Positions 1 to 64,000 of a stretch of DNA of 64,000 nt are shown one piece after another. This DNA comes from Protula sp. h YS-2021 (lineage: Eukaryota > Annelida > Polychaeta > Sabellida > Serpulidae). A program made the position numbers and the translations under genes. Below the pieces are notes generated by a model. That model worked only from the letters and a program-made list of their open reading frames with translations, was not told where the DNA came from and did not search any database. Position 1 is the stretch's first letter. Every line of letters begins with the position of its first letter. The DNA is taken from positions 19,340,199 to 19,404,198 of the forward strand of contig OX457031.1 in assembly GCA_949752745.1 (NCBI GenBank). The letters are read 5' to 3'.

Positions 1-558
1 TGTGCTCCCCAATTTGAAGGTCCCCCCCCCCCCCCTCCAAAAAAAAAAGACCAACCTTGAAATTTGGAACAATTCAATTGGTTCACTGCCACGGTATTCA
101 CAGAAGTTAACTGCCCAGTTAACTGTACTCTTTGAAGCAATAAACGTTTGATCTACCTAATTCACGAAAACAATTTTAAGTTGATTTTTGTTTGTTAAAC
201 AGGATAAATTTATAATTTACTTTCGATTGTTATGGTTGGCAACGGAGCCCTTAACGAACTCAATAAACTGTACAGTTAACTTTTGTGAATACGGCTTTTG
301 ATGGTCATATTTTCATGACGCAGAATCTTACATAGTTAAACCGTTGATAATGTTTAAGCGATAACACACTTTAGATTATAAAAGAAGGAGTTATCACGTA
401 CAGACCGCATATGTACAATCGATAGCATTACTTATGCGAGAGACTTTTTTATGGTGTACTCCAGACGTGGCACAGATCTTGGCCTGTCAGCGAAAATAGT
501 TGGTCTTTGTAAGTTGTTTTCAACCATATATACCTGCTTCATGTGTGGGGGATATCCT

Positions 559-1079
559 GACATTTCGCATCTGAACATTTCGCATCCAGGTAAAAAGGGT
601 GACATTTCGCATCCCTGTATGACTGAGATATACGTTGTTATGAATAATAACAGGTTTTGTGGGGTTTCATCGTCAAATACATCAGCTAAATCCAAAGAAC
701 TGAGATACCCAGATACTGAGATGCCTAGATACTGAGATACCCAGGTACTGAGATGCTTAGACACTGAGATACCCAAATACTGAGATGCCTAGATACTGAG
801 ATACCCAGATACTGAGATGCCTAGATACTGAGATATCCAGATATTGAGATGCCTAGATACTGAGATACCCAGATACTGAGATGCCTAGATACTGAGATAC
901 CCAGATACTGAGATGCCTAGATACTCAGATACACAGATACATTTGGAAGGAAAAGGATGGGAACCATATATGTAATCTGTAAATGAAACAAAAATAATTA
1001 CAGCCTTCGCACTGTTTTAACTGTGTCAAAAAATTACAGATGCGAAATGTCAGCTTTTTCATTTGGATGCGAAATGTCC
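559..1079. mobile_element. Short inverted-word (foldback) element
   Basis: The word GACATTTCGCATC occurs at 559-571 and 601-613, with a partial copy near 575-587. Its reverse complement occurs at 1039-1051 and 1065-1079. The inverted arms flank a 16/32-bp minisatellite. There is no coding capacity. I read it as a non-autonomous foldback or MITE-like element; no target-site duplication was identified. Confidence 0.55.
699..931. repeat. Minisatellite, 16-bp unit paired into 32 bp
   Basis: Two alternating 16-bp subunits, TGAGATACCCAGATAC and TGAGATGCCTAGATAC, run in tandem for about 230 bp with few changes, mainly towards the ends. Confidence 0.9.
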
Positions 1080-1184
1080 AGAAGCGGTTTGTTTTGGTAC
1101 TATGTTTTGCTGCTAACTTTACAGATGACGCCCCCCCCCCCCCGCCCCGCCCCCTTGACAGTCTCTAATGATTCAGCCACTTAC

Positions 1185-1357
1185 TTGCCAACAAAGTTCT
1201 CCAGAACACTGCTCTTTCCCGCGCTTTGCCCGCCTACTACCACTATCTGCGGGAGCTCAAGCCCAAAGGGTAGCCCGCTGGCTGCAAACGCGTCCTGTAG
1301 ACGATTCACCACCTGAATCAGCTTCTCCATACCCTCGTTTCCAACGCTCGCTGCCAT
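1185..1357 (-). CDS. DNM: Dynamin, first coding exon (GTPase N-terminus)
   Basis: This exon encodes the start of a classical dynamin, the large GTPase that pinches off clathrin-coated vesicles at the plasma membrane. The translation from the ATG at 1357-1355 contains [16 protein letters not shown], then [20 protein letters not shown], in which GGQSAGKSS is the P-loop that binds GTP, and ends NFVGK. The GMEx[10 protein letters not shown] block and the GGQSAGKS loop are typical of dynamin 1/2/3 and shibire; the mitochondrial DRP1 branch has different residues here. The start codon has an A at -3 and G at +4. The exon ends in codon phase 2 at a good donor (GTAAGT). Relative to vertebrate dynamins it has a few extra residues (MAASV) before the usual GN.GME start. 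The remaining exons lie beyond the left edge. Dynamin identity is near certain from sequence; vesicle scission is family knowledge. Confidence 0.93.
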
Positions 1358-1950
1358 TTTTAAATATCCAATTGAGTTTATTTTTCCTTTTTTTAATCCT
1401 AAAATTTTATAAATATAGATCAGTTTGATGATTGTCACAGCATTTGATCTATATTAAATGCCACACTTGTTTTTATATGTTGCACCTCACATGACAGACT
1501 TGTCTTGATGAAGCTACGGCGCAGCTTCAAAATACACGGTTTCTGTCTATAACGCCTCTGTTGGTGTATTGTTCTTCCGGGTAAATCACGTTTAAAATTT
1601 ACCATATACCATTCTAATATCGATACTGGAAATGGGTAGGGGGCTTAGAACACCACACGAGCATATCCCTGTCTGTTGTAATTCTATCATAGAAATAAGC
1701 TTTTAACTGGGCCCTCAGCTGAATTGCAGTTGCATGAGGAAATAAATACCACCTTTTTATTTGTTCAAGAGAGTTTCTGGTCGGTTTATCAAGAGAAAAC
1801 ATGTCATGGGATTATCCTGCTGAATTTATAATGCCTTCGTGGTACTTATCGAATAATTGTTTTTTTTTATCGGGTTAAAACATTTGCCTTTCCCCCTGTT
1901 TTTTAGGATTTCCTTCAAATCAGGATGGAACGGGTCAATGTTTAAGAGGT

Positions 1951-2055
1951 GGGGGGGGGGGGGGAGGTGGCAAAATTTGCCATTTTTTCCTTTTTTTCAC
2001 TTTGCCATATTTTCTGTTGCCATTATTTCCGTTGCCATTTTTTCCGTACCCCATA
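1951..2055. repeat. Poly-G tract followed by TTGCCATTTTTTCC word cluster
   Basis: A run of 14 G is followed by four or five degenerate copies of the word TTGCC(A)TTTTTTCC within about 90 bp. It looks like one arm of the same kind of word-based element seen elsewhere in the window. No opposing arm was found nearby. Confidence 0.4.
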
Positions 2056-2879
2056 CAAAAAGTATATATCTCTTCGGAGGTCAGCTGTTATATAACAACG
2101 CTATAATGACAAGAACAGCGCGCCACAGTGATGTCTGAAGTAGGAAGTTGAAAAATTGCCAAAATACTCAGACTAATGTAAAAAGTCTGACCGGGCTTCC
2201 TCGTCACTGATCATTCATGACATCATGCTGAGATTGAGGAAAATAATATGAAGTATTTAATCATAATAAGTTGACAACTCATCCAGAAGAGGATCCAGAA
2301 CCACACTACTGATCGAAGATCCAGAAATCTACAGGCTCACCTTCACTCGTTTTCAGCCCTGCCCACGGGCGAAGTACGTCAGTTGGAGTCCCTGCACGTA
2401 TCGCCTCCTTCCCGAAGCGCTCGAATTTGAGACTGCCTGAGAACATTCCCAAGCCATTTTTGTTGAATTTGTGTTGCTTTTATCTGTAGGAGGGAGGGGT
2501 TGGTCACAACTCTTTACTCTAATATCCCCCCTGAATCATTGATTTAATGAGCTAATAAATCTGTGAGTGTGTGTGCATGTGTCTTTGTGTGTTTTTTTCT
2601 TTGCGGCTGATATCACAATATGATTTTCAACAGACAATGGATGACTGTTAGATTTATTTATGCTGTAATGATAGTTACTAATAAGTTTGAAAAGCTGATC
2701 TCAAAACTCATGTCTGTGAGAAATGACAGAAAATGTAACATTATATTGTGTACTATTGATTTATGTTTTTATTTTAATTTTTAGAGGGGGGGGGGGGGGC
2801 ACGGAATGCCTCATACGTAAGCTCTCGAGGTATTCCATGTTGTTTGCATCCTGAAAATTCTGTTGAATTTTTTTGGGGG

Positions 2880-3416
2880 TAAACGGTCATTTGCCCCCCC
2901 CCCTGGTCAACTGCCCCCTAGTCAACTGCCCCCCTTTTTGCAACCCGGTCGACTGCCCCCCTCCTGCAATTTGACGGGGTCGTCATCTGCCCCCCTCCTT
3001 CAATTTGACGGGGTCGTCATCTGCCCCTCTCCTTTTTTAGTAGAATTTTTTTTAAATTAGGCAATTGTGATGTCCCCGTCTACTTCAACTCTGAAACAAT
3101 TGATCTCCATTGATCTATTCACAATATTGACCTTAGGAGAGACTGATCCGTAAACTAATTGCAATTCTAATAGCAATTAGTTTCTTATTGGTGAATTGTA
3201 ATTTACCGAGGTGCAATGCTTTCAATATAAAATAAATATAATTTTATTTATTGTGTCTTTGTAAGCCAAGAACTCAAGAAAAAATAGTATATGGAGGGGG
3301 CAAGCGACCACCCCTCCACTTTGAAGGAGAGGGGGGGGGCAGTCGACCGGGTTGCAAAAAAGGGGGGGGGGCAGATGACAGGGGGCAGTTGACCGGGGGG
3401 GGCAGATGACCGGGAT
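2880..3416. mobile_element. Foldback element with GTCAACTGCCCC-type words
   Basis: The left arm (about 2880-3030) repeats GTCAACTGCCCCC and GTCATCTGCCCC with spacers such as CAATTTGACGGG. The right arm (about 3290-3416) carries the complement, GGGGGCAGTCGACCGGG and GGGGGCAGATGAC. The centre is A/T-rich and non-coding. The arms are long, G/C-biased and imperfect, and could fold into a large hairpin. Confidence 0.6.
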
Positions 3417-3479
3417 TCAGTTTTTTTCACCAAAACGACCCGCCAATTTCTTGTTTTTACGACTTCACCAATCCGATTA

Positions 3480-3535
3480 AGAGAGAGAGGGCCAGGGATT
3501 GAGTGAGAAAGAGAAAGGGAGAGTAAGAACGAAAG

Positions 3536-3594
<59 letters not shown>
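3480..3594. repeat. (GA)n microsatellite with degenerate start
   Basis: Purine-rich GA/GAAA repeats become a clean (GA)n tract at about 3543-3593. Confidence 0.95.
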
Positions 3595-3887
3595 AATTTT
3601 CGCCTTTTCTCTCTCCTTGAGTCAAGTATTATGAATGTTATCCATAAAGCCATGCAACACAAACACACCCGAGTGTTGATCGCGTGTATGACACTATCTG
3701 TCTGCTATCTCTGGATGTTACATTGGTTTGAAAGGCCTTTCATCTGCCCTTTATTATGTATATTAATGATTCGTCATTTAGCTCTTTCACTTTCTTTCAC
3801 TCTCTGCCCCTTTCTCTCCTTCCTCCCTCCCCACTTTATATTTTGTGGCGCTGGATTTTTAAAAAAAAATTTTTGCATCCGAGGCTT

Positions 3888-3899
3888 ATGATGATGACT

Positions 3900-3934
<35 letters not shown>

Positions 3935-3965
3935 CGTGACGATCATGATGATGATCATGATGATG
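3888..3965. repeat. (ATG)n trinucleotide microsatellite
   Basis: A tract of ATG/GAT repeats with a few interruptions. Confidence 0.95.
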
Positions 3966-4979
3966 TTCCAGAAAGAATTTCAGATCAATTTTAAAGTCAC
4001 CTCAAAGAGTGCAAAAGTTTTAGAGTGCAAATAATAATAACGATTGGGCGTCTCAAACAATTGTGGCGATCGTGCGTTTCGTTTTGGAGAAATTCACGTA
4101 TCTCATTTTTGGATTTCGAAACGCGTTTGAAACCAATCCCACGTAATTTTTTTAGCTGTTCCATAACTGTGCAAATTTCAAAGATGATCATTTTAGTGGC
4201 TTTGAGCTATCATGTTCAAAGATTCACACAGTAGGCAGAGAAATTGGCAGAGGGGGGGGGGGGGGGGGGACTAGCGCGGTGGACAATGGCGAGTGTTTTG
4301 GCCTACGGAGTAACATCAGAACACTAAGTCAACACCTGTACACATAAACGTTTATTTGAAAAATACTAAGCGCAGAGAACGACTTTTAACAAAGAAGAGA
4401 AACAAGCTGTTACTAACAAACAATTTGTGCGCTTTCTTAAAATACATTTTAGTGTAACGTCCCGCGGTGTTAATGGGACATCTCTTCGAAAGTCAGATTT
4501 ACTTGTTTTATCGCGATGTTCTCACTTTATCCCGCTGTAAGTCCGTATGTTGTTTTCAAAACAGAAACGTCAGTTCTCCTCAAACGGAGATTACTAAACA
4601 CGAAATAGTAAAAATACGGAAAACACTAATATTTCTGCTACAAGCTTGAGTGAACATGTTTACTGTACTAATTTACTCTGCACAATGATTTTTTTTTGGT
4701 GCTGCGACCAGTAATTAACAAAACGACAATTTTGTGAGTTCTCTCATAACAAAAACATCAGCATAAAGTAACAATGAAGACATAACATGTAGGCAGTAAC
4801 CGAGTAAATAGTCCATAAAGATGACTACCAACCAAAAGGAATAGCATGCAGCAAAGTCCAAACAAAAATTTAGCAGTGTATGCTTATGATAGACGCGTAA
4901 TAGTACACTTACCACAATATTTTAAAAGCATGTCGATTTTGGATAAAAATGTAATAAGCAATTCTAAAAATGCACTTGA

Positions 4980-5215
4980 ATGACTAGTGAATGGCTAATA
5001 TATGACCGGTACATGACCACTATATAACCGTATATAACTAGTACATGACTAGTATGTAACCGTATATGACTAATGCATGCTAGTATATAAGCGCACATGA
5101 CCAGTACATGACCAGTATATAACCGTATATAACTAGACATGACTAGTACATAGCCGTATATTACTAGTACGTGACTAGTACAATATATAACCGTGGATGG
5201 CTAGTGCATGGCTAG
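4980..5215. repeat. Degenerate minisatellite, ACTAGTACATGACTAG type
   Basis: Short related blocks (ATGACTAGTACATGAC, TATATAACCGTATATAAC) alternate for about 230 bp. The period is irregular at about 16-32 bp, and the words are themselves near-palindromic (ACTAGT, TATATA). Confidence 0.75.
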
Positions 5216-5965
5216 TCTGGAAGAGAATATTAAAAAGGAGTGCGCAAGACTTTCAAGCGCGTGATACATTAAGCCAGCTAAAACAACTGATGTTTCACGT
5301 CATGACGTCACGTGATAAGGAGCATTATTTACTTGTATACAATATTGTACACAGAGCTACACACAATACCAGTCGACATCAACTGGATACCAATTATTAA
5401 GTATTACATGTAATACTTATACACACGAAAAAAAACAAAACAAAACAAAACAAAACGACATGGAATAGCGGACTTGTACACAGACATTGCAGACCGCTCG
5501 CTATTGCCGCAAGTCTCTCCCATACAACCCCATGATGTCATACATTTGCATTAAGACGTGCCAAGATATTACCCAATAAACTAGGACACATGTGTCCAAA
5601 GAAGAGAAGCGGAAGGATGACTCTCAATTCTAACACGCCATGACATATATTTACATGTACAGCATAAATGTATACAACCATAAAATAAAGGTATCGAGAG
5701 AAAAGGCCGAGAGACAAAAAGAGCTTCTTCATATAGCAAACAAAATTTCGAGTTTTCGAGATAGACCTATTACAATATATAGTTTTATTAATTTTATTTC
5801 ACTGAATTACAATATCTAAATTTTTGTAATAGCAATCACTTTCATACTAATAGTCCTTAGGACATGGAATAGTTTTTGCTATTAATGGTGGAGACATAAA
5901 AAACTCTTAACTGGTTCTTTGTGTGTACATCTGACACATAAAATGACAGACTATTTTAATGTAAA

Positions 5966-6005
5966 TAATAATAATAATAATAATAATAAAAATAATAATA
6001 ATAAT
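5966..6005. repeat. (AAT)n microsatellite
   Basis: AATAATAAT repeats with one AAA interruption. Confidence 0.9.
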
Positions 6006-6384
6006 ATGCATCCTTCGCCGGCTAACCGTCAACGTTTCTAATTATATGGAGTGGAATGAGCTTACACTGAAGTCACCACACTCTATATAATTGTTATTGT
6101 ATTTTATAGAAATAGCTTCACATTTTAAACAAAACACAAGTCAGTATTAAAGCTTTGAGTTAAACACAACAATAGATTAAAGTAATAACAAAAAATTGCA
6201 TTTTTTTTACAGGATAAGTTCTACTTAATAAAAAACGAAAGCAGAGTGAAATCCCTCCGGTAGATTCCGATAATATAAGCACACCACGAAAGCCGGGAGA
6301 AGAGAGAGAATGTCTCCAGTAAGATTCCTGTCCCAGCAGAATTTCTGCACGGAATTCCCATGATAATTCTATATGCTGGCACTA

Positions 6385-6475
6385 TGGAAAATGACATAAG
6401 GCCAAGTGGCACATACTACATGGCACACATCCCAATGGCACAAATGTTAAATGGCACAGTCCCGATGCGTGCCCC
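6385..6475. repeat. TGGCACA word cluster
   Basis: Five copies of (A)TGGCACA occur within about 80 bp at spacings of 13-20 bases, without opposing complements. This resembles a single arm of the word-based elements. Confidence 0.4.
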
Positions 6476-6844
6476 GGTCTTCAGTCTGCCGATAGCGTTG
6501 GGGTCGGGGGTGGGTGGATTATCTGTCCTAACTCTGCAGCCCCCCAAATCCTTACTTCACCAATGACATATACATTGTATACTAAGACCATCAGGTTTTA
6601 AGCATTTGAACTCAATAGATATGTATACCATACTGAAAAGCGGTCAAGCCTCAATCTTGTTTTCTAAAGATTCACCGCAGAAGAGAATAATATTTCCTTT
6701 TATAACTTGGCATCGGTGCACAAACAACTCATATAGTTTTCATCTTATTCCATTGCGCCTTCACTACATTCTGCTTAGATCCCTTTTTGGCTGGAATCAT
6801 TCCTGTTGATTACATTACACCGTTTTTATTTTAATTAAGCCACC

Positions 6845-7090
6845 GTGGGAGTACCACATGCTTATCTTATGGGCAGAGTGAGTACCACATGCTTACCTTA
6901 GAGGCAAAGTGAGTGCTACATGCTTACCTTACAGGTAAAGTGAGTACCACATTGATCATGTTATGGGTAGAGTGAGAACCACATGCTCACCTTACAGGCG
7001 AAGTGAGTACCACATGCTTATCTTACAGGCAAAGTGTGTACCACATGCTCATCTTATGGGCAGAGCGAGAAGCACATGCTTATCTTATAG
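6845..7090. repeat. Minisatellite, 31-bp unit, about 8 copies
   Basis: The unit begins GAGTACCACATGCTTACCTT and ends GGCAAAGT. The copies differ at several positions (for example TTATGGGCAGAGT versus TTACAGGCAAAGT). Confidence 0.9.
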
Positions 7091-7259
7091 AATCATGTCG
7101 TTGTTATAAACTGTTGACCTCTAGAGAGATCTAGCTGTTGTGTATAAAGACAAAGCCGAAACAGACAAAACTACTACCACAGTTTCAACGGAATCCCCAG
7201 CGTGTCGCGGTCTGACACACAACAGACCGAACCACAGAAGAGGTTGGCTAAAAGACGAT

Positions 7260-7470
7260 ATGTAAGGGGTCCTTGGTGAGCCTGAATGACGATATTAAGA
7301 GGTGACCCGGACCTGGACATGATCAGAGTCAAAAACCGGAATTTGACTATTATCTGGAAAATGGTTAGAGATAGAGAATTTTGAGATTATTTTCGACCCT
7401 TTGGGCCTAAAATACCATATTTAAGAGCTCATGTTCTACCCTTTTGCCCTAAACAACGTTACATACAAGA
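7260..7470 (-). repeat. Fragment of the nuclear-receptor-site composite repeat
   Basis: It contains TTCGACCCTTTGGGCCTAAA, the ACTATTATCT...GGTTAGAGATAGAG block and a second, decayed CCCTTTTGCCCTAAACAACG. These match the unit of the arrays at 28-29 kb, 32-33 kb, 41-42 kb and 45 kb. It runs in the same orientation as the copy at 41.6-42.7 kb. Confidence 0.75.
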
Positions 7471-8581
7471 GAGCATATTAAACGCACATAAGCTTATAGA
7501 AGTGCATTATGCAACAAAAAATTTCTATTTTGCGAAATTCGAGGTAAGTGCGAAAGTGCATCATGGTACTTCTCTATTTTTTTTGTGTTTGTCAAAAATT
7601 TTCCGCCGCATTTATGTCAGGGGGGGGGGGGGGGGGCTAAATATATGCACAATACATTGTAACATCTGGTTCTAATGCAGTGTGTCAAATAGCACTACAC
7701 CAACCAATGAATTTCAAAGGAAACACAAAAAAAACAAAAAAAAACAAAGCGAAACCAAGAAAAAAATACAAAAAAAAAACAAAGAAAATCAACGGAAAAT
7801 TAATTGCATACGAAATCACACATAAGAAAATTTTGTTCAAATTTTAGTTACGCATGTTTTGTCATATATCCAAGCTACACATGTTGGATTTTTCACCGGA
7901 GGATTTCTGCAAATAAATGCCAGTATGTAAGCACATCGCATGAGCACAGTTTTTATTCACAACAAGCAGCTTTACTTTTTTCCTTTCCATTTATGGACAG
8001 ATTTTAAACACACGTTTTTATGAAATGCGCATATCCAATGTTTAATATTTAAATATATAAAGCGCCGACAATTTCCACATTTATTTGATATCAATTAAAC
8101 CTACATGATGGCATAAAAAAACCAACCCTTGTTTAATGTAACGTTATATTTTTGTTGTTTAATTTTATTTAATCCTTGGCGTACGTAGAACTTACACTTA
8201 ACACAAAAAATTATTTACAACAACAATGTCAATGGATACTTTCTAATAAATTCATTAAATAAACTATCTTCTTACGAAGGTAAATTTACCGACAGGGAGA
8301 TTATTTGAAATTGCTTAAAGATTTTTTTACAATCGTTTGGTCTATATGTGACTTAAAAATTCTCCATATTTACAAATTTAAAGAGACACCATACTTTTGG
8401 CTACAAGTCGATACAATGCCGATTCGACTGGCGATTATTCGACTAGTAACCACACGCCTAAATTGATTAAAAAACGCCACATTTGTCCAAAACATTCTAC
8501 ATAATTTTATAGTTTTGTGGAACAAAATGCATTTCTGCTTTTAAACTAGATTGGCCAGTGTTTTTGTTAAAACAAAAACGG

Positions 8582-9679
8582 ATATGTCTCCCCCGCCCTC
8601 CAATCAGTCACGTGGAAAAAAATTCCTTGCTTAAAAGTACAACACTGGCGAGCCCAAAAAATAAAAAAAATTGCCAAAAATACATTTTTACAAAAAATGA
8701 AGAAAAACTTCGCTGTAAACATTTCCACTACATATGGGTTCTTCTTGCTATATTTCAGCCTAATGCAACAAGTTGTTTCGGAGACATCGAAACAATTATG
8801 GCCAAAAAAGTTAAAAATCAAAAATTGAAAAATTCGCCAAAAATATTTTCAACGGAAATGAAAAAAAAACTTCGCAGTAAACATTTACACGTTTTGTGAG
8901 TTCTTCCTGCCAAGTTTCAGCCTAATGGAACAAACCGTTTCGGAGATATTGCAACAATATGGCAAAAAAAGTTAAAAATCAAAAATTAAAAAATCGCCAA
9001 AAATACATTTTCAACGGAAATGAAAAGAAACTTCGCAGTAAACATTTGCACTACATTTGGGTTATTCTTGCCACGCTGCAGCCCAATCCAACAAACTGTT
9101 TAGGAGATATCGCAACAATATGGTCAAAAAAGTTAAAAATAAAAAAATTTAAAATTCGTCAAAAATACATTTTCAATAGAAATGAAAAAAAACTTCGCAG
9201 TAAACATTTACACGTCTTGTGAGTTTTTCTTGCCAAGTTTCAGCCTAATCCAACAAACCGTTTTGGAGATATCGCAACAATATGGCCAAAAAAAGTTCAA
9301 AATCAAAAATTTAAAAATTCGCCAGAAATACATTTTCAGCGGAAATGAAGTAGAACTTCACAGTAAACATTTGCACTATATGTGTGTTGTTCTTGCCACG
9401 TTTCAGCCTAATCCAACAAACTTTTTTGGAGTTATAGCCTGCCAAAGTGAAAAAAATGCACGAACCCCCCCTCCTCTACGTTCAAAAATTTGCCAAAAAT
9501 AGAATTTTTGAGGAATCGAAAAAAAAATAATACGGGCATCATCTAGACATGTACCCCAATATGTATGCATGTTTTGAGAAAAATCGACTCATTAATTTCA
9601 TAAGAACTCACTGCGGACAGACGGACGGACGGACGGACACACCAAATGCTATATATGTCTCCCTTAGGGGGAGACATAT
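8582..9679. mobile_element. TIR-bounded element carrying a 161-bp tandem array
   Basis: The left end reads ATATGTCTCCCCC (8582-8594) and the right end its exact complement, GGGGGAGACATAT (9667-9679). Just inside the right end is a short (GGAC)n run. About five units of roughly 161 bp lie between 8,640 and 9,460, each with CTTCGCAGTAAACATTT followed by ...CAGCCTAATCCAACAAAC and GGAGATATCGCAACAATATG. No transposase is visible, so I read it as non-autonomous. Open frames through it (for example 8959-9222, plus strand) are array artefacts. Confidence 0.65.
8640..9460 (+). repeat. 161-bp tandem array with alternating subtypes
   Basis: The anchor C-T-T-C-G-C-(A/T)-GTAAACATT occurs near 8708, 8869, 9030, 9192 and 9355, giving spacings of 161-163 bp. 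Units 1, 3 and 5 continue CACTA(C/T)AT.TG(G/T)GTT, whereas units 2 and 4 continue CACGT.TTGTGAGTT. This implies a ~322-bp higher-order dimer. Confidence 0.85.
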
Positions 9680-10247
9680 AAATATGCCAAAGAGACATAA
9701 TATTTAGGCAAACCGTCGCACGTCGTGATTGACGTGAGTCGTAATTAAGCGTACTGTCCCAGTGTCTAGAAAGTAAGTCCTCAGCACACATTGGGACGTC
9801 TATCCCACGTCTACCCAGCTACACTTGTTCACTGCGTTTTCTTGACGCGAACAAGACAGACAATGTCATGATGTTTTGTATTAAATATCTTTCCAACTTT
9901 GAGATATCTGATATCCACTTCTGATATAAATTCGTATCCGTGGCTTCTGGTTCGATGGAACGCAGGGATATATCTATGTCGGAAAATGACGTCACGGCTT
10001 ACCTATTTGAAGTTGGCGCGGATGACAAATTCATGGCATTGGTTAACCTACTCCCATTAGCATAAGTAAATTGGTGTGTTACTTTGTGTTTGTTTGTTTG
10101 CATCCATGCGCTTAATCGCTATCACCACAGACACCAATTTAGTTCCAGGTAGTTCATGCTGTAATATTCTGCACAACTCTTAATTATCATTTAACAAATT
10201 ATTCATATTTCAGAGGTGTCCTCTCTTATCCGCGTAAATTCTGTTGT

Positions 10248-10262
10248 TTTTATTTATTTATT
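10248..10262 (-). terminator. Putative polyadenylation signals of the Ig gene
   Basis: On the minus strand overlapping AATAAA motifs (AATAAATAAATAAA) occur about 100 bases downstream of the Ig gene stop codon. The position suits a short 3' UTR. Confidence 0.5.
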
Positions 10263-10363
10263 TTTTTCTGTGGGTTTTTTTTAATGACGTAGGGTTTAAG
10301 AAAAATGGTTAGAGAGAATGTTTGGCATTTCGATCTATTAGATCAACATCGTCGCTTGAAAGA

Positions 10364-10509
10364 CTACCAGAGCACGGGAATCAGGAGCGTTGCTATGGCA
10401 ACGGAAAGACTGGGAAAAGTTACAGATGAAGCTCCCTCGATGTTCTTCCGTTGTGTGGGTGCATCTTCAGGGGATGGGTCCTCCTTGTATGGTACTTCAT
10501 CATTCTTCT
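10364..10509 (-). CDS. Ig gene exon 10: stalk and GPI-anchor signal, stop
   Basis: The acceptor is TATCATTTACAG. The exon encodes EKNDEVPYKEDPSPEDAPTQ, RKNIEGASSV, and the hydrophobic end LSVAIATLLIPVLW followed directly by TAG (10366-10364). Small residues at 392-395, a short spacer and a terminal hydrophobic run with no cytoplasmic tail fit a GPI-attachment signal. A weak donor (TCT|GTAACT) inside the exon is the main alternative, but it would lose this ending. Confidence 0.72.
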
Positions 10510-13500
10510 CTGTAAATGATAATACTATTAATGGTCACAATCTATACATGGTAGCATTGGGTATTCTGACGTACACGAAAAAGTTGGTACTGTGAGTACT
10601 TACTTCACGACCTAGCTCGAAGAGGTGTCAGTGGTACAAAGTACATCCAAGCTTTGAGTGTCACAAAGTCCATGACAGTTTCGAATGTCGTACTGTCGAT
10701 GGGCGTGTCGAATCACAAAATCTGTGAGCGTATCAAATGTCACAAGGTCCGTGATGGTGACGAATGTCACAAAGTCCGTGATATTATCAAATGTCATAAA
10801 GTCCATGAGTGTGTTGAATGTCACAAAGTTCATGCGCATGTCAAATATCAGAAAGCTATGAGCGCGTCAAATGTCACAATGTCCACGACAAGGTCACAAA
10901 GTACATTGTAGTGTCGAATGTCATAAATTATATGGAAATATCGAGTGTTACAAAACGACCGTGCTGAGTATTGTATGTCACCTGACAAGGCACGAAGTGA
11001 CAAGGTGTGTCATATCAAGGTGTGACATGTCAAAGTGTGGCCTGTCAAGGTGTGACATCAAAGTGTGGCATGTCGAGTTATGACATGTCAAGTTGTGACA
11101 TGAAAAGATGAGACATGACAAGGTGTTACATCACGGCATGTCACAACCGCGTTGCCATTCACAAAGTCCGAATTATAAATTAAATGTGTGAAAATGTTGA
11201 ATGCTACAAGGTGTGTTATATGTACAGGACGACGATGAATGCAAAATACCAAGCCCATTGGCATTATATGTCGTTTATCATATATTAAATTATAAGTTAA
11301 ATTCAAATAATTTTAGGTAAAAATAACTAATAATAGAGGTATTAAAAACTATGCATTAATTAAATGCATTTAATAGACATTAATTAAAGAAATTGATTAG
11401 TGCAGAGTTAACACCTGTATTTATTTCACAGCTTTTTTTTTAAATTTGAAGATACGGGTGTAAAATGTAAAATATTCCACAGTGAAATAATCATTTCCAT
11501 TTTCACTTTTAGTTCAGTACACCTTTTAGTTTAGTTAAGTTTTTTGTAGTTTAGCATACGTTTTAGTTTAGTTTAGGTTTTTGTGGTTTAGTATACCTTT
11601 TAGTTTAGTTTAGGTTTTTGTAGTTTAGTATTCCTTTTAGTTTAATTTAGGTTTTTGTAGTTTGGTATACCTTTTAGTTTTACTTTAGGTTTTTGTAGTT
11701 TGGTATACCTTTTTGTTTAGTTTAGATTTTTATAGTTTAGTATACCTTTTAGCAGTATATCCATCTGTTTCGTCTCAATGTTGTTCTCTACTGAAAGCGT
11801 GTACTCGCGGAAGTCCGTATCGTTGACAACCCCGATGTGAAGGCGAACAGTCACTTCACCAGTATCCTCCGTCACCTGTCAGTATAAAAGCTACAGTAGT
11901 CATTTTCTTCAGCACTACCATATCAAGGAATAGTGGTGACAATGGTGGTGGTGGTGGTGCGGTTGCCAAGGTGATGACGATACGATGATGATGATGATGA
12001 TGATGATGATGATCATGATGATGATCATGATGATGATAATGATGACGATAATGATGATAACGATAATAATAATAACAAGAATAATAATAATAATAATAAT
12101 GATGATGATGATGATCATGATGATGATCATGATGATGATCATGTTATGACGTCACTTTTAGTATGCTCGTTCAACTTAAATTTGATATGAATTGTCCAGT
12201 TTCTCAAAAAAAAGTTTACCCCGCATATGTGGTTTAGTGAGGTTGGGGTTTGCTCGAACAACGCCAGAAACTCGCAGTAATGACTTTGGACGTCGTAGTG
12301 TATATTGGGTTGTCCCTCCCCCCTCCCCCAATAACTGCCTTCGTATTTCCAGGGGTAAAGTCAAAACACAAGACAATGATGGGTTGTTGTTACCAATGAG
12401 GATAAGAAGCTTCCTCCAAAAACAAACAAATAAACAAACAAACAAACACGGAACTGGTGCAGAATTCTACAATGTTTCAAACTGATATACGTATTCAGTT
12501 TCTCCCCACAATTTTATATTCTTCGTTTTCATCGCAACGGAAAGAGCCAAGGTGTTACAGTGTTACATGCATAATACTACGGCTGTTATCGTCTTATTTG
12601 ATTATTCGCCACTTCCAGTGACGCCGTTGCTTTTACAGCTTCATGGCTCCTTGTAGACAGTAATGTCAGGAGCCCTGATGACACTGCATTGATTTTTCTT
12701 CTTGAGCTCACTCGCCCGTCCTCAGGCACTTTCTGTATTGATGCAAACACAGAAGCTAATCCTGGGAGGGGAGGGGGAGGGGAGGGGAGGAGAGGGGGGG
12801 GGGGGGCTCCTTATTACAACGGAGCTCCGCTCCATCTTATTGTTGTTGTTCGATGCACAAGTGTAAAAAAAATAGTGCAAAAAGTGAGTTCATATTTTCT
12901 GCAATCATTAAACCTAGGCAGCTCAAATTTGCGGCATACATAGGTTTTGCAATTACGTATTGGCCTGCTAGCCTTTAAGCAAACTTGAAATTAAAAGTGG
13001 GTTGCGTAATTAAATTTTTCACCATTCATTTTTTTTTTCATGTCCTCGAAAGTTGGAGTAGCCTTTTTTAACATGTTAAAATTTTAAGAAATTATATTTA
13101 AAAAAAATAATAACGTTTATCTTGAAAACGGTGCTACGGAGCCCGTTTTGTGACATCGTTTGAAGAGATTTTCTCAGTCCGATTTCTTGTTCTGCTTTCT
13201 TTTTATTTCTTTTTTTTTTCATCGCGGCCAAATGACAATTTCCTTGTTCCCATAGTCAGTTTCCATGGAGGAGAATACGGCTGCAACACTATCGGTAGTT
13301 GACTCCCTAAACTACCTAAAGAGACCATTTCTATTCGTGGTACTTTGTTGCATACTATTAGTTTTCTTGTCAGAGGACAATTAAAAATCCAAAAAGTATG
13401 TACCCCTAATATTTCATACTTTTTTTTATTCAACACTTTACTCCACGCTCGTATCCGCTGCAAAGCCCAAAACCTCCTCACTAACCTAGATAGCTTTAGG

Positions 13501-16500
13501 CGTATGTACTTTATGGGCAGCACCGCTGTTTGCCTGTATTTTTGTTTTTAAAACGAACAATACTTACGAGGGATGTGGTACTGAACTTGTCTCTTCTAGC
13601 TCCCTGCATGACAGTCACAGTCTCGTTGTCAACAGTCCATGACCACTTCGTTAGGTTGACAATGATCGGAGGGTTGGCGCGGATGTGACACTCTAGCTGA
13701 AGGTCCGTTTCTCCAACATGGGATATTATTTCCTCCTCGCAGGTAATAGCTGGTGGGTCTATAAAATAAATAATTCATGACTAAAATAAATGAAAAGCAA
13801 TTTCACGGACTTCTTTCTTGCACCGCCATGAGAAGCGCGAGGGGAAAAAAGAACAGTCTGTTGGGCACCAATGGCTGTGTGTGGCTTGGTCCCAACCATG
13901 TCCGCTGTATTATGGCATAAAGCTAGAGGACAAATGTCCCGTCGGTTCTCATGGTGTTTTCGTACTGATCGCAGTTCTAGAACTCTCGGTTGCGGTTCTG
14001 GAACTCTCGGTTGCACTTCTAGAACTCTTGGTTGCAGTTCTAGAACTCTCGGTTGCAGTCCTAAGACTCTCGGTTGCAGTTATAGAACTCTCGGTTGCAG
14101 TCCTAAGACTCTCGATTGCAGTTCTAGAACTCTTGATTGCAGTTCTAGAACTCTTGATTGCAGTTCTAGAATTCCAACTTCGCTGTAAATTTAGTTGTTT
14201 TGGAAGAGGTTGGAACGGATTTAAGTGATAGTACGGAGACAAGGCAACGCTGGATGTCACCTCTATCCAGGGTATACTTTTAACGTACTTGACACCTTCT
14301 GACATCCCTCGTTTGATGTACACTTTTATTTGCATTCTATTCGTAAGCGTTATGTACTTGTAAATAAGCATGTCGTGAGTGCTACTTGCATATCACTCGA
14401 ATTTCATGGATAAGATCCACTTATTTTTCACTCGGATATCGTGGTTATTCTGGCTACTAACCTTTCACTTGAATTTAAGGGTAAACATCCACTTACATGT
14501 CTCTCTTATGAATCCACGACATAACGTCCGACGACATAACGCCCAACGTTATGTCGTCGGGTGTTATGTCGTCGGGCGCTATGTCGAGACACCCTCTCGA
14601 ATACCATCAGTGACATCTACTCACATATCACGCGGACTGCACGCCTGGCAGTTTCCTTGAAGTCCGTGTCTGGAACTTTAGCAGTGCATCTCAATTTCTG
14701 ACCGTCATACTTTACTTCCGGCCGGAAGTTGTCATTGACCTGTTGGAAAAAATGCTCAAAAATATTGCTGCTCATGAAGCATAAAGCCGAGTACAGCCGA
14801 TTGTTATTCGGTTTCTGAATCAAATCAATAGTGGGTTTGTCCATGAAGATCTTGTTCACAAACTGATCTCGATTTCTGAAGTTTTCATCGAATGTCTCTG
14901 TTCTTGCTCCAAACTGAGTGGGCGTGGTTGCCAGTTAATGGTTTGAGCGGAGTTATACTGATTGTCCCGGTGTAATGAAACGTTTTGACCCCCAAACAAA
15001 TCGACCTCCCGGTCGATTTCCTTTAAAACAAACAGACCCGCCGGTCGATTTGTTTTACGAAAGCCAGCCACAACAAACAGACCTCCCCTATAATAAAATG
15101 ACCCCTTCCAAATAATCGTGTTTAAATATAAAACGGAAGTAAAAAAGGTGCATATGGTTTTTAAATACTATTTTAAGCATTTTCTACCTCTTGTAGAAAA
15201 TTATTATTTTGAGCCTTTGAAATGCCATTATTGAGCTTGGACAGATTTTTTGGTGACTGTATGTTAGTGGTATTGGAAGTGTTTTCGTGTTTGAAAATGT
15301 AGATGTTAGTTGCTAAATAAATCGTTATTCATGGATATAGTTTTTATTTCAATTAAAGGAACTAATAAGCTGACCATGTGTGGAAATAAATAAAGAAATC
15401 AAACAAAAAAATAAGGGGGTTAAAACATTTCAGGGGGGGGGTCTGTTTGTTTTAAAACAAATCGACCGGGGGGCGGGGGTCGATTTATTTTGGGGGTTCT
15501 TACGCCGGGGCTTCTATTTGGTTTCTAAATGAGCGCCTGAAATTTCTCAGTTTCCAAATAGAAGCCCTGGGCTTTTTTTCGGAAACCCCCAGTACCAATG
15601 CCTTTGATACAACGTTCAATAAACGTTGGGAAAGCATCATTGTTTAGACGTTGATTTTAGTCACAACCAAATCACAACTCTATCCGTCGTCTAATCAACG
15701 TCTTTGGTGCAACGTTGAATAGACATCAGACTCAACCATAAATTACCTTCTTGCGTTATCGCTCATCGGAAATAATAACCCTGACAGGTCAGTTCAAAAT
15801 TAGACCAACACGAGGACGCAAAACATGAGGATGTCAAGAGCACCTAAGTTTTTTTCACCTAGTTTTGAGAAACATTCATGAAAACGACTTCATACATATC
15901 CTGTGGACGGATGATCCAAGGATGGTCGTGACCACACTCAGAAGGTGGATATCAGGATGGCGTTTTTAGAATAATATTTTCCCGAAGTTTATATGACGTT
16001 ACTTTCCCGACATCTTCCCAACGCCGAGAGATGTTTCGACTTTCATTTCCAACCTTTACACAACGTTGATTAGACGTCGGATAAGTAACGTCTGTCCAAC
16101 GTCTGAAGGTAGACCTTGTTCCGACTTCGATAAACAACCGAAACCTGACATTGATCCAACGTCGGGTACGACGTTTCAATGTTTACTGCATAACGCATTT
16201 TTAATCAGTGGTTTCCTTAAAAACTCTATTCATTCAGCTCACATGCTCTGTACGAAGCCAAATCCAGCAGGACTAACAGAGATCTGCCAACACTAATAGC
16301 TAAAGACAACTCAGACATAATGAAAAATACCAGTTTTTCCCCCTAATTATGTGTGACTCATGCACGTATTTGATACTACCCTAGTTTACTGAAAAAGAGA
16401 CAATACTAAAAGCCAAGTGCCTGTTTTTGTATTTGGTTTCCCTTTGACGTTGAGGACATTAATGCATCACCCAAGCAGCGCATTATCAGTGCATCGCGAC

Positions 16501-19500
16501 AGGTATAAAGGCAGCATTATATCTTCCTGTTACACGCATTGATGTTGCTGGCTGCAAGCTTGCTTTTAAACATTTAATGCGATTTTTCACTGAAGTGTGA
16601 AACCACACATACAAACACGCACAAAATTGCACTTGGAACCTGACGGGATATTTTTTGATCTCGTCCAGTAAACGCTGTTTTCTTTTCGTGCATCTATCGT
16701 CCGCCTATCCTGCGCCTATTTGAAGACATGACATCGACAGACATAATGCCTATTTGAAGACATGGCATCGACAGACATAATGCCTATTTGAAAACATGAC
16801 ATCGACAGACATAATGCCTACTCGAAGACATGGCATTGACAGACATAATGCCTATTTGAAGACATGGCATCGACAGACATAATGCCTATTCGAAGACATG
16901 ACATTGACAGACATAATGCCTATTTGAAAACATGACATCGACAGACATAATGCCTATTTGAAGACATGGCATCGACAGACATAATGCCTATTTGAAAACA
17001 TGACATCGACAGACATAATGCCTACTCGAAGACATGGCATTGACAGACATAATGCCTATTCGAAGACATGACATTGACAGACATAATGCCTATTTGAAAA
17101 CATGACATCGACAGACATAATGCCTATTTGAAAGCATGACATCGTTTGTCAAGTTGTCGCTGGACTCATTCTCGTTGCGGTCAATCGTCTAACATTCGTC
17201 TTCTTCATGGTATCTAGAATTTGGACCAGATACATTGGGCTAGAAATATTTGGGCCAAATGGGGAAGTGTAACATTCGGGTGACTTCAAGAATTACTCAA
17301 AAGCTTTGATGAATAATGTTGTGTTAATCTTACTTAGTGTGACTGTAGTTTTGGTTTGACCTGAGTGGGTTAACTCAGCCCTTCTGTATCCTACCGTAAA
17401 ACCCGGAGAATGACAGGTTTGTCAACTTATGTTGCAATTAGAACAATGGGCCATTTTTTTAAGGCTACGCATGTTCCCTAGCAACAGGCGTTAGTACGCA
17501 AAGGCTACTCCAGTACGTACGACAGTTGCTGACAGATAACATTTGAGGGATTTCTGATGGTGAGCGATAAAGGGGATGATCTGTATTTTTGCGACAGTGT
17601 TTGGCACGTAATGGCACTGAAAGGATTTCGTTTAGACTTCGTTAAATAAAGGAGATGCTCTTACTCCTTGCTGTCTTCAGTGAATAAACCAACAATAAAA
17701 TAAAAACATCAAAATTGTCAAAAAATCATTGTTCACTGACTGGAGGATTACATCCCAGTTGGACTACGGCCAAGTTAGACTCCGATTTTGCATTTCGGAA
17801 ACCCACTTGGACTACGGCCAAGTTGGACTACGATTTTTCCTTCCCAGTTGGACTATGTCCCACTAGGACTACGAAATTTCAAAATTAAGTGTAACCAGTT
17901 GAGTTATTAAATTCTTACATTGAGAACTATTATTTGCGGATCCACAGGATTCAAATCAAAGATGTTTGTTTGAAGAGCTGTCGTGCAAACAAGTTTCCTT
18001 GAGCAACGCCAGTGAATTTTCTCTTTCGTTGTTCTATTTCTAATGTACCTGTAGTCATTATAGACTAGCAGTTTGCTTCTTTTTCTAACTCCGTTTATAA
18101 CATAAGTCATATCCACATGTAAATATCGAAACAACAATCGGAGAGCTTCGGAAATGGGCTAAGGACATCGGAGAGCTTCGGAAATCTGCTAGGGACATCG
18201 GAGAGCTTCGCGCATGGGGTAAGGACATCAGAGAGCTTCGGAATTTGGCTAAGAATACTGGAGAGCTTCGAGAATAGCCTAAGTAAAAACGCCTTAAATA
18301 AAGACGGTAGAAGCCTTGGTAAGGGAGGACTCATCGTTCCATGGCAGCCTTCCTTTTGTGTCTGAAGGAGAAGCCGACCCCCCAAAACGACCCTGGCTGA
18401 CAGGGAAAACGCAAGGTAATAAACCTCTGGTTGTTCAGACTAATGTCGCACCCCGAATGGAAGACACGGAGGACACGGTGCTAACAGCACCAGGAAACGC
18501 ATAGCTTGTTTTTCGAGGGTCGCAGCCAAGAAGCCCTCCCCAGAGCAGACGACATGGCGGCAGTGGATGTACGGCCGCATTTGCGAGGTGTTTCCAGGTG
18601 CCGGCCAGTCCGAGTCGTCGGAAGTGGTAAGCAAGTACAACCTATACGCGGTGACGTTTGCCGACGTATGCCAGCACTACACAGGCGAGATACAACTAGA
18701 ACTACAGGCAGCGGGTCCACGTCGGCCTCCTGCAGTGGGATGACGAATACATATACTTATCAGGTGTCTACATTTTTGCCGGAAGGCCGGACGGTCAGAC
18801 AAGCCCAAAGGCGCCGCTAAGAGAGACACGGCGGGCAGACCGATATGCCATAATTTCAGTAGTCGCAAGGGCTGCACCGTGATCCGATGTAGATTCGCCT
18901 ACACTTGCAGCACTTGCTCGGTGAAGCACCCTGAATATCTGACCAGAAATACGCCAGCTCTTGCCCACTTGAGCCAAAATTCGGAATTGGGAGTACCTTT
19001 GGGAAAATGATCACGACAAAGCATTCATTTTAGACGGACTTTTAAATGGTTTTAACATTGTAAACTGCTAACATGAACAAAATTCAACCCACTGAGGCAG
19101 CCAATAGCCGCGCCGCGGAGAGCAAATTCCGGGATAAAGTGAAGGCGCAAATTAAGAAAGAACCATTATTTTTCTGATTTCTGCGGTTCTGAAGTCCCAT
19201 CCAGTACTGATCACAGCCTGATGGCAGATCACTCAACAGTTTCGCTTTGCTCGACAAATACACTTTTGTCTCCGTCGACGTAGCAATAGCCTTGATGGGA
19301 CAGAGATTGTGTGTAGGGGTGAATCTGAAATCTGCTTATCGCCACGTCAGCCTCAGTTCGTTCTTGCAGCAATTTAAGGGTCTGCAGTGGAAGCTCGAGG
19401 GTGATTCGCACCACATATATATGTACAACACACGCCTCTCGTTGGGATTTTCCACCGGATAACCCAAAGCGTTGGTCTGATGCTCCAAACTCAGGGATTA

Positions 19501-22500
19501 ATGCCATCATCTGATACCTCGATGACCTCTTTATAACTGCAGAAACGTACGAAGAAAGCCATGAGATATCTCACTCACTTATTGGTTTCTTTTGGATTCT
19601 CTATCTGATGGAAAAATACATTTCCTCTACCCATTTCACCTTCCTGGCATTTCAAATAAACACACTGGAGTGCACCCTGTCAATCCCACAGAGTGGGCTT
19701 TAGGAGACTCTGGACTTAGTCGCTGGATCACAGCATATCCACAGCAACATGTGCCGAAGCCTCCCAATGATCGGCAGCCTTTGCAGCTCCGTGTCTGTGC
19801 AACTTCGCGAGAGAAAGCCGTGCTCGAACCTCCTCTGCACACCGTTACGAACGCAAGCCCAGAAGCTGCTGGCGCTGTACTCATAACCCAGAGATCGTCA
19901 ATCGACTAGCTATACTGCAAATGGCCAGTGGATATGCGCTGCCCCGCTCAGGAGCACACCAATATGAGCAAGGTAACGAAAATAATGTTATCTATAAGTA
20001 AAGGGTATTATCGTGGCTAACTTGAGGAGGAGGAGGAGGAGGAGGAGGAGGAGGAGGAAGACACCCCGTCATTGGTAGCCATAGCAACCAAAAAGTTTCA
20101 AAGACGACATAAGGTCTGAAATGTGAATCTCCACTGAAAATTTTAACCTTAGGAAGGACAAGTATCAAGCGATGAAAGCCAAATGGTCGTCAATAAACGT
20201 TCACCAATGAGCATCAGGTGATGTCTGATGTCTTTTTAAATTCAATATTTCAATACAGCAACAACATGAATATTGCACAGATATATGCAATGTTGCTTTA
20301 AAAAAATTTTATTTTGAAATGTAAGTCGTTTGGACGCGCTTTCCACAGGCAAATTTTTCATTGTAGGAGGGGGAGTAGGGGGTGGGGGCTGGGCAGACGA
20401 CTTGAATTAAAAAGTAAATGTTGGGGGCGGAAGATGGGGGCTCGACAGGATTTAAGATTTCGTTTTCTAATTGTAGCTATTTTCAATTCACAATGTCATG
20501 CAGTTAATTTCTCTGACAATGAAGACTACCACACACTTGCATATATCACCTCCTTAGGACAGGCATTTAAATATTAAACAGCTCGCAAACAGAAACAATC
20601 ACATTTGTTGCGCTTCGGTCTTATTGGCTTTATTTGGGAGAAAACAACACTCTCGTCATTACCGTGTACAAATTCGAGTTACGGTGTTTTTTTTCTGAAA
20701 ATTGTGTACGATGTCCAGAACAGGTGACTGTCTGAATTACCCAAGTACTTATTATACAGAAACGAATAGGAAATGAAGGAACTGATATTTTTAAAATTAG
20801 GGATTTGCTCATATTATAAGGCTTATCAGCGACAGATTTTACTGTACTTAAATATGCAAACTTCTGGTCCAGGTATGGTTTGACAATATACTGGCCTGTG
20901 GTCATTACAAAACGTGATCTTATTCAGTAGAAAGTAGTGATGGGACGAATTACTTACTAATCGATTTTTTTTCAATGCATTTAATAGAAACTTTATGCCT
21001 GGCAAACATTTGTTGTTTGCTCTTCCTTTATAACCCACGATTCCCACGATTTTGATTAATCTATTGCGATTTTATCACCAGCAAAACGGACAGTAACTAA
21101 TTTGACCGTTACAGAGGATGTAGTTTTGGGTAATTTGAGATTTTACAGTAAACTTACCAAGGTAATTTCATAGCGTATCTCATCCAGACCCGGTGCATCG
21201 AGTGTTAGTGTCGGTATCTCTTGCACGTCTAGTGCAAACTGTGACGTGATGTCGTCTGAGCCTAGCTGTATCGTCACTTCCGGTTTGGGGTTACCTTGCA
21301 AACAAAAGCGCTATGTTGATTCAATTTCCAAGCACATTGTTGATTTTAATACGAATCGCAAGGAAAATGGTAATTGGATCTATGCCAATTTAGATGAACA
21401 CAAATAATTTGCAATTTGGATAATATTTTCTTCGTTTACCTCCAGTTGACAATTGCAAAGTAAATGTTTGAATTGTGGTGTATATTTTACACACATCTTA
21501 CATCAAGGTGTAAAATCTTTAAAAAATATTAGATAAAAACTGCTGTTTCTAGTGTAAAACAGGACCTCTTAAAGCAGTCATGACGATCAGTGGATTTACC
21601 TCCTTTTACAGAACAGTTTACAGAATAAGCTTCGCTCCTTTCCTGCTGAAAAGTGAACACTTGTTCCCTTTTCTCTCCCTCGATCTCTTCGCTGTCGGAA
21701 TATAGTGATATTTGCTCTATGTTCTCTGAAATATACACTCTGCTATGTTAATTGTTTATCTTCAATCAGTTTAAAATGTAGTCCCATGATATAGTTAATA
21801 CTTTATTGGATGTGTAACGTGGAATTTCCAGTCACACAAAATTAATAAATCTCTCTCTCTTCATTTTTATTGAAAAGCAAAAAAGGAAAGATCATTATTA
21901 TTTATAAAATGCTTTATAATTTACAGTTTGCAAATGTAGTTATGTGAAAAAGCATCGGGGTGATCGAACGGCAGCTGCAAATTATTCGTATGAACAAAAC
22001 GCCATTTTCATCTCCTATTAAAATGGGTGTTTGTCTTGTAGCTTTATAGTTGGATCGAACCGCTTCCCACAACCACCAGCCCCCTTCCCATCTCCTACCA
22101 CTTCCCAAGCTCCACGAAAAGTGAACATCGAATCCCAATACGGGTAAACATAGGAAAACCAATGACGTACTTCGAGATAACCAAAAAAAAATTTTGCTGC
22201 AGTGATATTAATTTTGCTTATTGTTAGAAATAACATTTCAACTGTGCTATGGGCATAAACAATTGGGATGATACCTTTCAATGCATATTTTTGTACAGCT
22301 ATACAACTATAACAAAGCAAAACTACAGCTTATACAAAACGGAAATCCACTTTGTTAGGGGATAAATATGGGTAATTGGTTATGTCTGACAGACACTACA
22401 TAGAAGTCATCTGCTACTATGTACTGAGGGGATACTAACCCTGTACTGGATTGTGTACTTTATACGCACCTACAACTACGACAGTATGTAGCACCGGTGC

Positions 22501-25500
22501 TATTTCCTCGATGTCATACAGAGTACATTTATATGTACCACTGTCGCCAAGCCTCACATCTGCAAAACGAAACAAATACACATTGTTTGTCAATAACCGT
22601 ATTTCATTGACCAGGCGTTCAACACTGAGGATGACTACAAAATGTTTGCATGCAAAAATTGTTGTGTACAAACAAGGGGAAATTGGTGTATGTGAAGAAA
22701 AAAACAGTCTTTGATTCATAATTTTGTCCCCTTGTCATCAGGGAAGCTACTATGCGCTACAATAGTATCCAATGTCAACCATACTCTTAGAAATAATAAC
22801 ATAGCACAAACCATTATATCACAGCTAAAATTGTTTACAGTCATGAGTGTCCCTAAAACAAACAACTTTATCGTTAACTGAAATAAGCATAAATATGTCT
22901 TCAAGTGTTGTTTGAACATTGCTAAATTTGGTTGAGTTCAAATGCGAGGAGGCAGAGACACAGGTACATGGATTCGGTCGATCGTAGATTCCGCTGGGGG
23001 CAATACAACACAAGCTTATCACAAATCTAGCCCGGTGCTATATCATGTAGAGCTTTCCAAACTATACACAAAACTTTAAACTTTGTCCTGTCTTCGACCA
23101 TAAGCCAGTGTAATTCTGAAAGTGCCTCTGAAATACTACAGTCCCACTTCCTCTGCAACACAAGGCGGGCTGCAATGTTCATAACGCACTGCAAGTGTTG
23201 AATCAACCACTTACGTAGGGAAACTAGCACAGAATTACAAAAATCAGGTCTAGAGATCACGTAGATGAACAAGGGACTTGGTTGCATCAATGGTAAGATA
23301 GCGACGCATTTGCGTATCCAGTTGATGTAATACATACATGTTTTACACACATTGTTCACATGGACGTCCATGGACAATTAATCATCAACAGTCACTCCAA
23401 GGCTTTTGATAGACTTTGAGGATCTCATAACACTGTGACCCAAGTCCAGTTCAGATACTTCTACTTTTTACCTGTTTCGGCCACTACAAATAATAATAAA
23501 TTCCGATTTATCCGGGTTCAGTTTTAATTTGTTGGCTGTAGTCCACTTCTGTATTGACACAATACTTTTACTCAATTCCGAGATAGTTTCACACTGACTA
23601 TCAGTGACTCTCAGTGACAGATACTTAGAAGGCCCAGTGTCATCTGCATAACAGTGAAACAAGAGTGTGAGCAGCTGAAGCAAGTTGCCCAAAGGCTGAG
23701 CATAACCAGAATGCAGCCTTGGTCCTAATTTGGATCCTTGCGGCAGCGAACAGTCCAAATGAAGTCTTGCCTACTGACACACAAACGCTTCTGTCGCTTA
23801 CGTAGGATCGAAACCAGTCACTGGCGCAGACACCAAAAGTATAGCTCAAACGTTTGAGGAGCACCACTTGGTCCACGGTATCAAAAGCCGCTGACATGTC
23901 GCGCATCGCAACGGCAAAGGCGGAATTCGGATTGTCAAGCCCAAACAAAATATCATCAAGCACTTTGATAAGGGCAGTTTCTGAGCTGTGATATTGTCTA
24001 TAAGCAGACAGATACGGTTGGTTGAGGCCATTGGTAGCTACGTGAGTCGATAACTGTTTTCTAGCTGCTTCCTCAGTAACTTTACTTAGGAACGAAAGAT
24101 TTGATACATGCCGATAGTTACATAAATGCGTGTCCAAATTTGGTTTCTTCAATAAGGGTCGGATGGTAGCGAGTTTATGTTCCCTCGGAAACTGTCCAGT
24201 CATCAATGACAAATTCGCGATTTTTCTTATAACAGGTAAAAGGTCATCAATACACTCACTGAGCAATAAAGCAGGAAGAGGATCTAACTCACACGATTTG
24301 CACTTGGAGCATGTGATACTTCGAACTCAGATAATGATCTAAACTCAGATAAAGTTTGTCCATGAAAAGCAACATCGTGCTCCATCGCAGACTCGACATC
24401 ATTGTCAAAATTTTGACGTATCTTGTTGACTTTGTTTTGAAAGAACGCATTGAAATCATCAGCAAGCTCTTTTGCACTTTCGTGATCTGGTAAAGGGTAA
24501 CTGACTTTTTTGTGTGTTATGGCATTCATATAACTAAACAGTGATTTAGAATCCCGCGAGTTCTCTTCGATTACGCCGCACAGTTGAGATGTTTTGAATC
24601 TTCATATAGTTGAACAAATGCATCACGCTTTTCAAAATACTTTTTTGAATTTTCGTTTGACTGTTTCTCACGGAAGCGACGTTCTACTTGCCTTTTAATT
24701 CGCACGGCTTCCAGAACTTCTGCTGTTTCCCAAGGATCACTCTTTTTGATTGAAGCTACCCGAGTTAAAACCGGCGCATGTTTATCCAACAAAGCTCGTA
24801 ATTCTGAATCGTAAATTTTAGTGAGCTCCTGAAGATCCATAACGTCTTGTTTAAAGTGATAGTACATAAAGTATAATTCATAGCTTCCACATCTTTGAGA
24901 TCCATCATCAAAAGCCTTTTTGTTCGTTTTGGTAAGACGCAAGCGAGGATCATGTTGATCTATATATAACCGGGAGTGTGTAATAGTAACACACCTTTAT
25001 GTGGCCTATTTATTTATTATAGTGGGAGACGATTAGACACGTTTCATGAAAGCAATATTTGGGACAAGATTCCCATCTTGGATCTTACGATTGCTGGAAG
25101 CAACAACCAAGCTAGCAAGACGACTTTAATGAAATTGTGTGCATACACACATAATGAAGCACCTTTAACACAATTTTAATCTGGGCCACTCTGCTTCTTT
25201 GCAGTCTATTTCTGGTCATTATCTAAACTGTAACCCAGTCAAGGTAAGATCTTTCGCCAAGTCTCACGATTGCATCATCAGTTTGCCTTCTAGCTGCTCC
25301 AATGAAAGTGTAAAGAAATCCATAAGAGCCTTTCATTTTGTTAGAGCAGTTTCTTTTGTTCACTTATTCATTCATTCGCATAGCAACTTTCTCCACCTGC
25401 TTCTATCGACCACTGCTTTAAAATATTAAATTAGAATTAGATTAAGAATGACTTACATCAAACTGAGAAATAGTAAGGGTTACTGCCATGTAGGATGTCA

Positions 25501-25574
25501 GCCTATAACCTAATGTTATATTAACTCTATTTGTTATCACAAAAGGACTTATTATTAAAATTATAATTCTAATG

Positions 25575-25654
<80 letters not shown>

Positions 25655-28600
25655 TATTATTATTATTATTATTATCTCTACTTTTAGATTGGTTTTCCTT
25701 CCAGGAAATACTTTTGACGCACTAAAAGCAAAGCTTTTCACAGCGATCCGAAACGCCCCATCCTGACACCCATCCAACAACCAGTCTGCTTCAGTACTAG
25801 TAACAGGGGGGCATTCACTTCAAGCGTGGTTCTTCAAACACACGCCATTCTGTTTGCTTCGCAAAGAACAACCGATGATGAGACAGACACAAAACTCTCG
25901 ATGCCTAGTCATTTACCACAAAGGAGTTTGCTGGGGATACTCTGCTGAGACAGACCAGTTCGGCAATCCTGGTCCAGGTGTCGACACCGGTAAATGTGAA
26001 TACAGAGGACCGACTCTAATGAAGCAGTGACACAAAAAAAAAACAAGGAAAACTACGCATACGGCTCTTTTCAAGACTATTGCTGAACTGGGTACCCCGG
26101 AAAGGGAAGACCGGTCAACCTTAAGCAAGGCATGGGCAGAATGATAATCGGATTCCACGAAATTACTACCCGAGTCAGACGTTAAGCTCCACTCCGCCAG
26201 TGAACAGATTTTCGCTACGCATAAACCATCGGCGTCGATTTCCTCCGTAACAACGAGAGAGCTACGCAACCCCAGACAGGTAGCACTGCTGTCACTTCTA
26301 ACGATATTGTTGGCATTATTGTCTTCGCAATCACAGGTACAGCGTCAGTTAAGATAATGGCAAGAGATGTCCCACGGGTTGGAGGCGAAACTGAAATCCA
26401 AGGAGGAGGACAAACCGGCCGCCATGGCCCTCAACTCCACACGCCCCTCCATCGCTCGAGCCGTGTCGGGTGCTACAGACTGGACTGTGGTAGTTAGTGA
26501 AAAGGAGTCACTGGATCAATTGCCCGCATTGAACCTCAGTGATGACGACGAACTCAACCAAACTCCCGCCTCTCCCCTGGCGTTTATGTAAGGAGGCCGA
26601 AATGCAAAAGCCATCGTTGGAACTAGCCTCACGTCAGGACATCGAGCTATGCGAAGAGGTAGAACGTGGATGGAGAATCGCCTCGGCCATGTCACCTGCG
26701 GTAATCCTTTTGTGGATAGGGATGATCCTGGAATAAGGATGACGTCACAAACCATACTTCCCCAGCAAGATTCGTTTTTCAGGTTATCAGCTACTGAAAG
26801 TATAGAGGATGCAGTGACTGTGCGCTCGGGCGAATTTAAAAAGAAGGATGCTTCCGAAGGCCGTATGTCATCATACTTCCGTCCATCGAAGCACTGTTTC
26901 GTTCGCCCCGGACCTCATCGCTCATCCGACCACCAGATACCGCTGGAGGCGTTGAAATTTGAATGCCTGGCGCTCCCGACCTCGGATGTTGTTGAGCGTA
27001 TGACCTTAATGATGACACCTATGGTCTATCTACAGAGAGACGCTTTCCTACAGATCATAAATCTCAATCAAATACATGTCGACCAAGGATTGTGTTACAT
27101 TCATTCCAACAGTTATGATCACTCACCTAATACACTTGCTACCCGGATATTCTGTATGAAGAAAGGATAATTACTTCGCTGTTGCTTTTGTGGGATCTTC
27201 TCGGCATAAGCCTGAGATAACAATACTTTAACTAGACCGAATTTTGCTACACGTAGCGAAATGGCACCCACTTGCAATGGTACAATCTATCTGGTCAAAG
27301 ACACATTTTTCAGTGTTTCGACATAATTATCAGCTTCCGAATTATTATTTTAAACGAGTACAGCGAAGTAAATATAATGTAATCTCTTTTGGGTAGTTAG
27401 TTAGTTGTTTGGTTGGTTTAACGACACCGTCAACCTATTGCAGGTCATATTGTGTCATTCCTGGTAACTTTGTCGCATTTATACTTTACTGATTAAAAGT
27501 TAGTATAAGATAAAATCTTAAATACACTAAAACGTTAGAATTTATGGTAATCTATACATACGAATACAGCTTAATTTCTTAAAAAAATTCTAAGACCTTG
27601 TTAGAATTTACTTTTTCAAAGGGCTCTCTCATAGAGTCAACTCTATAATAACGGGGATGAATGTAATTGAAGTCTATGCAATCTATCAAGATGTGTTTCA
27701 CTGTATACAGTTCCTGACAACTTGTACATTCGGGTTGTGGTTCACCTCTTAAGAAGTGCTTGTGGGTAGTATAAAAATGCCATATTCTTAATCTGTGTAC
27801 TAAATATCGTCGCGGAGACCATTTAGGGAGGGCAATTTGCGCCCTACCACAGGATTAATTTGGTATAGCTTATTGTTGGTTTGTTCATCCCAATGTTGTT
27901 GCCATAGATTTTTGACATATCTAGAAATGTGGCGCTTAAAATCTGATGGCGGTATAAGGAAATCTTAGCAACCTTGGTCTTCTTTGGCGCTTTTGTCCGC
28001 TGCCTTGTTGCCGGGGATTTCAACGTGGCTCGGTACCCAGCAAAATATTATCTCTTTGCCAGCTTTTACCACTTCGTCCTGGTTTTCTATCAAGTCCAGA
28101 ATTAGTGGGTTGGATACCTGGTGGTTTCTAGCACTGACATGGAGTAAACACATAATATGAATTTTTTGTAACGACTAATATTGACAATTTGTCACTTCTG
28201 CAGAGAAAATAGAAGACCCATCAGGGAGCCTGGTCTTTTGCGTACAAATAATCAAATCAAGTTTTCTAACCATTTTCGAAATAATGGTTTAAAAATAAAT
28301 TATAATAATAATAAACTTCCGGGTTTTGACATTGACCATGACGGAGGAGGTCAACGTCACCGAGGTACCTCCTATATAGCATCTTTTAAGCGCGAAGGGT
28401 CGAGGTCAAGGCCAACGAGGTACTTCTTATGAATCGTCCTTTAGGCCGAAAGGGTCGAAAAAATCTCAGAATCATCCTGTCTCTAACCGTTTTCGAGATA
28501 ATGGTCAAATTCCGATTTTTGGCCTTGACCATGACGGAGGAGGTATCTCTCCCGTAACGTCTTTTAGGCTCGAAGGGTCGAGATTAAGCAAAAATCGTCC

Positions 28601-29994
28601 TATCTCTAACCATTTTGGAGATAATGGTCAACTTACGGTTTTTGACCTGGACCATGACGAAGGAGGTCAAGGTCACCGAGGTTCCTTTTACATAAGGTCT
28701 TTTGGGACAAAGGGTCGAAAATAAGCTCAAAATGGCTCTATCTCTAACCGTTTTCGAGATAATGTCAACTTCGGTTTTTGACCTTGACCATGACGGAGGT
28801 CAAGGTCACCGAAGTACCTCTTATATAATGTCTTTTGGGCCCAAAGGGTCGAAAATAAGCTCAAAGTCACTCTATCTGTAATCGTTTACGAGATAATGAT
28901 CAACTTCCGGATTTAGAACTTGACCATGACGAAGGAGGTCAAGGTCACCGAGGTACCTGTTACGCAACGTCTTTTAGGACGAAAGAATCGAAAATAATCT
29001 CAAAATCGTCCTATCTCTAACCGTTTTCGAGATAATGGTCAAATTTTGGCTTTGACAATGACGGAAGAGGTTAAGGTCACCGAGGTTTCTCTCACGGAAG
29101 GTCTTTTAGGCTCGAAGGGTCGAAATTAAGCTCAAAATCGTCCTATCTCTAACCGTTTTCGAGATAATGGTCAACTTCCGGTTTTTGACCTTGACCATGA
29201 CGGAGGAGTTTAAGGTCATCGAGATACCTCTTATTTAACGTCTTTTAGGCCCAAAGGGTCGAAAATAAGCGCAGAATCGCTCTTTCTCTAACCGTTTACG
29301 AGATAGTGGTCAACTTCTGGTTTTTGATCTTGACCATGAGGGAGGAGGTCAAGGTCACCGAGGTACATCTCATATGGCGTCTTTAGGCCCAAAGGGTCGA
29401 AACTAATATCAAAATAGCTCTATCTCATACGTTTTCGAGATAATTGACATTTTTGCTCTAGGGGATTACGATATACAAAGGTCACATGACCTCAATTTGA
29501 CATTGACCTTGAAGGTCAAGGTCAAAACAATTTGCGGATTTCACGACAACTCATTACCCTATATGTCTCTACCGAATGCCGTCTTTCTACTACAAACCCT
29601 GTAGGAGGAGTTTTCTGAAAACCACTTTGAGGTCAAAAATATTTTGAATGTCAACATTTTATTTTTGACGTACCTTTTATGGTAAATCTGAACTCTCCAC
29701 CCGTTCGTGACACAAAATACCTCTCGCTCTCCTTAAATGGTGTTTGAAAGGCAACTGCAACACAAAGATGTGTTTCACATTAGAACTAAAATAATTAAAA
29801 CGATATCACGTCCGTTATTATTGCTAGTTATTATTAATAATTTTATTCTTATTATGAACTATTAATTATTCCTACTATTAGTATTATTATGGTATTAATT
29901 ACTACATATTTTAAATATTTTATTTTTAATAATTATTACCATTATTAATTATAATTTTATTTAGTATTTTTAATAATACTGAATATGGTTTATT

Positions 29995-30063
<69 letters not shown>

Positions 30064-33000
30064 CTTATTATTATTAGTCTACTGAGATCTGTGCGAGCCC
30101 CACAGATTATATATATCGTGGCTGTTACTAACTTACATCCTGAGGCTACTTGCACTGTTGTATGATCTCTCAATTCTTTGGAAAATATTATCTGATTGGC
30201 CCATGTGTAGTTTTCAGCATGACAAGTCAACACGAGCTCTGATTGGCCAATGGGCACTTCCTGGTGTGAGTCTTTCGTCAGGAAATACGATGCCGCTGGT
30301 GTGCATTCTGTAAGCAGTAACATCGATTACGGCTATAACTGAAAGCCGGCACATGTCGTTCACAGTAAAACTTTACCTCATTTTTGTCTCACTCGTTGAC
30401 CAGTGTGTTTTATAAGTGTGAACTGGAGATTGAAGTAGGAATTCCACCTTAAGGGTGGGGAGGGGCGGCGGGAGAAGGAGGGAAACTTGGTGTCACGCGT
30501 GTTACCACGCGTGTGCAAAAAATACAGAGAGAGGGGGTAATTTTAAGGAGAGACGCGGTCCTCGCGGAGAGCAAATTTCGTCAAAAAGGGGGAGGGGGAA
30601 TTTTCGTTCAGTACTCCGCGTTTCTCATGAAAAGGGTTCTTTTGGAACTGCATTCCACGTTTTGGTTGAGAATGGGGTGTTTTTTTTCAAGTGTACCACT
30701 CCGCGTTGACTCTCATGGTTCCCAGTCAGTGCGCGAGTTCTCGCCCAACCCCCCTCCCCCCGCCCTGGGCCGTGTAAACTTTGATGGAGGTCCACACCCA
30801 TATATAGTGGTAAGGGACATTGATGGCGTATGAAAACAAACGAACAGAGCTACAACAGAACCCCGCGATAGGACCACCCCAAAATTAAGACCAACCCGGA
30901 AATAAAACTACTTTTCATCAGTACCGCGCCAATTCACTGCCATTAAAGAGAATAACAAAGACGGACCCCTTTGTACCAGTCCCAAGTTTAGTCCTATATC
31001 GGGAATTCTGGAGTACGTCACAGTACGATGAGTGTATTTTTCATATAGTGTTTCTTTGGTATCTCCATATCTCGACCTAATACCTCAATTGTCTGCGCAA
31101 AATGCAAAACCAGTAAATTTTGGCAAATTGTGATCGATCAAATGCAGTAACATAAGCCAGAAGTCACCACAAGTAAAATAGAGTTTAGTTTCAAGTGCGA
31201 GAAAAACCCGACACAAAGCAGAAGCTGACCTGTCGCTACCGAGCATCCGGACAACCCTTGTCCCGACCCTAGAGTGAAGCAGAAGGTTCCATCGTTAAGA
31301 CGGGATATTCGTTTAACCGATGGATTGTCGGCGAACAGAAAAAAGTATCAAGATGTAGTCCCGATCAGAGAAAAAATATCATGACATCGTCCTGGACAGA
31401 GTAAAATAGCAAGATATCATCCCGAAGAGAAAAAAAAACAGTAAGATGTCACTCGGAATATGCTCCCATTCCGACCCCTACTCGCGCTCGATAAGCCAAT
31501 TCGCACTTTGGGATTTTTCCGGTGGAGGTGTTGTTTCGACTGAAAGTGATAAGGGAAAAACATCAAAATTCAAATTTTCTTTCAACATGCACACTTTCAA
31601 ATTTATAAAGCCATCATATGATCTTTTAAAAAACTATTTTAACATATTATTCAGTCCCTTTAATAACCAACATGTGAATAAATTTCTGGCAAAATGGAAT
31701 TTTCTTGATTTTTGCCGTTTTTTTCCTATCATTTCTTTATATCCTTATCCCACCTGAATTCAGCCCGAACGCAAAACTTTTCGGCAAAAGTCAAAAGTGC
31801 GAATTGGCTTATTGGTGAGTACAGTCCTCTCTGACAAAAAGACAGTTACGCCTGGAATACCCAGAAAACTAACCCAGTTCATAGTGCAATTTTAGGTTAA
31901 TGGCTGTTAGCAAATTATCACAGTTGTTGTAGTACTTTTTTGGGGATCACTTGACACAAAACAGTGAGACTGAGTGTCACACAACAATGCCATGATCACG
32001 ACTTTGTGAGTGGGGAGGGTTGGGTAGGGTGGGGGTGGGGGGGGGAGTGCAAGGTCGGAATGGTTGCTGTTTGAAGTTTGTCCATTGCAGCTGGATGTAT
32101 ATCAGGGGAAAAACTTCTAAGCAATTCCTGACCGAAACGTTAAATATTTGTCAGGCACTAATACGGGCCTTTTAAATAAGAAAATTGATTCTTAAAAAAT
32201 AAATAATAAATAAATATAGGAACAGCAAAACCGGTGGGTATGATTTGACAAACTGAGTTGCATTAATTCAGTTAAAAATAGACCGTTTCGCTACCGAGTA
32301 CCGAGAATTATGTTTGGGGGCCTCAAAAAATACGATTCTGAACTTCTTAAAATTCAGATCGAATCATGAACGAATAGGTCAAGGTCACCGCGGTACCTTT
32401 TTCATGGGTCAAAAATAAGGTCAAAATCTCTAACAGTTTGGAGATAATGGTCAACTTCCGGGTTTCGAACTTGATCATGACCGAGGAGGTCAAGGTGTTC
32501 TTTTTCGAGAAAATGGTCAACTCCCGGTTTTTTGACACTGAGCACGATCGTCGAGGTCCAAGGACACCGTGTTACGTCCTTACGTAACTCTTACGTACCT
32601 CTTTCGGGTCCAAATGGTCGAAATAAGCTCAAATTCGCTCTATCTCTAACGTTTTCGAGATAATGGTCAATTTCCGGTTTTTGAATTTGACCATGGCCGA
32701 GGAGGGCAAGGTCAGCGAGGTACTCTTACATATCGTCTTTTAGGCCCAAAGGGTGGAAATGGGCTCAAAACGCTCTTTCTCGAACCGTTTTCGAGAAAAT
32801 GGCCCACTTCCGGTTTTTGACTTTGACCATGGCCGGGGAGGTCAAGGTCACCGAAGTACCGCTTACATATCGTCGTTTAGGCCCAAAGGGCCGAAAATAA
32901 CCTCAAAATCCCTCTATCTCTAACTGTTCTCGAGATAATGGTCAACCTCCGATTTTTTACTTTGACCATGCCCGAAAAGGTCAAGGTCACCGAGGTACCT

Positions 33001-34065
33001 CTTACATATCGTCTTTTAGGTCCGAAGGGTCGAAAATAAGCTCAAAATCGTTCTGTCACGAACTGTTGGGGTAGAGGAGGACTTGTCATTACATGGCAAC
33101 ATACATGGAAACAGTCATTGTGACTGTGCACAGAAACATGTTTCTCAGCAGTCAAACGGTGGTAAAATGATTACGCCCGGTAAAATACAAACGTCTAATA
33201 GACGTTTTTACCAGTGTCGGAACTCGGCGACTGAGAAGTAGTCAGAGCCCTCTTTGAATTTAAGTCGATGTAACGTTGTTTCTCAGATCGTTGTATAAAC
33301 TTCTGGAAAACTACTGGGCACCAGGAGCATGACGTTTTATAGCAGTCTTGCTTTATTTGCCCTAATAATTTCAAAGTATGCTCTTGTAGCTCCTATAAAT
33401 GGTGATGTTGGCTGCCATTTCCGCTGTCGAATCCACCACGAGCAAACCTAATGTGTCACTGCTACAGAACAGCATTCTTTCACCGCTGGCATCTTTCTTT
33501 CAGAACAACAGGACTCACACAAAGGACTGTAATTTTCTTTTCCTTATCCCCCCTCCCCCGACCCATCAAAGATGATTGACTTTTCACACCCCATGACCCC
33601 GGGGGTTACTCATAGACCATAACAACTGTTCTATTTTCGGGAGTATGGATAAGTCTGATCTATTAAAATGCCAACTCCATGAGGCACAGAGCTGGCTGGA
33701 ATATGCCTTCCACCCTTGTCCAGGAATTGGTTGTTAAAAAAGGGACACTTGGAGCTACGTCCCTCCCTGCACCTTCTATTCTTGAAGGGATGTTTTCGGA
33801 GGGTTCATTTGTAGACTATATTTACTGTCTTTTGCGTGTTTTTTGTCATTTTTAATGCAGGTACACATTGCCCACATTGAATTGAATATTGCGGTGTTTT
33901 TTTTATAATATGTCGTTCTTGCATTCAAAACAAAGAGACGCCCACATGAATAGCCCTCGTATCAGAATGATTGCCCTTTCACAATGCTTAAAGTCATATT
34001 TTCTTACCATGCAATTGCAAAAATCCCACGATGAGCAGAGTTATCCTTGAGTAATTCTTTGCCAT
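10364..34065 (-). CDS. Three-Ig-domain, predicted GPI-anchored cell-surface protein (10 exons)
   Basis: Ten exons on the minus strand join in one frame (1,245 bp, 414 residues plus stop); every border is GT/AG and every phase matches. Residues 1-19 form a signal peptide. Ig1 (about 20-133) has C48 and the canonical DSGTYKC (C115). Ig2 (about 134-260) has C171 in a VNCSVKGGNPKPEV stretch and C239 in DGQKLRC, resembling CD80-like/C2-set domains of adhesion molecules. Ig3 (about 261-366) has C283, but its F-strand reads DFREYTL, with leucine 350 where the second cysteine should be. An acidic, proline-rich stalk (367-391) leads to a GPI signal (392-414: GASS, short spacer, hydrophobic end, stop). 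N-glycosylation sequons NYT, NCS, NLT, NET and NDT are present. The likely role is adhesion or recognition at the outer membrane face, inferred from architecture alone. I cannot name the family. Long introns hold several dead retroelements. Confidence 0.8.
10620..11140. repeat. Degenerate minisatellites in the last Ig gene intron
   Basis: From 10620 to about 10960, imperfect units of roughly 26-30 bp carry (A)ATGTCACAAAGTCCATGA. From about 10975 to 11140, shorter 14-16 bp units carry AAGGTGTGACATGTC. The two probably share an ancestor (GTCACAA / TGTGACA). Open frames here follow the repeat. Confidence 0.8.
11509..11745 (-). repeat. 37-bp minisatellite built from the exon 9 splice donor
   Basis: About six tandem 37-bp units abut exon 9. 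On the minus strand each carries a version of CTAAAAGGTATACTAAAC, the sequence that forms the real exon 9 donor. Four units keep AAAAGG-T-(A/G)-TAC, one has AAAAGGAATAC and one AAAACGTATGC. The array therefore starts at, and includes, the authentic 5' splice site. Confidence 0.85.
11746..11875 (-). CDS. Ig gene exon 9: Ig3 second half
   Basis: It encodes VTEDTGEVTVRLHIGVVNDT, DFREYTLSVENNIETKQ and MDILLK. The acceptor is TATACTGACAG. Its donor, CTAAAAG|GTATAC, lies at the edge of a 37-bp minisatellite that repeats the same donor sequence. The F-strand cysteine is replaced by L350. Confidence 0.82.
11975..12145. repeat. (ATG)n/(AAT)n compound microsatellite
   Basis: ATGATG repeats with GATCATGATGATGATC palindromic blocks and a central AAT stretch. 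It lies in the intron between Ig exons 8 and 9. Confidence 0.95.
12146..13567. other. Ig gene intron 8, remainder
   Basis: This is mostly unique A/T-rich sequence with a G-rich patch (12,770-12,806, GGGGAGGGG repeats). I examined the minus strand for a further Ig exon. A possible 12.6-12.7 kb segment lacks Ig motifs and is not needed for the frame. Confidence 0.5.
13568..13758 (-). CDS. Ig gene exon 8: Ig3 first half
   Basis: It encodes YPPAITCEEEIISHVGETDL, QLECHIRANPP (C283), KWSWTVDNE and MQGARRDKFSTTSL. The acceptor is TTTTATAG and the donor GTAAGTAT; it ends in phase 0. C266 lies close to C283 and may be an extra, non-canonical cysteine. Confidence 0.88.
13968..14170. repeat. 21-bp minisatellite, about 9.5 copies
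   Basis: The unit is CAGTTCTAGAACTCTCGGTTG, given here as CAGTTCTAGAA plus CTCTCGGTTG, with variants CAGTCCTAAGA. Because 21 is divisible by three, several reading frames stay open and give seven-residue repeats such as AVLELSV. There is no sign of real coding. TTCTAGAA is self-complementary. Confidence 0.92.
14515..14590. repeat. GACATAACG inverted word cluster
   Basis: Three copies of CGACATAACG are followed by three copies of its complement (CGTTATGTCG / TGTTATGTCG) within 75 bp. This makes a perfect-looking small cruciform in the intron just left of exon 7. Confidence 0.7.
14625..14739 (-). CDS. Ig gene exon 7: Ig2 last strands
   Basis: It encodes VNDNFRPEVKYDGQKLRC (C239) and TAKVPDTDFKETARRAVRVI. 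The acceptor is TTTTCCAACAG and the donor GTGAGTAG. It follows a 6.4-kb intron containing the DIRS relic and foldback elements. Confidence 0.88.
14987..15497. mobile_element. Foldback element with AAATCGACC / AACAGACC words
   Basis: The left arm (14987-15090) reads GACCCCCAAACAAATCGACC, then GGTCGATTT, AAAACAAACAGACC, and AACAAACAGACC. The right arm (15430-15497) carries GGTCTGTTTGTTTTAAAAC, AAATCGACCGGGG, and GGTCGATTTATTTTGGGGG. The 340-bp centre is A/T-rich and non-coding. I read it as a non-autonomous inverted-repeat element. Confidence 0.65.
15505..15585. repeat. Hairpin: GGGCTTCTATTTGG inverted repeat
   Basis: GGGGCTTCTATTTGGTTTC is followed after a short loop by its near complement TTTCCAAATAGAAGCCCTGG. 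It directly follows the foldback element. Confidence 0.7.
15590..16195 (+). mobile_element. Dispersed AACGTTGAATAGACGTC repeat, copy A
   Basis: It aligns with the copy at 39944-40405. Both begin CCTTTGATACAACGTT, both contain GTTATCGCTCA(T/C)CGGAAAT and (T/C)GACAGGT, both continue to CGACTTCATACATATC, and both end with CAATGTTTACTG. Words such as CAACGTTGAATAGAC recur at both ends. There is no coding capacity. Confidence 0.75.
16714..17141. repeat. 34-bp minisatellite, about 12.5 copies
   Basis: The unit begins TGCCTATTTGAAGACATGAC and ends ATCGACAGACATAA. Variants (GAAAACATGAC, CTCGAAGACATGGC) recur in the same order, which suggests block duplication of about 3-4 units. There are no unique spacers, so it is not a CRISPR-like array. 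Confidence 0.95.
17745..17880. repeat. TTGGACTACGG word cluster
   Basis: CAGTTGGACTACGGCCAAGT is followed by five more variants of (A/T)TGGACTACG at 15-30 base spacing. CCAAGTTGG is partly self-complementary. It belongs to the same style as the other word-based elements. Confidence 0.5.
18130..18290. repeat. 30-32-bp minisatellite, 5 copies
   Basis: The unit is ATCGGAGAGCTTCGG followed by a variable AAATGGGCTAAGGAC. The minus-strand reading gives repeated KLSDV, which I regard as an artefact. Confidence 0.88.
18540..18995 (+). pseudogene. DIRS-like ORF1 (gag-like, zinc knuckle) remnant
   Basis: One frame gives RQWMYGRICEVFPGAGQS and SKYNLYAVTFADVCQHYTGE up to a stop near 18740. Another frame, from about 18825, gives the Cys/His knuckle and ends near SELGVPLGK. 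The frame break between them shows decay. Confidence 0.6.
19170..19910 (+). pseudogene. DIRS-like reverse transcriptase / RNase H remnant
   Basis: Recognisable pieces are the first catalytic region (NLKSAYRHV, where a D is usual in place of the N), the FKGLQWKLEGD strand, the FSTG loop, YLDDLFITAETYEESHE and FLAFQINTLECTLSIPQ. They are split by stops (for example just before YLDD) and frame shifts. Confidence 0.65.
19961..21157. other. Ig gene intron 6, right part
   Basis: Apart from the (GGA)n tract, this holds a G-rich patch (20,365-20,440) and unique sequence. No exon, RNA gene or element is recognised. Confidence 0.5.
20021..20058. repeat. (GGA)n microsatellite
   Basis: About twelve GGA triplets. 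Confidence 0.95.
21158..21294 (-). CDS. Ig gene exon 6: Ig2 middle
   Basis: It encodes GNPKPEVTIQLGSDDIT through LDEIRYEITL. The acceptor is TTTGCAAG and the donor GTAAGTTT; it ends in phase 0. Confidence 0.85.
21600..21725 (-). CDS. Ig gene exon 5: linker and Ig2 first strands
   Basis: It encodes an acidic linker (SLYSDSEEIEGEKREQVFTF) and then SEAYSVNCSVKG with C171. The acceptor is TATATTTCAG and the donor GTAAATCC. It joins exon 6 as G|GT, so the protein reads VKGGNPKPEV, a standard Ig B/C-strand region. Confidence 0.85.
22470..22559 (-). CDS. Ig gene exon 4: Ig1 F and G strands
   Basis: The exon encodes DVRLGDSGTYKCTLYD...VLHTVVVV, with the canonical D-x-G-x-Y-x-C (C115). The acceptor is GTTTTGCAG and the donor GTGCGTAT; phases are 1 in and 1 out. 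The 7.1-kb intron before it contains the LINE relics and the composite repeat. Confidence 0.9.
23468..23758 (-). pseudogene. LINE reverse transcriptase fragment with YADD
   Basis: It contains LPQGSKLGP, HCYADDTGPSKYLSL and NKLKLNPDKSEFIII, the second half of the RT palm, shifted in frame from the previous fragment. Confidence 0.8.
23640..24266 (-). pseudogene. LINE reverse transcriptase fragment
   Basis: This is the longest open piece of the relic, 208 codons. It carries the RT fingers and palm up to the first catalytic motif (AAFDTVDQ). After FGLFAA the frame slips; the YADD motif is continued in the adjacent fragment at 23468-23758. Confidence 0.8.
25577..25676. repeat. (AAT)n/(ATT)n microsatellite
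   Basis: A long AAT tract ends in a short ATT tract, so the right end can pair with the left. Confidence 0.97.
26367..27170 (+). other. Unrecognised open frames in intron 3 of the Ig gene
   Basis: Two adjacent plus-strand frames are open: 26367-26591 (74 codons, acidic ...NLSDDDELNQTPASP...) and 26649-27170 (173 codons). They overlap the same stretch in different frames. The 173-codon frame is long for this A/T-rich region and has no repeats. I recognise no domain. It sits just before the composite repeat starting at 27230, antisense to the host gene. It may be a remnant of a retroelement gag or of an element's cargo, but nothing shows that directly. Confidence 0.25.
27230..29640 (+). mobile_element. 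Composite repeat with ~135-bp AGGTCA-rich array (copy 1)
   Basis: The left end, AACTAGACCGAATTTTGCTA, matches the complement of the right end of the copy at 41.6-42.7 kb. After an inserted LINE relic, an array of about eight ~135-bp units runs from 28,290 to 29,450. Each unit has CTCTAACCGTTTTCGAGATA, ATGGTCAACTTCCGG, TTGACCTTGACCATGACGG, AGGTCAAGGTCACCGAGG and TTAGGCCCAAAGGGTCGAAA. The tail (29,460-29,640) carries CTGTAGGAGGAGTTTTCTG, also shared with the other copy. There is no coding capacity; it is probably non-autonomous. Confidence 0.75.
27590..28153 (-). mobile_element. 3' relic of a Jockey/I-type LINE (RNase H)
   Basis: The minus-strand frame 28153-27965 encodes NPLILDLIENQDEVVKAGKE and IIFCWVPSHVEIPGNKAADK, the C-terminal half of an RNase H domain with its W-V-P-S-H-x-x-I-x-G-N-x-x-A-D signature. 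Past a stop, the same frame continues with PSDFKRHISRYVKNLW. A later part (near 27,690-27,810) gives LRIWHFYTTHKHFLRGEPQP and ECTSCQELYTVKHIL, the usual tail of such ORF2 proteins. The piece is 5'-truncated and broken, and it is nested in the composite repeat. Confidence 0.8.
29674..29754 (-). CDS. Ig gene exon 3: Ig1 middle
   Basis: An 81-bp exon follows the acceptor TTTGTGTTGCAG and ends at donor GTACGTC. It encodes FAFQTPFKESERYFVSRTGG and EFRFTIK, whose last strand runs directly into the DSGTY motif of exon 4. Confidence 0.8.
29998..30062. repeat. (AAT)n microsatellite
   Basis: About 21 AAT triplets in the short intron between Ig exons 2 and 3. Confidence 0.97.
30137..30307 (-). CDS. Ig gene exon 2: Ig1 first half
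   Basis: The acceptor is CTGCTTACAG and the donor GTAAGTTA. The exon encodes ECTPAASYFLTK through GQSELVLTCHAENYTW (C48, then tryptophan) to VASG. Phases are 1 in and 1 out. Confidence 0.8.
30450..30830 (+). mobile_element. Dispersed repeat D, copy 1
   Basis: CAGTACTCCGCGTTTC, GGTTCTTTTGGAACTGCATTC and the following T-rich and C-rich stretches align with 46200-46440 (CAGTACTCCGAGTTTC, GCTTCTTTCGGAACTGCACTC). Both copies have open frames with the similar peptide VLRVSH(E/K)K, which may be a trace of a former coding element or chance. No family is recognised. Confidence 0.55.
30850..31450. repeat. Word clusters: AAGACCAACCC type and a 34-bp AAGATATCATCCCGA array
   Basis: At 30860-31010, GATAGGACCACCCC and AAGACCAACCCGG are matched by GTCCTATATCGGG on the other side, giving weak inverted ends. 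At 31290-31450, four degenerate ~34-bp units each end in (A)AGAT(A/G)T(A/C)(A/G)TCCCGA...GAAAAAA. Confidence 0.45.
31491..31812. mobile_element. MITE-like element with 19-bp TIRs
   Basis: The left end ATAAGCCAATTCGCACTTT is matched by the complementary right end AAAGTGCGAATTGGCTTAT. The 322-bp body is A/T-rich and has no transposase. No clear target-site duplication is visible. It lies in intron 1 of the Ig gene. Confidence 0.75.
32278..33070 (+). mobile_element. Composite AGGTCA-rich repeat, copy 2
   Basis: The left end is GACCGTTTCGCTACCGAG, shared with the copy at 45186. It is followed by AAAATTCAGATCGAATCATG and about five ~135-bp units. The array stops abruptly at about 33,070, so the right end is missing. 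Confidence 0.75.
33071..34007. other. Ig gene intron 1, right part
   Basis: Unique sequence; no exon, repeat or RNA gene is recognised. Confidence 0.5.
34008..34065 (-). CDS. Ig gene exon 1: signal peptide
   Basis: ATG at 34065-34063 opens MAKNYSRITLLIVGFLQLH, a compact basic-then-hydrophobic leader. The exon ends in phase 1 at GTAAGAAA. It joins the next exon as G|AA, giving H-E-C-T-P. The start is chosen because nothing further upstream is needed to complete a signal peptide and the frame fits. Confidence 0.75.
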
Positions 34066-34545
34066 AATATTTGTTATATTAAAACACAAATCTACAAAAA
34101 AATTATCCAACGATTAAAGTACACTCTGTAATTAATTATAATCCTTGTTTCACCAAAATTGACTCCGTCATGTATCCTAAATATCCAGTGATTGTTTTTA
34201 GTAAAATGTGATATTCTCTGGCTGGGACAGAAGCAATATAAATGACTAAATGGCGTTGTAGAGATATATTCAAAATGGTTGCCTTGAGTAAAAGCAGGCA
34301 CGCGACTTCGTGTGTGTGTGTCACAGTTAGGAGCTAGATTTTTAGCTGGAAGCCAGAACAACTCAATCCGCGATCACTATTTCACTTGCCTCCCATCCAC
34401 AGCAGTGGCTCCTATACCATGTATAATAGTTAGCAGGGTTTGTTTTTATCCAATAATCTCAAACAGCGAAGATTTTGCGAATCAGGATACGCAATTATTT
34501 TCTTTTTAAAAGTTGGGGGGGGGGGGGCACGATTCATAAATTGTT

Positions 34546-34660
<115 letters not shown>

Positions 34661-35833
34661 ACATATGAACAATGGCTGTAAGGTCACAGCAAGAATCTAA
34701 CAGATGGGTTGTGGTTCCCACTCAAGCCAGAGGGGAAGCGAAAAGCAAAAACATGAAATATTTAAAGTGATTTCTTTAAATCGCACATAAATTACTCAAA
34801 TGTAACCTCCTATATATTTATCGCTCCGTAGCGAGAGAAGGGCAACCTAAAACTAGCAACTGTGAAGTGAAATTCAGATTGTTGCGTGCTCAATTTGCAA
34901 GAAATAGAGTCATTTGAAACAAAGTGGAAAGCACCGGAGAGGCCATGCCTGCGCTTCCGTAAAATGACTTTTTTCCACATCACTCTCGCAATTACATGTT
35001 GGCTTCTATTAGTCACGCTGATTTGAGTTTCGGAGAGAAATATACTGCTTTCCACCATCCCCTCCCCCACCCCCTCCCCATCCCTTTCAAAATATGTGCT
35101 GCATATTTCATTTTTCATTTTTTAATTCCCTGGGACTGAGCAACTGGTGTTTATTTCTGCTTCTATAACTATTTTTTGACATATGTGAACAAAATTTTCC
35201 TTTGAAAATTAAAATCGAAAGTTGAATCTGGAACAGGGAAAATGGATAGGCTGGTGCCAGAAAAAAGTAAAACCAGTTAATGGACCATGCGGTTATCGAA
35301 TTAAAAAAACCAGTCTTGAACTAATAATGACTAGTAAAACAGTGTTGGTTTTCTCTTATGTCTGTTTCAGAGATATGGCAGATCTTGCAGTGCAGAAAAT
35401 TATGAATAATCCACAATGCTTGAGCCGGGGCAATTCAGACAGGCACAAGCTTCTAAGCGCAGGATTGCGGTTTCTTCAATATTGTATGACGGCAAGGGCT
35501 TGGTACAAGTAAATTTGCATTGATTTTGCCACTAATTTGCACCACCAAAGGTTTCCAATATTATCCATGATGCCTCGCTTGGTTTTTTCCCCAACTTCGG
35601 ATTCCTGGGAAATCTATTCTCGCGTACTTTCTTAGCTGGAAGCCAGAACAACTCAATCCGCGATCACTATTTCACTTGCCTCCCATCCACAGCAGTGGCT
35701 CCTATACCATGTATAATAGTTAGCAGGGTTTGTTTTTATCCAATAATCTCAAACAGCGAAGATTTTGCGAATCAGGATACGCAATTATTTTCTTTTTAAA
35801 AGTTGGGGGGGGGGGCACGATTCATAAATTGTT

Positions 35834-35950
<117 letters not shown>

Positions 35951-38900
35951 ACATATGAACAATGGCTGTAAGGTCACAGCAAGAATCTAACAGATGGGTT
36001 GTGGTTCCCACTCAAGCCAGAGGGGAAGCGAAAAGCAAAAACATGAAATATTTAAAGTGATTTCTTTAAATCGCACATAAATTACTCAAATGTAACCTCC
36101 TATATATTTATCGCTCCGTAGCGAGAGAAGGGCAACCTAAAACTAGCAACTGTGAAGTGAAATTCAGATTGTTGCGTGCTCAATTTGCAAGAAATAGAGT
36201 CATTTGAAACAAAGTGGAAAGCACCGGAGAGGCCATGCCTGCGCTTCCGTAAAATGACTTTTTTCCACATCACTCTCGCAATTACATGTTGGCTTCTATT
36301 AGTCACGCTGATTTGAGTTTCGGAGAGAAATATACTGCTTTCCACCATCCCCTCCCCCACCCCCTCCCCATCCCTTTCAAAATATGTGCTGCATATTTCA
36401 TTTTTCATTTTTTAATTCCCTGGGACTGAGCAACTGGTGTTTATTTCTGCTTCTATAACTATTTTTTGACATATGTGAACAAAATTTTCCTTTGAAAATT
36501 AAAATCGAAAGTTGAATCTGGAACAGGGAAAATGGATAGGCTGGTGCCAGAAAAAAGTAAAACCAGTTAATGGACCATGCGGTTATCGAATTAAAAAAAC
36601 CAGTCTTGAACTAATAATGACTAGTAAAACAGTGTTGGTTTTCTCTTATGTCTGTTTCAGAGATATGGCAGATCTTGCAGTGCAGAAAATTATGAATAAT
36701 CCACAATGCTTGAGCCGGGGCAATTCAGACAGGCACAAGCTTCTAAGCGCAGGATTGCGGTTTCTTCAATATTGTATGACGGCAAGGGCTTGGTACAAGT
36801 AAATTTGCATTGATTTTGCCACTAATTTGCACCACCAAAGGTTTCCAATATTATCCATGATGCCTCGCTTGGTTTTTTCCCCAACTTCGGATTCCTGGGA
36901 AATCTATTCTCGCGTACTTTCTTATCGATCTAAGATACAAATTTGGGTAATGGACCTAATTTTCGCAGCGGGAAGGCCTAATTAAGGATGAGGCATCGTG
37001 GTCTAATAACGGCATGGATCTGACCAATCATACCCCCATCCCCCCCCCCCAAAAAAAAAAAAAAACAAGAGAGAGAGAGAGAGAGAAAAGTCCTCATTCA
37101 GAAACGTTAAACCGGTAAATTATAATAAACCAGTTTTAAAACCTAAAACTTAATCAGAAGAGAACTGTAAATTGTTTCAAACTGCCAAAACTAGCTCTTA
37201 TTATAGTTGTCATGCTTTCAAAAGGGCCCAGTCCTGGGCTAGAGAAAAACAGAGTTTATACCTTCCGTGTGCGTTTATACATAATATTAGATCGTCAGAA
37301 AATCATCAGAAAAGATGACGAGTTTAGAATGGCATTTAGTTAAGTTTTTGACGAATGTGACAAATTTTAACAAAATATTGGTGAAGTACGAAACTGACGA
37401 TTTTTGACGATCCACAAGTATTTTGCACAAAACTCGTTGTTCTTATTGACAAACTAAAGTTTTCACTTTTTATGACGAATTTTTGACGACGAAATATCAT
37501 GAATTTTGTTCTAAAGAACAGCGAAGCGTATACCTGGAACTTGCTGCCGTACTTCTTGGTTAGGAACCAAGTCATTGAATAAATCTCGCCAATTCAATGG
37601 ATAAAAGTTCCGCAACCCCCTTCCTCCCCGCCCCCCCCCCAGCCCCTAATCACTGTCGGCGCATCAGAGAACATCCTAGTTTCGCATTATTACTGGGCAT
37701 TTCTAAAAAGGATGTTATTTAGCATTTGACAAGCCTTTGGCTTGCAAGGGCTATATGAATTTGTGCGAGCAGCCGTTGGTATCTTTTTTAGTGATCGGAT
37801 TTTTTTGTGTCATCTCCTCCACTAGCACTACGGGCCCGGGGGTCACGAAACTTGGGACTTAGGTAGAACTTGATATGAAACGCCATGTGAAAAGAGTGTA
37901 TTTTTGCAAGTAAATGCGGAGCATTTAACGCGCAGCGCAGAACATACATCTGCTCAGCTTTGTGCGAGCTCTCTCTGCGTTAATAGATAACACGGCGTAT
38001 GCCTGATCAGTCAATCAAACCTTAAGTCAACAAAAACCAAACACTACTCGGCTTATAAGACGCATTCAAGCTGTGTTGTTTGCAATATATTATTCAAGAA
38101 ATAACCCATTGAAGAAAGTATTTTGAGTTTTAATTTTTGTCAAGTGTTTTACATTTCGCTAGCGAAATGAGGTTCTAGTTAAAATTATAACGATATTTTT
38201 CATCCATCTAATAGCAAAGGCAAAAGCAACATCGTAAAGTAAGATATTAAATTATTTTTCAATCTTTATTTAAATATTTGAAAGCAGTAAAAATCATCGT
38301 ACTATTTCCAAAAAAAAAGAAACTCGTTTTTTTAGCCAATGAAGCGTGTGTATTTATTTACTCTCTTTGTTCTGCTATAGGCGTGAATAATTGAGGCAAA
38401 TGTTTGTCAGACTGATCTTTTTATGCCATTTTGTTGTTCGGCTTTTGTTACGACATTCCGCCATTACGCAGCTTCAATAATACTCATGCTCCCTCTGCTT
38501 TCACGCAAAGGTTATTTATAGAACAGAGAGGTGCAGGATTAGCTGAAGGTAGGGGGGGGGGGGGCGTGAATAAAAACTCTTTTTCATGGTCTACTCTGAT
38601 TTATACAGTAGCTCACAGAATCCAAGTGCCGTTGGTTCTCTGGATAAAGACCACCTTCTTTGTAGTGAGAATGAATGGCATCGCAGTCTCATAGGAGGTG
38701 TTTTAATTCCGAGGTGGAGCGTTAATTTGCATAGGTCCTATTGATAATCCTTGTTTTATCTGTATTTCCGTAAATGCTCAGCCAAGTTAGAGTGCCAGTT
38801 GCCGAGTAATCTAAGATAATAAATTTCAGAAATGCATCATGTTATTTTTTGTAAATGGTTCAGCAATTTCAAAAAACATAATATTTTGGCTGTTATGTCT

Positions 38901-39207
38901 AAACTTGAGATTTTTGTCTCTTTTTTATGAGTGATGTTGGGTGGAGTATCAGTTTTAGCGTTTGCAGAGTGGAGCTCCTCTTGCATGATTTATAAAGTTA
39001 TATGAAGAAAAAAAAACAAAAAACATATTTTTTTCTATGTTGAGATTTTATAGTCGTCATTTCATTTCACACATCTGAAATTGCAGGTGATATTTCTTTA
39101 AGAAAAACAAATGAGCCTGCTGTCAAAGTAGACAAGCTGAAAAGGAGGAAAGGAGAAAATTGATAGAGAAACTGACAAGACTAAATAGAGAGAACGCTCT
39201 GCATGTA

Positions 39208-39536
<329 letters not shown>

Positions 39537-39943
39537 AAACATTAGTCAAGCGATGGCGTGTAAATCATTAGAAGTTGCAGCAACATTTCAATTTAGTTCT
39601 ATCTTCCTAATAGGTGTATTCTGGACTATTCCTTCCTTCCTTGATCGAAGAGGAAAAAAAATAAAAAATAAAAATAAAAAAAACAAAAAAAACAAAAAAA
39701 AACAAACAACATAGTGTTTAATGTTTAGTAATACCTGCAGTATTTACTACGGCATGTTGCCAGTCTTAGGTTTCGTCTATCAGACGTTTTCAGTTCCCAG
39801 CAGAGTTCTGAGAGTTTCCAGCAGATATTCCAAGGTCGAACAACGCCGATTTGAGGTTGCAACATCGACTCAACCAAGCCACAACACTAACTCTGCTTGT
39901 AATTTGATTGTGATTGGTCCCGAACACAGAGCAGCATCTAAAC

Positions 39944-40405
39944 AACGCCTTTGATACAACGTTAAATAGACGTCGCAATCAAAACTCAGCTTTCTTCGTT
40001 GTCTAACAACGTCTTTGGTACAACGTTGAATAGACGTGGAAAACGTTGTACAGGCGTCGGATGCACAATAAATTAAAACAACCCCTCCATGTTATCGCTC
40101 ACCGGAAATGGTTGCCATGACAGGTGACTTCGTAAACAGACCAAAAAAAAAAGGACATGAAACATCAGAATTTCAAGAACGGGGAAGACTTTTCCCACCT
40201 ACTTTTAAGAAATATTCATGGAAATCGACTTCATACATATCATGCTGTACCGAATGTTCAATGGGTGGGGTGCTGTGATTGAGGGTAACCACACTATGGT
40301 TTTCGGTGTCTATACGGCGATTCTACATTATTATTGTCAGAGGTCTATATATAGTGGCTTTCCAAACGTCTATATAACGTTGTGGGACGTCGCAATGTTT
40401 ACTGG
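39944..40405 (+). mobile_element. Dispersed AACGTTGAATAGACGTC repeat, copy B
   Basis: It aligns with copy A at 15590-16195 over most of its length, in the same orientation, with an internal shortening on the right side. It ends GTCGCAATGTTTACTG. Confidence 0.75.
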
Positions 40406-41629
40406 ATTATTTTCTACAAGACATTGCTCTGACAGATATCATTTTAAAAACGTTTAGACTGAGCTACACATTAGCGTGAGGGTATCGCTGGACTCCCTTC
40501 TCCGCTGCCACGGTCAGTGCATAAGCACTTCATAAATACGTGGTGCTTTGCGGATGACAGTAAAACATCCCATTGTTTTGCGCGGCTTAAAAACAAGTTC
40601 ATTCAACGTGTCTTAAAATCGTGAAATCCTTAAACTACATTTCTAATGTGCTATTTTTAGACGAGAGTGGAGAATAAGAAACGCAGTCGCAGCCCCGTAT
40701 TCCGTTTTCTCTTGTTGAAAATAGGGACACAAGCACCCGGAAAAATCAATTGGTGAGAGTTGGCAAGCTTCAATTCACTCGCAGCAAATAACTTCATTTC
40801 AAGCCACTGTAATAAATACACAGGGGAAAAATACCGAGTGAAAATATTGCTTTAAGCTTCATGACTCCCGACTAGAACTGCTCTCTGTTGTTGTTGTTGA
40901 TTTTTTTTTGTTTGTTTTTGTTTTTTTTTTGTCTGTTTAATTTGTACTGAAACTGCATGACTCATCCCGTGAGATTTTTTTTCATAGAGAATGTAAACCC
41001 TGTTCTGTTGACATTCGCCATTACAAATTTTCACGAAATTACATAGAAACAGTTAGTGTCAAAAATAGAACTCTTTTAAAACCACAAGCGGACGTAATTG
41101 TACGTGTTATTAACGAAGAGACCATTACTTCTTCTTCTTCTTCTTCTTTCACTACTGCAACTGTTCTTACTACTACTACTGCTACTACTACTACTCTACT
41201 ACTAGCACTTCTTCCATTGTACCAGCACTTACTATAATTACTGTTGCTATGACTGGTAGCACTAATTCGAGCATAACTTCGGTCAATACAGGCATTTTGA
41301 AATACAAATGAAGGGGTTACGATGCGTCACTGGAGATCGCACGTCCTACTTCTTTTTTTTTCTCAATGATATTGATCGAGAACAACTGGTAAAAATATGC
41401 ACACACATACAAAAAAAGCCTTTATCTCATGACTAGTGACTTCTGGATCAGTTAGCGGATATGACATCAGGGCATATGACATGTGATTATTGTTGGCTTT
41501 CCTGAATGGTGATGACTAAACAAATAGCGCCCAGACTTTCAGTATTTGGACGCAAGGAGGATATCGTAGCATGATATCGAAACATTAATTTCGCTGTAAC
41601 TCCTCTGTTCAGGATGCAGTTTTTTTTGT

Positions 41630-42655
41630 TTATTCCCACTTGCAAACTGTTTGCAAATGGGTATAAGTTTGTAGTTTTTCTCGAAATTTCTGTCCTTTTT
41701 TTCCCTTTTTTTTCTTTTTTTTCCGTCAAGGAGGTTTCCAGAAAACTCCTCCTAGGCTATTTGACGTAGGACGATGAAATTTGACATAGTGATAGAGGGT
41801 GACGAGATGTCGTCAAATCCACAATATTTTTTGACCTTGACCTTCAAGATCAAGGTCAAATTGAGGTCAAAGTTTTTCTGACCTCAAAGTGGTTTCTAGA
41901 AAACTCCTCCTACAGGGTTTGTCGTAAAAAGACGGCATTTGGCCGAGGTATAGAAGGTAATGAGTTGTCGTCAAATCCGTAAAATTTTTTGACCTTGAAC
42001 CTCAGAGGTCAAGGTCAAATTGAGGTCAAAATATTTTTGGAAACACCTATTTATCACGAAAAGTAGCCATTTTCGACCCTTTGGGCCTAAACAACGTTAC
42101 ATAAGAGGTACTTCGGTGACCTTAACCTTCTGGGTCACGGTCAAGGTCAAAAACCGGAAGTTGACTATTATCTCGAAAACGGTTAGAGATAGAGTGATTT
42201 TAAGCTCATTTTCGACCCTTTGGGCCTAAACAACGTTACATAAGACGTACCTCGGTGACCTTGACCTTGTGGGTCACGGTCAAGGTCAAAAAAAGGAAGT
42301 TGACTATTATCTCGGAAACGGTTAGAGATAGAGCGGTTTTGAGCTCATTTTCGACCCTTTGGGCCAAAAAGACGTTATATAAGAGTTACCTCGGTGATGT
42401 TGACCTCCTCCATCGTAGTCAAGGTCAAAAACTGTAAGTTGACCAGTATCTCAAAAACGGGAAAACTGAATTTGATTTATTTGTGCCCAAATGAGGTTAC
42501 ATTATATTCACTTCAATGGTCTCGTTCAAGATAATAATCCGGAAGCTGACAATTATGTCGAAACACTGAAAAATGTGTCTTTGACCAAATATGTTGTGTC
42601 TCTGCCCTTGCAAGTGGGTGCTATTTCGCTACGTATAGCAAAATTCGGTCTAGTT
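41630..42655 (-). mobile_element. Composite AGGTCA-rich repeat, copy 3 (inverted)
   Basis: On the minus strand this copy starts AACTAGACCGAATTTTGCTA at 42655 and passes through AAGACACATTTTTCAGTGTT. It then carries about three ~135-bp units and a tail with two AGGAGGAGTTTTCT blocks and TTTGACCTTGACC runs, and ends near TTGCAAACTGTTTGCAA (41640-41656), an inverted motif. It is the most complete uninterrupted copy. Confidence 0.75.
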
Positions 42656-42764
42656 GTTTTTTGTTTTTGTGTTTGTGTGGGTGAAAACTTTGGTAGTTGT
42701 GTTCTGTAAGTTGGGACTCCCCAGTAAACTCACGACGTTTTTAAAGGAAATGAACATTGTTCAT

Positions 42765-42840
42765 GATCAAGATATCTGGTCATGGTCAAGGTCAAGATAT
42801 CTGGTCAAGGTCAAGGTCAAGATATCTGGTCAAGGTCGAA
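42765..42840 (+). repeat. 24-bp AAGGTCAAGATATCTGGTC repeat
   Basis: Three short tandem units of TCAAGATATCTGG and GTCAAGGTCAAGG lie just outside copy 3 of the composite repeat. They are also dense in AGGTCA half-sites. Confidence 0.85.
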
Positions 42841-43904
42841 TTTGGCTGATGTTGACATATCAGCGTTGAGTGCGCATCATTTCTGAGCGGCAAGGGTCGC
42901 CCTTCCGTCAAAGTACTCCGAGCCATTGGATTATCCCGTGACATAAAACATGTACGTGCGTAAATATGCCTGGTTTTCTGTCACATATTCTGTTTCGCAA
43001 AAAAGGGGCTTGTTATGGAAACTATGACAACGGTCACTACGTAGAAAAACAAACTCAGAATTGCATTCAGAAACTCAAGAGTTGATTCGCGCACTGATTT
43101 TTTAAAACACCACAGATGATAATAACGTCCTTGATCTGACAATGCGCATTCAATGAAACTACACATCGAGGCTTTTATCAAAATCATATGCTTTTGAAGC
43201 ACAGTGAATGAATATTATATTCAATATTTCTTTTTAAAACGCTTTTTTTTTGTTGACGAAGTCAGCTCAGCAGTAACTTGTACGCTCCATGAGGCATCTT
43301 GTAACTGATGTATCAGATCTGTATCTCCCCCACCCGCCCACCCTCTCCCCCCCCCCCCCCGCGTTCCCAGCGCAGATGCTCAATTGAATCGTGCAGAGCG
43401 GACACCACAGCATGGATTGGTGTGGAAGATGGGTAGGGGGGTATGGGTGGAGGGGATTGACATTAAAAAGAAGTGACTGCAGAATAGATGACAGATGTGA
43501 CGGTGACGCTATGCTCATTCAGACCTCTGTAAAGAGTCTGATGGATTGTGACGCCTGACCTTTATGGGCTTCTGCTGAGGCGGGCACGAATTTAGAGGCC
43601 ATTACTTTTGCAGCCATTCTACACCATCGTTCTGACATCTGCATTTAGAAGTCGACGCTACCCCTTTTCATTTTTGTGTTGTTCAGAAAATGGACACAGA
43701 TAAATGGTTCAACTGGGAACACTGTAACTGGAAACATTAAGCAGAAAAAAAAAACAGTTTGGATTTAGATGCGGTGAATTTTGTACTGAAATGTGCGAAT
43801 ACTTTAGCCTCGTGCCATATTTTAATTTGTTGGCAGTTAATCCGATTAAAATCTGAAGTATGTGCCTTTGATTTAAAAAAAAGCCAAGACGAACGCATAA
43901 CACG

Positions 43905-44004
<100 letters not shown>

Positions 44005-44879
44005 CAGTTGAATAATGTAACGTAAACACGAATAACAGCGGATCGGGTTTTGTAAAGTATCTGTTCTTCCTTCTTTTCTTTATTGAAACAGTACATCAAC
44101 CACACAAGGACAACAAAGCGACCGTACTTCAAAATCTTCGATGTCTTTGACCAGTGCGGAAAGCGCAGTGGCATATACCCGTGGGTATATAGATGGGTAT
44201 ATAGATCCGCGAATGGGACCCGCGCGCGCGCGTGTGTGTGCATGTCGGGGGAGGGGACGGGGGAGACGTGACGTGTGATAGCCTGCAAGCTTGTTAGCCT
44301 GGCTGTAGGTACAAGTGTCTTGTAATTCTAATGTGAACCAGGCTCAATAGGATCTCTTCCGGGAAATCCTAGGAAATCCTGATTGAGCCTCGGTTCAAGG
44401 TGGCCATAGCCAGTGTAACAGTTGTCTGTGCGTTGACCAGCAACCGAACAAACGTCAACGTTGATTTGACATTTTGTCGTGACATCAGTTGTGAGTCTTT
44501 TTAACGTCACATAACTATTGGGTGATAATAAAAACAATGGCGATTTTTTTTTTGCAAAGCTGATATAAGCGCGCGTGAAAAGGAAAGCTCCAGTAAATTT
44601 TGCCTAAACTCGGGCACCAGTTGTGACAAGCTCTAAGGTCGACGAGTTCGAAGGCTGACAGTTTATAGCAGTTACCATAGGAATTTCACTCAGCCTCTCA
44701 TAAAGACCTAACCTATTACCTGTCTGTTACTACGCATTACAACACACAGCAGTAATAAAATCGACCCATCTAACATTATAAATAATTTCACAGCCCTAAT
44801 ATCACTATTGAAATGGTATAAGTGATGGGGGAAAAAGGCAACAAACTGTGTCCTCTGATAAAAAAAGTGTGCATATGAG

Positions 44880-45065
44880 ATGTTTAATGTTTAACGTTCC
44901 AGTAAACACTGTTACTTGCATAAGCGTTGGAAAGACGTTGCATCAGACGCCGTAGCAACGTCAAATTTTGGTTGATTAGGGACGTGGAAACAACGTTTGC
45001 CTGACGACGATGAATAGGCATCGATTATCCAACGTCTAATCAACGTTGCGAGACGGTTGCAAATG
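44880..45065 (-). mobile_element. Dispersed AACGTTGAATAGACGTC repeat, fragment C
   Basis: Words such as CCAACGTCTAATCAACGTTG and CAGTAAACACTG match the ends of copies A and B in inverted orientation. Only the terminal parts are present. Confidence 0.55.
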
Positions 45066-45185
45066 GGAGTCTATCACCCTATGTTGCATGGAGGTCGGGA
45101 AAATATCAGTCTAGAATCGCACTCCGTTCATCTATTTATATTTATGTACGACTTCGGCGCAGCTAGGACGAACGTTACTTAAAAA

Positions 45186-45790
45186 AACTAGACCGTTTTC
45201 GCTACCGAGTGGCGAAAAGTACACCTGGGGCCACAAAAAGTATGATTCTTAACTCTTAAAATTCAGATCGAATTGACCATGAGCGAGAAGGTCAAGTCAC
45301 CAAGGGATCTCTTACGTATCGTCTTTTGGGCCCAATGGGTCGAAAATATGCTCAAAATCGCCCTAACCCTTTTCCAGATAATGGTCAGCTTAAGGTTTTG
45401 ACCTTGGCTATGACTGAGGAGGTCAAGTTCACAGTGGAACCTCTTACATATCGTCTTTCAGGCCCAAAGGGTTGAAAATAAGCTCAAAATAGCTAACCGT
45501 TTTCGAGATAATTGTCACCTTCTGGATTTTTACATTGACCATGACCGAGGAGACCAAAGTCACCACTGTACCTCTTACATAACGTCTTTTAAGCAAAAAG
45601 GGTCGAAGATAAGCTCAGAATCGCTCTCTCTTTAACTGTTTTCAAGATAATGGTCAACTTTCGGTTTTGGCCTTGACCATGAGGAGGTCAAGGTCAAGGT
45701 CACCAAGCTTTCTTTTACATATTGTCTTTTAGGCCCAAACCAACTCAATATCGCTCTATCTGTAACTGTTTACTTTGAGAATTGCCTACT
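45186..45790 (+). mobile_element. Composite AGGTCA-rich repeat, copy 4
   Basis: The left end ACTAGACCGTTTTCGCTACC is followed by GGGGCCACAAAAAGTATGAT, AAAATTCAGATCGAATTGAC and about four array units. The right end is missing. A small further trace, TACACTTGGGGCCACAAAAA, lies at about 47450-47470. Confidence 0.75.
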
Positions 45791-46199
45791 CCACCTAACT
45801 GGTATGCATGTGTCTTGTTTGTAAACAACTCGAGTCAACCCCAGTGCAGAAATAAACTGTGGCCTGATTGGTTAAAAGTGTGTTTGGGATTGGACAAGGT
45901 GGTCTCTGGTCGTATTTGCGGGGTGTTCTTATTTGCGTTGTGTCGTATCCCGGGGTTGTGGTGTACTTGACATTGTTATAGTGAATCATGTGCTTCGTGA
46001 CTGTTTACGACTTTAAAAAGCTTCGGTCCATCAGAATATGTTGGTAATATTCACATAAGCGTTTGCGCTTTGGCAGAATGCATCTGTGAAAGTAAAAGTA
46101 AATTAAAAAAAACAGGATCCAACATTTTATGGTTTTATGTGGAGAAGGGGGAAAGTACACATTCTCATTGTGTTCTCATAATGTTCTCTTCAAGAGCAT

Positions 46200-46440
46200 T
46201 TGCTCCAAATAGAGGGTCGAGGGACACTTGGTATCATATCATATGTTACCAAAAGCAGGACACCCTTCGGCCAGTACTCCGAGTTTCCCACAAAAAGAGC
46301 TTCTTTCGGAACTGCACTCTGCCTTTGTTTAAAAAAAGGATATTATTTAGGGTTTTTTTTTAAAGTCATGGACACGCGTGGTAACCAATTGGTACAAGAG
46401 TGCCCCCCCCCCCCCCCCGCAACCTCCGCCGGCGTAAACG
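46200..46440 (+). mobile_element. Dispersed repeat D, copy 2
   Basis: It aligns with 30450-30830 through CAGTACTCCGAGTTTC and TTCGGAACTGCACTC, followed by a poly-C run. No recognisable protein. Confidence 0.55.
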
Positions 46441-48554
46441 ATAGAACTCGTACTGAATATATTCTGTTTGAAGAGTATGTAGGGAAAATACTGTCGTAAT
46501 ATCTGCTACCCTGACACAAAAGCAGTTCTCAAAGAAGATATTATTGAATCAATCAGCTGTAAGTACACCCATCATGCATGTCCTATTGCTGTGAATGATT
46601 ACAGCCTTGTTACAGAATATTATTGTCTTCAGAAAAAAACAAAAAAAACAATGACATCATTTAGCACTAAGCCTAGGCGAGCGTGTGAGAAAATGGTACG
46701 GTTCACAATCCAGCACATTTTCACACGTTGTTAAACATTTCATATTAACTTACGCCTGGACACCGTTCAAAAACTTTGTGAGATCACAATAAAACCCTTT
46801 TTATGTTAAATAAATAAAATAAATGCTAAAAAAGTTGTCATTTTACATAAATAATGAATTTATTATTCTTTTTTTATTTTGTGTGAATATTCGATACTAC
46901 TCAGTATTACTAGAACATAATAACCTTACGAACATGAAACTTTCTTTTTTTTGAGCAAGTACGTGTCGTATAATTTTGTCGTTAGATTTCTTTTTTCAGC
47001 AATGGTTATGAGGAAATCATTCACAGTCTTTGCAAGACTTCGTGACTGTGTAAAAATCAATGAAAATATAGAGAAAGATTTAAACATAAACGATCAGGGG
47101 GATAAGAAAGACGCTATCAATGGAAGGTGTAGGGTAGGTGGAGTCACAGATGGATTCAACGGAAGCTGTAGGGTAGGTGGAGAAATCCACACTAAAAAGC
47201 TACATTTTATCAGCCAGTCTACAGAATAAAATGAGTAATTTTGAGCTTATATTTGGTAATAAGGTGCTGCCAAAGAGCGATACAATCGACAAAATTATCA
47301 AAGTGAAACTTTATACATGTGTTTGATTTTTTTTAGGCTCTGAGTTATTCTATTATACAAGTGCATTTTCTATAACTGTGAGAGGAGCTGGTTGACAAGA
47401 AAAGTTAGCTTAACTATAACTTTAATTTTGAGGGATATGTAAGGAAAGTACACTTGGGGCCACAAAAAAGGATGTTGAGTTTACTAATGTTTCCATTGCC
47501 AACTAGAACTTGAAGCCAACTAGACTTTCTACTTGACGATAGATGTATACAATAACAATACTATTACTTAATAATAAAGATTTTCTCCTGATTGAATGAC
47601 AGGAAAAATTTTAACATGGTGGTTATGAAAGTATTGCGTTTAGTATTTGTTTACATTTAGATTAATGCAACTAACATATTAAATCGAAAAGAACGAACAT
47701 ATATTTCAAACATAGATACAAATTCACGATTTGTAAACAGGGGATTCACCAATACATCACATCTGCATTGTATTTTGCAAGTCGAACCAGCGTCTAATTA
47801 CACTTCCTTTTCATAAAGGCATTTGCTTATTTACTTATAACTATAACTTATTTACTGATGTGAAAGTGCAATAAAATTAATAGCTGCGCATCTGTCAATT
47901 TTTAATTTTAAACTTTAACTTAGAGTCCATCTAATAAAGCAAAGCGGGCCAATCATAGCAGGGACCAGCGTTTAACAAGATATCAAATTATAACATGATG
48001 ACATTCACTGTAAATATTCTTGACTCGGTAAGCTATTTATTTATTTAACAGGGATTTCTCTTACAAATTTAAATAACACATTCGTGAATTTTCTCTGAAA
48101 ACAGCAATTTATTCACAAAAATTTAATGTGAAAATGGATCATTTCCATAAACAAGGAAGCATAGTAGACAAACTGGGAAAGTCTTCGTATAAAATGCTCA
48201 AAAGAGTATTTAAAAACACTTATCCAGCAAAAGAGCAGTCAGGTACAGTCATGTACAACCAAGAACCCACACACACTACCGTGTGATGATATCGAGTGCA
48301 TTGTCATACAGTTATGACATTGTGTAATTATGACATGTTGATTACATAATGCTGGCTGAAAAACCAGACAGATAACTAACTAATGATTCAAAACTGTGTA
48401 TCGATTTTCACATCGAAAGGAATTACAATTAAAACATAACCATCCAAAATAACAGAATTTGGCGTGAAATGTGACATAATTTACATAGGATAAAAAATAT
48501 CGCTAAATTCAGGTACTGAAGTATTTCATGAATTATAGTTTGGCAATCAAGTGA

Positions 48555-48681
<127 letters not shown>

Positions 48682-48690
48682 TGTATATAT

Positions 48691-49126
48691 GGAATTAGCG
48701 GGACCAAATATATTTTGCATATTTTTAATTTTCTTATGCATCGTTTTGAATTTTTGGGCGTTTTTGATCAAAAGTCAACTATAAAGATATAACATCATGC
48801 ATGAAATAAAAAACAAAAACATATTTGGACATATAATATTATTTGTAAAGTCGAAATTTTAAGGCGGTCTCGCTAATGCCTATTATTTTAGAATATATAA
48901 TAAATACAAGACTAAATAATAGAACAAAAAAATGTATCAAAAATAACAAAAATCTCACGAAATATTGGATTGGAAATGATATTCCAATATTAATTCTGTA
49001 CAACATCATTAAAATTCATTGCTTTCAACAAATATCTCACATGTAGCACCGAAGTTAAAACTATCGAGACCGACTTTTGGTCCCAATAATTTCCTATTTT
49101 AAAGGATATTCGGTCCCGATAATGCC
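48691..49126. mobile_element. Inverted-repeat element inside a (TA)n tract
   Basis: The left end GGAATTAGCGGGACCAAATA and the right end TATTCGGTCCCGATAATGCC are imperfect complements. Internal copies of the same word occur at about 48867 (GGTCTCGCTAATGCC) and 49059-49090 (ATCGAGACC, GGTCCCAATAAT). (TA)n lies on both sides, so the element apparently inserted into a TA microsatellite. No coding capacity. Confidence 0.7.
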
Positions 49127-49129
49127 TAA

Positions 49130-49236
<107 letters not shown>

Positions 49237-49899
49237 TATATTAAAAATGAAGCAAAAATAAAGCTTGAGGTTCAGCTAAAGCTAACGCTTACGGAAATGA
49301 CGCATAATATAAGAATGAGAGAAATTTAATGACTTGGAAATAAAATAGCCCTTGCAAATTATTACTCTGATACCAACAACCTAGTTTCACAATGGAATAT
49401 TTTATACTGAAATACAGTTTGAATCTCGAATATTTGAATAAAAAATTTTTACAGATGACTTAATTAATCAGATATTAAATCTTAGTTTTCAATCAACATA
49501 TGTTCAACCGATAATAAATAAAAACGTCCATAATAACTTGGATTGCGTTGTCATCATATTATGCTGTCGTACTTAGGTCAGCTGCGAATTATTGAAAAAA
49601 AAAACTCCGAACAAGTAGAGAGTAAAGAGTTAATCAGACAATTTATCACAGCAGAATATTATACAACCGTATAAATAAGATGACTAATATGATAATAAAA
49701 TGACTTAGATCTGAATTGATTTATTTTTTCATCTCATTGGATCAGTTTCAGGATAAAAATTTAAAAATATCACAGAATTATATCACTACGAGACAAGTCT
49801 TTATCTAGTGTTTAAGAGTTTTGTACACTTCAAGCGAAAATGCTTTAAATGGACTCAGTTAAAATAGGAAACTGTTTATTTGCATTTTTTTCACTTTAA

Positions 49900-50275
49900 A
49901 CAAATGAAAACATGCCACACTAATTAACTATTTACACTGCAAATTAATTCCTTCTGAAATCAATCAAATACCCTTGTTATAACAATGCAATTACTGAAAG
50001 TTTATTCCATTAATAAACTGCCTGGAATATGCCACTCTTTTACACTGTAAAATAAATCGTTAATATACTAGTGTTTTGTACTCTGAAACAAGTAAACAGT
50101 ATGCTATTCTTTTATACCAGAAAATAAAATGGAAATATGCCACTGTTTTATGCTGTAAAATAAGCAGTAAATATGCTACTTTAAAATACACCGTGACTAT
50201 GCTGCTGTATTACTCGGTAAAATCTTTGTCACTGTGCTTGAAATAAAATACTTTTGCATGATTACGTAATCACCT
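49900..50275. repeat. Degenerate ~45-55-bp repeat downstream of the TRPM stop
   Basis: Loose units contain (A)ATATGCCACT(G/C)TTTTA followed by CTGTAAAATAA. About six decayed copies lie in the likely 3' UTR or just beyond it. Confidence 0.5.
50001..50006 (-). terminator. Possible TRPM polyadenylation signal
   Basis: AATAAA on the minus strand, about 315 bases past the stop codon. Another lies about 125 bases further on, so the choice is uncertain. Confidence 0.3.
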
Positions 50276-50321
50276 AAACAGTGAGTGTTCTAATAAAGCT
50301 GAGCTATTCGGATATATATGT

Positions 50322-50793
50322 TCATTCTTTGGTTTCATTATCATCTTTCTCATGCTCACTTTTTGCTTCTTTCTTCTGTTTTACCCTTCGCTTAACATAT
50401 GCCAATACCGGTTCAAAGTCAGACGTAATATGCTTTGTTAAATGTTTAATTTCACTTTGTAGGGATGTGACATGTTCCTGCAGTTGTTTCACTTCTTGCT
50501 TGAGCTCAAAGGAGCTTTCCTGGTGAATATCTTTATCACCATCAAGAGGGGTTAGCGACTCACCAATACCGGTGATTGTTGTTTGGCGCGATATCGGTGT
50601 TTCACCTGCACCCATTTCACTTTTATTGTCGCCTTCATTTGTTTCTTCACTCTTTCCATCGTCCTCCGTAGCATTCTCTTCTCCATCACTGCCCTCTTTA
50701 TTGTTTTGTTTACTCGCTTGAGCCATTTTGTCATCAGGTTCATTCATCTGTTTTTCTTTTACTTCATATATATCCGAGGATATATTTCGCATC
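50322..50793 (-). CDS. TRPM: TRPM exon v: coiled coil, acidic tail, stop
   Basis: After a low-complexity acidic/polar stretch (NNKEGSDGEENATEDDGK), a heptad region (SFELKQEVKQLQEHVTSLQS EIKHL) forms a predicted coiled coil. TRPM channels usually have such a helix for tetramer assembly. A lysine/glutamate-rich end and a TGA stop follow (50324-50322). Confidence 0.82.
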
Positions 50794-52082
50794 CTGTAAA
50801 ATAAACGATATGTAATCGCAATAATGAGAACTTTCCAGTGAACATCGCAAATTACATAGCGAGTTGCAATGTGGTTCAGTTTATGGAATGCTAAATAAAA
50901 CCAAAATTGCATAGATATGGAAAATGTCACTCTGCAACAGTTCAACAACTTGTTTGACATGGAACGGTTTTAATCACTGTTTTAGCTAACGTACAATGAA
51001 TTAACACAAAACAAGGAAGCAGTCTTCAGTAATGTAAATGTTACTAAGTTTGAATGTTTTCGGTAACATTGGTAACATTTCAAAAGTTAATATTTAATTG
51101 CTAGTATACACATCGCCTAGTTGCTGATATTTCCATTTCAAAAAATCTTTTTAAAATAATAAAAAAAAGTACATATACATTGACATGAGTAAAGGATTGC
51201 GTAGGGTATACCAAGTAGTATGTGACTGCAGAAGATCCTCGATTGCCGATTCTTTGTCTTTTTGCCTTTCCAGATCTTGGCTGTATTGCTTGTACGCCCA
51301 TTCTTCCGATGTCTTGTTGCGCCTTGTCGCCGGAAATCCTGTGGCATAATATTATATAATGATAATACAGCGTGATATGATATATAAAAAGCATTGTGCC
51401 AATGACATGCCAAGATAACACAGCATTGTGCCCCGTAGATATAGAATGCTAACAGAGTGATGCTCCACAAATATAGAATATATAATGATAACACGGCGTG
51501 ATACACCATAGACATACAATGGTAATGCAACCTTGTTCTCCATAGATCTATAATGAAAATACAGCGTGATGATCCGTCCCTGTAAACATTGCAAGCCTGC
51601 ACCAACATCTCGTCGCACACGACGTAGGATGAATGTCAAGTTTTGGTAGTTAATTAGGGCAAACTGGGACAATTTAGATTATTTCTTTGGACTGCGTTCT
51701 TGAATATTTTAATAAAAGCAAACAAAGTCGTAATATTAGAAAAAGTGATATTGAGAACTTCAAAACATCAGAATATAACTATATCAAATGTTAATGAATT
51801 TTATGAGCTGCAAACAACAAGGTTACTGTATCATATGCACATTTGACATATCCACCGTCATTCTAATTGAGCAAAAGTATTTTCATATAATCCATACTGA
51901 ATAAATTTTTGTACATATTTGTCAAATGGCCAACAATGAGCTACTTACGAAAATGTGAAACTCGGAGCTCCTCTTGCTTGTTGTCTGTGATGTAAAAGTT
52001 GGCGTGCATTGGATCTTTTTCAAGTAGTTCGTCGGCCTTAAAACCATGTTAGAAATAATTAGATATAGGTTACATTTTCGTT

Positions 52083-52164
<82 letters not shown>

Positions 52165-55100
52165 AACTCAAAACTATACTGTAAGAACTCAAATTTCTGT
52201 TATAAACATTAAATATAAAAAATTATTAACCTTTTTTTTAATCTTTTCTTCTGTTGGTTTTGCTTCTGCATATTCCACTAGTTCTTTGGCTCTGAAAATA
52301 TTAAAGAATTCAATTTTTACAGCAATTTATTTTTCAAAACTATTATTCATCAACAAAAGTCACTGAAAATTTTCTATGGTTACCTCTATGAAACATCTTG
52401 TCTTCAATAGAAATTTTGGAATTAACAGAAAGACAGATTGTATTTTGGTCTGTGTAGTTCTAATTTGTTAGCAACCATACTCCTTGTAATATCGAGGATA
52501 AAGTTTAGAAGCAGCTTTTTATGCTATGGCTTTTAGTGACAGAGTAATTTAAGCAATATCAACGTACTTTTTCCAAGCATTTTCTTTAGCACTTATATAT
52601 GCTTTACGTCTTAAGTTCCTTTGGCACCAAATCACGAAGTTTGCCAGTATGCAAAACACATTAAAAGGTGGAGGCAGCCATGGACTCTCGTAATACTCGT
52701 GAATTAGGTCGTATAAATGGTAGCGCCAGATAAGTCGTGATTCCGCCTCAATCTTCTCGAACGAATGGCTATTAAAATCAATAAATCAATCAATACAAAT
52801 ATATTTACTTCGGAAGTTCAGAGGTGGTACTGCAAGAAATTAGGGTAAAATTCACAGAATCGGAACCAAACTGAATTAGAATTGTTATATCACTCTTGGA
52901 AATTTGTGTGAAACACTGTGGTTTATTAATTATTGCTTGACATACTTTAAAAGGAGTTAATTTTAAAAAATCTACACGTGTACACTTATAAACCAGGGAT
53001 CGAATAGCTTTATATATCGATCATTGATGCACGTACCTAAAAATGGCAATGAGCAGGTTTAGTAACATGATGTTTGTGATAAGCATAAATATGGCAACAA
53101 GGAGGATTGCCAACCAGTTGTAACACACTTCGCTGTTGTTTTCTTTTGCTTCGCTTCTGCTGCTGTAGCATTTTTTGGAGTCAATATCCCGTCCTTCAAA
53201 CAAGTAATTGCAATTTCTTCAGCAAATAGGTGCGTTTCATAATATGTTTTACTTGTGGACAAAGAATTTAAAAACAAAATTAACAACGAAATAACGCAGA
53301 AAGGATATACATGTTTTTAAGCAACACGATTCCCGGTTTATAAACCGAGGCCAAAATTGCAACTTAAGAATCAGAATGAAAACTTGTACTTATTTACTGG
53401 AAGAGGCTGGACGAAAGCTGCATTATGTTGTATTATGAGATTAATTTGGTTATATTGTATAACAGATATGCATACCAAGACCGTCATCTTCAACAAATAG
53501 TTCGCCAAACATCTGCCAGTACGGCCTCCATGCTATGTCAACCAGGAGGTTTGTTGACGGTTTCTCATTCGGCTCCATGATGCTCTGAAACGCTATTCCA
53601 AAGCTGATGAGAAACACACTCAGCACAATGAAAAACTGTATTAAATCTGCAACCTGTAAATAAAATCAGTGGCAAGCAATATGAATGACAGAAAAATTAT
53701 AATAAGCTTCCTTGCAAAATGATGTAAGCTAGTTACAACTGCATATTAATATTGTGTAAAAAAATAACACGTAGAATTCCTAAACTTGCGCTCTAAAATT
53801 TTAAAACAAATTTAAAGGTTGTGAGGATTTTCGCTTGATAACAACATAGTCAGCGGGCTAAATATTTAATTAAATAAATATCCGCCGAGATACGAAGAGT
53901 GTGAAGATTAAGATGTCAACCTCACGGATGTCCCAACTTGGTTTTGTAGTTTTTTAAATTAATTCACATTCAAAAGAATCACAGCAGTACACATTGGGAG
54001 TTATTATGTCTTCTAAGTCACGTGGGAGAAAAGATATTTAAAATGCATCAGGGCCTCCTTATTCCGGATCGGTTTAAATATCTATTTTTCCAAGTATTCA
54101 TTTGCTAGCAATCAATGCGGGTCAAGCATTTGTGCTGGCAATAAAAAAATTTCAAGTATATACCCGGAAAGCGTTATTTAGAAATATAACGTGAAAATAC
54201 GTACAAGAACTTTAATGACAAGAAACCTGTATTGAAAATTAATCTGGCAAGTTTTGTTGCCCATTTTGTGGTATTTTAAAGACACACTAAAAAAGAAAAA
54301 CCACGTAAAGCAGCAGTAAAAAGTGTAACAAATAATTAGGCACCATATAGTGCATGCACAAAATTAAGCTTAAACTAACAAATCTATCGACAAAATCTTT
54401 GATTATGTATTAGTTTTTACATTATTTAAGTTATTTAGATGTCTCAAAAATTAAGACCATACTAATGCTCTGATAGTAATTATCCGCGGTCCAAGCACTT
54501 TAGATATGTATCCCAATCTCAAAAGTCGCAGATAGAAGAATATCAATGTTGTACTGAAGAAAAAGCGCACAATCACGAAGTCTACGTCATCTAATGTAAA
54601 GCGTAAAACCGCCGACGTCTGAAAGTCAACAGATATTATTCTGTAATGTTGTTCTTACCTCTGAAATAAATGAAAGCTTCACATCTAAAGTTACAATATT
54701 CATAATAGTTAGATAAAACAGTTTTGAAAAGGACTGAATATTGAAATAAATTTACAATTTAATGTTGAAGTGATAAAATAAGCAACTTACCACAAATAGC
54801 ACAATCATGAGAGCATCTACTATATTCCATCTTCCAGACAACCATAAGGAAAATCTGTACATCCGTGTAACGAAAAAGAAAATCTCGTACGTGCGCCATG
54901 TACTTTCCCACTCCTTTTCAGTTGTCAACTCGTACAATGGACCAGACCAGTAAGTTGAAAAAAACTGGAATCACATCGGAGCAAAACACATTTATCCAAG
55001 AGATGAATTAATTTATGAACTGCTATTTATCAAGAATAAACAGCTGCACTTAGAAACGCTTTGAAATGTGAATACTGAGGTGGATGGCAAGAATAAGTAT

Positions 55101-58100
55101 AACTGAAGAGGACAACGTGACATGGTACGTCACATACGAGAGTGCAGTCGGTAAAGTAGAGTGATTATAAATGTATTTACAGAGGTTCTGTAATACTCCA
55201 AATTTTAAGTGGTATTATCTGTCACGCGGCGACGTGAAACTGTATTCTGAGATGCACAGCATAGCCACAGCTAGATCAATAGTCACACTCTTAACAGATT
55301 CAGCGATTAGACTATATTAGCGATTGCTTAAATGAATTAAAAAAACACTGAACTTTGCACTAGAATCCAAAAAAACCCCAAAATGTGAAGTCGCATATTG
55401 ATATATTTAATTGTATCATCAAGTTGTTTTCAAGTAGCTGCAATAACAACCACAGAAATTATCGCATGGTTCCGTAATTTACATCGAAGGATTTTGCTTT
55501 ATAAGTTACCTGCTGAAGCTCCTGTGCCAAAATACTGGCTACCCAGACATATACAAGCCACTCATAGACCGAGACATCGCCGAGGGTTTTCAAAGGCTTT
55601 AATTCTGACAACAGCATGTGGGAAAAAATCCCCAGGAATACAACATACGCCAGCTGAAAGAAATAGAGAAGCATAACCTCATTTTGATTAGAATAGGTTG
55701 TATTTTCAAAAACAAATTACAACAAATTATACGACTAGTCGTAACACAAGTGGAATTAATTTTAAACTTTGTAGCTTTATTCACATATAAAATTCACCTT
55801 TATCGTGGCTATTATAAATTATCTAAGCTTCATACTGAAGTAATGTTCCAAACTAATATAAACTGGTAAGAAAAATGCAAGGATAAAAACGGTTTAAGTT
55901 GCTTTTGGCTCTTTTCCAAGAATTTATTTTAATTCTTCTCTTATTGTCTTGATAGGAAAGAGTCAAACTGAATCTGCCTTAATGTACACTGTAGACGAGT
56001 TAAAAGTAACATTTTTTTTCAATAAGCCTTTGAATCATCGGTGGTGCAAAAAGATTCATTAGGAAAACACAGTAAGTTAGTCACAATAATCACACAGCAG
56101 ACTAAATAAATTAATAACAAAAATGTTTCACGTACAAGTCCATGAAAGAATTTATTCACTGGAGCTGTGTAGTAGTTTTTCACACGAATCCGTACGGCCT
56201 CCAGTCTTCCGACGGATTTTTTTTCTGATTTGACTTCTGTCACTTGTTTCATCACCTGTTGCGACGGTGCTTCAGCCGTATCCTTCGCCACCAGTTCATT
56301 TTCTTGCGCCGTAGGTTCAGTCTCCTCTTTAAAAACAACTCACATTAATTAGTTTTTAATATAGCACAATTCTTTTACCTGTTCCACAAATCAGGAAAAC
56401 AATTATTTAAAAAATGAAAATGTGAATATATTAGCAAACAAACGGTATTTGTAATATAATGTATATTTCAATAATATGCCGTCTTTCTATCAACATTTGC
56501 AAAACAACAAAAAAAAATAACAGCGATATTTTGCATAATTATTAGGTTTAATAGCGTTTAGAAGCACATGTTACATCAAAATATCACAGTTAAATAGTTA
56601 CGCCATAGCTGCCTTCCATTATAAAAAATAAATTGATCATTGAGTTCAGTATCACTGGTCCTATTTCTATTTCTGTATTATTTTAATAGAGAACTCACTG
56701 TCGCCTTTTGAATCTTTATTTTGGTCTTCTTCTGTTCTTTCATCTGTTGAAAACATTCCATATAATTCACCGCCATCAAATTTTACCCAGCAGATATTGA
56801 GAAAGGGGATTACAGGAATGAGCTTCCACCAGGGGGTGTCTGGCACCATATTACGCATCCAAATGAGATTTAGTAATGTCTGGCAGCAAGCATGGCCCAT
56901 AAACTTCATACATTCTGCGTCATCGGCAATAAACAAGGGTGTAATGTTTCTGCCCATTCGAAAGGGAAGTACAGCAACCAGGTTAGTGTAGGCGTCGCTT
57001 CGATTCTTTTTATACAGGTAGTCGATAATTTGTACAGCGAGATCTTCAAAGTACCTATGAATAAAACGTCATGAAAGTTGCGTTAAGTCGACAAGAATTC
57101 ATTAGGTATCAGTAGTTCAGTACATATCAGTAGTTCAGGTAATAAACTTAATATTAATTCTTTGTTGGAGTTAACTCCAATCTTTGTTGCAGTTAATAAG
57201 GATCAAGGAACACATACTCAGAATTTGCAGTGAGATCCTCCGACAATTCAGCTTCGTGCCACTTCTCAGCTATTGCCGCCATGCTCTTTAACATTTTGCA
57301 AGCAAGTAGTGCGGCACCTTAAACATGAAAATGAAGTTCATGAAAATTAAACAACAGAAATACCCAATCAAAATAATGAATATTCAACCTTAACCTTTAA
57401 CCTTCAGCCTTATGTCCCTGTTTCATTATTTATGTCATGTGTAACTGTATTTAAATAATATATAATGATACTTTGTATACCTATCTTGCAGCTTATTTCA
57501 CTCAAGCAAATTTCGGCGATTTCTCTGTGATTATGCAGGACTGCCCACAAGAACAAGTGCCACATAGCCTCCTCCTCTGCGTCCTCACATAACTTCCATT
57601 CCTGTTTGTTTCGCACTACTTTTTTGTTTAAGTCTGTTTAATAGGAAATAAGGGTATTTATTAATCCACAACACAAAAAACTAACTTTCTTATAATTCTT
57701 GATACTAAATATCCTTCAATAATATTAAATATTATCATACAAATTTCTTAACATTACTGGAATATTTTTAGAACACTGTTGTATCATATTGGCGCCTCGT
57801 GCAAATTCCTGTTGATTCTATTTCTGTTCAACATTTCAGAGGGTAAAACAGTATTTTTTCTAATATATAATAAATCTACATTGAATTTTTATTAGAACCG
57901 TACAAACAAAAATAAATAACAGCATAAATAAGACACAACAAAGAAAAAATGACTTACAGTAAGCTCGTTATTTCTTAACCATGAGAGTGCTTAAAACTGT
58001 CCTTTGTCTACTCCCCCCACCTCCCATCAAAAGATGGATCAGTGCCTTGATTACACCAACCACCCACACTTAGCAACCGACAAGAATAGTTTGCTTCATG

Positions 58101-61100
58101 AAATACATTTCCCAAATGTTTGTTTCTTAAGTAAAACCAAGGATTGGCCTGAATCCTGCCTTTTAATTGTACGAGAACTTATAAATATTAAGAAGCAAAT
58201 AACAATGCACTTTATCAGGCTATTAACTACTGCAGATGTTATGCCTCCTTGTATCTTCTTTGATTGCCACTGATAATTACCTTCTCTGAAGCAATTCTCT
58301 TGGTACAAAAGTCTGTAGTTATTTCCCAGGAGAAAGTGAATAAGTCTTCCAACTTGAGGCAGCAAATTTGAATCATTCAGGGGCTAAATATTCCAAAGCA
58401 GATTATTATATTAAAAGGATTTTAGATTTATATTGACACATTACACATTTAAACGTTCAGTACAAATTGCTAATATTTGAAAATTTAAATGTGTAAATAT
58501 TTTTGCAACCATCTTAAACAAAAGCAATATCCATGTATCAAACATGAATTGATTTCTCTAATAATAGCTCTAACTCAGAAAAGCAGACTCCCCCTTCAAG
58601 TAAGGAATCCCATCTAGGCCTGGTGGTTGTTGGAGCTGTGGAGTATGAAGTAGATCCCTCAAACTAAGTTAGAGATATAGGCTGGACACTACTTGGTAGT
58701 GGACGGGTAGAGGAACACATACAGTCACCAAGTGGTAACTGTTGCTTGATGTGTAATATTATAAGTTTTCATAAGTGTTCTTACAACGTCTCTGTCTACC
58801 TTGTCCACATATCGTTCTTGCAACATTATGTCACCTCGGTGATATATTTACTACCATATATAATCTGTAATGTATTATTGCTACCCTTAAGTAGGAACAC
58901 TAAAACGATTTAAAGATGAAAATTGGACATTTTTTCTCATATAAGTTGTAGTACTGATCTACAGTTTACTTGACTGTGATTTGAACAGTGTTCTACTAAT
59001 ACACAAACTCACATCGGCTGATCCTAGAGAGTCTTTCTTGATGACGCTAGCCAGAAATTTTCCTAAAATTGCATCTCGATTCAGCTAAAAACCAAAACAA
59101 TATACCAATTACGCACAAAGTGAATCTTTCTTTCAATAAATTATGCTAGAGCCACAGTTACAAGATTTAAAAATAAATTGTATATTAACAAATCGAAAGT
59201 TGAATTTTATATCAATTAGAAATCGATCAATTTTCATCTTTGTATTTTTTCATTAAGAACGCCAATTAACACAGTCAAATAAGTAAATGTAACTTAAAAG
59301 AGATATTAAAGCAAGAGTTTAACATCTTTCATTCCATATAACTTTCAAAAGCACTGATGTACCTTAGCTTTTTATATTAAGTATTCCACCGTAAATATTT
59401 GATAAATCTGCATATTTTCTCCCTTGCTCGGTTATAACAAATTATTAAATGTTAAGATTTGAAGACTGAAACGTACATGAACATTTTAATGGCATTGATT
59501 TTATAGTTACTAATTGTTTAAAAGCTTAGTTTACCCTTTTTAAAATCCATATTTTCCAATAAAACGCGTGACTTTTAAAGAATGTAAACTAAAATATTGC
59601 CATTTAAAGCCATTGTATTTAAATAGGGCAAGTGGTAATTCATAAGAAGAAAGTAATCGAAGTGTACTTATTGACAATGAATTTGTCAATAATTCGAAAC
59701 TTGAAACAATACCATTGTCACTACGAAGTAGATGATGCTCATGTGGGAAGCAATCTACTCCCGATTCGCAACACAGGACAGCAATGGCAGTCAATTATGA
59801 AAACACACGAGCTATTAAACCGATCCGATATATCCTCACAGAGCCGGTAGCCCTTTTAGCAAGAGTCTAAAAGGAGCACGTAAGATTAAGGGAATGTTTT
59901 CAGATCGGCCCAAACGCGTGTGTGGTTTTATTTGAGGTTTTGGAACACATGTATTCCGTTATGAATTGCACATTATTGCACTCCTTTGTGATGCTTTCGA
60001 GCCAGTGTTTGCCTTGTTATGACGTGCTCAAGTACACACGTTCAGTATTTGCGTAGCGTGATATTTTCGACAATGGAAGAGCGGTGAGTACGGATGTGCG
60101 AACCTACCCTGCGTATCTAAAAGTCTAAATATTACTGTATCCTTTGCACGCATACTAGCAATCATGATATAAAAGCTGACATGCAGCACTTATATCTTAA
60201 CATTTCCACTCATAGCCCCTTAGAGAAATTGTATTTATTCTGTTGTTAAAAATATTTATATGGCAAATTAAAGTACAATTGCAACTGAAAATAACCACAC
60301 ATTCTTATTGTAATGATTTATTTCCTGTCTAATATGATTGAAAATGCTGAAATATAATGTTATAAGTTGCTTAAATTGCGTTAAAATATAGGCAGGTATG
60401 AAGTATGAAAATTTGATGTTATGGAAAGCTCCAAAGGTGATCGAAATTAAATGAAGTTATTTCTTAACCCGAGCAATAACCTTTATGATATATTCCAATT
60501 ATGACGTTTGTTTGTGTGTCTATTCTGTATCATGTGATATGAGTGAACATGCCGAAAAATAAATAAATTTTGTTGCTATATTACCTGGGTACATACTGTG
60601 ATGTGATTGTAAGTTTTCCAAATGAATAATTAGCTTTCGCTTTTGACTGAAACACTGATGGATGTTGCACTTATTTGTAACCAAAAACGTCACTTAAGTC
60701 ATGTGACAAAGCATATATTGAGTTATTTCGAGTCAACATCAAACTGTTATCGACCAGTTACGCAAATGATGGCATTTTCTTTCTGATCATTAATGCTTCA
60801 TGTTGACTTGAAATAACTCAATATCTGATAATTGCTAACTGCTCATGAATATTTGTCTAGAGTGTGTTTATTGGGAGTTTTCGGGAATTAGGGTAGCAAG
60901 TGACAGACAACAACTGCCGTCTGATATTTTTAAGCTAAATATATTGCTACACATTGATATAAAACACGACTTTATGCAGTTTCTTTAAGCAATTCGTTAC
61001 TGACTAGAATAATGTACAGTGCACTATTCCATTAGCACGTGAATGATGTTGTTGGTATTGAAACAGTGGAGATAACTACTCAGCTTGATCTTTGTTCACA

Positions 61101-62845
61101 CCAAGATAATGTTGATCAGTCAAAATTGTTGACCTAAGGATCTATTAATTTGTTTGTGCAATTTTCTCATGTGAAGCTGACATAGGTACACATTTCTGAT
61201 GTGAAGCTGACATAGGTACACATTTCCCATGTGAAGCTGACATAGGTACACATTTTATTTGGTGTATATGCTTTTCTCTTGCATTTATCACAAAGGCTTT
61301 TTGCATTGGTTATTATTGGACGCAGATAAATACCATTTCAAGAAAAAAATTGTGGAAATGTGAAATAAACAGCACAAGGGTTAGACGTGGCAACACAAAT
61401 TGAATTTAATTAATATGTCAACATGTAACGATACTGGAAATACTATTGCTATGCCATCAGCAAATAAACCTACCTCTTTGCCAAAGATAACCTTGATCTT
61501 TCTGAAGAGAAATATATCACCAGTCATTAGGGCTTTGCGATCGAACTGCAAAGAATCAAATATGTAAAATTACATAGACATTATCTAATTAAGACAATAT
61601 AAATGCTCCTTTGACGTCAGTTATTTGTTAGATGTTTTATTATGATATATCTTAAACATTGCCTTGAAAATATAAGTAAACAGGGAAAGTCTGTACGGGT
61701 CTAGCAGAGGCATGGTTTGTGGTGCTTAAGGGGAGAGATTTGAATATATGACAGCCTCAAATCACGCCATTTTGAACACATGGAAAGAAGAATCAATGGA
61801 GTATGTTTATGTTATTAATATTTTACATACAGGCATTAATTTCTGTTGTTGACGAGAATACCGCAGAAAAAAAAACGTATCAAAACAAAACCAGTTTAGT
61901 TGCTCAAACAGAAATCACCTTGTTACGGTGTTTTTTAATAGGTAAGTAAAATCGATTGCCCTTACCAAGCTTCTGTAAAGAACAAACAGTCTAGGCTTTG
62001 TAAGGAAGGTGCTGAATTCGATGTTAGATGAGATTGTCTTGTCCATAAGCAACTCAACAAATTCTGTTTTATTTAAAAGAAGAGCCGCAACCAACATCTT
62101 TCCTATCTTTGTATGACGCTATAAAATAAACATGAAGTGAAAAAAACACAACGTAAATGGATCACATTCAACAAATGCTAAGCGTTTTATCGTAAACAAA
62201 CATGATGCAAACAAACTTTGTGTGAGTATGACAACATATCTCCAATCCATATTTCTGCTTTAAAAATACATTTCTTTTTGAAATTCATTGCAAACTCTTT
62301 TAGAAATAATATTAAATGAATATTAAAAATATTTATATAATATTAATGAATGTATATTAGCATAGTTGCAATATTAAGGCGCACCATTTTGTTCTTTCCG
62401 GCTTTGCTATACATTCTATCCTTGGCTATATCTGCTCTGTTCATGATCAGTGTCAAGACAAGCTCGTCCGAGACGTCAGTAGCAGCATCACAAAGCGCCG
62501 ATAAAATCACCGTGTTTAGGTTGTCTTCGTTGAATTCGCTCCCAGATACTTTCATCTGAAATGTATAGGAAGACTTTGTGTTCTCCCAAGAGCGACATAG
62601 AGACTTATATCTCTCCCCCCATTTATGCTTCCGTTACGTTGTTTAACTGTAAATTTGGTAACTCGACACTTGCAACATATGATAAGTAAGCATTTTGTTG
62701 CTTAAAAATTTAAATTTTTAAATTGTATAAACTCGAATTATATAAATATTTCTCAACTAAATATAAATCTGGCAGTTGGGTATATTGGCTGAAACTCTGT
62801 GTTGTTTATTTCAATTATACCCAAAACAGATGACGACGATCATGG

Positions 62846-62887
<42 letters not shown>

Positions 62888-63986
62888 CAATGACGACGAC
62901 GATGATGATAATGATGATAATAATAATGACGATGACGACGACGACGACGACGACGATGATGATGATGATCATGATGATGATCATGATGATGATCATGATC
63001 ATGATGATTATGATGATCATGATCATGATAATTATGAGGATGACCACAAAATAACAATGATTATGATTTGAGCTTTAACTGAAGCCATGCGAAAATGAAC
63101 CATTCATTTTGGTTTCAGTAAGTAATTTACCAATTTGGCTCTGTCTATTATCGTGTGTATATGCTTCTCTGGGTTATCTCCAAGTGGCAGGGCCTCAAAC
63201 TTTTTCAACAAGGCTCCTATTTTGTTGTCTATTTTGGCTTTGTCTTTATTTTGCTTTTCCTCTACATTTCTACAAAGCGAAGCTTAACCGTTAAAACTTT
63301 ATTCGTATTGGTGTAACAGAATTCAGTATTAAATATGATTTTCACTTTAGCTTTTAGCTATTACTTTGACAATACTCTGTGACAAATACAAGTTATAGTG
63401 AAAAGGGACCTTAATCTCGTAACAGAGCAATTCTGAGGAATCGCACAATGTGACATCATGTATGCCTCACGACACGCTGTTCTTTACAAACTCAAATCCG
63501 TAAAACAGATAAAAATTCAATCGTCAGATATGATTTTTTTCTACCTACCGGAAAGTCCGGTATACTTCTGTAAGAAAGTTTGCTATTTCGCCGCTTTTGT
63601 GGACGACAACTACAGGAATGCCTTTTCTTAAAGCACTGGCGACTTTCTGTAGCGTGTTCTGATCACCACCAACTACCACAATTATTATCCATGCCGCTTT
63701 ACTTCCTGTTCAAAAGAGAAATCACTGCAAAAAAATCACTGCGATTTTGTGAAGCAGCTAAACAAGTCCATTTCTTTTTATTGAAAATACGATTTCAGCC
63801 GATATTTAAATGTTGTTTCTTACTGTAAATATACTCCTCTAGTAACATCCGGGTCTGCGGTGCAACATTGCTACGGCCGTATGTGCCATCATCGGCAAAA
63901 ATGTAAGCGGAGTGGTGCGGATCCAGGGATTCTTTCTTTGACTCTTCTGAATGCATACTGATGAAATCTGTTTCATTGGAGCCAAC
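50322..63986 (-). CDS. TRPM: TRPM-type cation channel (22 exons, N-terminus incomplete)
   Basis: Twenty-two minus-strand exons join with matching phases into 3,588 bp (about 1195 residues plus stop). Numbering starts at the first visible exon. The order is: the LSDAT/SLOG nucleotide-sensing region (IFADDGTYG..., WIIIVVVGGDQNTLQ, GIPVVVVHKSG); the MHR helical region; a pre-S1 block (HACCQTLLNLIWM); S1 near 610-640; S2-S4 to 768; S5 and pore (about 769-830, WQMFGELFVEDDG); S6 (LITNIMLLNLLIAIF, ~866-880); and the TRP helix (FEKIEAESRLIWRYHLYDLI). A tail ends in a coiled coil (KQEVKQLQEHVTSLQSEIKH) and a charged C-terminus. There is no C-terminal kinase or NUDT9-type domain. The family forms tetrameric plasma-membrane cation channels. 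Which TRPM branch it belongs to cannot be settled by eye. The first exons lie to the right of the window. Confidence 0.92.
51212..51338 (-). CDS. TRPM: TRPM exon u
   Basis: It encodes FPATRRNKTSEEWAYKQYSQ, DLERQKDKESAIEDLLQ and SHTT, a charged helical stretch. The donor TG|GTATAC is chosen because it joins the last exon in frame (TG+G, tryptophan). Confidence 0.75.
51949..52036 (-). CDS. TRPM: TRPM exon t
   Basis: It encodes ADELLEKDPMHANFYITDNK and QEELRVSHF. Donor GTAAGTAG. Confidence 0.78.
52083..52165. repeat. (TA)n microsatellite with palindromic borders, TRPM intron
   Basis: TTCAATAT precedes and ATATTGAA follows a tract of about 75 bases of TA, so the whole intron core is one palindrome. 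Confidence 0.97.
52231..52291 (-). CDS. TRPM: TRPM exon s
   Basis: A 61-bp exon encoding AKELVEYAEAKPTEEKIKKK. Acceptor ATATTTTCAG, donor GTTAATAA; ends in phase 0. The next intron (194 bp) is largely a (TA)n tract. Confidence 0.78.
52568..52768 (-). CDS. TRPM: TRPM exon r (TRP helix)
   Basis: It encodes HSFEKIEAESRLIWRYHLYD, LIHEYYESPWLPPPFNVFCI and CQRNLRRKAYISAKENAWKK. The E...WR......EY....LPPPF pattern is diagnostic of the TRPM post-S6 region. Confidence 0.93.
53037..53193 (-). CDS. TRPM: TRPM exon q (outer pore loop and S6)
   Basis: It encodes RDIDSKKCYSSRSEAKENNS, EVCYNWLAILLVAIFMLITN and IMLLNLLIAIF, the signature S6. The acceptor TTGTTTGAAG|GA was chosen because it restores the S6 frame; an upstream AG would put S6 out of frame. 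The two cysteines in the loop may form the usual outer-pore disulfide. Confidence 0.88.
53476..53653 (-). CDS. TRPM: TRPM exon p (S5 and pore)
   Basis: It encodes VADLIQFFIVLSVFLISFGI and then the pore helix and filter IAWRPYWQMFGELFVEDDGL. The filter region FGELFVEDD is strongly acidic. Donor GTATGCAT. Confidence 0.92.
54463..54618 (-). CDS. TRPM: TRPM exon o (S3-S4)
   Basis: It encodes TSAVLRFTLDDVDFVIVRFF and IFFYLRLLRLGYISKVLGPR. The YLRLL......LGP motif marks S4 and the S4-S5 linker. Donor GTATGGTC. Confidence 0.9.
54791..54964 (-). CDS. TRPM: TRPM exon n (S2-S3)
   Basis: It encodes FFSTYWSGPLYELTTEKEWE, YEIFFFVTRMYRFSLWLSGR and WNIVDALMIVLFV, with the conserved W-N-x-x-D start of S3. 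Confidence 0.9.
55510..55653 (-). CDS. TRPM: TRPM exon m (S1 and S1-S2 loop)
   Basis: It encodes LAYVVFLGIFSHMLLSELKP and VYEWLVYVWVASILAQELQQ. The EW.V..WV....E pattern is that of TRPM S1-S2. Acceptor TTTCTTTCAG, donor GTAACTTA. Confidence 0.9.
56136..56326 (-). CDS. TRPM: TRPM exon l (linker to S1)
   Basis: It encodes an acidic/basic cytoplasmic linker and then RIRVKNYYTAPVNKFFHGL, the conserved YxAP..KF motif before S1. Reading past the donor GTACGTGA gives a hydrophobic stretch that resembles S1 but is intronic. The true S1 continues in the next exon in phase 0. Confidence 0.88.
56699..57054 (-). CDS. TRPM: TRPM exon k (pre-S1 block)
   Basis: The longest internal exon. It encodes YFEDLAVQIIDYLYKKNRSD, MGHACCQTLLNLIWMRNMVP, WWKLIPVIPFLNICW and an acidic tail (STDERTEEDQNKDSKGD). 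It ends in phase 1 at GTGAGTTC. Confidence 0.9.
57218..57317 (-). CDS. TRPM: TRPM exon j
   Basis: It encodes GAALLACKMLKSMAAIAEKW, the conserved ALLACK.LK.MA helix, then HEAELSEDLTANSE. Donor GTATGTG. Confidence 0.9.
57481..57633 (-). CDS. TRPM: TRPM exon i (MHR4 helices)
   Basis: It encodes EWKLCEDAEEEAMWHLFLWA and VLHNHREIAEICLSE, matching the family pattern ...LFLWAV..NR.E.A...... Confidence 0.9.
58281..58383 (-). CDS. TRPM: TRPM exon h
   Basis: It encodes PLNDSNLLPQVGRLIHFLLG and NNYRLLYQENCFRE, the segment that usually links MHR helices. It ends in phase 1 at GTAATTAT. Confidence 0.8.
59013..59084 (-). CDS. TRPM: TRPM exon g
   Basis: A second 72-bp exon, encoding LNRDAILGKFLASVIKKDSL and GSAD. 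Acceptor GGTTTTTAG, donor GTGAGTTT; phases 0 and 0. Confidence 0.78.
60714..60824. repeat. Intronic inverted repeat (hairpin), about 26-bp arms
   Basis: The left arm (60714-60739) starts ATATTGAGTTATTTC and continues GAGTCAACATC. The complement of the right arm (60799-60824) differs at only two positions. The loop is about 59 bases. It could be a MITE relic or a structured RNA. Confidence 0.6.
61172..61258 (+). repeat. 30-bp minisatellite, three copies
   Basis: Three near-identical units of TGTGAAGCTGACATAGGTAC followed by ACATTTC(C/T). It lies in the large TRPM intron. Confidence 0.92.
61474..61545 (-). CDS. TRPM: TRPM exon f
   Basis: A 72-bp exon encoding FDRKALMTGDIFLFRKIKVI and FGKE. 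Acceptor ATTCTTTGCAG, donor GTAGGTTT; phases 0 and 0. Confidence 0.78.
61966..62118 (-). CDS. TRPM: TRPM exon e (MHR)
   Basis: It encodes IGKMLVAALLLNKTEFVELL, FSTFLTKPRLFVLYRSL. This matches the ankyrin-like helix pattern of the family (...AL..NR..FV.LLL......FLT...L..LY). Donor GTAAGGGC. Confidence 0.88.
62385..62555 (-). CDS. TRPM: TRPM exon d
   Basis: It encodes MKVSGSEFNEDNLNTVILSA and VSDELVLTLIMNRADIAKDR. Acceptor ACATTTCAG, donor GTGCGCCT (weaker); phases 0 in and 0 out. Confidence 0.8.
62829..63050. repeat. (GAT)n/(GAC)n compound microsatellite in a TRPM intron
   Basis: GATGAT and GACGAC tracts with GATCATGATGATGATC palindromic blocks, the same compound form as at 11975-12145. Confidence 0.97.
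63131..63269 (-). CDS. TRPM: TRPM exon c
   Basis: It encodes NVEEKQNKDKAKIDNKIGAL and LPLGDNPEKHIHTIIDRAKL, a helical, charged segment after the LSDAT core. Acceptor CGCTTTGTAG; ends in phase 0. Confidence 0.8.
63549..63705 (-). CDS. TRPM: TRPM exon b: LSDAT core
   Basis: It encodes SKAAWIIIVVVGGDQNTLQK and GIPVVVVHKSGEIANFLTEV, with alternating hydrophobic strands and the GG loop of the nucleotide-binding fold. Acceptor TTTTGAACAG, donor GTAGGTAG. Confidence 0.88.
63824..63986 (-). CDS. TRPM: TRPM exon a: LSDAT region
   Basis: It encodes VGSNETDFISMHSEESKKES and HHSAYIFADDGTYGRSNVAP, then QTRMLLEEYIY. It ends in phase 1 at GTAAGAAA. The DDGT turn is characteristic of the TRPM N-terminal homology region. 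Confidence 0.85.
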
Positions 63987-64000
63987 CTATCAAAGCAAAC

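What the first reader, a model, noticed from the sequence alone, without database searches (positions are those of the whole stretch)
11509..11875. Minisatellite made of copies of the gene's own 5' splice site
The exon 9 donor (CTAAAAG|GTATACTAAAC, minus strand) is the first of about seven 37-bp copies. At least four intronic units keep a usable GT in the same context, so the intron begins with a ladder of decoy donors. Reading past the true donor adds GILNYKNLN and a stop. Use of any decoy or intron retention would therefore give a protein without the GPI signal, that is, a possible secreted form. Copy number could vary between individuals.
Basis: partly seen in the sequence, partly recalled or inferred. 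Interest (0 to 1): 0.75.

Follow-up and report, generated by a model that had tools for sequence, protein, structure and literature searches.

The report
Short repeat array beginning at splice site
An animal immunoglobulin-type gene has a splice site whose sequence has been copied about seven times in a row into the following intron; this looks like ordinary repeat expansion, a similar case is known in a human gene, and there is no evidence here that the extra copies are used.

Summary
On the minus strand, seven 37-38 nt copies (11752-11510) begin in the last 7 nt of an exon (11875-11746), so the exon's own 5' splice site (CTAAAAG|GTATAC, intron from 11745) lies in copy 1. Five of six intronic copies keep GT; three have the same nine-base donor as the real one. 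Read-through gives GILNYKNLN and a stop (11719-11717) before every decoy, so decoy use or intron retention would lose the last exon, which carries a GPI-signal-like tail. The interpretation, a decoy ladder giving a secreted form, is possible but has little behind it. The decoys' donor positions are no better kept than the rest of the unit (3 of 45 against 8 of 140 changes). Higher-scoring GT sites lie elsewhere in the same intron. In published human minigenes with identical donors under exon definition, the upstream donor was used exclusively. A minisatellite that supplies several donors is already known in human IFI6 (6-16). Most likely this is neutral expansion of a splice-site segment. No transcripts, relatives or other individuals could be examined; the own-genome search did not complete.

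The parts
11746..11875 (-). Penultimate exon of my model (130 nt), second half of an Ig domain; its last 7 nt (CTAAAAG) are the start of copy 1
   Evidence: Frame-keeping exon model; I-set match ends at its penultimate whole codon
11740..11748 (-). Real 5' splice site AAG|GTATAC, intron begins at 11745
   Evidence: by matrix score the weakest of the 7 donors of my model, by U1 duplex energy ordinary
11510..11752 (-). 37-bp minisatellite, seven copies, the last one partial
   Evidence: TRF; alignment of copies
11717..11719 (-). In-frame stop met when the real donor is read through (after GILNYKNLN)
   Evidence: ORF listing
11703..11711 (-). Decoy donor, copy 2, AAG|GTATAC
11665..11673 (-). Decoy donor, copy 3, AAG|GTATAC
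11628..11636 (-). Copy 4, GT replaced by GA (AAG|GAATAC)
11591..11599 (-). Decoy donor, copy 5, AAG|GTATAC
11554..11562 (-). Variant decoy, copy 6, AAC|GTATGC
11517..11525 (-). Variant decoy, copy 7, AAG|GTGTAC
11420..11425 (-). AATAAA in the intron, possible intronic poly(A) signal (about one expected by chance in so A+T-rich an intron, my estimate)
10364..10509 (-). Last coding exon: acidic stalk and C-terminal hydrophobic tail without cytoplasmic part, GPI-signal-like; AATAAA boxes follow, beginning at 10262, 10258 and 10254
   Evidence: GPI reading is inference
13568..13758 (-). Preceding exon, first half of the same Ig domain

Best explanation
A tandem duplication took in the last 7 nt of the exon and about 30 nt of the intron, including the 5' splice site, and slippage or unequal exchange then expanded it to about seven 37-bp copies. 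Splicing most likely goes on from the first, exon-proximal donor, so the membrane-anchored protein is still made. The extra copies are neutral passengers that at most leak a small amount of truncated message. Shown: the array, the shared 7 nt, the reading frames, the position of the stop. Inferred: the order of events, that the first donor dominates, and neutrality.
For: The array crosses the junction by exactly 7 nt, and copy 1 is a normal member of the set (34 of 37 positions the same as copies 4 and 5). The other six exon ends of my gene model match the unit's end by 0-2 nt only. The Ig domain match runs to the end of the exon, so the exon tail looks like old coding sequence, not captured repeat. 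Donor positions change about as fast as the rest (3 of 45 against 8 of 140 in the five full intronic copies), and one of six intronic copies lacks GT. Minisatellites are common here: seven arrays with period 10 or more and TRF score 100 or more, overlapping rows merged, lie within 10364-30307. Two identical donors in human minigenes with 365-nt flanking introns: upstream one used exclusively (PMC9225289).
Against: The donor is weak by matrix score (3.71 against 6.30-8.31 for the other six), which would leave room for regulated use or skipping; by U1 duplex energy it is not weak (-5.7 against -4.9 to -8.6 kcal/mol). In the same paper, before filtering for equal strength, about 60% of human alternative 5' site events favoured the downstream site, in all four intron classes to varying degrees, and with weakened identical donors the larger minigene exons were mostly skipped. 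The conservation test has five full intronic copies only. One of seven arrays touches an exon edge in 5.3% of random placements, a donor edge in 2.7%, so coincidence without seeding is not excluded. No RNA, orthologue or second individual was available.
Confidence: 0.72

Rival explanations
1. The copies act as a ladder of competing donors or U1 traps that lowers splicing of the last intron and so yields a secreted form ending in GILNYKNLN; copy number would tune the ratio.
For: Three intronic copies have the identical nine-base donor and five of six keep GT. The stop precedes every decoy. Copies 2 and 3 would leave the stop only 8 and 46 nt from the junction, likely to escape junction-dependent decay if the mammalian 50-nt rule (recalled) holds. 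[quoted passage not shown]
Against: No donor-specific conservation; published exon-definition data with equal donors favour the first donor; higher-scoring GT sites elsewhere in the intron; no transcripts available.
Confidence: 0.1
2. The secreted form, if any, arises by intron retention or intronic poly(A) use (AATAAA at 11425-11420) because the donor is weak; the repeat copies are irrelevant.
For: AATAAA beginning at 11425 and ATTAAA beginning at 11646 and 11374 in the intron; the donor has the lowest matrix score in the gene model.
Against: About one AATAAA is expected by chance in so A+T-rich an intron (my estimate); U1 duplex energy of the donor is ordinary; no 3' end data.
Confidence: 0.08
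3. Coincidence or donor capture: a minisatellite that arose in the intron came to abut the exon, and the donor is now supplied by its first copy.
For: Minisatellites are common here, and an array touches an exon edge in 5.3% of 200,000 random placements. CTAAAAG occurs at 19 of 1129 AAG sites of the minus strand, array copies included.
Against: The exon tail completes the Ig domain, and the 7-nt match is far longer than at the other six exon ends of the model.
Confidence: 0.1

Closest known systems
[quoted passage not shown] only its title seen, in reference lists; paper not held)
   Same: A minisatellite whose units carry 5' splice sites, so that several donors follow one another (title and PMC4526556 passage)
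   Different: In IFI6 two downstream repeat units are reported to be used as donors, giving three mRNA species that encode different isoforms (PMC4526556). Here use is unknown, and any decoy comes after an in-frame stop.
Intron gain by tandem duplication of an AGGT-containing or boundary-crossing segment (potato RdRp case, PMC4974935, abstract read)
   Same: Tandem duplication that spans an exon-intron boundary and copies splice signals; five of the seven copies here have AGGT
   Different: No new intron is apparent here; the copies lie inside one intron and have no pyrimidine tract before their AG (direct reading)
IgSF adhesion proteins with anchored and secreted isoforms from the 3' end of the gene (NCAM, Aplysia apCAM; recalled, from no call)
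   Same: Ig-domain protein with a GPI-like last exon and a stop just after the Ig domain if the last intron is not spliced
   Different: No secreted isoform shown; no homologue was found at E <= 0.001

Membership tests
Donor-providing minisatellite (IFI6 type) | Tandem units that each contain a GT donor in the register of a real exon's 5' splice site | tested here: met
   copy 1 is the exon's donor in the frame model; five of six intronic copies keep GT, one does not
Donor-providing minisatellite (IFI6 type) | More than one unit used as donor in transcripts | not testable with these tools
   No RNA data available for the unnamed organism
Donor-providing minisatellite (IFI6 type) | Length polymorphism between individuals (recalled as usual for minisatellites) | not testable with these tools
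   One sequence only; the search of the own genome did not complete
Intron gain by tandem duplication | A new intron bounded by duplicated AG|GT segments | tested here: not met
   In the frame model the intron runs to an acceptor at 10510 (tttacag) that is not a repeat unit
Immunoglobulin superfamily protein | Ig domain profile matches above cut-off | tested here: met
   On the joined exons Ig_3 39.1 bits (cut-off 30), Ig_2 29.5 (27), I-set 26.1 (23.7); the last Ig domain alone stays below (Ig_3 22.4, I-set 21.3)
GPI-anchored protein | C-terminal signal: small-residue site, spacer, hydrophobic end without cytoplasmic tail | tested here: inconclusive
   Last exon ends GASSVTFPSLSVAIATLLIPVLW-stop; read by eye, no predictor run

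The most novel reading that the evidence does not exclude
A splice-site-derived minisatellite serves as a copy-number-tuned switch between an anchored and a secreted immunoglobulin-type protein: identical donors beyond an early stop divert part of the message, so individuals with different repeat numbers make different amounts of secreted form. A physical twist is that GUAUAC is self-complementary, so copies could also hide one another, and the real donor, by pairing.
Probability: 0.06. Interest if true: 0.65.

Novelty: new member of a known kind. Interest (0 to 1): 0.27.

Why it matters
If the copies were used, this would be a natural test of how the spliceosome chooses among identical donors, and a length-dependent control of protein anchoring. 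As it stands it is a clean example of a minisatellite probably born from a splice site, which shows how repeats can copy splicing signals without evident effect.

Tried and rejected
Homologues: a search with the joined 368-aa protein gave 1864 word-sharing candidates and none at E <= 0.001, so the junction could not be checked against relatives; weak PDB matches (9 with E up to 1, best E 0.087, Dpr-interacting protein alpha) are not evidence. Dispersed copies: outside the array only a 15-nt and a 22-nt match, E 0.031 and 0.40, in this window; the rest of the genome could not be searched. Known RNA family at 9800-12300: none at gathering threshold. Secondary structure: the fold of 11500-11790 is not special (z -0.87, 38 of 200 shuffles as good), so donor-donor pairing stays an idea. 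Binding sites of STAR proteins (HOW, QKI; motif recalled): ACTAA occurs 13 times in the array, but ACTAA followed by C or T 0 times; not pursued. The promoter/terminator scan uses bacterial consensus sites and says nothing here. My first boundaries were off by up to 11 nt for three of the four exons tried and were corrected. In the conservation count I left out copy 1 (real donor), the partial copy 7 and the extra base of copy 2. The donor weight matrix and the U1 tail were recalled, human-like, and not calibrated on this organism; the matrix makes the donor weak, the U1 energy does not.

Papers: PMC9225289 abstract and part 1 of Results; PMC4974935 abstract; PMC4526556, PMC2572611, PMC2915984 and PMC8724738 passages only; Turri 1995 only its title in reference lists. 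Eight paper searches were answered; three of them listed nothing. In the listings shown I saw no invertebrate IgSF case, which is no proof that none is in print.

Full report
What is there. The window holds, on the minus strand, an immunoglobulin-superfamily gene. I recovered eight exons (30307-30137, 22559-22470, 21725-21600, 21294-21158, 14739-14625, 13758-13568, 11875-11746, 10509-10364); joined, they stay open from the first codon read to the final stop, and the joined protein matches Ig_3, Ig_2 and I-set above Pfam's cut-offs. An exon is probably missing between the first two, because the first Ig domain seems to lack its middle (inference), and the start of the gene was not sought, so 'exon 9' was not confirmed. 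The last exon ends in a hydrophobic tail with no cytoplasmic part, which reads like a GPI signal (direct reading, no predictor).

The array. TRF reports 11510-11752, period 37, 6.5 copies, 88% matches. In donor register the copies have their G of GT at 11745, 11708, 11670, (11633, GA), 11596, 11559 and 11522. Copies 1, 2, 3 and 5 share AAG|GTATAC, copy 7 has AAG|GTGTAC, copy 6 AAC|GTATGC. The exon's last 7 nt, CTAAAAG, belong to copy 1; further upstream the exon and the unit do not agree. On the minus strand of the window CTAAAAG|GT occurs four times, all in this array, among 63 AAGGT sites.

Is the splice site real, and did it come first? Only the donor at 11745 can join the end of this Ig domain to the last exon: the in-frame stop follows at 11719-11717, and the last exon is open in just the phase this donor gives. 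The I-set match ends one residue before the exon's last whole codon, so the exon tail is what completes the domain. This makes it more likely that the splice site seeded the array than that the array supplied the splice site, but no orthologue was at hand. By random placement one of seven arrays touches an exon edge by 1-10 nt in 5.3% of 200,000 trials, at a donor edge in 2.7%, so coincidence is not excluded.

What would the copies do? Any decoy, or retention, keeps the stop and loses the last exon. Decoys 2 and 3 would put the stop 8 and 46 nt before the junction; decoys 5, 6 and 7, 120, 157 and 194 nt. If the mammalian 50-nt rule (recalled) holds, the first two could give protein and the other three would be degraded. 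Against a role: the nine donor positions changed in 3 of 45 cells and the other 28 in 8 of 140 in the five full intronic copies (Fisher p 0.73). Among 66 GT sites scored in the last intron (the real donor included) the two best are not in the array (10603 and 10981, scores 7.55 and 7.54), and 370 of 3735 GT sites of the minus strand score at least as high as the real donor. The flanking introns are 1,692 and 1,236 nt (from the coordinates). In human data with near-equal donors and long introns the upstream donor was preferred, and minigenes with identical donors and 365-nt flanking introns used it exclusively (PMC9225289). The same paper also reports the other side: without the filter for equal strength about 60% of events favoured the downstream donor, and when both identical donors were weakened, the larger exons were mostly skipped while the smaller kept the upstream preference. 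The rule is from human data and may not carry over.

Donor strength is two-sided: by the recalled matrix the donor is the weakest of the seven of my model (3.71 against 6.30-8.31), by U1 duplex energy it is ordinary (-5.7 within -4.9 to -8.6 kcal/mol).

What is known. [quoted passage not shown] the paper itself is not held. Tandem duplication across an exon-intron boundary is also known from potato (PMC4974935 abstract). So the kind is known; this is one more example in structure, with function untested.

Verdict. The proposed decoy ladder and secreted form are a fair hypothesis with little behind them; neutral expansion of a splice-site segment is the better reading.

Noticed in passing
34565-35614 and 35855-36904: Two direct copies 1,290 bp apart, 100% identical over 1,050 bp, with long CT runs at 34547-34657 and 35835-35947; a very recent duplication or an assembly artefact.
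   Followed up: partly
11740-11745 and other copies: The donor hexamer GTATAC is self-complementary; copies 2 and 3 (GGUAUACC) pair in the predicted fold, though the whole fold is no better than shuffles.
   Followed up: partly
23643-24326 (-): Reverse transcriptase fragment (RVT_1, 25.4 bits, below the cut-off of 29.6) inside an intron of the Ig-type gene model.
   Followed up: no
about 56670-57637 (-): TRPM-type channel exons at higher coordinates than the Ig-type gene (TRPM2-like domain, 24.1 bits, cut-off 27; PDB match 6co7, E 4.1e-05).
   Followed up: partly
28402-29444, 32584-33067, 42068-42460, 45272-45739: Several arrays of a 131-139 bp unit (or multiples) that look related by eye and are rich in AAGGTCA-like half sites.
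   Followed up: no
10659-11131: Two further minisatellites (27 bp at 10659-10885, 15 bp at 11001-11131, both with TGTGACA-like words) in the same last intron.
   Followed up: no
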